A DNA stretch of 64,000 nucleotides from Pontiella agarivorans (GCF_034531395.1 NZ_JARVCO010000007.1:248001-312000), one strand, 5' to 3'; shown: positions 1-64,000, numbered from the stretch's first letter. Notes: generated from the letters alone by a model not told the origin. Numbers and translations are program-made.

Positions 1-61
1 CCGTCGCCATTTTTTCGGATTCACATTTCTCTACTGTTTAATAGCTAGAAAGATGCCACTG

Positions 62-631
62 TTAAAGAGAAATCAATACTTCATGGATTTCGCAGAGGGG
101 CAACCCGACGACATTGGTGTATGATCCGGATATTGCTTTCACCATGTGAAGTGCTCCGCCCTGAATTGCATACGCTCCCGCCTTATCCATCGGGCAGCCC
201 GAAGCAATGTAGTCGACGATCTCCTGTTTTTCCAGTATTCGGAAAACCACCTGCGTGGTCACGGAGAAAACGTTGCTCTTTTCCTTTGTGCGGATACAGA
301 CCCCGGTGATCACTTCGTGCGTACAGCCCGAAAGAGCGGAAAGCATTTCAAACGCATGGCCGCTGTCGCGGGGTTTTCCGAGAATCTGCCCGTTCAGAAC
401 CACAATGGTGTCAGCCGCAATAACAGTTTCGCCGGGGGTGGCGGGAACAGCGGCTGCTTTTTCAGCGGCAAGTCGTTCTGCAAACGCACGGGGCGGCTCA
501 TCAGCTCCGGGGGTTTCGTCAATATCGGGAATACGAACCTCAAATTCCACGCCGAGAGCCGCCAGCAGTTCGCGCCGGCGCGGCGAAGCGCTGCCGAGAA
601 TCAGTTTTCCAAGGTTTGGATAATTTTGCAT
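62..631 (-). CDS. maf: Maf-family nucleoside triphosphate pyrophosphatase
   Basis: This 189-residue protein starts LILGSASPRRRELL, the signature phosphate-binding segment of Maf/HAM1-like pyrophosphatases, and carries the later motifs VIAADTIVVLNG, GKP and DKAGAYAIQGG. Maf enzymes hydrolyse non-canonical or canonical NTPs to NMP and diphosphate in the cytoplasm, a house-cleaning role linked to septation. Length matches the family (about 190-200). The start was set at MQNYPNLGK because an earlier in-frame ATG would lie inside the 32-bp palindrome shared with the divergent gene at 694. Function is by family; confidence is high. Confidence 0.92.
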   Translation of the reverse strand: MQNYPNLGKLILGSASPRRRELLAALGVEFEVRIPDIDETPGADEPPRAFAERLAAEKAAAVPATPGETVIAADTIVVLNGQILGKPRDSGHAFEMLSALSGCTHEVITGVCIRTKEKSNVFSVTTQVVFRILEKQEIVDYIASGCPMDKAGAYAIQGGALHMVKAISGSYTNVVGLPLCEIHEVLISL

Positions 632-646
632 ATACGGAGAATATGT

Positions 647-678
647 TGCAGAGCGGGCTTTTAAAAGCCCGATCTGCA
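647..678. promoter_or_regulatory. 32-bp near-perfect palindrome between divergent maf and pyruvyl transferase genes
   Basis: The arms TGCAGA and TCTGCA flank a perfect 18-bp core CGGGCTTTTAAAAGCCCG (654-671), with one mismatched pair at 653/672. It lies between the two divergent start codons. Both genes then begin with nearly the same words, ATGCAAAAT and ATGCAAAAC. It could be an operator shared by both genes or a hairpin in both 5' leaders; which one is inference. Confidence 0.6.
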
Positions 679-693
679 TGGCACAAGAAACGC

Positions 694-1914
694 ATGCAAA
701 ACGTTAAAATCCTGCTGGGTGGAGTTCCGTTCGGCCGAAATAATGTGGGTGATGAAGCAATCCTTGAATGTGTAGTTGGATTGCTGAAAGAGCTTGCGCC
801 CGGCTGTTCCATCACCGTCAGCACCGACAGCCAGCAGGAGACCGAAAACCGACTGAACGTACGAACGGTACCGCTGTTCGGTTTTCAGCCGGCCTACAGT
901 CCCCGTCAGATGGAAGAGGAAATTGCCCGGGCGGATGTCTTCATCTGGGCCGGTGCAACCGGTCTTTCCGACTATCCGGAAATTCCGCTTTCCATGCTCG
1001 AAATTGCCCATCACCGGCAAACAAAAACGGTACTTTGGGGGGTCGGCATGAACGATGAGCTCAATCCGTATCTCTATAAAGTGCTGCCCGGGAAAAAAAG
1101 GCTGCTGTTGAGGCTGCTCACCGTGCTCACACTCAATCGCATCAATTTCATTCAACGTCTGGAAGAACGGCGCGAGGCGAGAGCCCGCAATAAGATTGTA
1201 GAAGAACTCAACCGCTGCGATCTGGTGGTGCTGCGCGATCCGGAGACGCTCAATGCAGTGCATCACTGCGGAGATGTTCCGGATGTAATGGTCGGTGCCG
1301 ATTCCGCCGAACTGCTCCAGCCGTCACCATGGGACCGGGTTTGTCTGACCCAGGAGGCCCGGGCGATACTCACATCCCCTGCGCGGAAGATCGGCCTGTG
1401 TATTTCCGCACAACGGCAGCTCGTGCATGAAAAGGAATTGATTGAATTTCTGGATCAGCTGGCCGACCGCGATTACCGCATTGTTTTTCTGCCCATGAAC
1501 CACGCAACCGATGCACCGCTGATGGAGTCCATGCGCGACCGGATGCAAAACAAAATGCACTCCGTAGTCATCGGCGGGAAACGCACCCCCGGTGAAATTC
1601 TGGCTATTGCCGGAAAGTTGGATCTGGTGATCAGCAGCCGTCTGCACCTGTTGATTCTGGCATCGGTACTGCATATTCCAATCATTGGAATCAGCCGCGG
1701 CAGTAAAGTGGATAATTTCCTCACCATGTTCGACCACGTTTCCGCCGGAAGTGTGGATGAATGCGACTTCGAACATATGCAGGCGGAACTCGACCGGCTG
1801 ATCGAAAGCCGGGCCGAATTCGAAGAGGTCAGTACCGCCGTGCACGACATGCTGCTCCAGCGATTGGAAGACGCTAAGGTGCGGTTGACCGAGGTGCTGA
1901 AACAATCCTTGTGA
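694..1914 (+). CDS. Polysaccharide pyruvyl transferase family protein
   Basis: This 406-residue protein has the polysaccharide pyruvyl transferase (CsaB/WcaK-like) layout: GGVPFGRNNVGDEAILE at the N-terminus, a central LVVLRDPETLNAVHHCG segment, and a C-terminal SSRLHLLILASVLHIPIIGI block, which corresponds to the conserved 'SxRLH..ilA' donor-binding region. Such enzymes transfer pyruvate from PEP onto sugars of envelope polysaccharides. Start chosen at MQNVKILLG; a longer frame beginning at 616 would cross the palindrome. The gene ends directly at the first of two palindromic terminators. The acceptor sugar cannot be told. Confidence 0.82.
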   Translation: MQNVKILLGGVPFGRNNVGDEAILECVVGLLKELAPGCSITVSTDSQQETENRLNVRTVPLFGFQPAYSPRQMEEEIARADVFIWAGATGLSDYPEIPLSMLEIAHHRQTKTVLWGVGMNDELNPYLYKVLPGKKRLLLRLLTVLTLNRINFIQRLEERREARARNKIVEELNRCDLVVLRDPETLNAVHHCGDVPDVMVGADSAELLQPSPWDRVCLTQEARAILTSPARKIGLCISAQRQLVHEKELIEFLDQLADRDYRIVFLPMNHATDAPLMESMRDRMQNKMHSVVIGGKRTPGEILAIAGKLDLVISSRLHLLILASVLHIPIIGISRGSKVDNFLTMFDHVSAGSVDECDFEHMQAELDRLIESRAEFEEVSTAVHDMLLQRLEDAKVRLTEVLKQSL

Positions 1915-1940
1915 ATTTCATACATTGCAATGTATGAAAT
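1915..1940. terminator. Perfect 26-bp palindrome directly after the pyruvyl transferase stop codon
   Basis: The arms are 13 bp each, meeting at ATTG|CAAT with no loop, and the palindrome starts at the base after the TGA stop. It shares the core CATTGCAATG with the palindrome at 1972. Probably part of a bidirectional transcription stop between convergent genes, though the absence of a loop also suits a cruciform or protein site. Confidence 0.55.
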
Positions 1941-1971
1941 TATAGAAAAGCTATAAAAATAAAGCCCCCTG

Positions 1972-2001
1972 TTTTTTCACACATTGCAATGTGTGAAAAA
2001 A
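1972..2001. terminator. Perfect 30-bp palindrome with T/A tracts, bidirectional terminator
   Basis: Fifteen-base arms begin with TTTTTT and end with AAAAAA around the core CACATTGCAATGTG, so a stem with a U-tract can form in both directions. Flanking AGCCCC and GGGCT could lengthen the stem. It sits between the convergent genes ending at 1914 and 2021. Confidence 0.65.
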
Positions 2002-2020
2002 GCAAGGGCTGACGGTAGGG

Positions 2021-3388
2021 TCAGGAGGCGGAAAGAAAGTCCGCAATATCCTGGGCTGTCGTGTCAGGCGCGAGCATGGCTTTCAGGTCCAGGCGGGCCT
2101 GTATCGCTTTGCGAACCGGTTTGAGCAGTTTCATTTTGCCCAGCAGCAGACAGCCGGTAAAGCGACCGTCGCGCAGCATAAACATGCGATAACCGCCATC
2201 CGCATAATCCTCAATCATCCGATAACTGCCGTCGACCGGAGTAATCACACCGATACTGAGCATCGGCTTCCCAACCACTTTAATCATATGCGAGCGTGGA
2301 ATTCCGCCGAATTCCGTTGGAACGCCGGCTGCGTTCATGCCCGCAATTTTACCCATATACATCGCCGGCGCCCAGGCCCCGTAGCGCACCCCGTCGTGTT
2401 CCGCCACATCACCGACAGCATAAATATCCGGATTGGATGTACGCAGGAAATTATCCACCAGCACGCCCTTTTTCACCATAAGCCCGGCTTCTTCCAGCAG
2501 CTCTGCGTTGGCCCGGTCGCCCGCAGTGATCACCACCACATCTGCCGGGATCAGCTGACCGCGCTTGAGGTGTACGCCAGTCACGTGACCGTCGCCGATA
2601 ATGCAATCCGCCTGGGCTTTTGCAACCACCTCCACATTCAATTTTCCGAGGTGCTGCTTCATCACTTCGCTGCCCTCCGGATTCAGCTGCAGCGGCATAA
2701 TGTAGTCGAACGATTCCAGCACCGTAACGCGGGTTTTCTGTTTCGCCAGTGCAGCCGCCGTTTCCAGGCCCAGAATTCCGCCGCCGATACACACCACATT
2801 GGTGTTTTCATCAATTACGTTCAGAATGCCCCGCACATCATCAGCCGTCCGCACCGCAAAAACATTTTCCAGATCCGCCCCCGGAATCGGCGGAATAAAC
2901 GGGTGCGACCCCGTGGCCACAATCAACTTGTCAAATTGGATCGTATCGCCGCCTTCAAGTTCAACCGCCTTCTCCGTGAGCAGGATGCGGGTCACCGTGA
3001 TCCCGTCACGCAGATCAATATTCCGCTCCGCATACCACGTTTCCGCATGCAGCGGCAGATTCTTTTCCTGAAAATCCCCCGCCAGCATGCGCGTCAGATT
3101 CAGCCGCCAGTAAGGCAGGCCCTCTTCTTTTGATAAAAGAATAATTTCCGCATCCGGGGCGTGTTCACGAATCGTCTCCGCCGCTGAAACCCCGGCAATG
3201 CCGGCTCCGATAATCACCACCCGCTCGTGACCCGGATTTCTCCGCTCCGGTCGAACCGTCGTTTCAATTTCCTTGAAATCTTCGGGTTTTGCATCGCAGA
3301 TCGGGCATATTTCCGGTGCCTCATCGCCATAATGCAGATAGCCGCAAATTGAACAACGCCACGTTTTTTCCGAATTCTTCTCCATCAT
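2021..3388 (-). CDS. Rubredoxin-domain FAD/NAD(P)-dependent oxidoreductase
   Basis: Residues about 8-42 form a rubredoxin-like iron site with two CxxC pairs (WRCSICGY and CPICDAKPEDF). A pyridine-nucleotide disulfide oxidoreductase-type domain follows: FAD Rossmann motif VVIIGAGIAGVSAAE near residue 57, NAD(P) motif VVCIGGGILGLETAAAL near 200, and the second FAD motif TSNPDIYAVGDVAEH near 330. The C-terminal part resembles NirB/rubredoxin reductases. It likely passes electrons from NAD(P)H through FAD to an Fe(SCys)4 centre, as in oxygen or peroxide detoxification of anaerobes. The start is one of two adjacent ATGs behind AAGGATG. The electron acceptor is unknown. Confidence 0.85.
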   Translation of the reverse strand: MMEKNSEKTWRCSICGYLHYGDEAPEICPICDAKPEDFKEIETTVRPERRNPGHERVVIIGAGIAGVSAAETIREHAPDAEIILLSKEEGLPYWRLNLTRMLAGDFQEKNLPLHAETWYAERNIDLRDGITVTRILLTEKAVELEGGDTIQFDKLIVATGSHPFIPPIPGADLENVFAVRTADDVRGILNVIDENTNVVCIGGGILGLETAAALAKQKTRVTVLESFDYIMPLQLNPEGSEVMKQHLGKLNVEVVAKAQADCIIGDGHVTGVHLKRGQLIPADVVVITAGDRANAELLEEAGLMVKKGVLVDNFLRTSNPDIYAVGDVAEHDGVRYGAWAPAMYMGKIAGMNAAGVPTEFGGIPRSHMIKVVGKPMLSIGVITPVDGSYRMIEDYADGGYRMFMLRDGRFTGCLLLGKMKLLKPVRKAIQARLDLKAMLAPDTTAQDIADFLSAS

Positions 3389-3579
3389 TCATCCTTTCAT
3401 ACCCGAAGTAAGACGAAATCAGTATCATTTTAAAGCCCGTAACCTAAATAAAAAACGGTGAATGATTCACGGCTATTGACCATTTATCTGATCCCGAATA
3501 ATTCTTCCGATCGGGATTGACTCACTCCCGAATATTCGCATAATTCGCGCTTCGTTTTTCCAACCACGGGAAAACCCCT

Positions 3580-3654
3580 GCCGGCGTAGCTCAGTGGCAG
3601 AGCAACGGATTTGTAATCCGTTGGTCGTCAGTTCGACTCTGACCGCCGGCTCCA
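3580..3654 (+). tRNA. tRNA-Thr (anticodon TGT)
   Basis: A full cloverleaf can be drawn: acceptor GCCGGCG/CGCCGGC, D-stem GCTC..., anticodon stem ACGGA/TCCGT around loop TTTGTAA (anticodon TGT at 3612-3614), T-stem GTCAG/CTGAC with TTCGACT loop, discriminator T and encoded CCA. It reads ACA threonine codons. An island with a broken excisionase follows its 3' end, a usual integration position. Confidence 0.95.
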
Positions 3655-3660
3655 TTTTAA

Positions 3661-3693
3661 AACCCCGTATTTCCTAGTAAATGCGGGGTTTTT
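3661..3693 (+). terminator. Rho-independent terminator after tRNA-Thr
   Basis: AACCCCGTATTT pairs with AAATGCGGGGTT (one G-U pair) across a short loop, followed by TTTTTATTTG. Confidence 0.85.
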
Positions 3694-3697
3694 ATTT

Positions 3698-4030
3698 GTT
3701 TTAGGGCAATTATCCCCCGCATTTAACTCCACGCAACATTTTGCACAATTTACATCAGTTAAGGGCGAGTTAAGACAAGGTAAGACAAGGTAGTCTTTCC
3801 GTGAGCCACTGCTTTATGTCTAAGGAATGTTTCCGGCGTAAACTTATTCAGCGTAGGGAGCCAAGATTGTGGCGACCGATACTCTTGAAGTGGTGCAAAT
3901 TACATTCGTCAGTCATATGGCCGTTTTTCAGCCCGTTCCGTATTCCTGCAGGTAATGAGTCTGAGGGGTAATCGACGATTCCAGGAGCTTCCCGTGAGCG
4001 TGAGGGTGTCGGAAACGACCTATCCGTTCG
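3698..4030. other. Non-coding stretch between tRNA-Thr and the excisionase remnant
   Basis: I see no credible coding frame on either strand. A perfect 10-bp tandem repeat TAAGACAAGG lies at 3771-3780 and 3781-3790. Position next to the tRNA 3' end makes this the likely site of a lost integrase gene or attachment region; no second copy of the tRNA end was found in the window. Confidence 0.4.
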
Positions 4031-4361
4031 CTAGTTCGCCCCGATCTTCCGGATATCAAGAAAATGGTCGAGGTCGCAGATGTCGTACAGGTAGCTCCGG
4101 GTTCCTATTCTGATATATGGGATGATCCCGTTTGAGGAAAGGTCGGATAAGTGCCTGCGTGAGATGCCCATATTTAGCGGCTGCGCCGGCTTTCAGGACT
4201 CTCTGCGTCTTACGATTGATTTCCCAGTGCTTGGGTGGTTTTGACGATCGCAGGTTCAATTTCCCTTCAAAGCGTCACATGACATTTTCGTATTCCTCTG
4301 GGCTGACGGTTTCGTCAGCGTTCAGTAACATACGAATGGCTTCGGTTGTACATGGTTTCAT
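4031..4361 (-). pseudogene. Broken excisionase-like (HTH_17) gene
   Basis: Read leftward from ATG at 4361 (behind GCAGGAAA), one frame gives MKPCTTEAIRMLLNADE... up to an in-frame TGA, continues as RFEGKLNLRSSKPPKHWEI...VLKAGAAAKY, then shifts frame into MGISRRHLSDLSSNG (ATG at 4171), followed by IIPYIRIG, TRSYLYD and a stop at 4031. The joined product is a typical MerR/HTH_17-type DNA-binding protein (AAKYMGISRRHLSDL recognition helix). One stop and one frameshift make it a pseudogene; the 46-residue downstream ORF 4031-4171 could still be made. It is probably a remnant of the mobile element that inserted at tRNA-Thr. Confidence 0.7.
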
Positions 4362-4530
4362 GGCAGATTTCCTGCTTTTTCCTGACAAGGGCATTTGCGG
4401 ATATTTTTGATTGAATTAGTAAAAAATACTATCTCTGCAGATTAGATCTTTTCAAGTGGTTCTGCTTGCTCGTTAGGCGCTTCATCAATACCCTGATTCA
4501 ACTTATGTTATTGAGTTTTCAGGGGCTGGA

Positions 4531-5238
4531 ATGGTTGAGAAGGATGCATATCGTAAAGGCATAGATGATTCGCAGGGAAGCGGTCATCGGCAGCGCCTGC
4601 GCGAACGTTTTCAGACATCGGGGCATCGTGCTTTGGCCGACTACGAGTTTTTAGAGCTATTGCTGACCTATTCCATTCCCCGAAAAGATACCAAACCCCT
4701 GGCTAAGGAGCTGATGAAGGAGTTTGGCTCATTCTCGGCCGTACTTGACCAATCCCAGGAAAAATTGACATCAATCGATGGTTTGGGCTCTCGGTCGGCA
4801 TCATTGATTCGTCTTGTCCGTTCAGCGATGCACAAATATCTGGAAGAACAGGTTGAAAACAGACCGACCATCTCGAAGCCGGAAGACATTGCCAGCTTTG
4901 TGCGCATTCATATCGGTTCCAATGATCGGGAATGCGTGATGCTCATTTGTCTGAATGATGCCAACAAGCTGCTTCATCATGAAATCGTCAATGAAGGTTC
5001 GATTCGCAGAACCCCGTTTTATCCACGTGACATCTTGAAGCCCGCCATTCTGCACAATGCGACCGGGGTGATCATTGTTCATAATCATCCAAGCGGAGAA
5101 GCCATTCCTTCTGAAGCGGACCACGGCATGACGAGTAAGTTGGAGTCGCTTGCCGGTGAACTGGATATTCGCCTGATTGATCATTTGATTACGACGCCGA
5201 AGCAAACGCTCAGCCTGAAGACCGGGAGGCTGGTGTGA
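4531..5238 (+). CDS. radC: RadC/JAB-domain protein
   Basis: This 235-residue protein has the N-terminal HhH-like region of RadC (GLGSRSASLIRLVRSAMH) and the C-terminal JAB/MPN metalloprotease-like domain with the JAMM ligands HNHPSGEAIPSEAD. The family was once linked to DNA repair but that role is doubtful, and copies are common on mobile elements and in defence islands. Its TGA overlaps the GTG start of hsdR by four bases (GTGA), so it is translationally coupled to the restriction subunit and belongs to the type I operon. The exact activity is unknown. Confidence 0.88.
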   Translation: MVEKDAYRKGIDDSQGSGHRQRLRERFQTSGHRALADYEFLELLLTYSIPRKDTKPLAKELMKEFGSFSAVLDQSQEKLTSIDGLGSRSASLIRLVRSAMHKYLEEQVENRPTISKPEDIASFVRIHIGSNDRECVMLICLNDANKLLHHEIVNEGSIRRTPFYPRDILKPAILHNATGVIIVHNHPSGEAIPSEADHGMTSKLESLAGELDIRLIDHLITTPKQTLSLKTGRLV

Positions 5239-8200
5239 GCAACTTTGATTTTTTAATGGAGCAATGGCCTGAAGTGGCTGAAATGGGGGTTTTGGCTGAA
5301 AAGCACCTTTACCAGGACCCCAATGCGGCGCTCATCAAACTTCGTTTGCTTGCCGAAACGCAGACCAGGTATCTGATTGCCTACGAAAATCTGAATGAAC
5401 CGTTTGACGGGACCCAGATCAAACGACTCAATCTCTTGCAAAGCAAAGGCATCATTCCGGATACGCTCGGCCCGCTTTTCCATTCTATTCGCAAGGCTGG
5501 AAATCGAGCGACGCACGAAGGTTTTGGGAGTGTGGAGGCGGCCCAGACCCAGCTCAAGGTGGCGTATCGTTTGGCGGAATGGTTTGCGAAGACCTACAGC
5601 ACCGGCCACGTCACGGTTCAGCCCTTCTCCATGCCGGAGCCTGCCGAGAGCCAGGAAGAGCTCGAGTTTCTTGCATCCGAACTCATTCGGGCCAATGAAC
5701 AGCTGGAGCAGGAAAATTCCAAACTGCTGAAAAAGCTGGAAACGGTAAAAGGGCAGGAGGTCACCAAAGAGCAGCGTTCCGAGCGTCGGAAGTCTTCTGC
5801 ACGGGTTTCAAAGAAAATAAAACTGTCGGAAGCCGAAACCCGGCAGCTCATTGATGATCAATTAAATGCGGCGGGCTGGATCGCCGATACCGTGAACCTG
5901 CGCTATGCCAAAGGGACCCGGCCCGAAAAGGGCAGGAATAAGGCAATTGCAGAGTGGCCCACCGCTTCCGGCCCTGCTGACTATGCCCTGTTTGTCGGCA
6001 TGGATCTCATCGGTTTTGTTGAAGCCAAGAAATGGGACAGGCAGGTGGTGTCCGATGTGGGTCAGGCTAAGCGCTATTCCCGGGATGTGGAAATCAAAGG
6101 AGAAGAATCCTTCATCGCCGGGCCCTGGAACCAATATAAAGCCCCGTTTATGTTCGCCACCAATGGCCGTCCGTATCTGCAGCAGCTGAAAGATAAGTCC
6201 GGTATCTGGTTCCTGGATGGCCGCGAACCGACCAACCACCCCAAACCCCTGCACGCGTGGTATTCTCCGGAAGGTCTTAAAGATCTGCTCAAACACAACA
6301 TTCCGGAAGCCTGTAAGAAGCTGGGACAGGAACCCTTTGATTATCTTGGACTCAGAAGGTATCAGGAAACCGCTATCCGCAAGGTGGAAGAAGCACTTCA
6401 AAATAATCAGAAGAGCATACTTCTGGCTATGGCAACCGGTACCGGAAAAACCCGTACTGCACTCGGATTGATTTACCGAATGATTAAATCCGACCGTTTT
6501 AAGCGCGTTCTGTTTCTGGTGGACCGCAATGCCTTGGGCGAACAGGCCAGCAACAGTTTTCATGATGTTCAAATCGAGGACTTTCTCAGTTTTGCCGAAA
6601 CGTTCGGGGTAAAGGACATCACGAAAGCCGACGTGGAGTCGGATACGCGGGTCGATGTTTCCACGGTCCAAAGCATGATGCGGCGTATCATGTTCAACTC
6701 CAATGATGCCAATATCCCCACGGTCGACCAATACGATTGTATTGTCGTGGACGAAGCTCATCGTGGCTATACCCTCGACCGGGAGATGAGCGATACCGAA
6801 CTTGAATACCGCGACCAGAACGACTACATCAGCAAATACCGCAAGGTCATTGAATACTTCGATGCCGTAAAGATCGGGATGACGGCCACGCCCGCACCGC
6901 ATACCGCAGAGATTTTCGGGAAGCCGGTCTATACCTACAGCTATCGGGAAGCCGTAATTGATGGATGGTTGATCGATCACGAACCGCCGCACCAGATCAC
7001 AACAAAGCTGTCCAAAAGCGGCATCAAATGGAAGAAAGGTGAAACGGTGCCGGTACTGGACACAAAAACCGGCGAGGTGACGAATCTTGAAGAGATTCCG
7101 GATGAACTGAACATTGAGGTGGACGGGTTTAATCAGAAGGTTCTAACCACAAAGTTTAACCGCACCGTGGTTAAAGAGCTGATCAAGGACCTCGATCCCA
7201 ACGGGGACGAAAAAACGCTGATCTATGCCGCCACGGATGACCATGCCGACACCGTAGTCCGTATTCTCAAGGAAGAGTTTGATGCAATGGGATGCCCGGT
7301 TGATGACGATGCCATCCAAAAGATTACCGGATCAATCGACAGGCCCTCCCAGGCGATCCGTCATTTTAAAAATGAAAAGTTTCCCAATATCGCCGTCACG
7401 GTCGATCTGCTGACGACCGGGATCGATGTGCCCGCGATTTGCAATCTGGTCTTCATCCGGCGCGTCCGCTCGCGCATCCTGTATGAACAGATGCTGGGAA
7501 GGGCAACGCGTCTCTGCCCGGAAATCAAGAAGGACCACTTTAATATCTACGATGCCGTCCGCATGTATGAAGCCCTTGAAAAGGTGACGAATATGAAGCC
7601 GGTCGCGCCGAACCCCAAAACAACACTGGTGACTCTGGTTGAAGAGCTGCTCGATATGGACGACCCGGATAAACAGAAACTCCACATCGATCAACTGGTT
7701 GCCAAGCTGCAGCGCAAAGCACGCGGCCTCAAAGGCGAAGCGGCCGAAAAATTCGAAACGCTGACCGGCGGGGTGACGATTACCGAGTTTATCAAGGACC
7801 TCCGTGAAGCCGAGCCGCAACAGGTGCACACCATCGTGCAGAACAGTCGCAGGTATTTTGAGTTCCTCGATGAAAACAACCGCCAGCCCAGACGGGTACT
7901 GATCTCGAATCATGAAGATGAGCTGGAGTCGCATACGCGCGGGTATGGGAAAGCCGAAAAGCCGGAAGACTATCTGAACGAATTCAAAGCCTTCATTCTC
8001 GACAACATGAATAAGATTCCCGCGCTGAGCATAGTCTGCCAACGGCCGCGGGAACTCACCCGGCAATCGCTGAAAGAGCTCAAGCTTGAATTGGATCTGC
8101 ATGGTTTTTCCGAAAAGACCCTGCGCGTTGCCTGGCACGAATGGACCAACGAGGATATTGCCGCCGATGTTATTTCGTTCATCCGGCGGCAGGCGCTGGG

Positions 8201-8474
8201 GGATCCGCTGCTGAGTCATGAAGAGCGCATCAAAAATGCGGTGCAGAAAATCCGCGCCATGAGCGATTGGACCGCGATCCAGAAAAACTGGCTGGACCGG
8301 TTCGAAATGCAGCTGATGAAAGAAAACATTATTCAAAAAGACGACCTCAACGAAGGGGTCTTTCAGGAAGAAGGCGGGTTCAACCGCATCAACAAAATAT
8401 TTCAGGGCCGGTTGACAGAGGTCATTGACCAACTTAACGAGGCTCTATACCCAGAGCAAAGGATGTATGGATGA
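5235..8474 (+). CDS. hsdR: Type I restriction enzyme R subunit
   Basis: This 1079-residue subunit has an N-terminal DUF4145-like region (about 1-130), a coiled segment (about 145-195), a PD-(D/E)XK nuclease core (DYALFVGMDLIGFVEAKKW, about 249-267), and an SF2 translocase with Walker A MATGTGKTRTA, DEAHRGY and motif VI-like YEQMLGRATRLCP. In type I systems it translocates unmodified DNA and cuts it. It starts at GTG overlapping radC and ends overlapping hsdM by ATGA. No frame defect was seen, so it should be functional. Confidence 0.95.
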   Translation: MSNFDFLMEQWPEVAEMGVLAEKHLYQDPNAALIKLRLLAETQTRYLIAYENLNEPFDGTQIKRLNLLQSKGIIPDTLGPLFHSIRKAGNRATHEGFGSVEAAQTQLKVAYRLAEWFAKTYSTGHVTVQPFSMPEPAESQEELEFLASELIRANEQLEQENSKLLKKLETVKGQEVTKEQRSERRKSSARVSKKIKLSEAETRQLIDDQLNAAGWIADTVNLRYAKGTRPEKGRNKAIAEWPTASGPADYALFVGMDLIGFVEAKKWDRQVVSDVGQAKRYSRDVEIKGEESFIAGPWNQYKAPFMFATNGRPYLQQLKDKSGIWFLDGREPTNHPKPLHAWYSPEGLKDLLKHNIPEACKKLGQEPFDYLGLRRYQETAIRKVEEALQNNQKSILLAMATGTGKTRTALGLIYRMIKSDRFKRVLFLVDRNALGEQASNSFHDVQIEDFLSFAETFGVKDITKADVESDTRVDVSTVQSMMRRIMFNSNDANIPTVDQYDCIVVDEAHRGYTLDREMSDTELEYRDQNDYISKYRKVIEYFDAVKIGMTATPAPHTAEIFGKPVYTYSYREAVIDGWLIDHEPPHQITTKLSKSGIKWKKGETVPVLDTKTGEVTNLEEIPDELNIEVDGFNQKVLTTKFNRTVVKELIKDLDPNGDEKTLIYAATDDHADTVVRILKEEFDAMGCPVDDDAIQKITGSIDRPSQAIRHFKNEKFPNIAVTVDLLTTGIDVPAICNLVFIRRVRSRILYEQMLGRATRLCPEIKKDHFNIYDAVRMYEALEKVTNMKPVAPNPKTTLVTLVEELLDMDDPDKQKLHIDQLVAKLQRKARGLKGEAAEKFETLTGGVTITEFIKDLREAEPQQVHTIVQNSRRYFEFLDENNRQPRRVLISNHEDELESHTRGYGKAEKPEDYLNEFKAFILDNMNKIPALSIVCQRPRELTRQSLKELKLELDLHGFSEKTLRVAWHEWTNEDIAADVISFIRRQALGDPLLSHEERIKNAVQKIRAMSDWTAIQKNWLDRFEMQLMKENIIQKDDLNEGVFQEEGGFNRINKIFQGRLTEVIDQLNEALYPEQRMYG

Positions 8475-9997
8475 GTACGGTAGAAATTGTTCAGAAACTA
8501 TGGAATCTATGCGATGTGCTGCGGGATGACGGGATTACCTATCACCAGTATGTCACCGAGCTGACCTATCTGCTGTTTCTGAAAATGGCCAAGGAAACCG
8601 GTCAGGAAAAAAATATTCCCGAAGGGTATCGCTGGGACGATCTGACCAAGCTGCAGGGAACTGATCTGAAGAAATTTTATGAAGAGCTGCTGCGCCACCT
8701 TGGGGGAGAAAAGTCCAAAGGACGCATCAAGGAAATCTATGCCAATGCCCGAAGTGACATTCAGCATCCGGCCAACCTCGCCAAGCTGATTTCCGAGCTG
8801 AACAAACTCGATTGGTATGAAGCGAAGAAAGAGGGTCTCGGCGACTTGTATGAAGGGCTGCTCCAGAAAAACTCGGAAGAGAAAAAGTCGGGAGCCGGAC
8901 AATATTTCACACCACGCCCCCTGATTGATTCCACGGTAAGGTTGATTCAGCCCGAATTGGGCGAACGCTGCTTTGACCCGGCGGCCGGAACCTTTGGGTT
9001 CATGATTGCCGCCAATCAGTATGTGGAGTCGAAATCAAACAAGTTTGAGTGGTCGGCGGCCCAGCGGGACTTTCAGCGGAAGAAAGCCTTCTCCGGCGTC
9101 GAGCTGGTGCAGGATGCGCATCGTCTGGCGCTCATGAATGCCATGCTCCACGATATTGAAGGCGAACTGCTGCTGGGTGATTCGCTCTCCAGCAGAGGGG
9201 AAAAGCTGAAAGACTATGATGTCATCCTGACCAACCCTCCCTTTGGCAACAAAAAAGGCGGGGAGCAGCCTTCGCGCACGGATCTGACCTATCCCACGTC
9301 CAACAAACAGCTCAACTTTCTGCAGGTGATTTACCGGTCACTCAGGAAGAATGGAAAATCGCGGGCAGCCGTTATTGTGCCGGACAACGTGTTGTTCGAG
9401 GCCGGAGCGGGCACAAGCATTCGCCGCGACCTGATGGACAAGTGCAACCTGCATACCATCCTGCGGCTGCCGACCGGAATTTTCTATGCGCAGGGCGTGA
9501 AAACCAATGTGCTGTTTTTCACGCGCGGAAAAACCGAAAAGAACAATACAAAGAGGGTGTGGGTCTACGACCTGCGTTCCAACATGCCCAGCTTTGGTAA
9601 ACGCACCCCGTTCGGCGATGCCCATCTTGCCCCCTTCGAAAAGGTCTATGGCAAAAAGGCTGATGGTTCCAGTGTTCGGAAAGAAGGGGAATGGAGCTTT
9701 CTCCCGGACGATGTGGAGCAGACCGAGGAGAATTCCCGCTGGCGCTGTTTTTCCAGGGATTGGATCCGCGACACCAAAGGCGACTCGCTCGATATTTCCT
9801 GGATCAAAGACAGCGACAGCGTCGACGCCGCCAACCTGCCCGAACCCAACGAACTCGCCGCCGAAGCCATGGGAGAGCTCACCGAGGCCCTGCGCGAACT
9901 CGATGGTCTCATGTCCGCCCTCGGATGCGCCGATGAAGCCGATGCCCAGAAAGCCCTGCTCGCCGAAGTCCTCGGCCTCGGAGGCGCAGAAGCATGA
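8471..9997 (+). CDS. hsdM: Type I DNA methyltransferase M subunit
   Basis: This 508-residue N6-adenine methyltransferase has the HsdM_N helical domain, then SAM motif I FDPAAGTFGFM (about 167) and catalytic motif IV NPPFGNK (about 254). With HsdS it methylates the recognition site, protecting host DNA, and it forms the core of the restriction complex. It overlaps hsdR by four bases and precedes hsdS by about 70 bp with a small hairpin between. Length and motifs are normal. Confidence 0.95.
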   Translation: MSTVEIVQKLWNLCDVLRDDGITYHQYVTELTYLLFLKMAKETGQEKNIPEGYRWDDLTKLQGTDLKKFYEELLRHLGGEKSKGRIKEIYANARSDIQHPANLAKLISELNKLDWYEAKKEGLGDLYEGLLQKNSEEKKSGAGQYFTPRPLIDSTVRLIQPELGERCFDPAAGTFGFMIAANQYVESKSNKFEWSAAQRDFQRKKAFSGVELVQDAHRLALMNAMLHDIEGELLLGDSLSSRGEKLKDYDVILTNPPFGNKKGGEQPSRTDLTYPTSNKQLNFLQVIYRSLRKNGKSRAAVIVPDNVLFEAGAGTSIRRDLMDKCNLHTILRLPTGIFYAQGVKTNVLFFTRGKTEKNNTKRVWVYDLRSNMPSFGKRTPFGDAHLAPFEKVYGKKADGSSVRKEGEWSFLPDDVEQTEENSRWRCFSRDWIRDTKGDSLDISWIKDSDSVDAANLPEPNELAAEAMGELTEALRELDGLMSALGCADEADAQKALLAEVLGLGGAEA

Positions 9998-10015
9998 TGG
10001 CTTGTAAAAAAGTAG

Positions 10016-10034
10016 AACGGGCGTCCCGCCCGTT
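10016..10034 (+). promoter_or_regulatory. Intercistronic hairpin between hsdM and hsdS
   Basis: An 8-bp perfect stem AACGGGCG/CGCCCGTT with a TCC loop, not followed by a T-tract, lies between the M and S genes. It may stabilise or partly block the transcript and set the M:S ratio; that is inference. Confidence 0.4.
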
Positions 10035-10066
10035 TATCCACGCTCGGCCGAATGTTGAGGTGGCGA

Positions 10067-11632
10067 ATGAGTGATGTGTCTATGCCCGAAGGATGGGCTA
10101 TATCAAAACTATCCGATGCCATTGCAGTGGACGGCGTCATTTCTGATGGAGATTGGGTTGAATCAAAAGATCAGGATCCGAATGGTGATGTTCGTCTGAT
10201 TCAATTGGCTGATATTGGTGATGGCGATTTTAGAAACAAGTCTAAGCGATTTATGACACCTGAAAGCGCAGATCGTCTAAATTGTACATACCTTGAAAAG
10301 GGGGATGTGTTGATTGCACGTATGCCAGATCCATTGGGACGTGCATGTCTATTTCCAGGCGTTGGACAGAAGGCTGTTACCGTTGTTGATGTTTGTCTTA
10401 TTCGGACTGGTGAAAACTCAGCTTTTTCAAATGACTTTCTTAAATACTGGATCAATACACCTGACATAAGAAATCTAATTGAAGCCAACGCTTCTGGTAC
10501 TACTCGAAAAAGAATAACTCGAAAAAAGTTGGAAGCTTTCGAATATCCCCTCCCCCCGCTGGCGGAGCAGAAAGAGATTGCGTTGCGGCTGGATGATTTA
10601 CTGGCGCAGGTGGACTCGATCAAAACCCGCCTCGACGGGCTCCCCGCCATCCTGAAACGCTTCCGCCAATCCACCCTCGCCGCCGCCACCTCCGGCAAAC
10701 TCACCGAGGAGTGGAGGGAGGAGAACAGCGGTAATGATAGTCTTAGGGAATACATTAAGGATTTAGAAGCTAGCCGCTTTGAGCATTGGAAGAAAATGCG
10801 GCTGGTCGAATTTGAACGGAAAGGAAAGACACCAGCTGACGACAAATGGCTTGCGAGGTACAAACCGGTCCGAGTGGATGAAGGGTTGCAAGGCATTCCT
10901 GATGTGTGGGAAGTGGAGCGTCTTGATTTCATCGCAGATGTAATAGACCCAAATCCCAAGCATAGGAATCCAAGATATTTCGATAAAGGATTCCACTTCA
11001 TATCGACCGCGCAGTTTGATGGAACTGATGGATTTGATTTAAGTAAGTGCCGGTTTGTGGCTAAAGAAACAATCGACGAACAAGGTGCTCGGTGCCGTTT
11101 TGATAAGAGAAGTATCGCGTTCTCTCGTAAAGGAACGATTGGCCATACAAGAATACTAGAACTAGACATCCCATTTGCATTGCTGGATTCCTTATGCGTG
11201 ATTAATTGTGATGCCGTTATTTCGAACAAATATCTCAACTATGTCCTTCGGGGGCCGCTCGTTGCTGGGCAGGTTGTTGAGAAGACTAAGGGGGTGGCGC
11301 TCAAGCAGGTGAGTGTCGGCGGTGTTCGAGAATTGTTAATTCCTCTCCCGTCTGTAGAAGAACAAACCGAAATCGTCCGACGAGTGGAGGAGCTATTTGC
11401 CTTTGCGGATCAGGTGGAGCAGCGGGTGAAAGAAGCGCAGGCGCACGTCAACCACCTCACCCAATCCATCCTCGCCAAAGCCTTCCGCGGCGAACTCACC
11501 GAGCAATGGAGGCGCGAAAACCCCGACCTAATAACCGGCGAAAACTCCGCCGCCGCCTTATTGCAGCGCATCAAAACCGAACGCGAAAAACTCACCCCTA
11601 AAAAGAAGCCTCGAAAAAGGAGAAGTCCTTGA
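10067..11632 (+). CDS. hsdS: Type I specificity subunit S
   Basis: The 521-residue protein has two target recognition domains (about 1-165 and 265-430), each followed by a conserved helical repeat: LPPLAEQKEIALRLDDLL... and LPSVEEQTEIVRRVEELF..., both ending with a GKLTEEWR/GELTEQWR block. HsdS decides the bipartite DNA target. Start MSDVSMPEGW was taken because GAGGTGG lies just upstream; an ATG at 10052 has no such site. The recognition domains are visibly AT-richer than the conserved repeats, a sign of domain swapping. The target sequence cannot be predicted here. Confidence 0.92.
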   Translation: MSDVSMPEGWAISKLSDAIAVDGVISDGDWVESKDQDPNGDVRLIQLADIGDGDFRNKSKRFMTPESADRLNCTYLEKGDVLIARMPDPLGRACLFPGVGQKAVTVVDVCLIRTGENSAFSNDFLKYWINTPDIRNLIEANASGTTRKRITRKKLEAFEYPLPPLAEQKEIALRLDDLLAQVDSIKTRLDGLPAILKRFRQSTLAAATSGKLTEEWREENSGNDSLREYIKDLEASRFEHWKKMRLVEFERKGKTPADDKWLARYKPVRVDEGLQGIPDVWEVERLDFIADVIDPNPKHRNPRYFDKGFHFISTAQFDGTDGFDLSKCRFVAKETIDEQGARCRFDKRSIAFSRKGTIGHTRILELDIPFALLDSLCVINCDAVISNKYLNYVLRGPLVAGQVVEKTKGVALKQVSVGGVRELLIPLPSVEEQTEIVRRVEELFAFADQVEQRVKEAQAHVNHLTQSILAKAFRGELTEQWRRENPDLITGENSAAALLQRIKTEREKLTPKKKPRKRRSP

Positions 11633-11703
11633 GTTATAAAATAAGAGGTGAGTTTGGGCCGGAAAAGGTGGAGGCTCAGCTCGGAAAGTTCCCGGCGGGT
11701 TAG
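11629..11703 (+). CDS. Possible 24-residue ORF coupled to hsdS
   Basis: TTG at 11629 overlaps the hsdS stop as TTGA and lies behind AAGGAG with normal spacing. It encodes MSYKIRGEFGPEKVEAQLGK plus four residues before TAG. No family is recognised. It may be the 5' stub of a gene lost from the operon or a small peptide. The ribosome site and overlap support translation; a role does not follow. Confidence 0.3.
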   Translation: MSYKIRGEFGPEKVEAQLGKFPAG

Positions 11704-11713
11704 TCTTGACCAT

Positions 11714-11729
11714 TTAACCTTTAAGTTAA
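11714..11729. promoter_or_regulatory. Inverted repeat upstream of the toxin gene
   Basis: TTAAC-CTTTAA-GTTAA lies four bases before the higB start, with TTGACC at 11706. Toxin-antitoxin operons are commonly self-repressed at such short palindromes by the antitoxin; assignment here is inference. Confidence 0.4.
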
Positions 11730-11732
11730 ACT

Positions 11733-12134
11733 ATGACGTTGTCTCTTCACATTCTGAAAGAAACTAAGCAACTCACAATCTGCGCGATTGGTGATGGGCA
11801 GCAGGTACGGGTTCTTGATTTTCTTGAGGAAATGCAACAGAAAAGACCGAAGGAAGTGAGTAAAATGGCAGCCTTGTTGGACCGTGTGGTGGAGCATGGC
11901 ATTCCGAAAGACAGGCAAAAATGTCGTACTTTGGGCAATAAGCTCTATGAGTTTAAGACCCCGGGCGGGTTGCGCATCGTGTGGTTTTGGGATGAGGGAA
12001 AAATGGTGGTCTGCACGCATGGATTTAGCAAATCAACCCGAAAGACCCCTCGTGGCCAAATCGAGCGCGCCCTTTCTATGAAGGCGGATTATTTTGAAGC
12101 CAAGTCTAAGGGAACGCTTCAGCAGGAGAATTAG
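11733..12134 (+). CDS. higB: HigB/RelE-superfamily toxin (Gp49-like)
   Basis: This 133-residue protein matches phage-derived Gp49/HigB toxins: a central KCRTLGNKLYEFKTPGGLRIVWFWDEGKMVVCTHGFSKSTRKTPRGQIERA block with the basic and aromatic residues of RelE-fold mRNA interferases. Such toxins cleave mRNA at the ribosome. It comes before its antitoxin, the HigBA order, with a two-base gap. Together with the SecB-like gene it forms a tripartite module. Confidence 0.85.
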   Translation: MTLSLHILKETKQLTICAIGDGQQVRVLDFLEEMQQKRPKEVSKMAALLDRVVEHGIPKDRQKCRTLGNKLYEFKTPGGLRIVWFWDEGKMVVCTHGFSKSTRKTPRGQIERALSMKADYFEAKSKGTLQQEN

Positions 12135-12136
12135 GT

Positions 12137-12556
12137 ATGAATGCAAGTGATCGGTTTAACGCGATTCAGGAACAAGCTCGAGAAACGGATACCTATTGGG
12201 TTGAAAAGGCAATTATTGAGTGCACGGAAGAGATGGTTGCCCGAATGGAGGATGCTGGACTCAATCGTTCGGAGCTGGCCCGTCGTCTGGGTAAAAAGCC
12301 TGCTTTTGTCACAAAGTTATTGCGCGGAAATAACAACTTTACCTTTGAAACTGCGGTAAAGATTGCCCGTGCGCTGGACACGGAATTTGTGCCTCATTTG
12401 CGCCCCAAGGGATGGAAAACCCAATGGATGGATTACTCTCCGCCGAAACCGGAGGAATCCCCAATTCCGCTCAACTTGAAAAAGCAGGAGTATGGCCAGG
12501 ACGTTAGTGCCGTAGCAACTGGAGACGAAAATGAAACCTTCGCCCTTACAGCTTGA
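12137..12556 (+). CDS. higA: HigA-type antitoxin with C-terminal extension
   Basis: The protein of 139 residues has an XRE-type helix-turn-helix (LNRSELARRLGKKPAFVTKLLRG, about 45-67), which should bind the toxin promoter. After the DNA-binding part there is a polar, proline-rich tail of about 40 residues (PPKPEESPIPLNLKKQEYG...). In toxin-antitoxin-chaperone systems such a tail is the chaperone addiction region that makes the antitoxin depend on SecB-like partner binding. The 3' end overlaps the chaperone gene by 26 bp. Confidence 0.85.
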   Translation: MNASDRFNAIQEQARETDTYWVEKAIIECTEEMVARMEDAGLNRSELARRLGKKPAFVTKLLRGNNNFTFETAVKIARALDTEFVPHLRPKGWKTQWMDYSPPKPEESPIPLNLKKQEYGQDVSAVATGDENETFALTA

Positions 12557-12968
12557 ATCCTACATGTTCACCCGTGTCCATGTGGATGCGTGCGATAATC
12601 CGGCGTGTCAGGACATCGAAGGAACCGGGCAGTTTGAGTCCAATACCCACTGCCAGCAGCATAATGAAGACGCTTCCCGTTGGATGGTGACGGTTGGCCT
12701 TGCTTTTGTGCAGGCGGATGGCGAGGAATGCCCTCCCTATACGATCGATATTGAAGTGGTCGGTTTTTTCCATGTGGCAGATGAATTTCCTGAGGAAAAG
12801 AAAATATCTATGGTCAAGGCAAACGCTCCGGCCATCCTGTTCGGTGCTATACGCGAGATGGTGGCGAATATAACCTCGCGCGGGCCGTATCCCAGATTCG
12901 ATTTGCCGACGGTAACCTTTATTGATGAAGCGCAGCCAAAGGCTGTGAAGGCAAATGGTGCTGAGTAG
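12531..12968 (+). CDS. SecB-like chaperone of a toxin-antitoxin-chaperone module
   Basis: The 145-residue protein carries the SecB fold signature in its second half: ANAPAILFGAIREMVANITSRGPYPRFDLPTVTFIDEA, which aligns with the SecB segment around NILFPYARE...SRGTFPQLNLAPVNF. It starts inside the antitoxin gene behind GGAGACGAAA. In the Mycobacterium Rv1955-1957 type of module the SecB-like partner folds and protects HigA. An extra Cys/His-rich N-terminus (HVDACDNPAC..THCQQH) is unusual. A plain SecB for export is less likely given the context. Confidence 0.82.
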   Translation: MKPSPLQLESYMFTRVHVDACDNPACQDIEGTGQFESNTHCQQHNEDASRWMVTVGLAFVQADGEECPPYTIDIEVVGFFHVADEFPEEKKISMVKANAPAILFGAIREMVANITSRGPYPRFDLPTVTFIDEAQPKAVKANGAE

Positions 12969-12971
12969 TAA

Positions 12972-13232
12972 GTGTTACGCTGGCGCGGTAAATGCTATTT
13001 TCTGCCCGGATGCCATCCTATATCAGAGGATCTCCTGTCAGGATCAGGAGATGGTATCTCCTCCGGTTTTACAGACAATGAGCTCTCTGCTTTAGAGATC
13101 GCCGGGTTACTGCACCGTAAGGAGCAGACGGTCCGGCAATATATTGAGGAACTACGGTCTGGCGGTCAGTTGGAATCAAAATATCCGTTGAAAACTCATC
13201 CTAAACAAAAATGCCGAGCATCCAGTAAGTAA
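12972..13232 (+). pseudogene. C-terminal winged-helix fragment
   Basis: The 86-codon frame has a low-complexity start and then a helix-turn-helix like segment (LSALEIAGLLHRKEQTVRQYIEELRSGGQLESKYPLKTHPKQ), similar to the wing region that closes many ATP-binding or Fic-type regulatory proteins. No N-terminal partner domain is present upstream, so it looks like a stranded 3' end. It might also be a short DNA-binding protein starting at GTG 12972, which has no clear ribosome site. Confidence 0.35.
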
Positions 13233-13284
13233 TATGTTTCTGGGAATCGAAAAAGATAAGGGATTGTTTTACGAGGGTGGTGAT

Positions 13285-14157
13285 ATGTCCCAGGGGATGC
13301 GGGCGGTGCTGCCTCCTCCGCACCTTTTCGATATGCAGATTGGTGAGACACCCGCCGATGCACTGAAAAATTTGATCGAAGCGGAGAAAAATGAATTCAA
13401 GAAGTTTCTTTTTCGGGAGGACAGTTTTGATCCGGTTTCCATGGTCCGGCGCGGACGGATTTATCAACCCTATCCAGAGCAACCGAATGAGTGTCGTGTT
13501 GCAGCGATTGATGCATATGATGGTCTCATCGCGCATCAATACGCATCGGCAGTAATTAAAAAGAGGCTGCATACCTATCAGCCCTACGCGCTGAGCCTCA
13601 ACGGTCCGGATCAGAAATATGCCATCATTGGCACCCAATCAGCATACTCCCTCTGGCGCATCGTTTCCAATGACCGGATGTATCTGAACGATGAATTGCT
13701 GACTCTGCGACCGCTCCATTCCATGGGCGCTCTTCCTGATTTGGATCTTCGTGAAGTTTCCGACCCCTGGAAAACAAAAGTGGAAGAGACGGTCAATAAA
13801 GTCGTTGATGCGATGACGTTTGCCAATGCCGACTCCATCATCGAACTCTGCCGCCACGCTGCCAGCGCCGCGCTCTTTGCCCATTTTCATGAGGATATAA
13901 AGAACCTTGCCGGCACGGACCTCGGTCCATTGGCAAAACGGGCTGGAGACGAGGGCTTACATATCGTCGCCCACTGCGGACACCTCATTGCGAAGTTCCA
14001 TTCCCGCATCAAGCCGAACAACCAGGTCCATTTTGAAAGCCGCCCACCAACCGACCGCGATGCCGAACTGGCCATCTACAGCCTCTCCTGCATCCTCAGT
14101 GATTTGAAATTAACTCCTGAAAACCAAGGATACTTTCCGCATGAACCTAAACATTAG
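13285..14157 (+). CDS. Unrecognised 290-residue protein
   Basis: No family is recognised. The protein is soluble-looking, with no signal peptide or membrane segment. It has a helical C-terminal half with a His/Cys cluster (ELCRHAASAALFAHFHED, then GLHIVAHCGHLIAKFHS), which could bind metal. Start MSQGMRAVLPPPHLF was chosen because GAGGGTGG precedes it; an ATG at 13234 has no ribosome site. It lies between the toxin-antitoxin-chaperone module and the dead hip operon in a defence-rich island, so a defence or phage-related role is possible but unproven. Confidence 0.6.
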   Translation: MSQGMRAVLPPPHLFDMQIGETPADALKNLIEAEKNEFKKFLFREDSFDPVSMVRRGRIYQPYPEQPNECRVAAIDAYDGLIAHQYASAVIKKRLHTYQPYALSLNGPDQKYAIIGTQSAYSLWRIVSNDRMYLNDELLTLRPLHSMGALPDLDLREVSDPWKTKVEETVNKVVDAMTFANADSIIELCRHAASAALFAHFHEDIKNLAGTDLGPLAKRAGDEGLHIVAHCGHLIAKFHSRIKPNNQVHFESRPPTDRDAELAIYSLSCILSDLKLTPENQGYFPHEPKH

Positions 14158-14168
14158 AAGGACGTTGT

Positions 14169-14553
14169 TTATCTTAGGTTTAGACGCTCAGCCCTATCCT
14201 GAATAAGGGCGGTGTATAGTTCTTTCATCGCTTGCGAGCAGGGTCCGGATTCCAATGTCTGGAATGCTGCGTCAAGATGGTGACTGAAACGTGAGAACAC
14301 GTTGGCAACCTGTTTGTCATTCAGGCGCAGGAAGTCAGCTCGGTCCAGGCGTCGTTTGCGGCCGTTGATGGTGAGAGCGGATTCTTCGGGGCTTCCGGAA
14401 GCAGCAACCGGGTGGGTAACAGGTCGTAGGATGGGGATCGGGGAAGATCGGCGGCCTGGTGAATCCAAACAGCTTTTTGCAGCAGGTAGCGTGAAAGAGG
14501 TCTTCACCGTTTTCCAATGGTTGGAGACAGATGTGGCAGGTTGGTTTAGTCAT
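14169..14553 (-). pseudogene. hipA remnant with internal deletion
   Basis: It starts at ATG 14553 as MTKPTCHICLQPLENGEDLFHATCCKKLFG, the short N-terminus of split HipA kinases. The sequence then jumps to the C-terminal part, seen in other frames as YDLLPTRLLLPEAP and then ALTINGRKRRLDRADFLRLNDKQVANVF. Most of the kinase domain (roughly 200 residues, including the catalytic part) is missing and the pieces are in different frames, so no toxin can be made. It overlaps the end of the hipA N-domain remnant as in intact hip operons. Confidence 0.75.
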
Positions 14554-14815
14554 GCTCTACCTCCATCGGAACAATAGAAACCGCGCCGATACAATCACGG
14601 CAGCAGCTCAACAGCAGTCCCATGCGATCCCGCGGATTCAGCTTCCAGGTATTTTCGGCAATGTTCAGCAACCATCCTTCCGGGATCAGTCCGTCAAAGA
14701 ACGGGAACAGGCGTTTATCTTCAAAGGGCTCTTTCTGGAGCGGAAGTGACAGCCTGATGGGGGCGGCATCATTCTGTGCGAGATAATCCGCCGTGTAGGA
14801 GAACCGGTAATAAAT
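14546..14815 (-). pseudogene. HipA N-terminal domain protein remnant
   Basis: The open frame encodes YRFSYTADYLAQND...IRLSLPLQKEPFEDKRLFPFFDGLIPEGWLL...RDRMGLLLSCCRDCIGAVSIV, the 'couple_hipA' N-domain found as a separate protein in split HipBA systems. It has no start codon: the frame is closed by TAA at 14816-14818, where the first residues of hipB are fused out of frame. The 5' part was therefore lost by a deletion between hipB and this gene. Confidence 0.75.
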
Positions 14816-14832
14816 TTAATCAGTGGATCGGT

Positions 14833-14945
14833 CATAATATCCCCCTTCGGGTATAAAATAATTCGAATGGCTTATGCTAATCCCGTTCGGGTATAGGAAG
14901 GGACAAATTGGGGTTAATGTTCCTGATCGGGTATATAAATGGTGT
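14833..14945 (-). promoter_or_regulatory. hipB start stub and three operator repeats
   Basis: ATG at 14835 behind AGGGGGATATT opens MTDPLIKFIT, the typical beginning of HipB-type antitoxins, before the deletion. Upstream, CGGGTATA occurs at 14848, 14888 and 14938 (spacing 40 and 50 bp), each next to a partial opposite half, e.g. CCCGTTCGGG at 14882. These look like HipB operators left behind after the operon decayed. Confidence 0.6.
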
Positions 14946-15128
14946 TATTCGATGAAGGGATCGATTCGGTTGGCCTCTGCTGTTGCCCCGCGGATCCACT
15001 CGCCCAGGGAGAGGAAGAGGTGCGTTGCATCCAGAGAAAGAAAACCTAACCCGGCAGAACTTTCAGCCGGTTCTGCCGTAGGGCATCCGTATGGGAGAGA
15101 CGGGGGATTGAGGTTTAGCTTTGTTTGG

Positions 15129-16406
15129 TCAGGGTGCGGCAACGACTTCGCAGACGGCGTTGCAGAGGCGGGTCAGTTCGGTTTTGGAAATAATGAAGGG
15201 CGGCATGAGGTAGATGAGCCGGCCGAAGGGCCGGACCCATACGCCGCGTTCTACAAACTGTTTCTGAATTTCGGCCATATTTACGGGTTCGTTCAGTTCG
15301 ATTACGCCGATGGCTCCGAGGCAGCGTACGGCTTTGACGCCCGGCAGCTTTCGGCAGGGCTGCAGGCCGTCGGTCAGCTGCTGTTCTATCGAGGCCACGG
15401 TGGTTTTCCAGTTGGAGTTGAGCAGCAGATCGATGCTGGCATTGGCGACGGCGCAGGCGAGGGGATTACCCATAAAGGTGGGGCCGTGCATAAAAACGCC
15501 GGGTTCGCCGGAGCTGATTCCGTCGGCCACGCGGTCGGTGGCCAGCGTGGCGGCAAAGCTCATATAGCCGCCGGTAATGGCTTTTCCGAGGCACATAATA
15601 TCCGGAGTGATTCCGGCATATTCGCAGGCGAAGAGTTTTCCGGTTCGGCCGAATCCGGTGGCGATTTCGTCGGCAATCAGGAGGACATCATATTCATCGC
15701 AGAGTGACCGGAGGGTTTTCAGGTATTCCGGTGAATAAAACCACATGCCGCCGGCGCCCTGGACGATGGGCTCAAGAATGACGGCGGCGAGCTCATCGTG
15801 ATGCTGCCGGATGATGGCGGCGAGCGGTTCAATGTCGGCGGGGTTCCATGGAGCACCGAACGGGGTTTCCGGCCGGTCGGCAAAATAGTGGATCGGGAGG
15901 GAGCCTTTGAAAATATGGTGCATGCCGGTTTCGGGATCGCAGACCGACATGGCGTTCCAGGTGTCGCCATGATAGCCGGAGCGGATGGTGGCAAATTTGG
16001 TTTTTGTCTTTCTGCCCGAGGACCAGAACTGCATCGCCATTTTCATGGCCACTTCCACGGCAACGGAGCCGGAATCGCAGAAAAAGACTTTCTGCAGGTT
16101 CTCCGGCGTTATTTCGACCAGTTTCTGTGCCAGCTTCACGGCGGGTTCATGGGTCAGGCCGCCGAACATAACGTGCGACATTCTGCTGAGCTGGGCTTCT
16201 GCCGCGGCATTCAGTGCAGGATGGTTATAACCGTGAACGGCCGCCCACCAGGAGGACATGCCGTCGATGAGTTCCCGTCCGTCTTTCAGAAAAATGCGGC
16301 ATCCTTCGGCCCGCTCAACGGGGTAGACGGGCAACGGATTATGCGTGGAGGTATACGGGTGCCAGATGTGCTGTCGGTCGATATCGATGAGTTCATTTAA
16401 ATTCAT
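15129..16406 (-). CDS. bioA: Adenosylmethionine-8-amino-7-oxononanoate aminotransferase
   Basis: This 425-residue PLP enzyme matches Bio[12 protein letters not shown] near the N-terminus, [18 protein letters not shown], the PLP lysine region [19 protein letters not shown], and the class III aminotransferase block [20 protein letters not shown]. BioA converts KAPA to DAPA in biotin synthesis, using SAM as amino donor. Start taken at [15 protein letters not shown]; an upstream GTG is possible. No other bio gene lies nearby, so it is a lone locus. Confidence 0.95.
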
Positions 16407-16733
16407 AGATTGAAACCAGACCACAGGAGGGCGTTTCGGGCAAACAAAAATAAAAATACCTACAATTCATAGGCAAAAAGATCGAATGATCCCTTGAGGG
16501 GTATGTGCTCATCCGCTCTACTTATGCCGAGTTAAGAAAAAAAAGGATGACTTAACGCCATAAAAACAGCTGTTCCGAGAAGCATTTTCGGCGGGCCGGA
16601 GCGCCCGGTTTATGGGCGTGGCCGGGCCAAGCGTTTTACGCAAAGCCCGTTCTTTCCGATGAATATCAGGGGATATGTCCTGATGTTGTTTTTTATTTCA
16701 GCTGTATAACCCGAACAGAATAGGAGACCCGTT
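16407..16733. other. 327-bp intergenic region with inverted repeats
   Basis: No coding frame is seen. GTTAAG (16531-16536) and CTTAAC (16551-16556) form an inverted repeat around an A-rich spacer. A GC-rich hairpin is possible at about 16593-16627 (CGCCC/GGGCG inside GGCC-rich arms). The region should hold the promoters of bioA (leftward) and of the porin gene (rightward); a specific regulator cannot be named. Confidence 0.4.
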
Positions 16734-17981
16734 TTGCGATTTAGCGCGACAGGCTACACAAAGAGTATTACTGCATTTATTTTTATGGGCGCATTCAGCG
16801 CATCGGCCGGAATTCCGGTCGGCGAAGTGGTTGACGATGTTACCGGTGTCGATATCGGTACGCTCTCCGTCGGCGGCGCAATTCGCGCAAACTATGTTTA
16901 CGGAAGTTCCTATGGCGATTCCGCCGGCCCGTCCCGTGGTGATCACGGCGGCGACATGGAACTGGACGTTTTCCGGATTAATGTCGACTGGCAGAAGGAC
17001 GACTGGCTCGGGAAATTAGAGTACCGCTGGTATAACGGATACAACATGATCCACACCGGGTGGCTGGGGTATAATCTGGGTGAGGCCGCCCAGCTCCAGG
17101 TCGGCATCAACCGGGCTCCTTTCGGGGTCGGCCCCTATGGCGCATCTCAAAGCTGGTTTTTCGATATGAATTATTATGCGGGGCTTTCCGATGATATGGA
17201 TCTCGGAATAAAGTACAGCCGCACGCTGGGCGATCTCCGGTTTGATCTGGCCTATTACCTGATGCCCGAGCCGAACGGAAACGGCGCAACAGACGATAGT
17301 GCGCGCTATTCATATGATATTCTCGATACCGTGGATTCGGACGCCCCGGGCAATCCAACGGCCGCGCACGGAACATATAAAGAACGCAACCAGTTCAACG
17401 GCCGTGTTATGTATTCCATCCTGTCCAATTCCATCCCGACGGAGGTTGGTGTTTCGCTGCAGGTCGGGCAGCTGGCGGCCAATAATGCTTCGGCGGCCGA
17501 GGATACCTGGGCCTATGCGGCTGCGGTTCACAGCTCGACAACCTATGGCGCCTGGAAGCTGATGATGCAGCTTACGCACTATGACTATGGCGCGGATTTC
17601 AATGATCCGTCTGCATCGGACGACCTGATCACCATGGGGGCATACGATTATGCAGCACCGGTTGCATCATCCGGCACCATTCCGTCCGCAACGCTGGGCT
17701 ATACCTGGACGGTCGGGCGTTATGACTGGATCGATTCGATCACCTTGTTCGGGGAGGCCAGTGCGATTCTGAAAAAGGGTGAGGACGACGCCGGCGACGG
17801 CCTGAATGACAGTTATATGAATTCCATCGGCGCGGTGATTGCGACCGGCGGCTGGTATACCTACATTGAGTATGCACATGCCAACGGCAACTATTTCATC
17901 GGTCCGGATGGCGACTTCGGGGCGAATACCTCCGATAAATGGGAGGGGCGTTTCAATATCAATCTCGGCTACTATTTCTAA
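16734..17981 (+). CDS. Outer-membrane porin-like protein
   Basis: The 415-residue protein starts at TTG behind AGGAGACCCG and has a signal peptide (SITAFIFMGAFSASA). The mature part is made of alternating aromatic/polar beta strands typical of a barrel (KLEYRWYNGYNM, YSRTLGDLRFDLAYYLM, LMMQLTHYDYG) and ends with FNINLGYYF, a C-terminal aromatic residue expected for BamA recognition. The substrate is unknown; it stands in front of a betaine-type ABC importer and may supply it with solute across the outer membrane. Confidence 0.75.
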   Translation: MRFSATGYTKSITAFIFMGAFSASAGIPVGEVVDDVTGVDIGTLSVGGAIRANYVYGSSYGDSAGPSRGDHGGDMELDVFRINVDWQKDDWLGKLEYRWYNGYNMIHTGWLGYNLGEAAQLQVGINRAPFGVGPYGASQSWFFDMNYYAGLSDDMDLGIKYSRTLGDLRFDLAYYLMPEPNGNGATDDSARYSYDILDTVDSDAPGNPTAAHGTYKERNQFNGRVMYSILSNSIPTEVGVSLQVGQLAANNASAAEDTWAYAAAVHSSTTYGAWKLMMQLTHYDYGADFNDPSASDDLITMGAYDYAAPVASSGTIPSATLGYTWTVGRYDWIDSITLFGEASAILKKGEDDAGDGLNDSYMNSIGAVIATGGWYTYIEYAHANGNYFIGPDGDFGANTSDKWEGRFNINLGYYF

Positions 17982-17993
17982 GCAGGCTTAAAC

Positions 17994-18025
17994 CGGCAGA
18001 TGGCGGAGGATTCCGCGGTCTGCCG
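17994..18025 (+). promoter_or_regulatory. Hairpin between the porin and proV genes
   Basis: CGGCAGA and TCTGCCG form a 7-bp outer stem with an inner GCGGA/TCCGC stem, immediately before the proV ribosome site (GGAG at 18032). No T-tract follows. It may lower read-through or protect the upstream porin message. Confidence 0.4.
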
Positions 18026-18041
18026 CTCAACGGAGAAAACG

Positions 18042-19295
18042 ATGAGCATTATTGAAGTTAACGACCTGTTTAAAGTATTCGGGCATGATCCAAAAAGGGT
18101 TTTTCCTTTAATTGAAAAAGGGCTCTCAAAAAATCAGATCCTGAAAAAAACCGGGTGTACTGTCGGAATTAACAACGCCTCTTTCAATGTCAGAAAAGGG
18201 GAGGTTTTTGTGTTAATGGGACTTTCCGGAAGCGGGAAGTCTACGGTCATCCGCTGCCTGAACCGGTTGATCAGCCCGACGCGCGGCGAAATCCTGATTG
18301 ATGGCCGGGACATCATGAAAATGAATAAAGAGGAGCTGCTGCAGGTTCGCCGCAGCACACTCTCGATGGTGTTTCAGCATTTCGGGCTGCTGCCGCATCG
18401 GAGCATTATCAGGAATGTGGAATACGGGTTGGAAGTGGCCGGTGTCCCGGCGGGCGAGCGCCGGAAAAAGGCGCAGGAATCGTTGGAGCTGGTTGGATTG
18501 AAGGGGTACGAAGACAGCCTGCCGAATGAACTCAGCGGCGGGATGCAGCAGCGGGTCGGTCTGGCCCGTGCCCTGGCCAGTAATCCGGAGGTGCTGCTGA
18601 TGGATGAGGCCTTCAGTGCGCTTGACCCGCTGATTCGCACTCAGATGCAGGATGAACTGCTGGAACTGCAGGCGCGTATGCACAAGACCATTGTGTTTAT
18701 TACACATGATCTCGATGAGGCGCTCAAACTGGGGGACCGCATTGCCATCATGAAAGACGGTGTTGTGGCCCAAATCGGAACGCCGGAAGAAATTCTCACC
18801 CATCCGGCCGATGATTATGTGCGGCGGTTTGTGGAAAATGTGGACCGCAGCAAAGTGATTACCGCTTCGGCCCTGATGCGCAAAACCGATGTGGTCACCA
18901 TCCCCAAGGACGGCCCGCATGTCGCCGTGCGCCTGATGGAAAAGAAAGGGCTCTCCTCTGTTTTTGTGGTGGACAGTGAGCGCCGGCTCGCCGGCAGGGT
19001 GACGATCGATGATGCCGTTAAGCTGGAACGCAGCAAGCAGAAAGATCTGTCGCCGGCGCTGACCACAGACCTTTATGTGGCCGGACCGGATACGCCCATT
19101 GCCGATCTGCTGGGGACCGCCATGACGGCAAAATATCCGATCGCCATACAGGAAGAGGACAGCGGACGATTTCTCGGCCTGCTGGACCGGGCAACCATTC
19201 TCGCGGAAATGTATGATGGCGAAGAGGACGCCACCACGCCGCTGGATGAAATTCTCGAAGAGCATGAGGATGCCGAAAAGGAGATTGAAGTATGA
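18042..19295 (+). CDS. proV: Glycine betaine/proline ABC transporter ATPase
   Basis: The 417-residue ATPase has the ProV/OpuAA N-terminal extension (MSIIEVNDLFKVFG...IEKGLSKNQILKKTG), Walker A GLSGSGKST, signature NELSGGMQQRVGLARAL, Walker B VLLMDEAFSALD and a C-terminal pair of CBS domains (about 280-400), which in OpuA sense ionic strength. It energises uptake of compatible solutes. Start ATG 18042 follows GGAG; the 3' end overlaps the permease gene (ATGA). Confidence 0.95.
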   Translation: MSIIEVNDLFKVFGHDPKRVFPLIEKGLSKNQILKKTGCTVGINNASFNVRKGEVFVLMGLSGSGKSTVIRCLNRLISPTRGEILIDGRDIMKMNKEELLQVRRSTLSMVFQHFGLLPHRSIIRNVEYGLEVAGVPAGERRKKAQESLELVGLKGYEDSLPNELSGGMQQRVGLARALASNPEVLLMDEAFSALDPLIRTQMQDELLELQARMHKTIVFITHDLDEALKLGDRIAIMKDGVVAQIGTPEEILTHPADDYVRRFVENVDRSKVITASALMRKTDVVTIPKDGPHVAVRLMEKKGLSSVFVVDSERRLAGRVTIDDAVKLERSKQKDLSPALTTDLYVAGPDTPIADLLGTAMTAKYPIAIQEEDSGRFLGLLDRATILAEMYDGEEDATTPLDEILEEHEDAEKEIEV

Positions 19296-20116
19296 ATATC
19301 CCGAAAATCCCGGTCGGCCAGCTTTTTGAGCATCTCATCAACTGGCTGACCGATCATGCCGAACTGTTTTTTGATGCAGTTTCCGGAACCGTTACCGCGA
19401 TGCTTTCCGGTCTTGAGTTTGTGCTTCTGCTGCCGCATCCGCTGCTGATGATCGTGTTCATGAGTGCGCTGGCCTGGTGGCTGGCCTCGCGCAACATCGC
19501 CCTGTTCAGTGTGCTGGGCCTGTATCTGATTTACAACATGGGCTACTGGACGGAAACCATGGAAACCCTTTCGCTGGTTCTAGCCGCCGTTCTGATCTCG
19601 CTCGCGCTCGGCATTCCGCTCGGCATCTGGGCGGCAAAAAAAGATCTGGCCGAACGGATAATCCGTCCGGTGCTGGATGTGATGCAGACGCTGCCGGCGT
19701 TTGTCTATCTGATTCCCGCTGTGCTGTTCTTTAAGCTCGGTCCGGTGCCCGGTGTGATTGCCACGATGATCTTTTCTCTGCCGCCGGTGGTGCGTCTGAC
19801 TAACCTCGGTATCCGGCAGGTACCGGAGGAGATTCACGAAGCCGCCATATCGTTCGGTTCAAATCCGCGGCAGCTGCTGTTTAAGGCGGAACTGCCCGTG
19901 GCGCTGCCGTCCATTATGGCCGGGGTCAATCAGACGATTATGCTGGCCCTCTCGATGGTGGTTATTTCCGGCATGATCGGAGCCGGTGGACTCGGAAATG
20001 AAGTGCTCAAAGGGATTACCCAGCTGAAGATCGATCTGGGGTTCGAGGCCGGCATATCCATTGTCATTCTGGCGATTTACCTCGACCGCGTGACGCAGCA
20101 CCTCGGACAGAAATAG
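19292..20116 (+). CDS. proW: Glycine betaine/proline ABC transporter permease
   Basis: This 274-residue membrane protein has several hydrophobic segments and the binding-protein-dependent transport motif EEIHEAAISFGSNPRQLLFKAELPVALPSIMAGVNQ (the EAA loop). It matches ProW/OpuAB. It is translationally coupled to proV and followed by the binding protein, completing a three-gene importer for osmoprotectants. Confidence 0.93.
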   Translation: MNIPKIPVGQLFEHLINWLTDHAELFFDAVSGTVTAMLSGLEFVLLLPHPLLMIVFMSALAWWLASRNIALFSVLGLYLIYNMGYWTETMETLSLVLAAVLISLALGIPLGIWAAKKDLAERIIRPVLDVMQTLPAFVYLIPAVLFFKLGPVPGVIATMIFSLPPVVRLTNLGIRQVPEEIHEAAISFGSNPRQLLFKAELPVALPSIMAGVNQTIMLALSMVVISGMIGAGGLGNEVLKGITQLKIDLGFEAGISIVILAIYLDRVTQHLGQK

Positions 20117-20140
20117 TTTAATTAACGAAGGAGTATGATT

Positions 20141-21016
20141 ATGAAATTGAAACATGCAGTTGCAGGAATGATGACCGCCGCCGCGGCGGCGGTCTTGACC
20201 GGATGCAATCCGGACGCAACAGACCCTGCCAAAGAAGCCAATCTGGTCTATCCGAACTGGGCCGAAGGTGTCGCGTACACCCATTTGGCCAAAGTGGTTC
20301 TGGAAGATAAAATGGGCTATGAGGTTGAAATTACCGCGGCTGACGTTGCACCGGGATATACCGCGGTTGCTCAGGGAAGTCAGGATGCGTTCATGGAATG
20401 CTGGCCGGCCCTGCACAAAGATTATCTGGACCGGTACAGCGACGATCTGAAAAGCCTCGGGAATGTGTACGAAGGCACAGAAGTCGGCCTGGCCGTTCCG
20501 GCCTATGTCACCATCGACACCATCGCTGAACTGCAGGCCAATGCGGCGAAATTCGATGGAAAAATCACGGGGGTTGATGCCGGTGCCGGGATGATGAAGA
20601 CAATCGAAAATGAATTGTTTCCGGCCTATGGACTCACCGATATCAAACTGCTGGCTTCCAGCGGACCCGCCATGACGGCGGCGCTGGCGGATGCCGTCAA
20701 AAATGAAGAATGGATTGTGGTCACGGCCTGGAGACCGCACTGGATGTTCGGCCGCTGGGATCTCAAATTCCTGAAACAGGATGCTGATAAGCCCATTTGG
20801 GAAAGCGGTAATCTTGAAATTGTCGGTCGCGCGGATCTGGAAGCAGATAAGCCGGAGCTGGCGCAGTTCCTGAAAAACTTCTTCGTGACGGATGCACAGA
20901 TCTCTGACCTGATGGTGAAAATCAAGGATTCTGACGATGATACGCTCACCGCGGCTCGTCAATGGATGCTCGAGAACGAAAGTACAGTTGAAAAATGGAT
21001 TCCGACGGCTAACTGA
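20141..21016 (+). CDS. proX: Glycine betaine-binding lipoprotein
   Basis: This 291-residue protein has a lipobox (AAVLTGC) after a short hydrophobic leader, so it is a lipid-anchored solute-binding protein. The mature part is of the OpuAC/ProX type (NLVYPNWAEGVAYTHLAKVVLEDKMGYEVE, TAWRPHWMFGRWDLKFL), with Trp residues that could form an aromatic cage for a quaternary amine. The start is the second ATG (20141), spaced properly from AAGGAG. Choline or proline betaine are alternative ligands. Confidence 0.92.
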   Translation: MKLKHAVAGMMTAAAAAVLTGCNPDATDPAKEANLVYPNWAEGVAYTHLAKVVLEDKMGYEVEITAADVAPGYTAVAQGSQDAFMECWPALHKDYLDRYSDDLKSLGNVYEGTEVGLAVPAYVTIDTIAELQANAAKFDGKITGVDAGAGMMKTIENELFPAYGLTDIKLLASSGPAMTAALADAVKNEEWIVVTAWRPHWMFGRWDLKFLKQDADKPIWESGNLEIVGRADLEADKPELAQFLKNFFVTDAQISDLMVKIKDSDDDTLTAARQWMLENESTVEKWIPTAN

Positions 21017-21038
21017 TCGGACTCATTTTTTTTCGTGG

Positions 21039-21067
21039 AAACCCGGCCGGAGCGCCGGGTTTTTTTG
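21039..21067 (+). terminator. Rho-independent terminator of the betaine operon
   Basis: AAACCCGGC pairs with GCCGGGTTT, followed by a run of T. It lies 23 bp after the proX stop. Confidence 0.9.
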
Positions 21068-21535
21068 TGGCCGGATCAAGGTACGGGGCTTGCTCGGCAA
21101 GCGATTCGGCAGAAAGTGATGCCGGGGATGCTGCAGCCGTCCGGCGGCATGGAAGCCTGTCAGCGGACCGGTGAACGGTGTGATTAATTTGATTGCGTCG
21201 GGGCAGGCGGGCCGCCTGCGGTACGTATCGCCGCAGCCTGGGCGGCCGGTTATTCCGGGTAGGCGCCGGCGGAGCTGGTCCGTTCATAACTGTGGGAAGA
21301 GATCTCGATCAGATTGCCGTAAACATGTTGCACATGATGCCAACGACGGTGATGCTGATGTGCGGGAACGTACGGAGGCAGGACAGGACAAGGTCTCCTG
21401 TTGGTCGGTTGGGACGCGCTTTCAACGTCGGGACTGTATCCGTCCGGAATGAGGGTTGTGCAGGAAATCGTTCCGGTTGACATTCGTTGGTTGGGCTTTA
21501 TGGTTTCTCCGGTGTTTTAACTATGGGGATAGACA
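21068..21535. repeat. Intergenic region with GCAGGCGG-type repeat
   Basis: No convincing gene is seen in this 468-bp stretch. Around 21202-21245 there is GGGCAGGCGGGCCGCCTGCG followed by GTAC and CCGCAGCCTGGGCGGCC, a degenerate copy of the hairpin repeat seen well formed at 51163-51226. The remainder has no clear motif; the promoter of the flavoprotein gene must lie near its end. Confidence 0.4.
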
Positions 21536-22189
21536 ATGAAAGTAGTGGCAATTAACGGAAGTCCGCGGAAGGGCGGCAATACAGAAGCACTGTTGAAGCG
21601 GGTCTGTGAGCGGCTGAATACGCACGGGATTGAAACCGAGATCATTAAAATCGGCGGCGAGCTGCTGTCGGGCTGTACGGCGTGCGGCGCGTGTTTTAAA
21701 ACCAAAAACAAACGGTGCATCATCTATAACGATCCGATGAACGAATGGATGGAAAAAATGTTCGAGGCCGACGGCATCCTGTTGGGTTCGCCGACCTATT
21801 TTTCGGATGTCACCATGGAGATGAAGGCGTTGATCGATCGGCTGGGCTATGTGGCGATTGCCAATGACCAGGCGCTGGCGAACAAGGTCGGGGCCGCGGT
21901 CACGGTTGCGCGCCGTGCCGGTGCACAGCATACGCTCAATACGATGAATCATCTGTTTTCCATTCTCCAGATGCCGATTGCGACGTCCAGCTATTGGAAC
22001 ATCGGCTACGGCGCCGCCTCGGGCGAGGCGGAACACGATGTGGAAGGCCTGCAGACGATGGATAACCTCGCCGAAAATATGGCGTGGCTGATGAAGTCGA
22101 TCGAAGCCGGCAAGGGTACCGTTCCGCCGCCGAACATTGACCGTTCGCAGCAGATGAACTTTATCCGCCTTGAAGCGGAAAGCGAATAG
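21536..22189 (+). CDS. NADPH-dependent FMN reductase / iron-sulfur flavoprotein family
   Basis: This 217-residue flavodoxin-fold protein has the phosphate-binding loop MKVVAINGSPRKGGNTEALL, then a compact cysteine motif SGCTACGACFKTKNKRC, typical of Isf-type flavoproteins, and GSPTYFSDVTMEMKALIDR. It probably moves electrons between reduced carriers and quinone-like or metal acceptors under anoxic conditions. It stands alone before the convergent YeiH gene. The partner is unknown. Confidence 0.8.
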   Translation: MKVVAINGSPRKGGNTEALLKRVCERLNTHGIETEIIKIGGELLSGCTACGACFKTKNKRCIIYNDPMNEWMEKMFEADGILLGSPTYFSDVTMEMKALIDRLGYVAIANDQALANKVGAAVTVARRAGAQHTLNTMNHLFSILQMPIATSSYWNIGYGAASGEAEHDVEGLQTMDNLAENMAWLMKSIEAGKGTVPPPNIDRSQQMNFIRLEAESE

Positions 22190-22221
22190 GCGGCCGCCGC
22201 GGAAAACCGGCGGCCCGCGTT

Positions 22222-23190
22222 TCAGAGGAACAGGGCGCTGAGGAGCAGTACCGTGCCGGTGAGGATCAGGCTCGACAGCAGGGTCAGTCCGAGAATGCCG
22301 CCGCCCTGGCGGCACAGCGTCCGGATTTCCATACTGCTGCCGATGGCGACCATGGCGACGGTGAGCATAAAGCGGCCGGTTGCGGTGAATCCGTTCAGCA
22401 GGGCGGTGCTGCTGTGGAACAGGCTGCTCAGTATCGAGCAGGCCGCGAAACCGAACATATAGCCGGGGACATGTTTCCACCACGCCTTCTGTGCGGCGCC
22501 TTCGCTGTGGTTCAGGCGGGTCAGCAGAATCACGATCGGCCCGATCATGAGCACGCGCAGCATTTTTATGACCAGTGCCTGGTGGGTGACCTGTTCGGAA
22601 ACGCTGATGGCTGCCGCGGCAACCTGTCCGACCGCCTGAAGGCTGCCGCCCAGCAGATAGGCGGTTTTCTGCGCGCTCATGCCGATGGCGTGGGCGATGA
22701 GCGGCAGGAGGAAAATACCGACGGTTCCCGCCAGATTGACCGAGGTGACGGCCAGGCCGCGTTCCTCTTTGCCGGACTGCAGCGCGGGGGCGGCGGCCAG
22801 TACGGCAGAGGAGCCGCAGACCGAATTGCCGATGCCGGTGAGCAACGCCGTTTTCAGTGGAATCCGCATCCGGGTCCCGACCCAGGCGGTGACGCTGATG
22901 GAGAGGGCCATGGCCGGGAGGGTGACCAATGGTGCCGCAGTGCCGATCTCTTTCAGACTCTGCAGATCGAGCTCCAGCCCCATGAAGGCAATGGCGCAGG
23001 GCAGCATCCGTTTTTCGGCAAAATCGAGTCCGGCGACCGTGGCGGGAAATTTCCGGAACAGGCGGCTCAGCAGGAGCCCCAGAAAAATGGCGGTGCAGAC
23101 CGCATTGAGGGAGCTGCAGCAGCGGGCGGCCGCCGCCGCTGCGGCGGCGAGCAGAATGGCGGGAATTAATCCGGGAAGCAGTGTTTTCAT
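22222..23190 (-). CDS. YeiH/UPF0324 family putative sulfate exporter
   Basis: The 322-residue membrane protein is almost wholly hydrophobic, with the family blocks LGLLLSRLFRKFPATVAGLDFAEKRMLPCAIAFMG and GIGNSVCGSSAVLAAAPALQ. The PSE/YeiH family is annotated as a putative sulfate exporter on weak evidence. It is divergent from a LysR regulator, as with E. coli yeiH-yeiE, so that regulator very likely controls it. Confidence 0.85.
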   Translation of the reverse strand: MKTLLPGLIPAILLAAAAAAAARCCSSLNAVCTAIFLGLLLSRLFRKFPATVAGLDFAEKRMLPCAIAFMGLELDLQSLKEIGTAAPLVTLPAMALSISVTAWVGTRMRIPLKTALLTGIGNSVCGSSAVLAAAPALQSGKEERGLAVTSVNLAGTVGIFLLPLIAHAIGMSAQKTAYLLGGSLQAVGQVAAAAISVSEQVTHQALVIKMLRVLMIGPIVILLTRLNHSEGAAQKAWWKHVPGYMFGFAACSILSSLFHSSTALLNGFTATGRFMLTVAMVAIGSSMEIRTLCRQGGGILGLTLLSSLILTGTVLLLSALFL

Positions 23191-23247
23191 GACGCAAAGG
23201 TAGGGGCGGATTTAAAATCAGTCCAATCGATATAAATTATTGAAATC

Positions 23248-23262
23248 ATCAGTAAAACTGAT
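23248..23262. promoter_or_regulatory. Operator candidate between yeiH-like and lysR-like genes
   Basis: ATCAGT-AAA-ACTGAT is a perfect inverted repeat 13 bp before the LysR start, and a further ATCAGT half lies about 35 bp upstream (23217-23222). Such an arrangement suits a LysR-family recall and activation site in a divergent promoter. Confidence 0.5.
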
Positions 23263-23275
23263 TTAGGGTGCCGGC

Positions 23276-24187
23276 ATGAATTTAACCCTTCGTCAGCTGG
23301 AAGTTTTCCGGGCCATTGCGCGCGGCGGAAATATGGGCCGTGCGGCACAGGAAATCGGCCTGACGCAGTCGGCGGCGAGTATGGCGCTTTCGGAGCTGGA
23401 ACGGCAGCTGGGGGTCAGTCTGTTTGACCGCCCGGGGCGGCGGATTGTACTGAACGATAACGGGGCGCGGCTGTTGACCGAAGTGGAAGAGCTGCTGGAA
23501 CGGGCGGCGGAAATCGAGCTGCTGTTTGCTTCGGGAACGCAGGCACCTTCCGGTCTGCTGCGGATCGGTGCGAGTTCAACCATCGGCAATTATCTGATGC
23601 CGGCTCTGGTCGGCGCGTTTTCGGACCGTTTTCCGGAGGTGCGGATCCGGCTGTCGATCGGGAATACGGAACAGATCATCGGCCGGCTGCTGAACAGCGA
23701 AATTGATCTGGGCTATGTGGAAGGGTCCTGCGGAAAGTCGCAGATTGAATCTTCGGTGTGGCGCGAGGATCGGCTGGTTATTTTCTGTGCACCGGATTAT
23801 CCGCTGGCCGCGCGGCGGAAACTGCGACGGAACGAACTGCTTGCCGAGCGCTGGGTGCTGCGGGAGAGGGGCTCCGGCACCCGCGAGGTTTTTGAGCGTG
23901 CACTGCTGCGCCACGGTGAAACGCTGGCGGTCCGGCATGAATTCGGGCACACGGAGGCGGTGAAACAGGCGGTGCGTGCCGGGATGGGCATCGGCTGTCT
24001 TTCGCGGCTGGCGATTCAGGATGAGCTCAACCGCGGCAGCCTGGTTGAACTGCCGCTGCCGATGGTGGATCTTCGGCGGGATCTGCTGCAGCTGGTTCGA
24101 ACGGGCAAATACCGTACCGCCTGTATGCAGGCGTTTGCCGATGCCGTCCGCCGGGCACCGGGAGAACTGGATTCTTCGGGACTTTAG
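23276..24187 (+). CDS. LysR-family transcriptional regulator
   Basis: This 303-residue protein has the N-terminal LysR winged helix (LTLRQLEVFRAIARGGNMGRAAQEIGLTQSAASMALSELERQLG) and a periplasmic-binding-like effector domain. It is close in layout to CysB/YeiE-type regulators and divergent from the yeiH-like gene. The effector is unknown; sulfur metabolites are a reasonable guess from the neighbour. Confidence 0.9.
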   Translation: MNLTLRQLEVFRAIARGGNMGRAAQEIGLTQSAASMALSELERQLGVSLFDRPGRRIVLNDNGARLLTEVEELLERAAEIELLFASGTQAPSGLLRIGASSTIGNYLMPALVGAFSDRFPEVRIRLSIGNTEQIIGRLLNSEIDLGYVEGSCGKSQIESSVWREDRLVIFCAPDYPLAARRKLRRNELLAERWVLRERGSGTREVFERALLRHGETLAVRHEFGHTEAVKQAVRAGMGIGCLSRLAIQDELNRGSLVELPLPMVDLRRDLLQLVRTGKYRTACMQAFADAVRRAPGELDSSGL

Positions 24188-24229
24188 GGCGCGTGCGGAT
24201 GTAATGAATTTTATGAACGGGGATTCACC

Positions 24230-24856
24230 ATGATTGAGCTGCAGACCGGACTGGCCTTTTCAGCGGCGTCGCTGCTGCTGGCGATCGCGCCGGGGCCGGA
24301 CAATATTTTTGTGCTGACGCAGTCGGCGGTGCACGGAAAGAGTGCCGGCATCGTCACAACGCTGGGGCTGCTGACCGGCGTGCTGGTGCATACGTGTGCT
24401 GTGGCGCTGGGGATCGCGGCGGTTTTCCAGGCCTCGGAAACCGCCTTTGCCATCCTGAAAGGTATCGGCGCGGCCTATCTGCTCTATCTCGCCTGGCAGG
24501 CCTTCCGCGCGGAAGGGCAGGCGATTCCGGGCGACGGCGACGGGCGGATTCAACTGCGCCGGCTCTATGTCCGCGGCATCATCATGAATGTCACCAACCC
24601 GAAGGTGCTGATTTTCTTTCTGGCGTTCCTGCCGCAGTTTGTCGATCCGGAACGCGGGTCGATGCTGCTGCAGTTTCTGCAGCTCGGCGGTCTGTTTATC
24701 CTTTCGGGCTCGGTCGTGTTTTTTGCCATTTCAATGCTTGCGGGAACACTGGGGCAATGGCTGAGCCGTTCGCCGCGCGCGCAGGCTGTTCTCCATAAAA
24801 TCGCCGGGGTGGTTTTCACCGGCCTGGCCATCAGCATTCTGGTAGCACATCGGTAA
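24230..24856 (+). CDS. LysE/RhtB family amino-acid exporter
   Basis: This 208-residue membrane protein has the LysE/RhtB signature at the N-terminus (FSAASLLLAIAPGPDNIFVLTQSAVHGKSAGIVTTLGLLTG) and MNVTNPKVLIFFLAFLPQFVDP in the middle. The family exports amino acids or their homoserine-like derivatives. It lies 42 bp after the LysR gene and may be part of the same transcript. Confidence 0.9.
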   Translation: MIELQTGLAFSAASLLLAIAPGPDNIFVLTQSAVHGKSAGIVTTLGLLTGVLVHTCAVALGIAAVFQASETAFAILKGIGAAYLLYLAWQAFRAEGQAIPGDGDGRIQLRRLYVRGIIMNVTNPKVLIFFLAFLPQFVDPERGSMLLQFLQLGGLFILSGSVVFFAISMLAGTLGQWLSRSPRAQAVLHKIAGVVFTGLAISILVAHR

Positions 24857-24898
24857 CGGGGCGCGCCGCATTCTCGAATCAGAAAGATTTTAAATCGG

Positions 24899-24926
24899 GG
24901 CAATCTGTGTAATCTGTGGATCTATT
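24899..24926 (+). repeat. Dispersed ATCTGTGTAATCTGTGG-type repeat
   Basis: The words CAATCTGTGTAATCTGTGG lie just before the HAD gene start. This phrase recurs as a short intergenic repeat in many bacterial phyla; its role is unknown. Confidence 0.45.
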
Positions 24927-25568
24927 ATGAAATTCAAGCACATTATCTGGGACTGGAACGGCACGCTGTGGGACGACACGCAGCTGTGCGCTGAGATTAA
25001 CAATCACATGCTCGAACGGCGGAATCTGCCGCTGATTGATGTCGGGGTGTACCGCGACGAGCTCGTTTTTCCGGTCGATCAATATTACTGCAAACTCGGC
25101 TTCGACTATGCCAAAGATCCCTACCACAAACTGGCCGAAGAATTTATTGCCGAATATACCGCGCGGCGTTTTGAATGTCCGCTGCATACGGGGGCGCGTG
25201 AACTGATTGCCACATTCCAATCCCTGGAAATTTCGCAGGCTGTGCTCTCGGCCTATCAGCACGATACGCTGCTGGAAGCGCTGGGCCATTTCCAGCTCCT
25301 GGAATTTTTTGATGATGTCATCGGTCTGAATGATATCTATGCCGCCGGCAAAGTGGAAAACGGGAAACAATACATCCGGCGTCTGGAAACCGATCCGGTC
25401 GACGTGCTTTTCATCGGCGACACCCTGCACGATTTTGAAGTAGCCGAAGCCATGGGCGTTAACTGCCTTCTGCTCGCGTGCGGCCACAACAGCCGTCCGC
25501 GACTCGAAACCGCCGGCGTTCCCGTTTTCGACGACCTCGCCGGAATCCGCAACTATGTCCTTGGGTAG
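24927..25568 (+). CDS. HAD-superfamily phosphatase (phosphoglycolate phosphatase-like)
   Basis: The protein (213 residues) has HAD motif I DWNGTLWDD (D10 nucleophile, with Asn where most Gph proteins have Asp-Gly), motif II S-AYQHDTL, a Lys in NDIYAAGKVENGK and motif IV FIGDTLHDFEVA. It should dephosphorylate a small phosphate ester. It is isolated, and two exact copies of the 15-bp palindrome TTCCARNNNYTGGAA lie inside it (25215 and 25290). Confidence 0.85.
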   Translation: MKFKHIIWDWNGTLWDDTQLCAEINNHMLERRNLPLIDVGVYRDELVFPVDQYYCKLGFDYAKDPYHKLAEEFIAEYTARRFECPLHTGARELIATFQSLEISQAVLSAYQHDTLLEALGHFQLLEFFDDVIGLNDIYAAGKVENGKQYIRRLETDPVDVLFIGDTLHDFEVAEAMGVNCLLLACGHNSRPRLETAGVPVFDDLAGIRNYVLG

Positions 25569-26038
25569 GGGGCTTCCTCCAGCGCGCCGGGGTGACCGTT
25601 TTGCCGGCACTTATACTCTGATTGATACCTTCTCGGTATAAGCACTCGTCGTCCAGAATCTCCGAAGGTTCACCACGGAGGAAGGATTCTGTGTTCTCCG
25701 AGTCCTCCAGCGGAGCGGGTGGCAAAAATATACCCGTATGTTTTAGCAAGTGGGATTAAAGGTTGAGATGATAGCGGGTCGACTTCAGCCCGCCCGTGCG
25801 AACCCAGGCACAAGCCGCCTGTAGCCGCGGGCCGTGACCGCGGACCGCATGGAAAGGTCTTTCAACAGAATGATTTTTCTCCGCGAGGGGGAAGAGACCG
25901 CACCGTTTTTTTCAGGTAGGGCGCAGGGTCCCGTTCCGTCGCCGATGCATAGATTTTTTCACCACGGAATATACAAAAAGAGCATCCCGATGTTTATTCA
26001 CTTTCGTGTATCCGGTGTGTTCATGGTTTAATTGTTCT
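25569..26038. repeat. Non-coding region with degenerate dispersed repeats
   Basis: No gene is seen in these 470 bp. At 25667-25706 TTCACCACGGAGGA faces TTCTCCGAGTCCTCC, and at 25963-26032 CACCACGGAATATAC faces TTTCGTGTATCCGG; both are worn copies of the same family of inverted repeats as at 40597 and 52743. The rest is GC-rich without open frames. It marks the left border of the second defence island. Confidence 0.45.
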
Positions 26039-26479
26039 ATGGACCACCTGACACCAGAACAGCGCAGCGAAAACATGCGCCGCATCAAGGGGAAACATAC
26101 CAAACCCGAATTGTTCGTCCGGTCACTGCTTCACCAGGCCGGTTATCGGTTTACGGTCAACGGCCCGAAGAACAGGAAACTGCCGGGTAAGCCCGATATT
26201 GTGCTGCCGAAATATAAAGCCGTCATTTTCGTGCACGGCTGCTTCTGGCACCGCCATCCAGGCTGCAAAGGAAGCACCACGCCCAAAACCCGAACTGAAT
26301 GGTGGCAGGCTAAATTTGACCGCAATGTTTCCAATGATCGGAAAAATCAGAAAAGGCTCAAAGAAATGGGCTGGAACGTTGTGGTGGTCTGGGAATGTGA
26401 ATTAAGGAATCCTCAAAAGGTGATCCGGAAGTTGACCCGATGCCTCAGCGCTCTTTTTTGGGAACCGCCCCCTTCATAA
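26039..26479 (+). CDS. vsr: Very short patch repair endonuclease Vsr
   Basis: This 146-residue protein matches Vsr throughout: RSENMRRIKGKHTKPELFVRSLL, LPGKPDIVLPKYKAVIFVHGCFWHRHPGC (catalytic Asp, His residues and zinc ligands) and WNVVVVWECEL. Vsr nicks T:G mismatches formed when 5-methylcytosine deaminates, so it belongs with the cytosine methyltransferase at 31517. Start at MDHLTPEQRSENM. It converges on the DUF2357 gene and overlaps its 3' end by 35 bp, which could link their expression. Confidence 0.93.
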   Translation: MDHLTPEQRSENMRRIKGKHTKPELFVRSLLHQAGYRFTVNGPKNRKLPGKPDIVLPKYKAVIFVHGCFWHRHPGCKGSTTPKTRTEWWQAKFDRNVSNDRKNQKRLKEMGWNVVVVWECELRNPQKVIRKLTRCLSALFWEPPPS

Positions 26480-28706
26480 ACGTGTTGAGGGGAATGCCTT
26501 TTTTCGGAACAGGAGACCCGCGCCGGTCATCAATACCTTCAATTTTTTTCAGATCCCAGTCATACGCCGCAAGAGGGTCGCACCTATCCAATGGTTCTAC
26601 ATCAAACATAAGGTAACAGTATTGTGAAGGATTCCCGGGATAATCATTCTTAATGAGATCTTCTTTTGAAAATATACGCGGTCCCTCGCCCGTAATCTTG
26701 AACAACGTTCCACCGCTCCGGAATTCACCGGCCCCATGCAACAGTAGATAAGAAGCCCCGGAAACGGAATGGTGCAGACGCAACGATCCGCGCCGTTCTC
26801 CGGTTCTGAAATTATAAAGTCCGGATTTCAGCACCCAAGCTAGATTCTCGTCACCATTATGCCATCCGTGAATTACAAAAATCTCTTTTGCAGGAGCCAT
26901 CCGTCCGGATTCATCTCTTTCCGGAACAGCTTCACGTACAGCGTCCGGCGGATCGTCCTTGTGAATCCGGTAGGTATGATAGGTCTGTTGTTCGCGCTGG
27001 GTTGCCCGGTTGCACACATGAGCCACCACCTCTTTCAGAAAGCGCTCAAGAGCAACGGAGCCATCGTCTGGATTATTGGGGCGCAGTGGAAATGCGCCCA
27101 AGCCGGGCAACAGTTCATGGAAGCCACGAAAAGGCATTTGTTCCTTTTCGTTTCCGGGGTAAAGCACATAGGCTCCCGCCGAACGTCGAATAGCATCGCG
27201 GTAGGCATGCATTTTCAATAGGTCGCCGCGCTTGTAATTTCCTGCTCTTTGGGCCGCTTTTTCCTCATCTAAATTCTCGTTCTCTCCACCGAACAATTTC
27301 GTGAGACTGTCCACCTTGTATTTTGCGTCAAAGTGAACATGTGTAATCAGTTCCTGTTCTTCGGCTTCATCCTGCGTAAAGCCATCCGGCCAGAGCGAGA
27401 GCGTATAGTCCGGGCGCATCTGACGGCTCCACGAGCCCCCGGCTGGATAATCTTTTTTACCGCCAAAGGTCCGGTTATAGCTGAACTCGACTGAAAGGGG
27501 GCGGCCTGCGCCTCGGTAGATCCCTTCAATGGGCAGTTGTTTTCCGGCCTTCAGCTTCAGCACCAGATCCTTGTCGTTAATCAAATTCTCGACCGGCGTT
27601 TTTTTCAGTTCAAACAAACCGGACACCAGATCCAGCAGTTTGAAAAAGACCCAGTATTCGTAAAGGGCCGCCACATCACGCTTGCCGCCTTCATACACAT
27701 CATCGCCGCCGTCCCAGCTTAGTCTGGCTGCCAGTTCAAACAACATCCAGGCCCGCAGCACCTGACGGTACCCTTCCTTGCGCTGAAGCACCGGACTGTT
27801 AAGCGGCAGCAGTTCGGGTTGTGATACCTGTTTGAACATATCGTGCGAAAGAGTTTCCTCCAGATCCTCCAACAGCATGGTGATTTCAGAACGGAGTCCC
27901 GGATACATCTCATCGCCCTGAGCCGTAAGTCTTGCGATCAGATCTTCCAAGGTCTGGAAAAACAGAATCAACGTATGTTTCACAAAGCGGTTTTCCGGCG
28001 TATCCACCGTATCCCGCTTATCACGGATTTCAATTCGCTTGGGAATCGTTTCCATCGTATCGCGCAACGGATGCCCGGCCGGCACTTCCATGCGCCGTCC
28101 GGCCGAAGCAAGCTGGCGGACTTCATACCGTCCGAGCCGACGGCTTCGGTGCACATCGATGGTTCGGAATTCTTCACGCCACTGCGTATTCGGCATAGTG
28201 ACAATCCGCTGAATCGCCTGCTGAAAATCTTCACCACCCAGCAGGCTCTTCAGAAAATAGAGCCGCTGCGCCAGCGTGGCTTCCGTCAGTCCATCAGGAA
28301 TGAGCGGCTGTTCAACAGGAGATTCCAGCTGCAGCAGGAAATCGGCACAGCGATCCGCGATATTCTCCAGCATCGAGCGGTATTCATCTTCATAACCCAG
28401 TTTTGTTGAACGGATATCGATATGCGTCGTCGAAACCGTTACCCCGGTCTCCTTGTCAAGAAGCTCCAGCTTCAGCAGTCCGACATAATTGCCCGGCTCA
28501 ATCCGGCCCCGTTCGTTGTCGTGATGAATCCGGCTGTGAGTAATCACGCGCGGGACCTCCTTCAACGAAAAGCGGGGTGAGTCCAGTTCATATTCATACC
28601 GTCCGTTTTCGGTCAGCGATGTTATTCCAGCCTCGCCGAACACAGTCATCCGCGCCAGAGGCTCACGGCTTCCTGATTTAAAATTAATTGACAGTTCACT
28701 GCTCAT
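26445..28706 (-). CDS. DUF2357 / PDDEXK_7 nuclease, McrC-like partner
   Basis: The 753-residue protein has a DUF2357-type region in the N-terminal half (TVDTPENRFVKHTLILFFQTLEDL) and a nuclease core with MRPDYTLSLWP and HVHFDAKYK, the D...DxK pattern of PDDEXK_7. These proteins are the nuclease partners of McrB-like NTPases in modification-dependent restriction. The C-terminal 200 residues (from about HVCNRATQREQQTYH) are not recognised. It is the last gene of the leftward operon, 121 bp from the gene before it, and has a weak ribosome site. Confidence 0.82.
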   Translation of the reverse strand: MSSELSINFKSGSREPLARMTVFGEAGITSLTENGRYEYELDSPRFSLKEVPRVITHSRIHHDNERGRIEPGNYVGLLKLELLDKETGVTVSTTHIDIRSTKLGYEDEYRSMLENIADRCADFLLQLESPVEQPLIPDGLTEATLAQRLYFLKSLLGGEDFQQAIQRIVTMPNTQWREEFRTIDVHRSRRLGRYEVRQLASAGRRMEVPAGHPLRDTMETIPKRIEIRDKRDTVDTPENRFVKHTLILFFQTLEDLIARLTAQGDEMYPGLRSEITMLLEDLEETLSHDMFKQVSQPELLPLNSPVLQRKEGYRQVLRAWMLFELAARLSWDGGDDVYEGGKRDVAALYEYWVFFKLLDLVSGLFELKKTPVENLINDKDLVLKLKAGKQLPIEGIYRGAGRPLSVEFSYNRTFGGKKDYPAGGSWSRQMRPDYTLSLWPDGFTQDEAEEQELITHVHFDAKYKVDSLTKLFGGENENLDEEKAAQRAGNYKRGDLLKMHAYRDAIRRSAGAYVLYPGNEKEQMPFRGFHELLPGLGAFPLRPNNPDDGSVALERFLKEVVAHVCNRATQREQQTYHTYRIHKDDPPDAVREAVPERDESGRMAPAKEIFVIHGWHNGDENLAWVLKSGLYNFRTGERRGSLRLHHSVSGASYLLLHGAGEFRSGGTLFKITGEGPRIFSKEDLIKNDYPGNPSQYCYLMFDVEPLDRCDPLAAYDWDLKKIEGIDDRRGSPVPKKGIPLNTFMKGAVPKKER

Positions 28707-28827
28707 AAGCCGAATAAACTATAAAAACTGAGGCATTGACTGCCCCCGCAACCTGTGCAACATTGCCTGCGGACTGGGAATACTCGGTCGGCAGGCATTT
28801 CTGGAAACGGAAATGTCTGTTTGCTTT

Positions 28828-29577
28828 TCAGGGGAACACCTTCCATCCGGAAATCCCTCCGTTTCGATATACCTTCCGGGTCACAATATCATATGCCCGG
28901 TTCTCCTGTGCGGGTTGCAGAATGTGCCGGGCACAGGGATGCGCGCAGAGATCCGCAAGCTGAACCCCCGCAATATTGTCAAACTTCCTGCGAAAGACCA
29001 GCGGACAGTCCAGCACCTTGAAGCGCTCCCCTCGAATGAAATCGGTTCCGTTCACCATCATCCGGTAGAAACTTCGTTCCAGCGCCTGATCTTCGTTTTT
29101 TCCTCTGGCCTCCGCCACAAAAGGCAACTCCTGAATCCTCTTGTCTTCAATAAAATGAATAAGGCGCTCCAGCGTAAACTTCAGGGCCAAATCATATGGG
29201 TTGACCGCATTGGCGCCATATCTGCTTCTGTGATGATCCTTGCGCACTGCGGATATAAACACCGTATAAGGGAGATCCTTCATGAGTTCTGACAGTTCGG
29301 TCATGAACGCCTGACGTTTCCCTGCCACTCGAAGAAATCCGAAGGGGCCCTTCGATTTTCGAATATCGCGACTGTGCAGATTCACGCCTTCATGGATCCA
29401 GTATTTCAACTTCAACCGGGTAATTTCCGGAACCACACGTTCCGCATAATCCGTTCGCTTGATCACGATCGTTGCCAAAAGAAAAAGCGGGAAGTCGCGG
29501 TCGATCAGCTCCAGTGTATGATCACCGCACTCATCGAGAAAAGCGATGTATTCCGATGTTCCTCCGACATTCCGCAT
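28828..29577 (-). CDS. DUF3800 domain protein
   Basis: This 249-residue protein opens with IAFLDECGDHTL (the DUF3800 FxDESG-like motif, here DECGD) and contains GVNLHSRDIR and a late NIAGVQLADLCA segment. The acidic residues and RNase H-like layout suggest a nuclease-type fold, but no activity is established. DUF3800 proteins are frequent in defence loci. It sits six bases downstream of the EVE-McrB gene and before the DUF2357 nuclease, splitting a usual McrB-McrC pair. Confidence 0.8.
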   Translation of the reverse strand: MRNVGGTSEYIAFLDECGDHTLELIDRDFPLFLLATIVIKRTDYAERVVPEITRLKLKYWIHEGVNLHSRDIRKSKGPFGFLRVAGKRQAFMTELSELMKDLPYTVFISAVRKDHHRSRYGANAVNPYDLALKFTLERLIHFIEDKRIQELPFVAEARGKNEDQALERSFYRMMVNGTDFIRGERFKVLDCPLVFRRKFDNIAGVQLADLCAHPCARHILQPAQENRAYDIVTRKVYRNGGISGWKVFP

Positions 29578-29583
29578 AGAATC

Positions 29584-31491
29584 CTACGCCTCCGCAAAGC
29601 TGGCGAATCCATGCTCGGCCAGACGTTTGCGCATGCGAGCCAGTTTTTCAAGTGATCCGGGATAGAGCGCATTTGCGGCGATCAGATCCTCATCTTTTAC
29701 CGGGGTGTCCATTTTTTCAGGCCGGGCCTCTTCTTTAAGGCAATGCCAGATTAAAACCGTCAGCACCGGGCCCAGCTTTTTCTTCGACCCGTGCAGCTTT
29801 GGCAACAGCTTCTGCATGATCGCGGTATCCATTGCCGTCTCTAATTTCCAATCCTTGGAAGTGAGCTCCTTGTGAAAATAAACAAAGCGGCAGATTTCGT
29901 GGGCGGTGCGGTAACCGAATTCTGCGCCAGCCGCTTTCAGCGGCGGGAAAAATGCCATCAACACCTTCGATACTGCTGCACGGGTGGTATCGTCTAAAGA
30001 AACATCCTTCTGTTTCGCCGCCGCCACAAACGCTTTGCCGTATGCCGCTCCCTGCCCGGCAATCGCATCCAGATCCGGTTTCGCCGGATTGGCGAGGAAT
30101 GATTCCATCTCGTCTTCCGAAACACGGAATTCAATTACGTTGGCGCGGTCCAATACCTTCGGACTGAACATGTAGGTGGTTTCGTCCACGTTGACCGTGC
30201 CGATTACAAAAAGGTTTTTTGGAATCGTCAGTTTAGCCGGCACGCCGTTCCAATCTGCTCCTGTATCATCGTGCAGGCTGATCGCCTCGCCCGACTCCAT
30301 CGCCGAAAGAAAGTCCGCAAAATAGCGCTCCACATGGGAAAGGTTCATTTCATCCAGAATCAGAAAATAGGGATTTTCCGGATCAGCCTGCGCCCGCAGA
30401 ATCAGGTCCAGCGCTCCATTGTCCGGCTTGCGGTAACTCTTCGGCTTCAGCGCATCCGGATATCCGAGCAGGTTTTCATTGCTCGTCCAATCCGCGCCGA
30501 CCGAGATAATTTCGTATTGCAAAGGGCCGGTCTTTCGCTCTCCTGAGTCAGGAAGCTCCAGAACAGCATCTCCCAGCTTCTTCAGCTCAGTGTAAAAACC
30601 GTGGATATATTTCTGGTAGGAAGAACTTTCGCCAACGGTATGCCGCGTGTTCTTTGGATCTTTATCCGCATCAATAACACCGTTCTTCAACGCCAGATAC
30701 CACTCCTCTATCGCGCCGACCGGCAACGGTATTATTTTCCCCGAATTCCCCCGCTTATTCACCAACTCAACCGTCTGGGGGGAACAACTGTGTACATCGT
30801 AGTTTTCAACGATTATTTCTGAGACTAATGCCCGCTTCAGCTTTTCATAGAACAAGTCCGCTTTATTCGGACAAATCCACTTTGCAAATGAAAGCGCCTG
30901 AAGTGTTTTTCCTGATCCGGACAGTCCGGTTAGAATTAGAAATGGTTTGGCCTGCAGTGCGGAGGCCACCCCTGAAAAATCCGACAACTTCTTGTGACGA
31001 AGTGCCGATGTAAAAAGAGCGTCATCGTCACTCAATTCACCGAAGTCAAAATTTCCGTACTCATTATAAAGTGCAGCAAGAGCTTTTATCCCCGCAGGTT
31101 TTTCATAGCTCGATATCGCCTGCGTCGGAAAGTGGTTTGCTCCAATATAGGGGATTTCATAAATATCAGGAGCGAAACGGCTATGTGTCCTCGCCGCTTT
31201 AGGAGGAATGGAGGAATCCAAAACATTAAGCGGCTGAACTTTGATCTTAAAATTTTTGGGCTTCGCTGGATCGTAACCTTTGTCGAACGGTGCTGTGGTG
31301 ACCTTGCCAACGCCACGGACACCCTGATCCCACGAAATCTGCGCCTTGTCCCCTCCAAAATATATTATGATAGGATCACCAACCCGAAGCTGGCCTTCAA
31401 AGTTGTAGATACCATCGTGAACAAATTCATTTCCTGCAACAACCTGATCAACGACATGCTGATCCGTTATTTTAATAATATAGATTTTCAC
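29584..31491 (-). CDS. EVE-domain McrB-like AAA+ NTPase
   Basis: This 635-residue protein has an N-terminal EVE/PUA-like region (about 1-130: MKIYIIKITDQHVVDQVV...DPIIIYFGGDKAQISWDQGVRGVGKV), a fold that reads modified bases. A McrB-type AAA+ motor follows: Walker A LTGLSGSGKTLQAL (about 185), Walker B LILDEMNLSHVERYFADFL, and the sensor-like FVIGTVNVDETTYMFSPKVLDRANVIEF. McrB motors translocate DNA and recruit a McrC-type nuclease when the reader finds modified DNA. Start is GTG at 31491. It is encoded beside a cytosine methyltransferase, an unusual pairing. Confidence 0.85.
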   Translation of the reverse strand: MKIYIIKITDQHVVDQVVAGNEFVHDGIYNFEGQLRVGDPIIIYFGGDKAQISWDQGVRGVGKVTTAPFDKGYDPAKPKNFKIKVQPLNVLDSSIPPKAARTHSRFAPDIYEIPYIGANHFPTQAISSYEKPAGIKALAALYNEYGNFDFGELSDDDALFTSALRHKKLSDFSGVASALQAKPFLILTGLSGSGKTLQALSFAKWICPNKADLFYEKLKRALVSEIIVENYDVHSCSPQTVELVNKRGNSGKIIPLPVGAIEEWYLALKNGVIDADKDPKNTRHTVGESSSYQKYIHGFYTELKKLGDAVLELPDSGERKTGPLQYEIISVGADWTSNENLLGYPDALKPKSYRKPDNGALDLILRAQADPENPYFLILDEMNLSHVERYFADFLSAMESGEAISLHDDTGADWNGVPAKLTIPKNLFVIGTVNVDETTYMFSPKVLDRANVIEFRVSEDEMESFLANPAKPDLDAIAGQGAAYGKAFVAAAKQKDVSLDDTTRAAVSKVLMAFFPPLKAAGAEFGYRTAHEICRFVYFHKELTSKDWKLETAMDTAIMQKLLPKLHGSKKKLGPVLTVLIWHCLKEEARPEKMDTPVKDEDLIAANALYPGSLEKLARMRKRLAEHGFASFAEA

Positions 31492-31516
31492 GACTCCACC
31501 CCCTGAATAGCTTTAT

Positions 31517-32809
31517 TCACGTTATATCACGCGCAACTGACTCAATCGTCGAAGATCCCATTTTTTCAAGGACTTCATCCACTGTCTCAAAATCGCCAAT
31601 ATTGCTACCGCCTTTGACTTCACTATATGACTCGCCGGCCATTGTTTTCAGAACCGCCTCGAAAATAACCTTCGCCCCTTTAGGCGGCACGGCCATTCCG
31701 ATTTGCTTTCTTATGCTCTCCTTTGAACCACAGAAGAAATGATCATCATCAAATGTTTGAATACGGGCTCTTTCACGGTTGGTAAGAGCTCTGTCTTTGG
31801 CCCAATGATAACCATGTGTTCCACCGCCGCCACTTCCGGTAATCGTGTATGCAGGGCGGGAGGGATCCAAACGCCGGTATATCTGACTCATTCGCGCCGA
31901 CTTTACATTCAATCTTACCGCGTCAAGTTTTTCCCGTATGGACTGATTATCACTGAAATCCACATCCGGAACCTTTGCTATAATTTCCGGATGATTTTTA
32001 TAAAAAGATACCAACGCTTCTTTTCCGGATGAATCATCATCCAAAGTACGCAGTTCATCAATAAACCATGCATTTTTGTCTGGAGGCAGCATTTTCAATC
32101 GTTCCACAACAGCGGTGGATTGTCTGGTCAGCTCCTGGTTTGGGGCATCCTCAGGGATCGGAGGGGATTCTAATGCTTCCTTGGCACTAACAGGAGATTC
32201 GGTTGTGATTGCCGGAACTATGAATTTTTTTTCCAAATCCTTTCGAATTCCAATGATGATTACCCTGTGCCGGGTTTGCGGAACCCCATATTTTTCAAAT
32301 TTGTACAGGTGCGCGCTTAAATTGTAACCCTTGCCGGCTTCAATCAAATCACAGAGAATTTTTATAAAAGCCTGACCGTCGTTCGCGTTCCGCAAGCCTC
32401 CGACATTTTCGGCTAAAAACCAATCGGGGTTTTTGGCATTTATAGCCTTAACTCCGTTGGTGTACAGCGGTCCATATGAACCATCAACACCTTTCTGCTC
32501 TCCAACAATGCTGAAGTCGTTACAGGGAAAGCCGAAAGCCAGCGCATCAAAGTCCGGCACATCCTGCTCAAAATCAACCTTCCGGACATCACCGCATATT
32601 ACCTGCTCGTCTTTCTTTTTCAGAGGTTCATCGGGATCAATACCGTGGATATTTTTCAGGTAGGTATCGCAAGTATCCCGGTCAATATCGTTGGCCCAGA
32701 TCGGATCAATAGAAAACACATTGCCCGATTTCGTTTTTACAATAGATTTTTTAGCGGCGGAGCCTAAACCCCCAGGGCCGCAGAATAATTCAGCTAGTTT
32801 ATATTTCAT
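31517..32809 (-). CDS. DNA (cytosine-5) methyltransferase
   Basis: The protein of 430 residues has motif I LAELFCGPGGLG, motif IV FGFPCNDFSIVG (catalytic Cys in PC), motif VI WFLAENVGGL, motif VIII QTRHRVIIIG, and motifs IX-X ending ERARIQTFDD...QIGMAVPP. It transfers a methyl group from SAM to cytosine C5. Start at MKYKLAELFC; a longer frame to 32851 has no support. The target is unknown. Genomic Vsr at the operon end fits a 5mC product prone to deamination. Confidence 0.92.
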   Translation of the reverse strand: MKYKLAELFCGPGGLGSAAKKSIVKTKSGNVFSIDPIWANDIDRDTCDTYLKNIHGIDPDEPLKKKDEQVICGDVRKVDFEQDVPDFDALAFGFPCNDFSIVGEQKGVDGSYGPLYTNGVKAINAKNPDWFLAENVGGLRNANDGQAFIKILCDLIEAGKGYNLSAHLYKFEKYGVPQTRHRVIIIGIRKDLEKKFIVPAITTESPVSAKEALESPPIPEDAPNQELTRQSTAVVERLKMLPPDKNAWFIDELRTLDDDSSGKEALVSFYKNHPEIIAKVPDVDFSDNQSIREKLDAVRLNVKSARMSQIYRRLDPSRPAYTITGSGGGGTHGYHWAKDRALTNRERARIQTFDDDHFFCGSKESIRKQIGMAVPPKGAKVIFEAVLKTMAGESYSEVKGGSNIGDFETVDEVLEKMGSSTIESVARDIT

Positions 32810-32884
32810 ACCTATTTTAATAGCATGGCCAGCATGGGGTTTGCAGCCCAAAGGTTGAGATATTTCAGAGTATCAAGCAATTCG

Positions 32885-33622
32885 CTATGACTCGTCATAG
32901 AGCCAGCTGTCGAAGTCCTCGGGAAGTAGGCTCACGATTGACTCGGAATTCATAGAATACAGGTCATAGGTAAGCTCAAATTGATTGATGACTTGAACAA
33001 ACCGGCGAAGGGATCCTTTTTTGGTCAGCACCTTCTTTTTATCATCGATGCCTTTTTTTACCCGGTCCAGGTTTTTGTCGTAGTACAGTAAGTCAAGAAC
33101 CTCGACAATCGATGGATTGCTGATCAGTTTTTGCCTTGAAACCACTTCTTCGTTGATATTTCCGGGTTTAGTCAGATCACTGACCAACAGAACCCGCCCT
33201 GTCATTCTGTGGGTTTTATAAATCATAAACGGGATTTTAAGCAGATGCCTATGGGCGCCTTTCCCGAATCCGCCGGACGGAATGTATCTGTAATCCTGAC
33301 CTGGACTGCGCAGGCCCTTCCCATTGGCCGGACATACCTGATCAAAAAAGAAAAGGCTCAACCAGGCCCACATTCCGGTATTTTCCAGTTCACTATCACT
33401 GACTAAGCCCAGAGCTTCGAAAAGATACTTCCCGGCATCCAACCTGGTACTGAAAGCAACAGTATCCTCGACTGTGGCATATCCATCTACAGATATGGTG
33501 AGCGCAGTGTCATCTAACAAACTGATGGGAATATCCTTTCCAGGATCGGATTTCAAATCATAAAGATAATCCCTGAAAAGCTGTATTCCTTTATCGTTGA
33601 GGGCTTTGACGATCTTTTTCAT
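32885..33622 (-). CDS. Unrecognised 245-residue protein of the GHKL-Dcm operon
   Basis: I recognise no family with certainty. The protein is soluble, with a mixed N-terminal part and a helical, basic C-terminal part (VKKGIDDKKKVLTKKGSLRRFVQVINQFELTYDLY). The centre has aromatic-rich segments (GMWAWLSLFFFDQVCPAN, HRHLLKIPFMIYKTHRM). Its ATG shares a base with the stop of the upstream gene (TAATG), so the two are translated together. It sits between the GHKL-associated protein and the methyltransferase and is probably an essential part of that system. Confidence 0.7.
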   Translation of the reverse strand: MKKIVKALNDKGIQLFRDYLYDLKSDPGKDIPISLLDDTALTISVDGYATVEDTVAFSTRLDAGKYLFEALGLVSDSELENTGMWAWLSLFFFDQVCPANGKGLRSPGQDYRYIPSGGFGKGAHRHLLKIPFMIYKTHRMTGRVLLVSDLTKPGNINEEVVSRQKLISNPSIVEVLDLLYYDKNLDRVKKGIDDKKKVLTKKGSLRRFVQVINQFELTYDLYSMNSESIVSLLPEDFDSWLYDES

Positions 33623-34416
33623 TAATCTAACTCCAGCAACCCTGATATTCTCTGCATTATTCTTTGGTTTCGACAGAAGCCATCAACACTCTTTTCTATC
33701 CATTCTATGCTCAATTCCTCGTTCAGGTCCTTACGAGGCCACTTCTCGTTGCATAAAGTCTTTCCATAAAGAAGCCACCTGTACTGCCAGTCAGGAGTCT
33801 CATCATTCGGATCGGGGTCCTGCAGCGTGTAGTCCTCTTCGCAATAAATAAGAATATACGAGAGGATCTGTCTTACGATCTCCGGATAAACAGCGCAAAA
33901 AAACATGTCGTCTGACCTTAACAATGTCTGAACATTAGGAATCTTAGAGTTCACTTTCAACCAAGGCATATCCGAAGCCTCCAGGTCCAGTTCCCAAATT
34001 CGGTTTCCCAGATCCTCTTCATTAACACCAATAAGACTCATCCTATTGGCGGTGCGCTCCTCTTCACTTATAGCGCTAACACCTTCAGCAAGTGCGAGGA
34101 TTTTCCCATGCATCGCACTCTCATCAACAATTTTGACCCGGAACCGAATATCCTGAAGATCGGCAGGTGTAAAGGCATCAAGTGCCCGGTTGTCAGGGGG
34201 CAATATATTAGAAACGGTTCCATACGAAAACCGGTTATATTTGGTGCGATGATACGCCTCAACGTATATGGCGGCGTCATGCGGAAGATCATCCTTGTAT
34301 GTGTCAATCGTGATATCCGCGTCAAGATGGGGAATACCGCCGATGTACGTCACGCTCACCCGGAGATCAGTACGCTTGATTTTAATTCGGTCGGTATAAT
34401 TAAATTTCCTGATCAT
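33622..34416 (-). CDS. Unrecognised 264-residue protein following the GHKL ATPase
   Basis: No named family is assigned. The first half looks beta-rich (LRVSVTYIGGIPHLDADITIDTYKD, AAIYVEAYHRTKYNRFSYGTV), like a beta-sandwich adaptor. The second half is mixed, with EERTANRMSLIG and a C-terminal helical stretch. Start MIRKFNYTD was chosen because AAGGAGG lies six bases upstream; it overlaps the GHKL gene by 17 bp. Tight coupling on both sides suggests a stoichiometric partner of the ATPase. Confidence 0.68.
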   Translation of the reverse strand: MIRKFNYTDRIKIKRTDLRVSVTYIGGIPHLDADITIDTYKDDLPHDAAIYVEAYHRTKYNRFSYGTVSNILPPDNRALDAFTPADLQDIRFRVKIVDESAMHGKILALAEGVSAISEEERTANRMSLIGVNEEDLGNRIWELDLEASDMPWLKVNSKIPNVQTLLRSDDMFFCAVYPEIVRQILSYILIYCEEDYTLQDPDPNDETPDWQYRWLLYGKTLCNEKWPRKDLNEELSIEWIEKSVDGFCRNQRIMQRISGLLELD

Positions 34417-36337
34417 CTTCATCCTCCTTAGCGGGAACAACCTGGACGACAAGGTCCCGATTGATATCGAAACCAGTCACCTTTATTTCAAACTCAGGAT
34501 CCGTAACATTGACTAGCAGTATATTGTCCAAACATTTAACCAGCTCGATACCAGAGTGTTCGATATCAATGGGATTTTTGTTTAGACGAAAATCAAGCGG
34601 GCTGTATTTTCTAAGATGATTTCCCGATGGCACCCGGTATGCTACATTAATCGTTATGGTCTTTGGCGTATGGGTAGCACTTCTATCTCGGGTTACCGTA
34701 AATCCGTTTTCGGATTTATACGTCCGAATCATTCTCGTTTTCGGTTCCGGTGGGTCTGCGGGGGGAGGATTAATCTCAGGTTTTTTCTTCGGTCCCGGCT
34801 TTTTCTTGCTTCCGGCTGGAAGTGCACTGAGATCAAGATGGAAAATATCTCTCAGCAGATCACGGTTCTGCTCTATATTCTTTTTTGAAATCTTTCTCCA
34901 GATGTCGTGAGGGGCCTTCTTGACGAATCCGATACTCTTCTCACCGCGGTCATAGAGTTCGAGCAGATCTTCATTATTGCGCTGCTCCCATCGGTCATGG
35001 GCGGGCGGCTCGGAGACTCGTAACAGTTTCCCCAGCAATTTGTCATGTATTTCGACAAGTGCGATACAGCCAGCATCCAGCTTACTGTTCTTATTCGCAT
35101 TCTTAACATCAATACCTTGCCGGATATATTTGGCTGGAATACGGTTAGCTACATCAGTCTGAGTAAAGCAGACGTCAAATTCGCCCCGCGCAGGTGATCC
35201 TTCCTTGGTTTTTACTCGCACAGGAACACGGATTAAAACCTTGCCATTAAGCTCGAGAGATCCACGGATGTCGCTCAGCATGTCATCGGTAAGGTTTATA
35301 CCGCTCAAAGACGGAATCTTATATAAATCAGGATCCTCTAAGACAAAAATATCCTCTTCGGGCACTTCTGAACTCCAAATTGCAAGATCGATGGTTTTGA
35401 GCAACATTTCGTCCCCTGACAAATATTGCTGCGCGACTTCTTTAATAGTGTTATTTGTAATAATGATTTCATCACATCCGTCGTAGCGAAGGTATACTTT
35501 CAGCCGACCGCGGATTACTGGATAAAAGTAATCCTTCAGTACGGATTCAACCAAGGGCCCCGGGGCCATAAGCTCAGGCTTAGGAAAGGGTATTACTACG
35601 GATAGACCGGACTGTTCGGCCCGGGTTATATCAAAAATATTTTCAAATTGATCAAGCTGTTCTGAAGCTTCAAACGGAACGGCGAAAAATCCATCTCCCT
35701 TGATTTCTCCAAAATAACCGTAGGGGGCGTATTTCTGCCTGTTATGATGGTGGATTTTCAAAATCGATTTCCCCATCAGCAGTTTCCTTCCGTCCTCCGA
35801 TCGGTTTGTCAGACCGAAGTATGTGTTGATTCTAGACGCTGCCGGAAAAACGTGCTTTCCTAGCCCCCAGCTTCCGAGTCCATCTTTTTTTCCGGAGCGA
35901 CCGATATTACGCCAAAAATAAAAGAAATCGTAAAATTCTTTGCTATCGGCCGGAATGGGGGTTTCATCGTCATCATACTCTGGGTCACCGTTCAGCCCCT
36001 TGGTTCCGAAATCCTCTGCCACAATATAATCGAGCACTTCCGTCCCCTTCGGAAGTTTTTCCCTCCGTAGCCCACTGTTCTCCGCTTTAAGGTGGGGATT
36101 CAATCCGTGCAGAGGCATCCCTTCAGCAATCAGATCTGAGTATTTCACATTCGATGTTTTATAACTGATAACGACTTCTGCAGTGCCGTCTTTATCCAGC
36201 CTAGCATCAAGGGAATTCTGAATGGCCTCTCTGACAAGTATCTCAGAAAGATCCCCGATTTCTTCAGACGCAAAGAATTCGCCCTGTATGGGGTCGACAC
36301 TGTCTTCCCCTTTGATCATTCTCCTGAACTTCCACAT
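34400..36337 (-). CDS. GHKL (HATPase) ATPase of a restriction-type operon
   Basis: This 645-residue protein has the GHKL ATP-binding elements in order: N-box VREAIQNSLDA (about 36), DFGTKGL in the G1 position (about 109), and GSWGLGKHVF as the G2 lid (about 154). After the ATPase it carries a long middle domain and, past a Pro/Lys linker (KKKPGPKKKPEINPPP), a beta-rich C-terminal domain. It resembles the MutL/MORC-like ATPases that Iyer, Abhiman and Aravind linked to restriction-modification operons. It may act as a DNA clamp. Start MWKFRRMIKG behind AGGTGA. Confidence 0.82.
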   Translation of the reverse strand: MWKFRRMIKGEDSVDPIQGEFFASEEIGDLSEILVREAIQNSLDARLDKDGTAEVVISYKTSNVKYSDLIAEGMPLHGLNPHLKAENSGLRREKLPKGTEVLDYIVAEDFGTKGLNGDPEYDDDETPIPADSKEFYDFFYFWRNIGRSGKKDGLGSWGLGKHVFPAASRINTYFGLTNRSEDGRKLLMGKSILKIHHHNRQKYAPYGYFGEIKGDGFFAVPFEASEQLDQFENIFDITRAEQSGLSVVIPFPKPELMAPGPLVESVLKDYFYPVIRGRLKVYLRYDGCDEIIITNNTIKEVAQQYLSGDEMLLKTIDLAIWSSEVPEEDIFVLEDPDLYKIPSLSGINLTDDMLSDIRGSLELNGKVLIRVPVRVKTKEGSPARGEFDVCFTQTDVANRIPAKYIRQGIDVKNANKNSKLDAGCIALVEIHDKLLGKLLRVSEPPAHDRWEQRNNEDLLELYDRGEKSIGFVKKAPHDIWRKISKKNIEQNRDLLRDIFHLDLSALPAGSKKKPGPKKKPEINPPPADPPEPKTRMIRTYKSENGFTVTRDRSATHTPKTITINVAYRVPSGNHLRKYSPLDFRLNKNPIDIEHSGIELVKCLDNILLVNVTDPEFEIKVTGFDINRDLVVQVVPAKEDEDDQEI

Positions 36338-36345
36338 CAGCTCAC

Positions 36346-36582
36346 CTATACTTTAAATTTAAACCCTGCCTGATCGGCCTTTCCGCGACTGTTGAAGCGG
36401 GATTCTAGATCGCGAACCTCCCGCTTTATTGCACCGAGGATCTGCTTAACATGCGCATCTGTATATTCATAATTAGATGTGCTGGAGAGGTTACCAATGA
36501 GTTGAATCCTCTTTATCACCTCATTAACCCGCTTTTCTGCGAGCTCCTCAAACTTCTCCATACGCTTACTTTTATTTTCCAT
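36346..36582 (-). CDS. Small helical protein, first gene of the defence operon
   Basis: The 78-residue, charged, coiled-coil-like protein (MENKSKRMEKFEELAEKRVN then EVIKRIQLIGNLSS) lies behind a strong AGGAGG seven bases from ATG. The middle YEYTDAHVKQILGAIKREVRDLE is amphipathic. Eight bases separate it from the GHKL gene. Small helical proteins of this kind are often seen before such ATPases, and it may be a regulator or assembly factor; its function is unknown. Confidence 0.7.
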   Translation of the reverse strand: MENKSKRMEKFEELAEKRVNEVIKRIQLIGNLSSTSNYEYTDAHVKQILGAIKREVRDLESRFNSRGKADQAGFKFKV

Positions 36583-36589
36583 ATATTCC

Positions 36590-36720
36590 TCCTGCTGAAA
36601 TATACATCTATTCAATACGTGCATTTTTTTAACATACATATTTTATATATATGCTTATATATAGATTATAAATGCGTATAACTATCAATAAAAACTCATA
36701 ATATATCCATATACTCGCAT
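36590..36720 (-). promoter_or_regulatory. AT-rich promoter region of the leftward defence operon
   Basis: A very AT-rich stretch with alternating TATATA runs (about 36640-36680) lies just upstream of the small helical protein gene and inside the 3' part of the HEPN-like fragment. It should carry the operon promoter; exact -35/-10 boxes are not decided because several TATAAT-like words overlap. Confidence 0.4.
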
Positions 36721-37038
36721 GCTAAACCGGCAAAATTTGTCGGAATAGTTTTTCCAGACCACGTGAAACAGCAGGTCGCTTTGGTCGAGCTTGACCAGCT
36801 GCCCGAGATAGCGGTTTAACCGGCCCTTTTCGCCGAAGGTTTCGTGGACATCAAAGTCGCGGGCATAGATGGAATTGAAGGAGACCCAGAGCAGTATAAA
36901 ACGCGTGTCGATATCATCGGTTGCTTCGGCGGCCTGCAGCCAGCTGAGCCCCCGATGTATCCGCAGATTCGTGGGTTCGGGCAATCGCCAGCGCGATTCC
37001 CGATGTTTCAGCTTAAGATTTGTGTGGTTTAGTTTCAC
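36685..37038 (-). pseudogene. Truncated HEPN-like protein
   Basis: The frame of 117 codons carries RWRLPEPTNLRIHRGLSWLQAAEATDDIDTRFILLWVSFNSIYA, typical of the N-terminus of a HEPN-like family whose members are about twice as long. After LLFHVVWKNYSDKF the similarity to such proteins stops, and the frame ends in the AT-rich promoter of the GHKL operon. The 3' half appears lost through insertion or deletion at that border. HEPN proteins are often RNases in defence and toxin systems. Confidence 0.5.
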
Positions 37039-37226
37039 CCCAGTTCATCCTTACTCCCCCCTTTAAAAAATTCACTCCAGATATACTCCGGAATACCCCA
37101 TAACAACAAGTCCGTCATTCAAAGAAATAAAAGAATAGCGCGGGCTTAGTATTTTTTACTAGAGCAAGGCGGTGGACGGAAGTCGGAGGGCGGTTGGCAG
37201 AGCACAGCTTGTTCTGCTTTCGTGGC

Positions 37227-37634
37227 TTACTGCTTCAGCCAAACAATCGCCTTCAGCTTTTCTTCCAAGGGCTGGAACTCCGGATCACCGGTGACCAGTT
37301 CGGCCTTTTTGATTTTGGTCAGTGCCGCGGCATAAGCATCGGCCAACGACATTTTGTACTCGGCCTTAAATTCTGCCGCCGCTTCACTAAGTGCGAGATC
37401 CGCATCAATGATTTCAATGGGCAGATCGTGAAGATGGGTCTGAACGGTTTTCCATGCGTTGCGGCCCTGTGCACGGATCACCCGATACATGACCTCTGAC
37501 CAGTTAACCGTGGTGATAAAAATTCGTTTTTTATCCACCAGGGCCTTTTTGAAATACTCCGCCACCCGATCCGCATCGGATTCGTTGAAAATGAAAGAGA
37601 GCAGTGCAAAGCTGTCAAATACCGCGTTTTTCAA
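37227..37634 (-). CDS. vapC: PIN-domain toxin (VapC-like)
   Basis: The 135-residue PIN protein starts KNAVFDSFALLSFI (first acidic residue), has NWSEVMYRV (second) and SLADAYAAALTKIKKAELVTGDPEF (third and fourth), the Mg-binding set of PIN RNases. The best start is TTG at 37634, seven bases after GAGGAGG, inside the end of the antitoxin gene (20-bp overlap). VapC toxins cleave tRNA or rRNA. Confidence 0.87.
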   Translation of the reverse strand: MKNAVFDSFALLSFIFNESDADRVAEYFKKALVDKKRIFITTVNWSEVMYRVIRAQGRNAWKTVQTHLHDLPIEIIDADLALSEAAAEFKAEYKMSLADAYAAALTKIKKAELVTGDPEFQPLEEKLKAIVWLKQ

Positions 37635-37884
37635 TTTCAGCCTCCTCGCGGTCGATTTCTGCCGCATGTTCTTCTATCAGTTCCTGGGTCACCGGCTTTT
37701 CTCCGGCTTTGCGCTGCAGCATGCCCTGAATGGAATCGATATAGGCATCGGTGATCGGGCGCACCTCAAACGAACCTTTTTTTTGATCAAAAACCAATCG
37801 TGTCCCCGGCTTGATTCCCAGCTCTCTTCGGATTTTTGCGGGAATGACGACCTGCCCTTTAGCTGTCACAACTGCTGTAATCAT
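37615..37884 (-). CDS. vapB: AbrB-type antitoxin (VapB-like)
   Basis: This 89-residue protein has the swapped-hairpin AbrB/MazE DNA-binding domain (MITAVVTAKGQVVIPAKIRRELGIKPGTRLVF) and a charged C-terminal tail (TQELIEEHAAEIDREEAEIEKRG) that should wrap the toxin. It lies first in the two-gene operon and should repress it. Confidence 0.87.
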   Translation of the reverse strand: MITAVVTAKGQVVIPAKIRRELGIKPGTRLVFDQKKGSFEVRPITDAYIDSIQGMLQRKAGEKPVTQELIEEHAAEIDREEAEIEKRGI

Positions 37885-38131
37885 AAACTCTCCTTAATCC
37901 ATGGATAACCTACTAATATCATCTGTTCCGTCAAATGAAAAATGTCTTACATATCCAATATGTCTTACTTTTTGTTTTAGGGGTAATCGTATCCGTGCGA
38001 TGACTTCGGGCTCATATCCAATCCTTGGAACCGCAAAGCGTGCGACGAGCAGAACCGGCAGCGTGCACAAAAGCGGTGTCGCGCTTTGCTTGCCCCCGCA
38101 CTCCAAAACGGTTCTTTTTTAAATCGGTGTG
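37885..38131. repeat. Intergenic region with short repeats
   Basis: No gene is seen. ATGTCTTAC occurs twice within 30 bp (about 37938-37968). The part 38030-38105, which reads leftward as ECGGKQSATPL, resembles a dispersed non-coding repeat rather than a gene. A one-mismatch copy of the 15-bp palindrome is at 38016. Confidence 0.35.
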
Positions 38132-38166
38132 TTGACAAGTTTCATCATTTGGCTATTTTGCCAAAT
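38132..38166 (+). promoter_or_regulatory. Promoter and ArsR operator of the arsR-arsP block
   Basis: TTGACA at 38132-38137 is followed by ATTTGGC-TATTTT-GCCAAAT (38147-38166), a perfect inverted repeat that covers the expected -10 position (TATTTT at 38154). ArsR-type repressors bind such sites and leave when thiol ligands catch the metalloid. It lies 18 bp before the arsR start. Confidence 0.75.
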
Positions 38167-38184
38167 ATACATTCAAGGAAAAAT

Positions 38185-38505
38185 ATGAAGGCAAAAGAGA
38201 AAAATCTGTATGAGGCGAAGGCGAAGGTGCTGAAGGCGCTGGCGCATCCGACGCGGCTGTGGATGGCGGAGCAGCTGTCGGCCGGGGAGATGTGCGTGTG
38301 CGAATTTGTGGATCAGATCGAGGCGGACTTTTCGACGATCTCGAAGCATCTGTCGGTGCTGAAGCAGGCGGGCATTGTGCAGGATGAGAAGCGCGGCAAG
38401 CAGGTTTATTATACCCTCAAGGTTCCGTGTGTGCTGAATTTTATGAGCTGCGTGGAAGCTGTTCTGGAGAACAACGCCAAAGAGCAGGCGGAGCTGGTTA
38501 GTTAA
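38185..38505 (+). CDS. arsR: ArsR-family metalloregulator (first copy)
   Basis: The protein has 106 residues with the ArsR winged helix (LKALAHPTRLWMAEQLSAGEMCVCEFVDQIEADFSTISKHLSVLKQAGIV). The MCVCEF pair matches the CxC (CVCE) inducer site of arsenic-sensing ArsR proteins. Start ATG 38185 follows AAGGAAA. It should repress itself and the downstream permease. Confidence 0.92.
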   Translation: MKAKEKNLYEAKAKVLKALAHPTRLWMAEQLSAGEMCVCEFVDQIEADFSTISKHLSVLKQAGIVQDEKRGKQVYYTLKVPCVLNFMSCVEAVLENNAKEQAELVS

Positions 38506-38512
38506 GAATGCA

Positions 38513-38654
38513 GGTCTGCGACACCATTATTTTTTAGTTTTTATATGGTTAAATGGGAAAATATACGAGCGTTGCTCTTAATTTAGATTTTTGAATGTCG
38601 ATTTATAGGACTCAGTCGGCGTTGGCCTCAATTTAAAGACAGGCGTCGCAGACC
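38513..38654. repeat. 142-bp segment bounded by inverted repeats
   Basis: GGTCTGCGAC (38513-38522) and GTCGCAGACC (38645-38654) are perfect 10-bp inverted ends of an AT-rich, non-coding segment between arsR and the permease gene. It could be a small MITE-like insertion or a long-range RNA stem in the operon message. No coding frame is seen inside. Confidence 0.45.
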
Positions 38655-38710
38655 CGAAAATCGGAAATCAAAAATCGGCATTCTAAAATAAACTCCGAAG
38701 GAGTGAGAAG

Positions 38711-39667
38711 ATGTTCCAATGGTTGGATAATTTAGTCACCAAAATGGTGGAGGGCTGGTTCGGGCTGGCAATGGATTCGCAGCTGGGCGGCAGTGTTCAT
38801 TTCTTTTTTTACGACACGGTCAAAATTCTGATCCTGCTGTCGCTGATGATTTTCGGAATTTCGTATCTGCGCACCTTTTTTCAGCCGCAGAAAACGAAGG
38901 TGATGCTGGAAAAAATTAACGGGCCGAAGGCGCATGTGGCGGCTTCGCTGCTCGGCATTATTACGCCGTTTTGTTCCTGTTCGTCGGTGCCGATTTTTAT
39001 CGGTTTCATTGAAGCGGGTATTCCGCTGGGGATCACCTTTTCGTTTCTGGTTACTTCGCCGATTGTGAACGAAGCCGCCTTTGCGGTGCTGTGGGCGGCA
39101 TTCGGCTGGAAGGTGGCGGTCGCGTATGCCGTGATGGGTGTTTTGATCGGGGTGGTGAGCGGCATGATTATCGGGCGCTTTAAACCGGAGAACCATTTGG
39201 AGCCGGAAGTTTTCACGGGCGAGGGGTTTAATAAAACCAGGCCGGATATGACGCAGAAGGAGCGGCTGGCTTTTGCGGGCGAACACGTCTGGGATATTCT
39301 CAAAAAAATCTGGCTGTATCTATTGATCGGTATCGGCATCGGTGCGGCCATTCACGGTTGGGCACCGGAGAATATTCTGGCGAAATATGCCGGCAGCGAT
39401 AATCCGTTGAGTGTGGTGATTGCGGTGGCTGCCGGGGTTCCGCTTTATGCCAATGCCATCGGCACGATTCCGATTGCGGAAGCGCTGATCGGGAAAGGCG
39501 TGGGGCTCGGAACGGCATTGGCTTTCATGATGGCGGTGACGGCGCTTTCGGTTCCGGAAATGGTGTTGTTGCGTAAGGTGATGAAGCCGCGGCTGATTGC
39601 TATTTTCGTGGGCACTGCCGCGACCGGAATTCTGCTGGTGGGCTGGATGTTTAACTGGGTGTTTTAA
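38711..39667 (+). CDS. arsP: ArsP/UPF0718-type permease
   Basis: The 318-residue membrane protein has the permease family (PF03773) repeats with GIITPFCSCSSVPIFIGFIEAGIPLGITFSFLVTSPIVNEAA, including the CSCS motif, and a second half GVPLYANAIGTIPIAEALIGKGV. Family members export trivalent organoarsenicals (ArsP) or other metals. The arsR gene upstream and ArsM downstream favour organoarsenic export. Behind ACTCCGAAGGAG. The 15-bp palindrome lies at its first codons (38714, one mismatch). Confidence 0.85.
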   Translation: MFQWLDNLVTKMVEGWFGLAMDSQLGGSVHFFFYDTVKILILLSLMIFGISYLRTFFQPQKTKVMLEKINGPKAHVAASLLGIITPFCSCSSVPIFIGFIEAGIPLGITFSFLVTSPIVNEAAFAVLWAAFGWKVAVAYAVMGVLIGVVSGMIIGRFKPENHLEPEVFTGEGFNKTRPDMTQKERLAFAGEHVWDILKKIWLYLLIGIGIGAAIHGWAPENILAKYAGSDNPLSVVIAVAAGVPLYANAIGTIPIAEALIGKGVGLGTALAFMMAVTALSVPEMVLLRKVMKPRLIAIFVGTAATGILLVGWMFNWVF

Positions 39668-39743
39668 CGTCGGAGAATCGGGTGATGAATGATCATTCCG
39701 GGAGCGTTCAGCACCAGCTCGGTCATTAACAAGAAGGGCAACC

Positions 39744-40080
39744 ATGGATCACATGCTCATTCCGGCGCTGGTTTTTCTGGTGATCTCGATGCTCATTTCG
39801 ATGCTCGGGATGGGCGGAGGCATTTTGTATGTCCCGATTTTGCTATTGGCCGGATTTGATATTTCGTCAGCGCCGTCAATCAGCCTGATTCTGATTGCAG
39901 CAACCTCGCTCGCGGTGTTGCCGGGTAGTGCAGGGCATGCCGTACAGGGGCAGGTTGATCGGCGGACGGGTGGGCAGCCGGATATCGCTTTCCATGAACA
40001 AGGCCCGCTTGAAAAAATGGTTTGGAGTGGCGGTTTGGATTATTGCGATACGAATGGCGGCTCAATGGGTCATGAAATAA
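39744..40080 (+). pseudogene. TauE/SafE sulfite exporter remnant
   Basis: The N-terminal part MLIPALVFLVISMLISMLGMGGGILYVPILLLAGFD with ISLILIAATSLAV is a TauE/SafE start of about 65 residues. Then, in the +1 frame, GSRISLSMNKARLKKWFGVAVWIIAIRMAAQ is the C-terminal end of the same family. The middle (over 130 residues) is deleted and the joint is out of frame, so the gene is dead. In intact relatives TauE often sits in metal or sulfur efflux loci. Confidence 0.75.
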
Positions 40081-40129
40081 AAACAGAAAACGGTGAGGTG
40101 CATCGTTTCGAGAACAGGAAACTGGATTG

Positions 40130-40615
40130 ATGAAAAAAATTATACCGATTGTATTGCTGGTTATCGCCGTCGTGGCGGTGGTGGGCCTCAAGAACAGAAA
40201 GCATGCGGATCCGGAAACAGCCGGCTGCGAAGGCGGTATCTGCACCTTGCCGTTCCCGGCGGAAAAGATGATGCCGGAAGGGGCTGTGGCGGAAACGGCG
40301 GTGGAAACGCCGCTGCCGAAGCTGCTGGATCTCGGTGCGGGAAAGTGTATTCCGTGCAAAGCGATGGCTCCGATTCTGGATGAAATGAAGGAGACTTTTT
40401 CCGGGCAGCTTGATGTTGAATTTATCGATGTCTGGGAAAATGAAGGGGCGGGGGAGAAATACGGTATCCGAATGATCCCGACGCAGATTTTCTTTGATGC
40501 CGAGGGGAATGAGCTGTTCCGCCACGAAGGCTTTTATGCCCGGGAGGACATGCTCGCGAAGTGGCAGGAACTCGGATACGAATTTGCAGTTAAGGAAAAC
40601 CACGAAATACACTAA
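40130..40615 (+). CDS. Membrane-anchored thioredoxin-family protein
   Basis: The 161-residue protein has an N-terminal membrane anchor (KKIIPIVLLVIAVVAVVGL) and a thioredoxin domain with the active-site GKCIPCKAMAPILDEMK (CxxC) and cis-proline MIPTQIFFD. The domain should face the periplasm. It precedes a CcdA-type electron carrier, so the pair probably delivers reducing power across the membrane to a metalloid- or heme-related partner. An additional CEGGIC pair in the linker is unusual. Confidence 0.85.
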   Translation: MKKIIPIVLLVIAVVAVVGLKNRKHADPETAGCEGGICTLPFPAEKMMPEGAVAETAVETPLPKLLDLGAGKCIPCKAMAPILDEMKETFSGQLDVEFIDVWENEGAGEKYGIRMIPTQIFFDAEGNELFRHEGFYAREDMLAKWQELGYEFAVKENHEIH

Positions 40616-40650
40616 ACACACGAAAGGAAAACGTAACTTTTATTTCGTGG
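40597..40650. repeat. Dispersed ACCACGAAATACAC inverted repeat
   Basis: ACCACGAAATACACTAAACA faces ATTTCGTGGTGT between the thioredoxin and CcdA genes, overlapping the end of the former. It is the same kind of repeat as at 52743 and, in worn form, at 25667 and 25963. Confidence 0.5.
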
Positions 40651-40664
40651 TGTAAGGAGGGTGG

Positions 40665-41366
40665 ATGATGGGTGAGTTATTTTCAGTTTTAACGAATGCG
40701 GTGGAGGGGACACCGGCGATTGCGATGATTGCGGCGATGATTTGGGGGATGCTCAGTATATTGCTGAGTCCGTGTCATCTGGCGAGTATTCCGTTGATTA
40801 TCGGGTTTATTGATGACCAGGGCAAAACCTCAACGGCTCGGGCGCTGGGAATTTCGACGCTGTTTTCCGTAGGCATTCTGGTTACCATCGCGGCCATCGG
40901 GGCGATCACGGCGGCGGCAGGACGAATGATGGGCGACCTCGGAGCGTATGCGAACTATGTTGTTGCGCTGATCTTTTTTTATGTCGGACTCGGTTTGCTG
41001 GGCGTGGTTCCGCTGAGCTGGAATCGGCCGGAGCAGGTCGGCAAAAAACGCAAAGGCTTGCTGGCCGCTTTTATGCTGGGGCTCATTTTCGGTATTGCGC
41101 TCGGACCGTGCTCTTTTGCCTATATGGCGCCGTTGCTCGGAATCACCTTTAAACTGGGGGCCGCGCAGCCGGTCTATGCCGGAAGCCTGCTGCTGATGTA
41201 TGGCATCGGGCACTGCGGTGTGATTGCGCTGGCAGGGATGTCTTCCGGCTGGGTCCAGAAATATAAGGCCTGGAATCAGGAATCCCGCGGTGCATTCAAA
41301 CTTAAAAAAGTCTGCGGTCTTCTCGTCCTGCTCGGCGGGCTTTACCTGATTTATACCGCGCCCTGA
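40665..41366 (+). CDS. ccdA: CcdA/DsbD-type transmembrane electron carrier
   Basis: The 233-residue protein has about six hydrophobic segments and the two membrane cysteines of CcdA: LLSPCHLASIPLI and ALGPCSFAYMAPLL. It shuttles electrons from cytoplasmic thioredoxin to outward-facing thiol proteins. Behind AAGGAGG. The membrane thioredoxin just upstream is the likely partner. Confidence 0.9.
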   Translation: MMGELFSVLTNAVEGTPAIAMIAAMIWGMLSILLSPCHLASIPLIIGFIDDQGKTSTARALGISTLFSVGILVTIAAIGAITAAAGRMMGDLGAYANYVVALIFFYVGLGLLGVVPLSWNRPEQVGKKRKGLLAAFMLGLIFGIALGPCSFAYMAPLLGITFKLGAAQPVYAGSLLLMYGIGHCGVIALAGMSSGWVQKYKAWNQESRGAFKLKKVCGLLVLLGGLYLIYTAP

Positions 41367-41440
41367 ATTGCTGGGGATCGGTTTGAATGCGATCCTCTTT
41401 GATGTCCGCATTTACCCTGCAGAAAAAATTCCGGATGCTG

Positions 41441-41469
41441 TGTAAGGTGTGCCCGTTTGATTCGACTGA
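41441..41469 (+). promoter_or_regulatory. ECF-type promoter candidate before the radical SAM gene
   Basis: TGTAAGG (41441-41447), 14 bp, then TCGACTGA (41462-41469). Three further sites with the same boxes and exactly the same spacing lie at 44422, 46296 and 47215. It is 82 bp before the start codon. Confidence 0.65.
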
Positions 41470-41550
41470 TCCGTGAACGCTGGTAGGATGCTGCCGATAT
41501 CCGGCGGATATGAAGGTCCTGAGTGCGTCACATTTATGGAGGAATTTTTT

Positions 41551-42471
41551 ATGCAGAATTCGCAAGTCGTGAAGGAGTCCGGGGAGGGGTGTGCTGATGC
41601 GGGAAGCCGGCCCGGATACATTCAGCCGCATGCCCTGAAAGAGCTGTGGTTTCACACCGGGACGGTTTGCAACCTGTGCTGTCCGTTCTGTCTGGAAGGC
41701 TCCCGGCCGGGCGATGACCGGCTGCAGCAGCCCTCGCTCGCCGATCTGAAGCCGTTCATCGAGGAATCGCTGGCGCTCGGGGTTCAGCAGTTTTCCTTCA
41801 CCGGAGGGGAGCCCTTCAGTAATTCCGAGGTGATCGAGGTGCTGGATTATGCACTCGACCGGAATCCCTGTCTGGTATTGACCAATGCCACGGAGCCGCT
41901 GGCCGGCCATCTCGGCCGACTGGCCGCGCTGATTGAAAAACCGTTTGCGCTGCAGTTTCGCGTCAGTCTTGATTACCCGAATCCGGAAAAGCACGACGCC
42001 GGCCGCGGGCGCGGTAATTTCAACCTTGCGCTGAAAACCATGCGGCAGATTCACCGGCTCGGTTTCACGGTTTCGATTGCCCGGCAGAGCGCCCCCAACG
42101 AGGATGTCGATGCCGTTAATCGCGCCTATCAACCCTTCTTTGAAGAGGCCGGCCTTCCGGCGGAGACGCCGATCGTGGTGTTTCCCGAATTCCACGAGCC
42201 CGGATCCCATCCCGACGTGCCGCATATCACGGAGCACTGCATGACGACCTATAAATCAGCGGAAGAGCGCGACCGCTTTATGTGCAGTTTCAGCAAGATG
42301 GTGGTGAAAAAGGGCGGAAGAATGCGCGTCTATGCCTGCACGCTGGTGGATGACGACGAAGACTACGATCTGGGCGGAAGCCTGCACGAAGCGATGGAGG
42401 TCCGCGTCATGCTTCAGCATCACCGCTGTTACACCTGTTTTGCGGCCGGCGCGAGCTGCAGTGAACTTTAA
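41551..42471 (+). CDS. Radical SAM enzyme of the arsenic cluster
   Basis: The 306-residue protein has the radical SAM cluster motif CNLCCPFC (CxxxCxxC), then FSFTGGEPFSN (GGE) and a Cys-rich end (YACTLVD, RCYTCFAAGASC) that may bind a second cluster. It stands directly before arsM (10 bp). In arsenosugar pathways a radical SAM enzyme (ArsS) transfers the SAM 5'-deoxyadenosyl group to dimethylarsinous acid; this protein may do the like but is not a clear ArsS homologue. Start chosen at MQNSQVVKE behind GGAGGAA. Confidence 0.75.
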   Translation: MQNSQVVKESGEGCADAGSRPGYIQPHALKELWFHTGTVCNLCCPFCLEGSRPGDDRLQQPSLADLKPFIEESLALGVQQFSFTGGEPFSNSEVIEVLDYALDRNPCLVLTNATEPLAGHLGRLAALIEKPFALQFRVSLDYPNPEKHDAGRGRGNFNLALKTMRQIHRLGFTVSIARQSAPNEDVDAVNRAYQPFFEEAGLPAETPIVVFPEFHEPGSHPDVPHITEHCMTTYKSAEERDRFMCSFSKMVVKKGGRMRVYACTLVDDDEDYDLGGSLHEAMEVRVMLQHHRCYTCFAAGASCSEL

Positions 42472-42481
42472 GGAGATCCGC

Positions 42482-43543
42482 ATGGAAGTACTCAGCAAAA
42501 CCGACAAACATAACGCCGTCAGCGAATACTATGGCCAGACGCTCGAAAAGTCAGACGACCTGAAAACCAATGCCTGCTGTACCGTAGGAGCTTATCCCGA
42601 CTATATTCAGACTCCGCTTGGCATGATCCATGAAGAAGTGACGGGCAAATATTACGGATGCGGCCTGACGCTTCCGCAGGAACTGCAGGGGAGGCGTATT
42701 CTCGATCTGGGTTCCGGCTCGGGACGCGATTGCTATATCGCGGCCTTTCTTGCCGGTCCCGACGGCCATGTGGTGGGGATTGATATGACGGATGAGCAGC
42801 TCGACGTCGCCAACCGATATGTTGGTTACCATATGGAAAAGTTCGGTCATGGCCGGCCCAATGTGGAATTCAGAAAAGGCCTGATTGAAAAACTTGATGC
42901 CGCCGGCCTGGAAGATAACTCGTTTGACATCGTCATATCCAACTGCGTCATTAACCTCTGCCCCGACAAAGAGGCCGCGCTGCGCGAGATTCATCGTGTA
43001 CTCAAGCCCGGCGGCGAATTCTATTTTTCCGATGTCTATTCCGACCGGCGCATTCCTGTGAACCTGCAGGATGATCCCGTGTTGTATGGAGAATGTCTCA
43101 GCGGTGCGCTTTACGAAGGCGACTTTATCCGTCTCGCCCGCCGGCAGGGATTCAACGATCCGCGCGAAGTGACGCGCGATCCGATCACGATCGAGAACCG
43201 CCATGTGCAGACTCTGGTGGGCAGCATCAAATTTGACTCCATCACCTACCGCCTCTTCAAGCTTCCTGAACTGGAAGACGCCTGCGAGGACTTCGGCCAG
43301 GCCGTACGTTATAAAGGTACGCTGCGCCACTCGCCGGATGTCTTTGAACTCGATGCCGGGCACCGCTTCGAGAAGGGCCGCGCATATCCCGTGTGCGGCA
43401 ACACCTTCAACATGCTTTGCCGAAGCCGCTTCGCCGGACATTTCGATTATTTCGGCGATGCGTCTGTCCATTTCGGTCGCATGATTGATTGCGCGCCGGT
43501 CCACGAAGCCGATCGCGCTGCAGGAACGGACTGCGGATGCTGA
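42482..43543 (+). CDS. arsM: Arsenite S-adenosylmethionine methyltransferase
   Basis: The 353-residue enzyme has ArsM features: DLGSGSGRDCYIAA (SAM motif I), the conserved Cys positions in TNACCTVG, ISNCVINLCPDKEAAL and YGECLSGALYEGDF. It methylates As(III), giving mono- to trimethylated arsenicals. The early CC pair and the three downstream Cys fit thiolate arsenic binding. Behind AAGGAGATCCGC. The C-terminus carries an extra Cys pair (TDCGC). Confidence 0.93.
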   Translation: MEVLSKTDKHNAVSEYYGQTLEKSDDLKTNACCTVGAYPDYIQTPLGMIHEEVTGKYYGCGLTLPQELQGRRILDLGSGSGRDCYIAAFLAGPDGHVVGIDMTDEQLDVANRYVGYHMEKFGHGRPNVEFRKGLIEKLDAAGLEDNSFDIVISNCVINLCPDKEAALREIHRVLKPGGEFYFSDVYSDRRIPVNLQDDPVLYGECLSGALYEGDFIRLARRQGFNDPREVTRDPITIENRHVQTLVGSIKFDSITYRLFKLPELEDACEDFGQAVRYKGTLRHSPDVFELDAGHRFEKGRAYPVCGNTFNMLCRSRFAGHFDYFGDASVHFGRMIDCAPVHEADRAAGTDCGC

Positions 43544-43587
43544 TCTTCGTGCTGGAAGTAAGAGTCCGTAGCCTATAGTTTGCCGCT

Positions 43588-44154
43588 ATGTATTCAGAAA
43601 ACGAACCGCAGCAATGGCTGGAGGAACACGGCGATGCCCTGTTCAGCTATGCGCTGAGCCGCCTGAAAAACCGAAGCTCCGCCGAAGATGCGGTTCAGGA
43701 AACCCTTCTGGCCGCCCTTCGTTCGCAGGATCGTTTTTCCGGCAGTTCCTCCGTCCGCACCTGGCTCATCGGCATTCTTAAACATAAGATTGTCGACCTG
43801 ATCCGCAAGGAGGGGCGTGAGCAGCCGATCGATGAGATTGAAACGTTCGAAACTCCGGAAGAGGAGTTTTTCGATCGCAAGGGGCGGTGGCGCATCAAGC
43901 CGGTTGAGTGGAAGGTGCATCCTGACCGGGTTCTCGAACAGAAGGAATTCATGGGGGTGCTTTTCCAATGCCTGGAACATCTGCCCGACCGTCTGCACCG
44001 CCTGTTTGTGCTGCGAGAGCTGGAAGAGCAGGATTCGGCTTTGGTCTGTAAGGAACTGGGCATCACCCCGACCAATCTGTGGGTGATGCTGCACCGCGCG
44101 CGCATGCGCCTGCGCGGCTGCCTGACGGAAAACTGGTTCGGAGCAGGAACATAA
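43588..44154 (+). CDS. ECF-type RNA polymerase sigma factor
   Basis: The 188-residue sigma-70 family protein has region 2 (LFSYALSRLKNRSSAEDAVQETLLAAL...SSVRTWLIGILKHKIVDLIR) and region 4 (CLEHLPDRLHRLFVLRELEEQDSALVCKELGITPTNLWVMLHRARMRLR). It lies 44 bp after arsM and one base before a small zinc-finger protein, the usual sigma/anti-sigma pairing. It is the best candidate for recognising the four TGTAAGG-N14-YCGACTA sites in this cluster. Confidence 0.92.
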   Translation: MYSENEPQQWLEEHGDALFSYALSRLKNRSSAEDAVQETLLAALRSQDRFSGSSSVRTWLIGILKHKIVDLIRKEGREQPIDEIETFETPEEEFFDRKGRWRIKPVEWKVHPDRVLEQKEFMGVLFQCLEHLPDRLHRLFVLRELEEQDSALVCKELGITPTNLWVMLHRARMRLRGCLTENWFGAGT

Positions 44155-44155
44155 A

Positions 44156-44401
44156 ATGCGGACGTGTAAGGAAATTTCAACGCTGGTGTCGGAATCGCTG
44201 GATCGGGAGCTCTCGCTTCGCGAACGCATGGCGATGCGGGTGCATCTGATGATGTGCTCTCTCTGCCGAACCTACAGCCGCCAGATCGGGCAGCTTCGTT
44301 CGATCCTTCAAGGGGCCGCGAAAGCCGAGCCCCCTCCGGAGCCGCTTCCTGAAGAAGTCCGGCAGCGCATCCGGCAGCGTCTCTCCGACGAATCCCGCTA
44401 A
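44156..44401 (+). CDS. Small zf-HC2-type putative anti-sigma factor
   Basis: This 81-residue soluble protein has C4 (TCKEIS), H30 and C34/C37 (HLMMCSLC), the HxxxCxxC core of zinc-binding anti-sigma domains, and a basic tail. There is no membrane segment, so it would act as a cytoplasmic thiol/metal sensor. Metalloid binding to these Cys could release the sigma factor; that is inference. Confidence 0.8.
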   Translation: MRTCKEISTLVSESLDRELSLRERMAMRVHLMMCSLCRTYSRQIGQLRSILQGAAKAEPPPEPLPEEVRQRIRQRLSDESR

Positions 44402-44421
44402 GCGATCTGCAGTCTTTGCGC

Positions 44422-44450
44422 TGTAAGGACTTTCCTGTCCGTCCGACTAC
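44422..44450 (+). promoter_or_regulatory. ECF-type promoter candidate before the DUF547 gene
   Basis: TGTAAGG (44422-44428), 14 bp, CCGACTAC (44443-44450), 37 bp before ATG. Same boxes and spacing as at 41441, 46296 and 47215. Confidence 0.7.
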
Positions 44451-44486
44451 CTGGTGTCGGACGATAAATCCGGGAAAGAAGGTCTT

Positions 44487-45194
44487 ATGAAACGAGGATT
44501 CATCTTTATTCTGCTCGCAGTCTGGGTCGGCGCCTTGCCGGCACAGGAACTCAATGCAGTACTGAGAAGGCATGTGGTCAACGGGCGGATCGACTATGCC
44601 GCGCTGAAGGCCGATCCGGCTCCATTGAAGAGGTATCTTGAGTCCGCCGGGGCGGTATCGGAATCGGAATTCAGGTCGTGGGGCGAAAAGCGGCAGCTGG
44701 CCTTTCTGATCAATCTCTACAACGCCGCAACCCTTCAACTGATCGTCGATCATTATCCGGTGAAGTCCATCAAGGACATCGGTAACTGGTTCAAGGGGCC
44801 GTGGGATCAGCCGGTGGTTCCAAGGTTTGGAAAAATCCTTACGCTCAATCAACTGGAGCATGAAATTATTCGTCCGCAATATCCCGACCCGCGCATCCAC
44901 ATGGCGCTGGTCTGCGCCGCCAAAGGCTGCCCGGTTCTCCGCGCGGAGGCGTACACCGCCGAGCGGCTGGATGAGCAGCTCGATGATCAGTCGCGCGCCT
45001 ATCTTGCCACGCCGGCCGGATTGGTGGTCGACCGTGAAAAGGGCACCTCATCAATCTCGTCGATTTTCAAATGGTACAGCGACGACTTTGCTTCGGTCCC
45101 GGCTTTTGTCGAAACCTACAGCGGGCAGACGATTCAGGGATTGAAAATCAGGTATCTTGATTATGACTGGTCGCTGAACGAAAAGAGGGAATAA
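44487..45194 (+). CDS. DUF547 secreted protein
   Basis: This 235-residue protein has a signal peptide (FIFILLAVWVGALPAQ) and a DUF547 domain: GRIDYAALKAD, QLAFLINLYNAATLQLIVDHYP, and IRPQYPDPRIHMALVCAAKGCPVLRAEAY with the family's conserved His and Cys. The DUF547 fold recalls a Cys-His type enzyme or binding domain, with no known activity. In several bacteria it accompanies arsenosugar genes. Confidence 0.82.
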   Translation: MKRGFIFILLAVWVGALPAQELNAVLRRHVVNGRIDYAALKADPAPLKRYLESAGAVSESEFRSWGEKRQLAFLINLYNAATLQLIVDHYPVKSIKDIGNWFKGPWDQPVVPRFGKILTLNQLEHEIIRPQYPDPRIHMALVCAAKGCPVLRAEAYTAERLDEQLDDQSRAYLATPAGLVVDREKGTSSISSIFKWYSDDFASVPAFVETYSGQTIQGLKIRYLDYDWSLNEKRE

Positions 45195-45375
45195 GCTGCG
45201 AACCGGGCCACCGGCGAAGCGCATTTGATCGCGATGGGCTGCGGGTACGCGTGGCAGGTCTTCTATCCAGAAGCGGGCACCGGGATTTAAAGGGAACGAA
45301 ATGCCTTTGGGCTGGATTCATTCCGTGTCATCCTTTCCAACTAAAAGGCCCGTTCAGGGCGAAAGGATTCCGGCG

Positions 45376-46191
45376 ATGACCGATTTTTTTATGCAGTTTC
45401 ATCCGGTGGTTCAGGCGTTGATCGCGACGCTGTTCACCTGGGGGGTAACGGCGGCGGGTGCGGCGCTGGTTTTCATGCCGGGCCTGGTCAAACCGAAATT
45501 CATGGATTGCATGCTGGGGTTTGCCGCCGGGGTCATGATTGCCGCGAGTTTCTGGTCGCTGCTGGCCCCGGGAATCGAAATGGCTGAAGGCCTCGGGCAT
45601 ACGCCCTGGCTGACGGCGGTGGTCGGCTTTCTGGGCGGCGGGATATTCATGCGGCTGATCGACAAATTTCTGCCGCATCTGCATCCCGGTCTGGCCATGG
45701 AGCACAGCGAAGGGGTGAAGACCTCCTGGCAGCGCAGCACCCTGCTGGTGCTGGCGATCACGCTGCATAACATTCCGGAAGGGCTCGCCGTGGGGGTGGC
45801 CTTTGGTGCGGTTGCGGCCGGACTGCCTTCCGCCACCCTCGGCGGCGCGCTGGCGCTGGCCATCGGCATCGGCATCCAGAACTTTCCCGAAGGCACTGCG
45901 GTCTCCATGCCGCTGCGCCGCGAAGGTATGGGCAAATGGAAGAGCTTCATGTATGGCCAGTCCTCCGGATTGGTTGAGCCGGTGGCCGGGGTGATCGGGG
46001 CCGCGTTTGTGCTGAAGATGCAGAATATCCTGCCCTATGCGCTTTGTTTTGCGGCCGGCGCGATGATCTTTGTGGTCGTCGAAGAGCTGATTCCGGAATC
46101 TCAGCGCAACGAAAAAAATATCGATATCGTCACCATGGCGACCATGGTCGGTTTTGCGGTTATGATGATTCTCGACGTCGCTTTGGGATAA
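45376..46191 (+). CDS. ZIP/GufA-family metal transporter
   Basis: The 271-residue membrane protein has the ZIP metal-site segments [14 protein letters not shown] and [17 protein letters not shown], and a His-bearing loop ([15 protein letters not shown]). GufA-type ZIP proteins move divalent metals such as zinc. Start at [10 protein letters not shown] behind AAAGGA. The 181 bp upstream lack the TGTAAGG/CGACTA pair, so it is probably read from the DUF547 promoter or its own. Confidence 0.88.
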
Positions 46192-46295
46192 GATACGGCT
46201 TCCTGTAAGGCCGTGCGGCCGGCTCACTGCCCCCCGCTTCGCCGGAAACCGAGGGCGGACGAAAAGGCGTAACGGCCGGTTTTTTCCGGCGGCGG

Positions 46296-46324
46296 CGTAA
46301 GGAATCCTGCTGCAGACCGACTAC
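46296..46324 (+). promoter_or_regulatory. ECF-type promoter candidate before the TVP38 gene
   Basis: CGTAAGG (46296-46302), 14 bp, CCGACTAC (46317-46324), 17 bp before ATG, which implies a very short leader. Confidence 0.65.
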
Positions 46325-46340
46325 CGTGCGGAGGTTTGTA

Positions 46341-47054
46341 ATGGATAAAATGAAACGCTGGATAAAACCCCTGCTCATTACTGCGGCTGTTGCGGCTGTG
46401 CTGGTGCTGGGCGGGCACTATCTGAATTTGCAGCAAAGGATTGTCGAGGCCCTGGACTGGATCAAGGGTCTGGGCCCGCTGGGCATGGGGGTATTTGCGG
46501 GGCTGTATATTCTGGCCTGCGTCTTCTTTATCCCCGGCTCGCTGCTGACGCTGGGGGCGGGCAGCATCTATGGCGTGGTGACGGGATCGATTCTGGTTTC
46601 GGTGTCCTCAACCCTCGGTGCGACCGCGGCCTTTCTGGCTGGGCGCTATGTGGCCCGCAACAGGATCGCAAAAAAAATCGAAGGCCATGCGCGTTTCAGC
46701 GCCATTGATGATGCCGTTGCCAAAGAGGGCTGGCGGATCGTCGGGCTGACGCGCCTGTCGCCGATCTTTTCGTTCAACCTGCTGAATTATGCCTATGGCC
46801 TCACCCGCATTTCGCTGAAGGAATATGTACTGGCTTCGTGGCTCGGGATGCTGCCCGGTACGGTGATGTATGTCTACCTCGGTTCGTTGGCGGGTGATTT
46901 GGCCGCGCTCGGATCGGAGACCGCCGAGGCCCCGTCTGCGGCGCAGTGGGCGATTAATATACTGACGTTTGTCGCCACGGTTCTCGTGACGGTATACGTC
47001 ACGAAGATTGCCAGGAAAGCTTTGGCGACACGAGTGGTTACTGAGACGCAATAG
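46341..47054 (+). CDS. TVP38/TMEM64-family membrane protein
   Basis: The 237-residue DedA-like membrane protein has the family block FFIPGSLLTLGAGSIYGVVTGSILVSVSSTLGATAAFLAGRYVARNRI and GLTRLSPIFSFNLLNYAYGLTRISLKEYVLASWLGMLPGT. Such proteins are lipid scramblase or transport candidates and commonly stand before a mercuric-reductase-like flavoprotein, as here. Behind GGAGG. Confidence 0.88.
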   Translation: MDKMKRWIKPLLITAAVAAVLVLGGHYLNLQQRIVEALDWIKGLGPLGMGVFAGLYILACVFFIPGSLLTLGAGSIYGVVTGSILVSVSSTLGATAAFLAGRYVARNRIAKKIEGHARFSAIDDAVAKEGWRIVGLTRLSPIFSFNLLNYAYGLTRISLKEYVLASWLGMLPGTVMYVYLGSLAGDLAALGSETAEAPSAAQWAINILTFVATVLVTVYVTKIARKALATRVVTETQ

Positions 47055-47214
47055 GATTTTACGCTCGGCAACGTTTCCTGCGTACCTCAGGTAAACGTTC
47101 TCTACACCCGATGGGTTATTGTTGTTGGCTAAGCAGAGATTGACTCGGACGTTTTAGGTGTAGAGATCGCTTACCCGAAGTATGAGGGAAGCGATAGAGT
47201 TCCGGCGTCTTTTG

Positions 47215-47243
47215 TGTAAGGCTTTCATCGTCTGGTCGACTAC
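47215..47243 (+). promoter_or_regulatory. ECF-type promoter candidate before the mercuric-reductase-like gene
   Basis: TGTAAGG (47215-47221), 14 bp, TCGACTAC (47236-47243), 21 bp before the chosen ATG. Confidence 0.7.
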
Positions 47244-47263
47244 GTTGTACCATGGAGAACTAT

Positions 47264-48790
47264 ATGACTGAAGAATGGAATGTACAGCCCGCCCCGATGG
47301 ATGAACACAACCGGAAGCTGGTTGATAACGTACACCCGGCTGACTGGCGGAATCCGACGCCTGACGGTACGTATAACCTCGTGGCGATCGGAGCCGGCAC
47401 AGCCGGACTGATTTCCGCCATCGGCACGGCCGGGCTCGGCGGAAAGGTGGCGCTGATTGAACGGCACCTGATGGGCGGCGACTGTTTGAACGTCGGCTGT
47501 GTTCCTTCGAAAGCCCTGATTGCTTCATCACATCTGGCGGCCCGCATGCGGCATGCCGCGGAGTTCGGCCTGACGCCTTCCGAAGTGCCGGCCTCTGATT
47601 TCCCGAAGGTGATGGAGCGGCTGCGGAGGATCCGCGCCGGGATCAGCGAAAATGATTCCGCAAAACGCTACACGGAAAAAGGGGTGGATGTCTTTATCGG
47701 GGAAGGAAAATTCACCGGACGCAGCACCATTGAAGTGGATGGGCAGACGATCAGATTTAAAAAGGCGGTGATCACCACGGGGGCCCGCGCCGTGGATCCG
47801 GATATTCCCGGACTCGCCGAGGCGGGATACCTGACGAATGAGACCGTTTTCAACCTGACGGAACGGCCTGAACATCTCATCGTGATCGGCGGCGGACCGA
47901 TCGGGTGCGAGCTGGCACAGGCATTCCGGCGGCTGGGCTCGAAGGTCACGATCATTGAGCGCGACCGGTTCCTGCCGCGCGAAGATCCGGAAGCATCGGC
48001 CATTCTGGCCGACTCGTTTAAACGCGATGGTATTGAAGTGCTGCTTGAATCCGCCGTGGAAAAGGTTTCATCGGATGGCGGTACCAAGACGGTGCATATC
48101 GTGCGGAACGGGAATGCGCTCACCGTCGACGGCGACCGGATTATGGTAGGGATCGGCCGCGCACCGAATGTGGATCATCTCGGACTGGAAGCCGCGGGGG
48201 TCAAAGCCGATCCCCGCAAGGGCATCGTGGTCGACGATAACCTGCGCACGAGTAATCCGAACATCTTCGCCGCCGGCGACTGCTGTATGCCGTATAAGTT
48301 TACCCATGCCGCCGATGCGGCTGCGCAGATCGTGATCCAGAATGCGTTGTTCGGCGGCCGGAAAAAACTCTCCGCCGCCAACATGCCGTGGTGCACCTAT
48401 ACCGCCCCCGAGATCGCACACGTAGGCATGTACGAACATGATGCCGCAGACCAAGGGATCGAAACCGATGCCTACAAATTCGAGATGGCCGAAAATGACC
48501 GCGCACAGGCGGAGGGCGATGCCGAAGGCTTTGTGAAGGTTGTTGTGAAAAAGGGAACCGATAAAATCCTGGGGGCCACCATCGTTGCCGCGCACGCCGG
48601 GGAAATGATCAGCGAAATTTCCGTCGCCATGGCGGCCGGAATGGGGCTCGGAAAAATCGGCGGCGTCATTCATCCGTATCCAACGCAGTCCGAGGCAATC
48701 AAGCGCGTTGCCGGTCTCTATAACCAGACCCGCCTGACACCGACCATTGCCAAACTTATGAAAAAATGGCTGACCTGGCAGCGGCGCTGA
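47264..48790 (+). CDS. Mercuric-reductase-like FAD disulfide oxidoreductase
   Basis: This 508-residue class I pyridine nucleotide-disulfide oxidoreductase has the redox pair GGDCLNVGCVPSKALIAS, FAD motif VAIGAGTAGLISA, NAD(P) motif LIVIGGGPIGCELAQAFRRLG, a second FAD motif TSNPNIFAAGDCC and the C-terminal dimer block MISEISVAMAAGMGLGKIGGVIHPYPTQSEAI. It lacks the N-terminal MerA metal-binding domain and the vicinal C-terminal Cys pair of true MerA. Its substrate may be an arsenical or a low-molecular thiol. Start chosen at the second ATG behind GGAGA. Confidence 0.85.
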   Translation: MTEEWNVQPAPMDEHNRKLVDNVHPADWRNPTPDGTYNLVAIGAGTAGLISAIGTAGLGGKVALIERHLMGGDCLNVGCVPSKALIASSHLAARMRHAAEFGLTPSEVPASDFPKVMERLRRIRAGISENDSAKRYTEKGVDVFIGEGKFTGRSTIEVDGQTIRFKKAVITTGARAVDPDIPGLAEAGYLTNETVFNLTERPEHLIVIGGGPIGCELAQAFRRLGSKVTIIERDRFLPREDPEASAILADSFKRDGIEVLLESAVEKVSSDGGTKTVHIVRNGNALTVDGDRIMVGIGRAPNVDHLGLEAAGVKADPRKGIVVDDNLRTSNPNIFAAGDCCMPYKFTHAADAAAQIVIQNALFGGRKKLSAANMPWCTYTAPEIAHVGMYEHDAADQGIETDAYKFEMAENDRAQAEGDAEGFVKVVVKKGTDKILGATIVAAHAGEMISEISVAMAAGMGLGKIGGVIHPYPTQSEAIKRVAGLYNQTRLTPTIAKLMKKWLTWQRR

Positions 48791-48794
48791 ACCT

Positions 48795-50024
48795 ATGAAT
48801 CCGGAACGACTGATTTTATTTACGCGTTTTCCTGTGGCTGGAAAAAGCAAGACCCGTCTCATTCCCGCGCTGGGCGAGGAGGGCGCCGCAGCATTTCAGC
48901 GTCGAATGACGGAGCATACCGTTCTGCAGGCGCAGCAGTCCGGGGCACAAGTTGAAATCCGATACACCGGCGGAACCGAAGAGGAGATGCAGGCGTGGCT
49001 CGGCGTCGGCCTGCAGTACGCGGAGCAGGGCGCCGGCGATCTCGGCGAGCGGATGGCCCGCGCATTTCAGGACCATTTCGACTCCGGGGCAGAGCGGGTT
49101 GTCGTTATCGGTTGCGATTGTCCTTCCAACCACTGGAAAAATATCAGGAACAGTTTTGTGCACCTGAAAGCGTCGGACTGCGTCATCGGCCCGGCGCACG
49201 ACGGCGGCTATTATCTGATCGGTCTTTCCCGTCCGATGCCGCGCCTCTTTCATCGGGTGGATTGGGGGTCAGCGCGGGTACTGGAACAGACACTTTCGCT
49301 GGCTCCGAAGCAAACGGTTTTACTCGACACGCTGCATGATGTGGATCTTCCGGAAGATCTGCCGGCGAAGATTTCGGTGGTCATTCCGGCGCTGAACGAA
49401 GAGGCGCATCTCCCCCGAACCCTCAAGTCGGTCCGGCAAGGTTTCCACGTTGAAGCCGTTGTGGTGGACGGCGGAAGTTCGGACGGCACAAAACAGCTTT
49501 TTCCCGATGCGCCGGTTTGCCGGGAGGGGCGTGCATGCCAACAGAATCTGGGCGCGGAAAAAACAAACGGGGAGCTGCTTCTTTTTCTTCATGCCGATAC
49601 GGAACTGCCCGATGGCTGGGATGGACAGATCCGCGAAACGCTGGCCGATGATTCGGTCGCGCTGGGGGCATTCAGCTTTCAGGTTCGCGAGAATTTTCCG
49701 GGCCGTAAATGTATTGAGGAAACTGCCAACTGGCGTTCCAGGGTTTGGAAACTGCCCTATGGCGATCAGGGCCTTTTCATGCGCCGCTCAGTTTTTGAGC
49801 GCCTTGGCGGTTTTCCCGCGCAGCCGATCATGGAGGACTATGCCTTCGTCTGCGCTGCGCGAAAGCTGGGGCGGGTCGTCACACGGCCGGAGGCGGCCGT
49901 CACCTCCGGCCGCCGTTGGCTGCATCACGGCGTGTGGAAGGTGACGTGGGTCAATAAGCTGATGATTCTCGGGTATCACCTCCGTATTCCGCCGGCAAGA
50001 CTGGCGGCGTTTTATCGGCATTAA
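48795..50024 (+). CDS. Fused DUF2064 and GT2 glycosyltransferase (TIGR04282-TIGR04283 type)
   Basis: The protein of 409 residues joins two proteins usually encoded apart. Residues 1 to about 190 are TIGR04282/DUF2064-like (LILFTRFPVAGKSKTRLIPALG, IGCDCPSN, VIGPAHDGGYYLIGL). Residues about 195-409 are a GT2-type transferase of TIGR04283 kind (ISVVIPALNEEAHLPRTL, VVDGGSSDGT, LLFLHADTELP, QGLFMRRSVFERLGGFP). Both families are found in arsenosugar gene sets. It lies four bases after the flavoprotein gene and ends the block. The sugar is unknown. Confidence 0.88.
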   Translation: MNPERLILFTRFPVAGKSKTRLIPALGEEGAAAFQRRMTEHTVLQAQQSGAQVEIRYTGGTEEEMQAWLGVGLQYAEQGAGDLGERMARAFQDHFDSGAERVVVIGCDCPSNHWKNIRNSFVHLKASDCVIGPAHDGGYYLIGLSRPMPRLFHRVDWGSARVLEQTLSLAPKQTVLLDTLHDVDLPEDLPAKISVVIPALNEEAHLPRTLKSVRQGFHVEAVVVDGGSSDGTKQLFPDAPVCREGRACQQNLGAEKTNGELLLFLHADTELPDGWDGQIRETLADDSVALGAFSFQVRENFPGRKCIEETANWRSRVWKLPYGDQGLFMRRSVFERLGGFPAQPIMEDYAFVCAARKLGRVVTRPEAAVTSGRRWLHHGVWKVTWVNKLMILGYHLRIPPARLAAFYRH

Positions 50025-50032
50025 CCGAGGCG

Positions 50033-50659
50033 CTAAGGCACAACCACTCGATAGAACATCGTATTTTCGGCAGCCGGAACCGTGACGGGCGTGATGCTTT
50101 CGGCGGCGTCTGTCCAGTTGGAGAAGAGGTTCGGGGTTTCCTGCAGGACGGCGATGTCCGGCAGCTCCGGCGTCCAGTCGATGGACACGAGGCCGGGTAG
50201 ATTCGTCGTAATATTCACCGTCAGGTTGGTCGGCACCACACGGCCGCCGAGGAAGAAGCCGTCGTTAAATCCATTGCCGCCGATCGAATACTTGCTCGCG
50301 GTCATATTCGTATCGATCAGGGACGAGGTCAGGGGCGTGAGCGGTTCGAGCAGAACGATTTTAATATCCACCCCGTCATCATGCAGGTTGCCGTCAAACG
50401 TGATTTCAATCTGCGCGGGCTCAATGGCCGCAATAAGATCGTCCTGATTGTGTTCTGAATGCGGGATATCCAGATAAACAAACCGGTTGACGCCGTTCTC
50501 GAAATCGCCGGGCGAGTAGGTCCACATCACAAATCCATCGATGGTGGTACCGTCATCGAGACGCACCTGATCGAGGCTGTAGTACGCTGTTTCCGCAACC
50601 GAGGCGAGCGCACCCAGCAGGCAGGTGAGACCGGTAATACCGTGTATGCTCATTTTCAT
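50033..50659 (-). CDS. Secreted hypothetical protein
   Basis: This 208-residue protein has a signal peptide (ITGLTCLLGALASVAET) and a beta-rich body. The end LQETPNLFSNWTDAAESITPV plus AAENTMFYRVV looks like the C-terminal module that closes many secreted PVC-group proteins. No membrane anchor is seen. Start at the first ATG behind GGAGG. It is convergent with the glycosyltransferase gene and not obviously related to arsenic. Confidence 0.6.
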   Translation of the reverse strand: MKMSIHGITGLTCLLGALASVAETAYYSLDQVRLDDGTTIDGFVMWTYSPGDFENGVNRFVYLDIPHSEHNQDDLIAAIEPAQIEITFDGNLHDDGVDIKIVLLEPLTPLTSSLIDTNMTASKYSIGGNGFNDGFFLGGRVVPTNLTVNITTNLPGLVSIDWTPELPDIAVLQETPNLFSNWTDAAESITPVTVPAAENTMFYRVVVP

Positions 50660-50753
50660 TGTTCCGCCTCCGTTATCACGGAAACAGCGTGCTGGAATAC
50701 GGCCTTCCCGTCAATGCTGCGGACGCAGCGGCCTACATTAACCCAATTCTAAT

Positions 50754-50783
50754 TTGACAATTAGCTAACTGACTAAATATAAA
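50754..50783 (+). promoter_or_regulatory. Promoter of the second ars operon
   Basis: TTGACA (50754-50759) and TATAAA (50778-50783) are 18 bp apart, with TTAG and CTAA halves between them (50761-50776) that could form the repressor site. The arsR start is eight bases on, so the leader is extremely short and the message might be near-leaderless. Confidence 0.6.
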
Positions 50784-50790
50784 CGCGGGC

Positions 50791-51159
50791 ATGGAACACA
50801 CACTGGATATTTTAAAGGCGCTTTCGGATAAAAACCGGATGCGGGTGGTGGCGGCGCTGGGGCGGTTTGACGAGCTCTGCGCCTGCCAGGTGACGGAGCT
50901 GCTGCAGGTGAAAGGGGCGACGGTTTCGCGTCATATGGCGATTCTGCAGAAGGCCGGTCTGGTCGGCAGCCGCAAAGACGGCCGCTGGGTCTATTTTTTT
51001 CTGACGAAGCCGGCCGGTTCGGAGCCGCTGTTCCAATGGTTGGAACAATCGCTCGCCGGCGAACAGGTGGAGGCGGACTTCCGGACCTTGGAAAAGATTG
51101 TGGCGCTGACGCGCGAGGATTTGTGCCGGATGCAGCGCGGCGAGGACTGCTGTCCCTGA
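50791..51159 (+). CDS. arsR: ArsR-family arsenic repressor (second copy)
   Basis: This 122-residue ArsR protein has LKALSDKNRMRVVAALGRFDELCACQVTELLQVKGATVSRHMAILQKAGLVGSRKDGRWVYFFL. The CAC motif lies where the As(III) site of type I ArsR proteins is, and an extra Cys cluster closes the protein (EDCCP). It heads the arsR-acr3-arsC-arsD-arsA operon and should repress it. Confidence 0.93.
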   Translation: MEHTLDILKALSDKNRMRVVAALGRFDELCACQVTELLQVKGATVSRHMAILQKAGLVGSRKDGRWVYFFLTKPAGSEPLFQWLEQSLAGEQVEADFRTLEKIVALTREDLCRMQRGEDCCP

Positions 51160-51162
51160 AGG

Positions 51163-51226
51163 TGTGGCAGGCGGGACGCCTGCGATACATTCTCCCGTAC
51201 CGCAGGCGTCCTGCCTGCCAAAGCAA
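51163..51226 (+). repeat. Long GCAGGCGG hairpin repeat between arsR and acr3
   Basis: GGCAGGCGGGACGCCTGCG and its near-perfect inverse CGCAGGCGTCCTGCCTGCC are separated by about 16 bases (ATACATTCTCCCGTAC). No T-tract follows, so it is a stable stem in the message or a mobile palindromic repeat. A worn relative is at 21202-21245. Confidence 0.65.
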
Positions 51227-51237
51227 CAGAGGAAAAA

Positions 51238-52284
51238 ATGAGCGAAGACAAAAATACAGGCATCGGTTTTTTTGAAAAGTACTTAACGCTGTGGGTGGCG
51301 CTGTGCATGGTGGCCGGGATTCTGATCGGACGGTTTCTGCCGGCGATCCCGGAGTTTCTGGGTAAACTGGAATACGCGAATGTTTCGATTCCGGTGGCGG
51401 TGCTGATCTGGATCATGATCTATCCGATGATGATGAAGGTCGACTTTAAGAGCGTGAAACACGTCGGCGAAAATCCGCAGGGGCTGTATCTGACGTGGAT
51501 CACGAACTGGCTGATTAAACCGTTCACCATGTTCGGCATTGCCTGGCTCTTTTTCTACGTGATTTTCAAGGACCTGATCCCGCCGGAGCTGGCAAAGGAT
51601 TATCTGGCCGGCGCGGTGCTGCTCGGTGCGGCGCCGTGCACGGCGATGGTGTTTGTCTGGAGTCATCTGACGAAGGGCAATCCGGCTTACACGGTGGTGC
51701 AGGTGGCGACGAACGATCTGATCATTCTCGTGGCATTTGTGCCGATCGTTAAATTTCTGCTCGGCGTCAGCGATGTGCATGTGCCGTGGGATACGCTTTT
51801 TCTTTCCGTCGTATTGTTTGTGGTGGTGCCGCTGACCGCCGGGGCGCTTACGCGCGGCCATATGCTGAAAACCAAAGGGCAGGCGTATTTCGAAAAAACG
51901 TTCCTTCCAAAGTTTGGAAACACAACGATTATCGGGCTGCTGCTGACGCTCGTGATTATCTTCTCGTTCCAGGGCGATGTGATCATTGCAAACCCGGTGC
52001 ACATCGGTCTGATTGCGGTGCCGCTGATTCTGCAGACGGTGCTGATTTTCTTTGTGGCTTACTTTGGAGCGAAGGCCATGAAACTGCCGCACTGCGTGGC
52101 GGCTCCGGCCGGCATGATCGGGGCGTCGAACTTTTTCGAGCTGGCGGTGGCGGTGGCGATTGCGCTGTTCGGTACCAGCTCGCCGGTGGCGCTCGCCACG
52201 ATCGTCGGGGTGCTGGTGGAAGTGCCGGTGATGCTGGCCCTCGTCGGCTTCGCCAACCGCACAAAGAACTGGTTTAAGGATTAA
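51238..52284 (+). CDS. acr3: ACR3-family arsenite efflux permease
   Basis: The 348-residue protein has about ten membrane segments and the ACR3 blocks WIMIYPMMMKVDF, GAVLLGAAPCTAMVFVWSHLTKGNP (with the essential Cys) and HCVAAPAGMIGASNFFELAVAVAIALFG. It exports As(III), probably energised by the proton motive force or assisted by ArsA. The operon order arsR-acr3-arsC-arsD-arsA is typical. Confidence 0.95.
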   Translation: MSEDKNTGIGFFEKYLTLWVALCMVAGILIGRFLPAIPEFLGKLEYANVSIPVAVLIWIMIYPMMMKVDFKSVKHVGENPQGLYLTWITNWLIKPFTMFGIAWLFFYVIFKDLIPPELAKDYLAGAVLLGAAPCTAMVFVWSHLTKGNPAYTVVQVATNDLIILVAFVPIVKFLLGVSDVHVPWDTLFLSVVLFVVVPLTAGALTRGHMLKTKGQAYFEKTFLPKFGNTTIIGLLLTLVIIFSFQGDVIIANPVHIGLIAVPLILQTVLIFFVAYFGAKAMKLPHCVAAPAGMIGASNFFELAVAVAIALFGTSSPVALATIVGVLVEVPVMLALVGFANRTKNWFKD

Positions 52285-52305
52285 ATACCTAAAAAAGGAA
52301 CTGCT

Positions 52306-52740
52306 ATGAGCAAAAAAATGAGTCTGCTGTATCTCTGCACCGGTAATTCCTGCCGCAGCCAGATGGCGGAGGGCTGGACGCGGGCGCTGAAGGGCGATCA
52401 GATTGAAGTCTATTCGGCCGGCATTGAAACCCATGGGCTGAACCCGAATGCGGTGAACGTGATGGCCGAAGCGGGCGTCGATATCTCGAATCAAAAGTCG
52501 CAGCATATTGATGAATTCAAAGACACGAAAATTGATTATGTAATTACGGTCTGTGCCCACGCCCACGAAACCTGTCCGTTTTTTCCGGGCGATGCCAAGG
52601 TATTGCACGTCGGCTTTGATGATCCGCCCAAGCTTTCGCCGGCGGATGCTTCCGAAGAAGTGAAACTCGACGGCTTCAGGCGTGTACGTGACGAAATCAA
52701 AGCCTTCGTAGAAACCCTTCCGGGGTCGCTGGAACAATAA
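52306..52740 (+). CDS. arsC: Arsenate reductase (low-MW phosphatase type)
   Basis: The 144-residue protein has the P-loop [14 protein letters not shown] (nucleophilic Cys in CxGNxCR), the DxP-like acidic region and further Cys ([12 protein letters not shown]) of thioredoxin-linked ArsC. It reduces arsenate to arsenite for export by ACR3. Located 21 bp after acr3. Confidence 0.95.
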
Positions 52741-52742
52741 AA

Positions 52743-52812
52743 AATGAACCACGGAATACACGTAAAATTTGAAGGACTTCTCTTCCGTGTATTCTGTGTA
52801 TTCCGTGGTTGT
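52743..52812. repeat. Inverted repeat of the CCACGGAATACACG family
   Basis: AACCACGGAATACACGTAAA and the later TCTGTGTATTCCGTGGTT form a long stem between arsC and arsD. It matches the repeat at 40597. It lies inside the operon and could process or stabilise the message. Confidence 0.6.
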
Positions 52813-52831
52813 CCTAATTGGAGAATAAAAT

Positions 52832-53182
52832 ATGAAAACACTGAAAATATATGATCCCGCGATGTGCTGTTCAACCGGAGTATGCGGTCCGGATGTCGAT
52901 ACCGAGCTGGTGCAGCTGGCCAACTTCCTGAAAAATCTCGATGCCTGTTCCGTAAAAGTGGAGCGCTATAACCTTTCTCAGGAACCGGCGGCGTATACCG
53001 CCGGCGTCGTTGCCGAAACGCTCAAAGAGAAAGGTACTGATGCCCTGCCGCTTGTCCTGATCGATGACGAAGTGATCAGCACTGGTGAATATCCGGACCT
53101 TGGAAAATTATCGGGCCTGCTCGGCACCTCCGAAATCTCAATGGAAATGCCCGACTGCTCCGGCTGCTGCGGGTGTGACTGA
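52832..53182 (+). CDS. arsD: ArsD arsenic metallochaperone
   Basis: The 116-residue protein has the invariant early cysteines (AMCCSTGVCGPDVD) with which ArsD holds As(III) and hands it to ArsA, and a thioredoxin-like fold. The C-terminus bears two more cysteine pairs (DCSGCCGCD). It lies directly before arsA, as usual. Confidence 0.93.
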   Translation: MKTLKIYDPAMCCSTGVCGPDVDTELVQLANFLKNLDACSVKVERYNLSQEPAAYTAGVVAETLKEKGTDALPLVLIDDEVISTGEYPDLGKLSGLLGTSEISMEMPDCSGCCGCD

Positions 53183-53215
53183 AATAAAAATTCGCTTCCT
53201 CTGTGAGGAGATTCA

Positions 53216-55012
53216 ATGAACGTACTTCTGAATAAAGCAACGCGGTTTCTGTTTTTCACCGGCAAGGGCGGGGTGGGTAAAACCTCGATGTCCTGTGCCG
53301 TGGCGGTGGGGCTGGCGCAAGCCGGAAAAAAGGTGTTGTTAATCAGCACCGATCCGGCGTCGAACCTGCACGAAGTGCTGGAAACCGATCTTGGTTCACA
53401 GCCGGTGCCGGTTAACGGGGTGCCCGGTCTCGACGCCATGAATATTAATCCAATGGTCGCCGCCGAAGAATATCGGGAACGCATGGTCGGTCCTTACCGC
53501 GGCGTTCTGCCGGATGACGCGGTCCAGCAGATGGAGGAACAGCTGTCCGGTGCCTGTACCGTTGAGATTGCGGGCTTTAATGAATTCTCCAAAATGATCG
53601 GCGACGAAACGCTGATCGGCGGCTATGACCATGTGGTGCTCGATACGGCGCCGACCGGTCACACGCTGCGTCTGCTGAATCTGCCGTCGGCGTGGAACGA
53701 ATTTATCGCCGGGAACGAAACCGGCTCTTCCTGCCTGGGGCCGGTCGCCGGCCTGGCCGATCAGAAAGCACTCTATGAACAGGTGGTGAATGCCCTCAAA
53801 AATCCGGAACAGACCCTGCTCGTTTTGGTGGCCCGCGCCGAGCCGATGAGTCTGGCTGAAGCCGCCCGCGCCAGTATCGAATTGGCGGAGCTGGGGCTGA
53901 CCAATCAACATCTGATTTTAAACGGGGTCTTTTCGAACGAAACGTCCGATAAAATGGGCCGGGATTTTGCGGCGAAATCAGCGAAGGCACTTTCTGCAAT
54001 GCCGGAAATTTTCCAATCCCTGGAACAAACGGAAGTCCCGTTCCGTCCGCATGGTGTGATGGGCGTCGATGCGCTCAAAGCGGTCGCTGCCGGTGAAGCC
54101 GATCCCGCCTGGCTCGATGCCCCGGATACCCTGCTCGAAAAACTGCCGACCGCGCTGGAAAATGTCAGCGAGTGGGAGGCCCTTTTTCAATCCCTGGAAA
54201 AACAGGGCTGCGGCGTGGTGATGACGATGGGCAAGGGCGGCGTGGGTAAAACCGTGATGGCCTCCACCATTGCAGCCGAACTGGCGCGGCGCGGTCATTC
54301 GGTCCTGCTGTCCACGACTGATCCGGCGGCGCATGTGGCCGAAACGATCGGGGCGGATTCGGGAAACCTGCAGGTGAGCCGGATCGATCCAAAAGCCGAA
54401 ACGGAAGCCTATTGTGAAGGCATTCTGGAAAAGAACCGCGGCAAGCTTTCGGAAGATGATCTGGCGTTGCTCGAAGAGGAACTGCGGTCGCCGTGCATTG
54501 AAGAGATTGCCGTGTTCCAGGCGTTTGCCCAGACCGTGGCGAAGGGGACGGATCAGTTTATCGTGCTCGATACCGCGCCGACCGGTCACACCCTGTTGCT
54601 GCTCGATTCAACCGAGGCGTATCACCGCGAAGTCGCGAAATCGGCCGATGATATTCCGGCCGAGGTGAAGGAGCTGCTGCCGCACATCCGCGATCCGGAA
54701 TTCACCAAGATCCTGATTGTGGCCCTGCCCGAAGCGACGCCGACGCACGAGGCGGCGGATCTGCAGCGCGATCTGCGGCGCGCGGGCATTGAGCCGTTCG
54801 GCTGGATCATTAACCGCAGCTTTGCGGTTTCAGGAACCTCCGATCCGGTGCTCTGCGCCAAGGGCCTGCACGAAACCGAATACATTGCGGAAATCGCCGG
54901 CGGCCTGTCGGCAAAGCAGACGGTGATTTCGCCGTGGGTCGGCGCGGAGCTTTCCGGTGTGGATAACCTTCAATTGCTGACGGAGGCCGCGACTCCGGAT
55001 CCGGTGGGTTAA
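53216..55012 (+). CDS. arsA: ArsA arsenite-stimulated ATPase
   Basis: The 598-residue protein is a tandem duplication of two ATPase halves, each with a deviant Walker A (GKGGVGKTSMSC near residue 18 and GKGGVGKTVMAS near 341) and the switch DTAPTGHTLRLL/DTAPTGHTLLLL. Cys residues in EEQLSGACTVEI and EELRSPCIEEI match the metalloid sites. It powers arsenite efflux. Two palindrome copies (54011 exact, 54185 near) lie in it. Confidence 0.95.
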   Translation: MNVLLNKATRFLFFTGKGGVGKTSMSCAVAVGLAQAGKKVLLISTDPASNLHEVLETDLGSQPVPVNGVPGLDAMNINPMVAAEEYRERMVGPYRGVLPDDAVQQMEEQLSGACTVEIAGFNEFSKMIGDETLIGGYDHVVLDTAPTGHTLRLLNLPSAWNEFIAGNETGSSCLGPVAGLADQKALYEQVVNALKNPEQTLLVLVARAEPMSLAEAARASIELAELGLTNQHLILNGVFSNETSDKMGRDFAAKSAKALSAMPEIFQSLEQTEVPFRPHGVMGVDALKAVAAGEADPAWLDAPDTLLEKLPTALENVSEWEALFQSLEKQGCGVVMTMGKGGVGKTVMASTIAAELARRGHSVLLSTTDPAAHVAETIGADSGNLQVSRIDPKAETEAYCEGILEKNRGKLSEDDLALLEEELRSPCIEEIAVFQAFAQTVAKGTDQFIVLDTAPTGHTLLLLDSTEAYHREVAKSADDIPAEVKELLPHIRDPEFTKILIVALPEATPTHEAADLQRDLRRAGIEPFGWIINRSFAVSGTSDPVLCAKGLHETEYIAEIAGGLSAKQTVISPWVGAELSGVDNLQLLTEAATPDPVG

Positions 55013-55089
55013 TAGGACTTATTCAAATTCGACAGGGCCGCCTGATTTTCGTATCAAGTGGCCTTTTAATTTAGCAGGAGAGAAGAAGA

Positions 55090-56082
55090 ATGCGTTATTG
55101 GATTGTCGGTTTGTTTATTCTGTTGTTTTCCACGGTATCGGAAGTTTCGGCGGCGGAGTGTGCGGCGTGCGGGGATGACTGCGGGTGCGAAGCGGTCTGT
55201 GCGTGTAATCATGAGCCGCGTGCACCGATTGGCGTGATGGGCGATCATGTGCATCACAAAGGGGCCTGGATGACGTCGTACCGTTATATGTTCATGAATA
55301 TGGACAGAACGGACAGCGATGTGTCGGGCTACATGATGCGCCCGCTGAGCATGGATATGCAGATGCATATGTTAGGGGCTATGTACACGCCGATGAATGA
55401 TCTGACGATCGGGCTGATGCTGCCGTATCTCATCAATGACATGGATATGGAAATGGGCGCCATGAGCATGCCCATGGAAATGAACTCGGAAGGATTCGGG
55501 GACCTGAAGCTGTCGGGTATCTACCGCCTGTGGTCTTCCTCCGTGCAGCAGCTGCTGGTGAATCTTGCGGTCAGTTTTCCGACGGGGTCCATTGATGAAG
55601 AAAGCGGTGGAAGCCGTCTGCCGTATTCGATGCAGCTCGGGTCCGGTTCGTACGGGCTGATCCCGGGCATCACCTATACCGGTCTGGCCAACGGCTGGGG
55701 CTGGGGCGGGCAGCTGAACGGGACCTTTTATCTGAATGAAAATGACAACGACTATACGCTGGGTGACCGCTATGGAGTGAATATCTGGGGGGCCCGCGAT
55801 CTGTGTAAATCGTCTGCCGTCTCGCTGCGTCTGAAAGGTTCGCGTATTGAAAATATTGATGGAGCGGATCCGGAATTTACCCCGATGATGATTGCCAATA
55901 ATCCATTAATGGATCCGAATCTGCGTGCCGGGACCCGGCTGGATCTGCTGGCGGGCATTGATTACCGGTGGAACACGGTTCGTCTGGCCCTCGAAGGCGG
56001 TGCGCCGGTTTACGAAGAACTGGACGGTCCGCAGCTGGAAACCCAATGGATGGTCATCGGCGGGCTGCAGTTGTCCTTCTGA
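55090..56082 (+). CDS. Met/Cys-rich outer-membrane protein of the ars operon
   Basis: This 330-residue protein has a signal peptide, then a Cys-rich stretch ECAACGDDCGCEAVCACNHE and a Met/His-rich stretch (MFMNMD, MMRPLSMDMQMHMLG, NDMDMEMGAMSMPMEM), followed by beta strands and a terminal Phe (GGLQLSF). It resembles the metal-resistance 'transporter' barrels found near copper efflux genes. Soft-metal binding at the cell surface is likely, with copper or arsenite as candidates. It is 77 bp after arsA, probably in the same transcript. Confidence 0.72.
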   Translation: MRYWIVGLFILLFSTVSEVSAAECAACGDDCGCEAVCACNHEPRAPIGVMGDHVHHKGAWMTSYRYMFMNMDRTDSDVSGYMMRPLSMDMQMHMLGAMYTPMNDLTIGLMLPYLINDMDMEMGAMSMPMEMNSEGFGDLKLSGIYRLWSSSVQQLLVNLAVSFPTGSIDEESGGSRLPYSMQLGSGSYGLIPGITYTGLANGWGWGGQLNGTFYLNENDNDYTLGDRYGVNIWGARDLCKSSAVSLRLKGSRIENIDGADPEFTPMMIANNPLMDPNLRAGTRLDLLAGIDYRWNTVRLALEGGAPVYEELDGPQLETQWMVIGGLQLSF

Positions 56083-56107
56083 AACCGGTACCTATCCGGC
56101 AGAACTT

Positions 56108-56137
56108 AAAACGGGCTTTTGGCCCGTTTTTTTGTAT
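56108..56137 (+). terminator. Rho-independent terminator of the ars operon
   Basis: AAACGGGC-TTTTG-GCCCGTTT is followed by a T run. It ends the arsR-acr3-arsC-arsD-arsA-OMP transcript, 26 bp after the last stop. Confidence 0.9.
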
Positions 56138-56169
56138 ATAGAGGGCCTCTTCCAGGGATTGGAAAAAAG

Positions 56170-56904
56170 ATGAACGTAGACTATGAACAGCGGTTTTCGA
56201 ATAAAGATACGGGCTGCGAGCGGCCGCATCGGCATGACTATGCCGTGCTTTCCACGGTGATCGGAGGGCAGGTTGAGCTGAATGTGAGAGGCGTGTCGGT
56301 TTCGCTGATTCCGGGCATCCTCTGCCTGATTCCTCCGGATACCCTGCATCATGTGGTTTCTTTTTCGGCCTCATTCTGCGGGGTGCATACGCTGTCCGTT
56401 TTGAAGCTTCCGGATGGTTTGAAATCGATGATGCAGCGCCTGCCGCGCCGGGAAATTCTGATTCGGGATGAGGCGGTTTGTGCTGAATTTATTCGGCTGG
56501 ATACGGCGCGTTCTGTGGAGGATTTTCTATCGGAGGTTTCTCTCTATGGTTCCATGCCGGCCATCCAGGAGGGAGCCTCTTCCAGGCATTGGACGGCTGT
56601 GTGCATTAAGGATTTCCTGGATTCGGATCGGGAAGCCATGGATGCCTCGTCGTTTATTGAAAACACCTTGCCGCATACAAAAACGCATTGTAACCGATTG
56701 TTCAAGGCGGCGTATGGAACGACCATTCAATCCTACCAGCTGGCACAAAAGGCCGAGCGGGCGCGGGTTTTGCTACAATCGGATCGGCCGCTGAGTGAGG
56801 TGGCGCTGGAGGCGGGGTTTTATGACCAAAGTCATATGACCCGAATTTTCAAGGGCGTGTTTCAGCTGACGCCGGAAGCGTATCGGGCCCAGCATCGGGA
56901 ATAA
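56170..56904 (+). CDS. AraC-family transcriptional regulator
   Basis: The 244-residue protein has an N-terminal cupin-like sensing half (CERPHRHDYAVLSTVIGGQVELNVRG) and a C-terminal double helix-turn-helix ending RPLSEVALEAGFYDQSHMTRIFKGVFQLTPEAYR, a typical AraC signature. It begins six bases after an exact copy of the 15-bp palindrome (56150), so the palindrome lies within its leader. The inducer is unknown. Confidence 0.9.
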   Translation: MNVDYEQRFSNKDTGCERPHRHDYAVLSTVIGGQVELNVRGVSVSLIPGILCLIPPDTLHHVVSFSASFCGVHTLSVLKLPDGLKSMMQRLPRREILIRDEAVCAEFIRLDTARSVEDFLSEVSLYGSMPAIQEGASSRHWTAVCIKDFLDSDREAMDASSFIENTLPHTKTHCNRLFKAAYGTTIQSYQLAQKAERARVLLQSDRPLSEVALEAGFYDQSHMTRIFKGVFQLTPEAYRAQHRE

Positions 56905-57003
56905 GATCAGTCTCATACAATCGCACTTTTCGGCGTCGTGATAGAACGGGTGAATCAGTCAGTAAACCCATCACGGAACGACAGAAAAGAAAAGGTGAGA
57001 TGT

Positions 57004-57777
57004 ATGAACAAGCATGAGCAGGAAATTATCGATCAGTTTTCGAAGCAGGCGATTCCCTTCACGCAGGTGCCGGGGCATTTGGATGCCATGCAGCAACTGG
57101 TTGAACTGAGCGGTGTTTCGAAAACGGACGGTGTGTTGGATGTGGCCTGCGGCCCGGGTATGGTGGCCTGCGAATTTGCAAAGCTGGCCGACCGGGTCGA
57201 AGGCATTGATCTGGTTGAACAGATGATTGAGCAGGCCCGGTTGCGTCAGGTGCAGGAAGGGTTGGGAAATATTGCGTGGAAAACGGGAAGCGTGGATGCT
57301 CTGCCGTATGCAGACGACGCATTTTCCATCGTCATCACGCGCTACAGCTTTCATCACTTTTTAAACCCAAGGGCGGTGTTGGCGGAAATGGTCCGGGTTT
57401 GCCGGCCGGGCGGCACGGTGCTGGTGGCCGATGTGTCCATGCCGGAGGATCAGGTGGAGGCATTTAATCAGATGGAACGGCTGCGCGATCCCTCGCATAC
57501 CGCCGCCTTGTCGGATTCGGCCTGGGCCGAACTGCTGGGCGATTCGGGGTTGAGCGATCTGCAGCACAGTCGCTATACCGTGGATATGGAGTTGGAAGCA
57601 CAATTGCAGGCTTCGTTTCCAAAGGCTGGAGATGCAGAAATAATCCGGGAATTATTTCGATCGGATATGGGGAAAAACCGAATGGGAGTGAATGCCCGAA
57701 GGAAGGACGATTCGATATACTACACCTATCCCATCGCGATCTATACGGGGACTAAACCGCCCATCCCTTGTACCTGA
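57004..57777 (+). CDS. Class I SAM-dependent methyltransferase
   Basis: This 257-residue protein has SAM motif I VLDVACGPGMVACEFA, then GIDLVEQMIEQAR and ITRYSFHHFLNPRAVLAEMVRVCRPGGTVLVADV, as in UbiE/Methyltransf_11 enzymes. The substrate cannot be told. Start at MNKHEQEIIDQF. An earlier in-frame start at 56938 is less likely because the added residues resemble none of the family. Confidence 0.87.
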   Translation: MNKHEQEIIDQFSKQAIPFTQVPGHLDAMQQLVELSGVSKTDGVLDVACGPGMVACEFAKLADRVEGIDLVEQMIEQARLRQVQEGLGNIAWKTGSVDALPYADDAFSIVITRYSFHHFLNPRAVLAEMVRVCRPGGTVLVADVSMPEDQVEAFNQMERLRDPSHTAALSDSAWAELLGDSGLSDLQHSRYTVDMELEAQLQASFPKAGDAEIIRELFRSDMGKNRMGVNARRKDDSIYYTYPIAIYTGTKPPIPCT

Positions 57778-57848
57778 AATTCGGTTTCTTGATTCGGATC
57801 AAGGCAGACTATACCGCGTTCGGCCATCCTTTGCGGCTTTTCCGGGGG

Positions 57849-58898
57849 ATGAAAGGGAATGATGTGAAAAAGGCCGGGCTGTTTAAAAAGCTGAATAATG
57901 CAAATCTCTTACGGAGGCTGGTGCAGGGGATCTTTGCGGTATCCACAATCTGGATCGGTTTCCGGTTTTATCTGTTTTATCAGCAATTGGCCGCCGGGGC
58001 GGAACAGGTGATTGAACGGCCGCCGGGGGTGGAGGCGTTTCTGCCGATCAGTTCGCTGATGAGTCTGAAACTCTGGATCGTTTCCGGTGATTTCAACCGG
58101 ATTCATCCGGCGGGACTGGTTCTGTTTCTTGTGATTCTGCTGACCGCTCTGCTGCTGAAACGGGGCTTCTGCAGCTGGGTCTGTCCGGTCGGACTGATTA
58201 CTGAAATGATGAACGGATTGCAGAAGCTGCTGTTCCGCCAGCCGCTGATCGTACGGTGGTGGTTCGATTATCTGCTGCGCAGTATCAAATATCTGCTGCT
58301 CGGTTTTTTCTGCTGGATCATTCTGCTGAAGATGCCGGGTTCAGCGCTGAAAGCCTTTATCTACAGTCCGTATAATCAGATCGCTGATCTGAAGATGCTG
58401 GTCTTTTTTCTCGATCCTTCAACCACAACCATGGTGACGCTTTCCATTCTCACCGTGCTGTCGCTGCTGATCCGCAATGCGTGGTGCCGCTATCTCTGTC
58501 CGTATGGTGCTCTGCTCGGGATGAGCAGTTGGCTGAGCCCCTGGAAAATCCGCCGCGATGCCGGGAGCTGTATTGACTGCCGGAAATGTACGCAGGTGTG
58601 TCCGGCACATATCGAGGTGCATCGGGTGAAAACTGTGCAGTCGGATGAATGCCACGCCTGTCTGCAGTGCGTTGCGGCCTGTCCGGTGAAGGAGACCCTG
58701 CAATTGAGTGTCCGGAGGCGTCGTCTGGTGATTCGGCCCTGGCTGTATGCCCTGCTGCTGATCATTCTTTTTTTCGGCAGCGTATGGATCGCCCGTCTGG
58801 GCGGATTCTGGCAGAACGGGATTCCATTGGAACGATACCGTCAGTATATTCCCCTGCTTGAGCGCCTCAACCATGATCGGGGAAACGGCGTTCACTGA
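57849..58898 (+). CDS. NapH-like polyferredoxin membrane protein
   Basis: This 349-residue membrane protein has Cys motifs [11 protein letters not shown] and [13 protein letters not shown] on membrane loops and two 4Fe-4S sites [12 protein letters not shown] and [12 protein letters not shown]. Such NapH/CcoG-like proteins take electrons from quinol to a periplasmic or cytoplasmic acceptor. No nap gene is near, so the acceptor is unknown. It overlaps the start region of pdxH; the chosen start is [10 protein letters not shown] behind GGGGG. Confidence 0.82.
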
Positions 58899-58914
58899 TT
58901 GGAAAGGAATGAAG

Positions 58915-59553
58915 ATGATTGACCTGGAAATGATGCGCCGGGAATACCTGAAGGACGGTTTGCACCGGAAGGATTTGTTTGAGGATCCGATTGCGCAGTT
59001 CGAACGCTGGCTCGACCAGGCGGTGAAGGCGGAGATTACGGATCCCACGGCGATGACGGTGGCGACGGTGGATGCGGAGGGGCAGCCGAGTCAGCGCATC
59101 GTGCTGCTGAAGCATCTGGATGAGCGGGGCTTTGTTTTTTATACGAACTATGAAAGTCGTAAGGCGCAGGATATGGCGGACAATGCCAAAGTCAGTCTGC
59201 ACTTCCCCTGGCATATGCTGGAGCGTCAGGTGAAAATCTGCGGTGTGGCGGAACGGGTCAGTCTGACGGAATCCCTGAAATATTTTTCAAGCCGTCCGGC
59301 CGAGAGTCAGCTGGCGGCATGGGCGTCGGCCCAGAGCCGGCCGATTTCCTCGCGGCAGCTGCTGATGAAGCAGTTTAATGCCATGAAGGATAAATTTAAG
59401 CAGGGAAAAATTCCGTTGCCGGATTTCTGGGGCGGCTACCGGGTGGTTCCAACGGTGATTGAATTCTGGCAGGGTGGGGCACATCGCCTCCACGACCGCT
59501 TTGAATATACGCGTTCCGACGATGGCTGGAGTATTGAACGCCTTGCCCCCTGA
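58915..59553 (+). CDS. pdxH: Pyridoxamine 5'-phosphate oxidase
   Basis: The 212-residue FMN enzyme matches Pdx[64 protein letters not shown], and the C-terminal [21 protein letters not shown]...WSIERLAP. It oxidises PNP/PMP to pyridoxal phosphate. The start is the ATG properly spaced from AAAGGA and gives the family's usual length. Confidence 0.95.
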
Positions 59554-59556
59554 ATA

Positions 59557-59577
59557 AAAGGCCGCCGGCCGGCCTTT
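59557..59577. terminator. Bidirectional hairpin between pdxH and the stress-protein gene
   Basis: AAAGGCC and GGCCTTT form a stem around GCCGGCC between convergent genes. Confidence 0.65.
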
Positions 59578-59599
59578 CGTGAACGTCTATTTTTCTATG

Positions 59600-60826
59600 T
59601 CATACCGCTGCGGGTTTCGGCTTGGGGGTGAAATACGCTTTGGGCCAGCTTTGTTTCGGCGGGAGGTCTTTGCGCGGCTCGAGGATTTCGATGGCTTCGG
59701 CGGCGGTTTTGCAGGCCAGCAGCGCTTTTCGAACGGCAGGATTAAGCATTCGTTTGGATATCTTCGAGAGGACGGAAAGATATTCATTACTGAATCCTTC
59801 GGGGGTCACGAGCAGGAAAACAAAGCGCGTTGGGGTACCGTCTTCGCTGCCGAAATCGATGCCGTCGGGGAAAATGCCCAAGGTAGCCGCCACACCGGAA
59901 AATCCGGGCAGTTCAACATGCGGGATTGCCGTTTCGCAATCCATGGCTGTGGAGGAAATCTGTTCGCGTTTCAGGGCGCGTCCCAGCATATCCACTTTGC
60001 TGTCCGACGGCAGCTGGTTATGGCGGATCAGGTTGTCCACAAGACATTTCAGTGCCACGGTCTTGGCGCGGGAATGGAGCCGGGGCTTGATCAGTCGGCC
60101 CCACAGAAGGCGGCGCAGGCTGGTGTGGGCCAGCGGTGGACTCGACAGCAGGAGCATCGGGTTCGGGACTGCCTTGGCCAGTTGGTCGGGCAGAGAGTCG
60201 GCAAAGTCGGCCACCAGCCGCAACGGGCTAGGTGCTCCGATCACCAGCAGGTCGTCCGGGCGCAGGCTTCCGGCTATGGATGCTGCAAAATCGGGTCCGT
60301 TGCATTGAATGGTTTTTACCTGCATGCCGAGCATACGCACGCACATTTTTTCGAGCGGATCGTCGTCTTCCGGATCGTTGCACGGATCGCAATCCCGCGT
60401 TGCGGTCCAGTGCAGGATATTAACGGGAACGCCGAGTCCGGCAGCGGTCTCCCGCGCGAGCCACATTTGTTCGTAGAGGTTCGGGCCTCGCCCTGTTGCC
60501 ACGACAATTCTGCCGATCTTCGATGCATCCACTACGCGCAGAAAAACCGCCGGAAGGCCGCGTTCCTGAGCAAGGTGGATCAGATCCTGCATGGCCCGGG
60601 TGTCGTCCAGCCATTCGGAAATGATCAGATCGAGCTTCGTGGATTTGGCGAGCTGCCGGGTTTCAGTAACGGCTCGGGTTTCATCGCCCGGAACGGCAAA
60701 GCTCGGAACAAATATTGAGTGGCACTGTGCCTCACTGCGGATGGTGAGGGAGTTCGCATACGCGAATATGTCCTCTTCGGATCCGCAGGAAGCCAGTACG
60801 GCCATTTGGATCGGCGGGAGTTTCAT
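59600..60826 (-). CDS. Universal stress domains fused to PTS EIIA
   Basis: The 408-residue protein has one or two UspA-like halves (about 1-255: IVVATGRGPNLYEQ, LLVIGAPSPLRLVADFADSLPDQLAKAVPNPMLLLSS) and a C-terminal EIIA type 2 domain (about 265-395) with the phospho-histidine site ETAIPHVELPGFSG. This is an uncommon fusion that could tie phosphotransfer status to stress response. It follows the Rnk-like gene (14 bp) and probably shares its sigma-54 promoter. Confidence 0.8.
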   Translation of the reverse strand: MKLPPIQMAVLASCGSEEDIFAYANSLTIRSEAQCHSIFVPSFAVPGDETRAVTETRQLAKSTKLDLIISEWLDDTRAMQDLIHLAQERGLPAVFLRVVDASKIGRIVVATGRGPNLYEQMWLARETAAGLGVPVNILHWTATRDCDPCNDPEDDDPLEKMCVRMLGMQVKTIQCNGPDFAASIAGSLRPDDLLVIGAPSPLRLVADFADSLPDQLAKAVPNPMLLLSSPPLAHTSLRRLLWGRLIKPRLHSRAKTVALKCLVDNLIRHNQLPSDSKVDMLGRALKREQISSTAMDCETAIPHVELPGFSGVAATLGIFPDGIDFGSEDGTPTRFVFLLVTPEGFSNEYLSVLSKISKRMLNPAVRKALLACKTAAEAIEILEPRKDLPPKQSWPKAYFTPKPKPAAV

Positions 60827-60840
60827 GTTTCACATCTCCT

Positions 60841-61263
60841 TTAGCATGCCTCGCATGCTTTGCTGTTTTCGGGTTGAAAGAGTATTTCGATGACTTTCAA
60901 CCGGCATATACTTTCAGGAAGCGGCCACTCGATTTTCTGTCCGACGCGGCTGCCGAGCAGCGCCATGCCCAGCGGGGCAAGCACATTGATTCGATTTTCG
61001 GATACATTGGCTTCGTGCGGCCAGGAAAGGGTGATGCTGTACTCGTCGCCGAGGTCCAGATCGAACACCTGTACTTTGGAATCCATAGTGATGATATCCG
61101 CAGGGATGTCCTGTGCGGCAATCAGCTGAGCACGTGCGAGCTCTTTTTCGAGTTTTTCAAATGCCTTTCGGTCTGATCTTGGATTCAGAACACGATGCTC
61201 TTCCAGCAACTTGGTGAGTCGCGCGTGGTCGGGCCAGGTCATGATGATGGGTTGTTCTTTCAT
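60841..61263 (-). CDS. Rnk/GreA C-terminal family protein
   Basis: The 140-residue protein has a short coiled region (LTKLLEEHRVLNPRS...LEKELARAQLI) and a GreA_GreB C-domain (ITMDSKVQVFDLDLGDEYSITLSWPHEANVSENRINVLAPLGMALLGSRVGQKIEWPLP). It resembles Rnk, which binds RNA polymerase at the secondary channel. It ends with CEAC. Start behind AAAGGAACATTTA. The linkage with the stress/EIIA fusion suggests a stress-response role. Confidence 0.85.
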   Translation of the reverse strand: MKEQPIIMTWPDHARLTKLLEEHRVLNPRSDRKAFEKLEKELARAQLIAAQDIPADIITMDSKVQVFDLDLGDEYSITLSWPHEANVSENRINVLAPLGMALLGSRVGQKIEWPLPESICRLKVIEILFQPENSKACEAC

Positions 61264-61284
61264 TAAATGTTCCTTTCTATTTTT

Positions 61285-61473
61285 TTACCTGTGATTTGTT
61301 TTTTTTATTCCCTCACTGCGAAGGGCGGCCTGCCGGCGTGCCTGTATCAGATGCAGCAAGGTTGGAAAGAGTCGGGGAATAGACGTGGATTTACTGAAGA
61401 GGCGTGGTTCGGCAAGCAGCCAATGCCGTGCACGGGGCCGGCGCGCCAGCGCCGATATAGAATAAACCGTCAT
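61285..61473 (-). CDS. Possible 62-residue basic protein
   Basis: ATG at 61473 lies nine bases after AAGGAG and opens MTVYSISALARRPRARHWLL, an arginine-rich product without a known family. It is the first ORF after the sigma-54 promoter at 61514, so it would lie in the leader of the rnk message. Codon use alone does not prove it; it may be a leader peptide or a chance ORF. Confidence 0.35.
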   Translation of the reverse strand: MTVYSISALARRPRARHWLLAEPRLFSKSTSIPRLFPTLLHLIQARRQAALRSEGIKKTNHR

Positions 61474-61513
61474 GTTTAGAAGCTCCTTGTTCTGGTGTGG
61501 ATTGAGTCCTTAT

Positions 61514-61529
61514 TGCACCAGGTGTGCCA
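61514..61529 (-). promoter_or_regulatory. Sigma-54 promoter of the rnk-like/stress operon
   Basis: Read leftward, TGGCACACCTGGTGCA has the -24 GG and -12 GC dinucleotides 10 bp apart, the strict sigma-54 arrangement, within a near-consensus TGGCAC...TGCA. It points at the small ORF, the rnk-like gene and the stress/EIIA gene. An NtrC-type activator is encoded next door. Confidence 0.75.
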
Positions 61530-61688
61530 GCGCAGGAAACCGGCTGATCATCGGAGAAGGGAGAAGGGGGTGAGTGCTGAAAATGAGTTGGGTATCTTCC
61601 CTGTTGGCAGACCTTTGCGGGAGTTGTGTCTTTGACGGAGTGGGTTGTGAGCAGGGCAGGAGGGCCGTTCGACTCCTCGGCGGCGAGT

Positions 61689-61723
61689 GGGAATAATTAT
61701 CCCGGATGGGTAAAAATTACCCA
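61689..61723. promoter_or_regulatory. Upstream activator sites for the sigma-54 promoter
   Basis: TGGGTAA-AAA-TTACCCA is a perfect 17-bp inverted repeat (61707-61723), next to a second, imperfect GGG-N9-CCC site at 61689-61703. They lie about 160-195 bp upstream of the -24 box, a usual enhancer distance. The neighbouring response regulator is the natural binder. Confidence 0.65.
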
Positions 61724-61825
61724 CCGAAAAAAGATGCGGGAGCCGGCGACGTATCTGCAATACGGCAGCTGCAAAAAAAACGGACTGCCGGTCTGATCCG
61801 TCGTGCAGTCGTTTGAAAATTCCGT

Positions 61826-63154
61826 CTACGCCTTGAGCTTGTTCTGGAGTGTTTTTCGGTCGATGCCCAGAATGGCCGCGGCGCGGGTTTTGTTGCCGCC
61901 GGTGCTCGCCAGTACCGCCTGGATATGTTCGGCTTCGACCTCCGCCAGTGAACGCGGCGCACCGCCCTGTGATGCGCTGAACCGCATCAGTTCCGGCAGC
62001 TGCGGCGCGGTGATGGTATCGCCCTCGGCCATCAGCACCAGGCGCTGTACCACATTTTCAAGTTCGCGGACGTTTCCCGGCCAGGCATAGGCCTCGAACT
62101 GGTCGAGCACCCGGTCGTCGAACTTCGGAACAGGCCTGTTCTGCTCTTTGGCAAAGCGTGCGGCAAAATGGCGGATCAACAGCGGAATGTCGCCGCCGCG
62201 TTCCCGCAGAGGCGGGATTTCAACCGGGATGACGTTGATGCGGTAAAAAAGGTCTTCGCGGAAATCGCCTTGTTCAACCAGGGTTTCCAGCGTCTTGTTG
62301 GTGGCCGCAATCACCCGCACATCCACTTTGCGCGGTTCGCGGTCTCCGACCCGATAGACGACCTTATCCTGCAGCACGCGCAGCAGTGCTGCCTGCATGG
62401 GCATCGTCAGCTCGGCGATTTCGTCGAGGAAAATACTGCCGCCTTCGGCGGCCTGAAAAAAACCGGTGCGCGATTCGACAGAGCCGGTGTAGGCCCCTTT
62501 CCGTGCGCCGAAGAGTTCACTTTCAAGCAGTCCGTCGGGGATGCCGCCGCAGTTGACGGGAATGAAGGGGGCGGCTGCGCGGTTACTGCCGTAGTGCATG
62601 GCGCGGGCCACCAGTTCTTTGCCGGTGCCGCTTTCGCCGAGGATGAGTACGGTGGCGGAGCTGTCGGCCGCTTTTTCGATGGAGCGGTAGACTGCTTTCA
62701 TTTTTTTTGATTCACCCAGAATTCCCCATTGGGCGGGGGAGGGGGCGGTTTCGCTTTCAACGGTCCGGCGCAGGCGCAGACGCGCGATGGCCTGTTCAAC
62801 GGACTCCAGCAATTCGGCATCGGTGAAGGGCTTGGCCAGATAGCTGTGGGCACCGGTCTGCATCGCTTCGACCGCGCCGGGCACGGAAGCATAGCCGGTG
62901 ACCATGACGACTTCGGCATCAGCATAGTTTTCGCGCACGTGCCGGATCAGGTCGAGTCCGCTGGCTTTGGGCATACGCAGGTCGGTGATTACCAGATCTG
63001 CGGGTACGGCATTCAGCGCCCGTACTGCCTCGGCAACACCGGGCACGGTTTGGACGTTATAGCCCGCGGCGGAAAGGTTGCGATGTATGACTTCGAGCGT
63101 GTCGGGTGAATCGTCGACGACCAGAATGTGTTCGGATTTGTTAGTTTTGGCCAT
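61826..63154 (-). CDS. NtrC-type sigma-54 response regulator
   Basis: The protein of 442 residues has a receiver domain (ILVVDDSPDTLE, phospho-Asp in LVITDLRMPKASGL), an AAA+ sigma-54 activator domain (Walker A GESGTGKELVARAMH, sigma-54 contact loop GAYTGS in place of the standard GAFTGA, Walker B GSIFLDEIAEL) and a Fis-type helix-turn-helix (GGNKTRAAAILGIDRKTLQNKL). Start at MAKTNKSEH behind GGAG. It overlaps its kinase gene by 14 bp. Confidence 0.95.
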   Translation of the reverse strand: MAKTNKSEHILVVDDSPDTLEVIHRNLSAAGYNVQTVPGVAEAVRALNAVPADLVITDLRMPKASGLDLIRHVRENYADAEVVMVTGYASVPGAVEAMQTGAHSYLAKPFTDAELLESVEQAIARLRLRRTVESETAPSPAQWGILGESKKMKAVYRSIEKAADSSATVLILGESGTGKELVARAMHYGSNRAAAPFIPVNCGGIPDGLLESELFGARKGAYTGSVESRTGFFQAAEGGSIFLDEIAELTMPMQAALLRVLQDKVVYRVGDREPRKVDVRVIAATNKTLETLVEQGDFREDLFYRINVIPVEIPPLRERGGDIPLLIRHFAARFAKEQNRPVPKFDDRVLDQFEAYAWPGNVRELENVVQRLVLMAEGDTITAPQLPELMRFSASQGGAPRSLAEVEAEHIQAVLASTGGNKTRAAAILGIDRKTLQNKLKA

Positions 63155-64000
63155 GGGGTTCTCCGGGGGGGGGCGGGCGGCGCAGCGGCAGCCGGACGAC
63201 GGCCTGCGTACCGCGGCCGGGCGTACTTTCCAGCGCAATTGTTCCATTGTGGCCTGTTATGATTCCATGCACCACCGAGAGGCCGAGCCCGGTGCCTTCA
63301 TCTACGTCCTTCGTGGTGAAGAATGGATCAAAGATACGTGGAAGGAGTTCGGGCTCGATACCGTCACCGGTGTCGGCCACGGTAAGCCGAAGCCAGTGTC
63401 GGCCATCACGCGAGGTGCTGATGCGCAGGGTGCCGCCGTCGGGCATCGCCTGAATGGCGTTAACGATTAGATTGGTCACGACCTGACGGAGCTGTCCGGC
63501 GTCGGCCACGATTTCCGGGATGGTTTCATCAAAGACATATTCGTGTTGAATGTTCGAAGCCGCGCAGCGCGGTTTCCAAATGGATTCGCTTTCTTTGATC
63601 AGCCGGTTCAGATTGATTTCAACATCGCGCGGAGGGGTTTGGCGGGCGAATGTCATCAGATTGCGGATGATTCCGCGTGCGTGCAGCGTGGCGGCTTCGA
63701 TCTTTGCAATATCGCTTTGCGCCTGCTTCGGCAGACCGGGGGTTTTGGCCAGCAGCTGCGAAAAGCCGAGAATGCCGCCCAGCGGTTCGTTGAGTTCGTG
63801 GGCGACACCTGCAGCCAGCCGGCCAATCGTTGCGAGTCGGTCGGCATGGCGCAGTTTTGTGTGGAGGCGCTCCTGTTCCGCCGCCGTCTCACGGCGGTCG
63901 ATGATCAGCCCCACCTGCCGCACCACTTCGTCCAGCAGTGTTTTTTCCTCTTTAAGGAAGGGGATGTCGGAGGAGGGGTAGCCGATCTCAATCGAACCGC
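63141..64000 (-). CDS. Histidine kinase (5' end beyond the window)
   Basis: At least 285 residues are visible: an incoming GAF-like end (GSIEIGYPSSD...LLDEVVRQVGLIID), the H-box GRLAAGVAHELNEPLGGILGFSQLL, N-box VTNLIVNAIQAM, G1 DTGDGIEPELLPRIFDPFFTTK and G2 GTGLGLSVVHGI. It should phosphorylate the NtrC-type regulator that follows. The frame is open to base 64000, so the gene is cut by the window edge; a GTG at 63926 is only an internal codon. Confidence 0.93.
   Translation of the reverse strand, partial: GSIEIGYPSSDIPFLKEEKTLLDEVVRQVGLIIDRRETAAEQERLHTKLRHADRLATIGRLAAGVAHELNEPLGGILGFSQLLAKTPGLPKQAQSDIAKIEAATLHARGIIRNLMTFARQTPPRDVEINLNRLIKESESIWKPRCAASNIQHEYVFDETIPEIVADAGQLRQVVTNLIVNAIQAMPDGGTLRISTSRDGRHWLRLTVADTGDGIEPELLPRIFDPFFTTKDVDEGTGLGLSVVHGIITGHNGTIALESTPGRGTQAVVRLPLRRPPPPGEPHGQN

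Follow-up and report, generated by a model that had tools for sequence, protein, structure and literature searches.

Motors of the McrB type that work alongside a methylase, and GHKL ATPases that neighbour one, have both been described before. In LlaJI, a C5-methylase system, McrB- and McrC-like subunits restrict unmethylated DNA (PMC1459862), and a census of CoCoNuTs found methylases linked to every branch of the McrB tree, the NxD branch among them, where such linkage is frequent (PMC11090510). The two reports document an arrangement in which an earlier note on the DNA described here had seen a self-recognition problem, so that this problem is neither new nor peculiar to the locus. Among GHKL ATPases, the paraMORC2 group is marked by an ExxxH signature late in the S5 region and has methylases and Vsr as reported neighbours, and a 2008 proposal holds that paraMORCs loop DNA between the sites of recognition and of cleavage (PMC2292703). 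We describe a locus of Pontiella agarivorans, analysed within a stretch of 64,000 nucleotides (the window), in which elements of both kinds occur in a single run of genes. The genome measures 4.4 Mb, and since near relatives in the sequence collections are listed under Lentisphaerae and Verrucomicrobiota, the phylum is probably Verrucomicrobiota.

Gene content and surroundings of the locus

Eight intact genes lie leftward with short gaps or overlaps, from 36582 to 26445, and are faced by a Vsr gene, an arrangement we can corroborate from the earlier note; no frameshift or stop interrupts any of them, and motor and nuclease alike retain open reading frames with catalytic motifs intact on direct reading. 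The first gene, s97 (36346..36582, minus strand, as are the seven that follow), encodes 78 aa from ATG 36582 with the ribosome-binding site AGGAGG; it matched no Pfam family, and an iterative profile placed it upstream of the GHKL gene at about 12 loci. After 11 bp comes a 645-aa GHKL ATPase (34400..36337), assigned to the paraMORC2 type by conserved motifs and by a profile match to PDC-M33A. It overlaps by 17 bp the gene for a 264-aa partner, u276 (33622..34416), which overlaps by 1 bp that for a 245-aa partner, u245 (32885..33622). In relatives, u276 sits beside GHKL and u245 beside u276, and by this they would occupy the PDC-M33B and PDC-M33C/DUF6339 positions, respectively. The C5-cytosine methyltransferase, Dcm (31517..32809; PF00145, E=5e-64), follows at 33 bp if read from the TTG at 32851, where its ORF opens, or at 75 bp from the better ATG at 32809, which homologues support. 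A further 25 bp separate it from a McrB-like AAA+ GTPase of the NxD type with a GTG start (29584..31491; PDC-M26A, solved McrB chains and motifs), whose residues 9-105 (31177..31467) form an EVE-like N-terminal domain. A DUF3800 gene (28828..29577; PF12686, 47.9 bits) begins 6 bp beyond McrB, and a 121-bp gap (28707..28827) then precedes the 753-aa McrC-like DUF2357-PDDEXK_7 nuclease (26445..28706; PF09823 and PF04411). The Vsr mismatch endonuclease (26039..26479, plus strand, ATG 26039; TIGR00632, 140 bits) converges on McrC and overlaps its 3' end by 35 bp. Matches to Vsr, DUF2357, PDDEXK_7, DUF3800 and DNA_methylase all exceed curated Pfam-type cut-offs.

It is plausible that all eight genes form one operon, although the 121-bp gap, which contains an inverted repeat, also has a terminator-like hairpin (28746-28730, minus strand); single-strand folding of the gap region was no better than that of shuffles (z -0.6). 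Promoter-like sites within the run are fewer than in shuffled sequence (9 versus 15.7), an uninformative result, and an Rfam search of the locus gave no match.

Just upstream of the operon lies a conserved gene cut short (36733-37038, minus strand), of which about the first 100 residues are left; intact homologues have about 217-224 aa (G009, G035), and the missing remainder was not found within the 64-kb window. In G009 (locus L159) the intact leader gene is directly followed by a MORC-Z1-DUF4420-AIPR-Dcm operon, the Dcm of which shares 45% identity with that of the window, suggesting that different restriction operons may be exchanged behind the same leader gene. Further upstream is a PIN-domain gene (37227-37667, minus strand; PF01850), possibly a toxin; PIN genes also adjoin GHKL at two related loci (L052, L056). 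To the same side of the operon are arsenic-related genes, namely an ArsP-type permease at 38711, a likely ArsR at 38086, recognised by eye, and ArsD/ArsA at 52832-55012. Elsewhere in the window is a further restriction system, a type I set of HsdR, HsdM and HsdS (5235-12556, plus strand), with RadC before it and a Gp49-like/HTH toxin-antitoxin-like pair after it.

A paraMORC2-type trio and its restriction neighbours

The residues E37, N41, D44, D109 and G160-K161 (GLGK) of the GHKL ATPase are kept in 87-88 of 89 sequences, the remainder being gaps, and E443xxxH447 (ExxxH) is present in 88 of 89. By these motifs the protein, which matched no PDB sequence, is assigned to the paraMORC2 type; the earlier label of MORC/MutL-like is here refined to that group. 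It also matches, partially, the PADLOC profile for subunit A of PDC-M33 (E=1.9e-17). Neither u276 and u245 nor their near relatives matched the profiles for subunits B and C, but PDC-M33 models do match at more distant loci where the genes are ordered alike (all three at L008, A and B at L011, A and C at L012). By position, and by profile for subunit A, the trio appears to represent the candidate PDC-M33 arrangement of PADLOC. For u276 a C2-like beta-sandwich with a helical end is predicted (AlphaFold2 pLDDT 90.9), and its fold search against the PDB gave weak C2-type matches without a confident relative; u245 is predicted to be mainly helical (pLDDT 94.5) and matched nothing in the same kind of search. 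No nuclease is therefore recognised in the trio.

Relatives of the GHKL ATPase numbered 199 among about 85,000 species genomes, and the loci of the best 80 of the 199 were read. Many of these come from short contigs, and there are several near copies among them (L053/L054, L024/L025); duplicate loci (L006 = L013, L003 = L032) are left out of the counts, gene calls in the relatives are mechanical, and paralogue and Dcm identities there were assigned by profile or BLAST similarity. Within this sample u276 adjoins GHKL at 68/80 loci and u245 comes next at 64/80, the missing cases often being ends of contigs or planctomycete GHKLs that stand alone. The latter (L075, L076, L077, L085 and similar loci), where neither partner was detected, have partly shared neighbourhoods and are possibly a housekeeping branch of the ATPase. 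At another locus, on a plasmid of Halomicrobium urmianum (L012), two GHKL copies, partner genes and a C5-methylase stand beside DUF1998, helicase and PLD genes, surroundings that resemble DISARM.

Of the best 80 GHKL loci, all from other genomes, 21 have a Dcm near the trio; Vsr is present at 19 of these 21, as against 1 of the 59 others. The restriction genes at the Dcm-bearing loci are varied. EcoRII is found at 7/21 (confirmed by Pfam EcoRII-C at one locus and called by sequence similarity at the others); L026 and L041 have a paraMORC1-like kinase with RR2, so named from their likeness to the TCS-like pair of PMC8011034 and not from a profile; L034 and L037 have a HATPase_c_3 (MORC-type ATPase) protein whose HSDR_N_2 end scores weakly, below cut-off; and at several others, for example L040, L050, L051, L055, L081 and L089, no restriction gene was recognised. 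Neither McrB nor McrC is present at any of the 21. The GHKL of L013, sister to that of the window, is accompanied by Dcm and Vsr without McrBC; L187 has the trio-Dcm order facing Vsr, as in the window minus the McrBC stretch; and at L186 a protein that looks DUF262-like by eye takes the place of McrBC. Among GHKL loci with long flanks, 20 of 31 have no methylase nearby, and the trio is accordingly not bound to one. Overall, a trio-Dcm-Vsr core recurs across many phyla with several different restriction genes or none recognised.

The McrBC genes and the adjacent methylase

Read directly, McrB has Walker A GLSGSGKT (189), Walker B FLILDEMN (376) and the signature NVD, by which it is of the NxD type; it matches solved McrB structures and PADLOC PDC-M26A, and carries an insert of about 100 aa (residues 216-316). 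McrC has the PDDEXK motif D...DAKYK, Dcm the motifs PCN, ENV, QTRHR and QIGMAVPP, and Vsr the motif D...HGCFWHRHPGC. EVE domains are modified-base readers, and the earlier note had taken the N-terminus of McrB for one; PF01878 scores 17.2 bits against the whole protein and 20.8 against the N-terminus alone, weak values below the cut-off of 23, and we keep to the term EVE-like. The domain had no relative in 388 genomes of the phylum or in plasmids. The nearest McrB cores, L125 and L126, share 62-87% identity across residues 346-580, and identity drops at the domain junction near residue 178, not within the motor; L125 and L126 are themselves 80-90% identical in the motor and 17% identical immediately before it. 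Wholly different N-termini between such close cores fit swapping of a recognition domain.

The third-position GC content shifts inside McrB near codon 237, from 0.47 before to 0.58 after (interval 165-320 on the whole operon, beyond all 300 permutations). This shift first suggested that trio, Dcm and reader had been imported as one block, a view weakened by a control comparison: in most McrB relatives, GC3 is likewise lower in the N-terminus than in the AAA core, so that the shift does no more than fit frequent N-terminus swapping.

Among 388 phylum genomes, 26 had McrBC relatives, as did 263 plasmids, with McrC beside McrB. The McrB genes stand repeatedly just behind a methylase, some with Vsr too (Deinococcus, Caballeronia and a same-class genome). 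In the phylum, one locus (G074/L128) has the order Vsr-Dcm-McrB-McrC, with an uncharacterised gene and then a Z1 helicase behind it, and four (L130, L133, L135, L137) have Dcm-McrB-McrC; McrBC occurs without a methylase at L125, L126, L134 and L136. At L129, McrBC faces a Dcm-EcoRII operon, and its McrB has an N-terminus that is EVE-like by eye, with no Pfam match. The 13 plasmid loci inspected have a same-strand methylase upstream of McrB in 7, a divergent one in 2 and none annotated in 4, by the records' own, incomplete annotation. Deinococcus gobiensis has C5-methylase-McrB-McrC-Vsr and Caballeronia Vsr-C5-methylase-McrB-McrC; Sinorhizobium, Roseibium, Mycobacteroides and Thauera have an adenine or unspecified site-specific methyltransferase before McrB-McrC, one small gene separating methylase and McrB on the Mycobacteroides plasmid. 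McrBs with MrcB_N (L126, L134, L199) have no adjacent methylase, and the methylase-adjacent McrBs that were scanned have neither MrcB_N nor EVE above cut-off. One plasmid McrB, annotated as EVE, stands behind an N6-methylase and is a precedent for the combination in the window. The trio was absent from the phylum McrBC loci read, and no DUF3800 gene lies between McrB and McrC at the other McrBC loci examined.

The methylase itself was tried as a guide to partnership and rejected, since it is only about 24-30% identical to the Dcms at most trio or McrBC loci; the Dcm tree leaves it unplaced. Its true kin, 45-61% identical, occur with varied restriction systems, among them AlwI-family, PLD/Z1 and MORC-Z1-AIPR partners. 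Near the nearest of these (61% identical, G328) lies a McrC-like C-terminal fragment (L184:10680-10958), hinting that the Dcm family may have sat beside McrBC before.

The trio and McrBC appear, from gene order, to be two recurrent sets, each independently linked with C5-methylase plus Vsr; in this locus a single such pair is common to both. The suggestion in the earlier note that two systems may have been joined gains from these comparisons, since each set recurs without the other and the gene-order search that it proposed never found the halves together in the sampled loci, an outcome that the note itself had named as speaking against a composite system; its dividing line, GHKL-Dcm against McrB-DUF2357, does not survive, as both sets include methylase and Vsr.

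Interpretation and comparison with known systems

We tentatively read the locus as a LlaJI-like restriction-modification system carrying a paraMORC2 accessory module, with a confidence that stops a little short of even. Dcm would place 5-methylcytosine on host target sites and so protect them; the N-terminal domain, swapped in, would let the McrB ring recognise this target where it lacks methylation or its state is wrong, after which the ring would translocate with GTP and deliver McrC, which would cut the incoming DNA; and Vsr would repair the T:G mismatches arising from deamination of 5-methylcytosine. The GHKL ATPase and its two partners would be an ATP-driven clamp or looping module serving the methylase-Vsr core, as it may serve with other nucleases elsewhere, and DUF3800 would be accessory. 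This reading draws on the order Dcm, McrB, McrC, with 25 bp between the first two; on the cassettes elsewhere in which a McrB of this family follows a methylase; on the restriction of unmethylated DNA by LlaJI subunits and the frequent methylase linkage of NxD McrBs, to which the NVD of the window corresponds; on the pairing of the Dcm family with ordinary restriction enzymes elsewhere; and on the segregation of reader domains, methylase-adjacent McrBs lacking MrcB_N and EVE above cut-off in our scans and MrcB_N McrBs lacking a methylase. In addition, the McrB/McrC core stays the same beside methylases of differing chemistry, as would be expected if the methylase is cognate and not if the motor always reads 5mC. 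Against it stand the EVE-like N-terminus, the nearest McrB cores (L125, L126) without an adjacent methylase, and the three loci (L013, L186, L187) that have trio and C5-methylase without McrBC, which imply that the Dcm of the window may belong to the trio and not to McrB.

The same observations bear on a reading of the locus as two layered systems, a trio-Dcm-Vsr restriction-modification module into which a modification-dependent McrB(EVE)-DUF3800-McrC set was inserted. The latter would tolerate the Dcm mark, much as E. coli McrBC tolerates CmCWGG, and would cut phage DNA bearing another modification or sequence context. We regard this as the main and close rival, only somewhat less likely than the first reading: the EVE-like N-terminus, the methylase-free nearest cores (one with an MrcB_N reader), the slot that is empty at L187, where trio and Dcm face Vsr, and filled by the DUF262-like protein (by eye) at L186, and the McrBC of L129, EVE-like by eye and beside a Dcm-EcoRII operon, all speak for it, whereas Dcm lies 25 bp upstream of McrB, in the order that methylase-McrBC cassettes free of the trio also show, and the EVE match remains under its cut-off. 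Closer coupling, with Dcm methylation licensing or inhibiting the motor or the trio gating McrBC by methylation state in a clamp-type control, seems quite unlikely, even though the GHKL module accompanies several different nucleases plus Dcm and Vsr, a GHKL domain has been proposed to control the fused nuclease of VcSduA (PMC12137116) and paraMORCs have been proposed to loop DNA (PMC2292703); the absence of a nearby methylase at 20/31 long-flank loci argues the other way. A broader form of this idea, in which the trio is a nuclease-independent clamp that reads methylation at Dcm sites and licenses whichever engine fills the slot (EcoRII, the MORC-type ATPase, the DUF262-like protein or, here, McrBC), is also unlikely; if true, the window would be the first case of the trio controlling a GTP-driven motor. 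That the genes lie together by chance within a defence island, with separate transcription and separate action, we consider very improbable. The type I genes in the same window (5.2-11.6 kb), the terminator-like hairpin ahead of McrC and a combination seen nowhere else in the sample would accord with it, but the short gaps and overlaps, the single direction and the independent ties of both sets to Dcm and Vsr do not.

Each component of the locus is already published, as are the association of methylase with McrBC and that of paraMORC with Dcm and Vsr. For the combination of trio and McrBC, and for DUF3800 between McrB and McrC, we found no earlier report or second example in the sets searched, absence there not being proof. 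The locus thereby joins two separately recurring restriction sets around one shared methylase, and offers a single system for asking about the role of paraMORC2/PDC-M33 modules and about which DNA, unmethylated or modified, is cut by EVE-McrBC motors linked to a methylase. With LlaJI-type systems it shares a C5-methylase upstream of a McrB-like GTPase and its PD-(D/E)XK nuclease partner in one gene run; LlaJI, whose R1 is McrB-like and R2 McrC-like, has two C5-methylases where the window has one, and the window adds the EVE-like N-terminus, DUF3800 between the restriction genes, the paraMORC2 trio and Vsr. The paraMORC2 restriction operons (Iyer, Abhiman and Aravind 2008) and PDC-M33 have in common with it the ExxxH GHKL, two small partners, and methylase with Vsr, but in the window the restriction slot is taken by McrBC, and the PADLOC models for subunits B and C fail to match its partners, which have diverged too far. 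EVE-McrBC type IV systems likewise combine a McrB AAA+ motor with an EVE-like N-terminus and McrC; the window differs from them in its adjacent C5-methylase and Vsr and in an EVE match below the Pfam cut-off, and its modification dependence is putative. The EcoRII-Dcm-Vsr-paraMORC2 loci (L053, L069, L071, L072, L090), finally, share the trio, C5-methylase and Vsr with the window, and differ in having EcoRII instead of McrBC and a methylase only distantly related to its Dcm.
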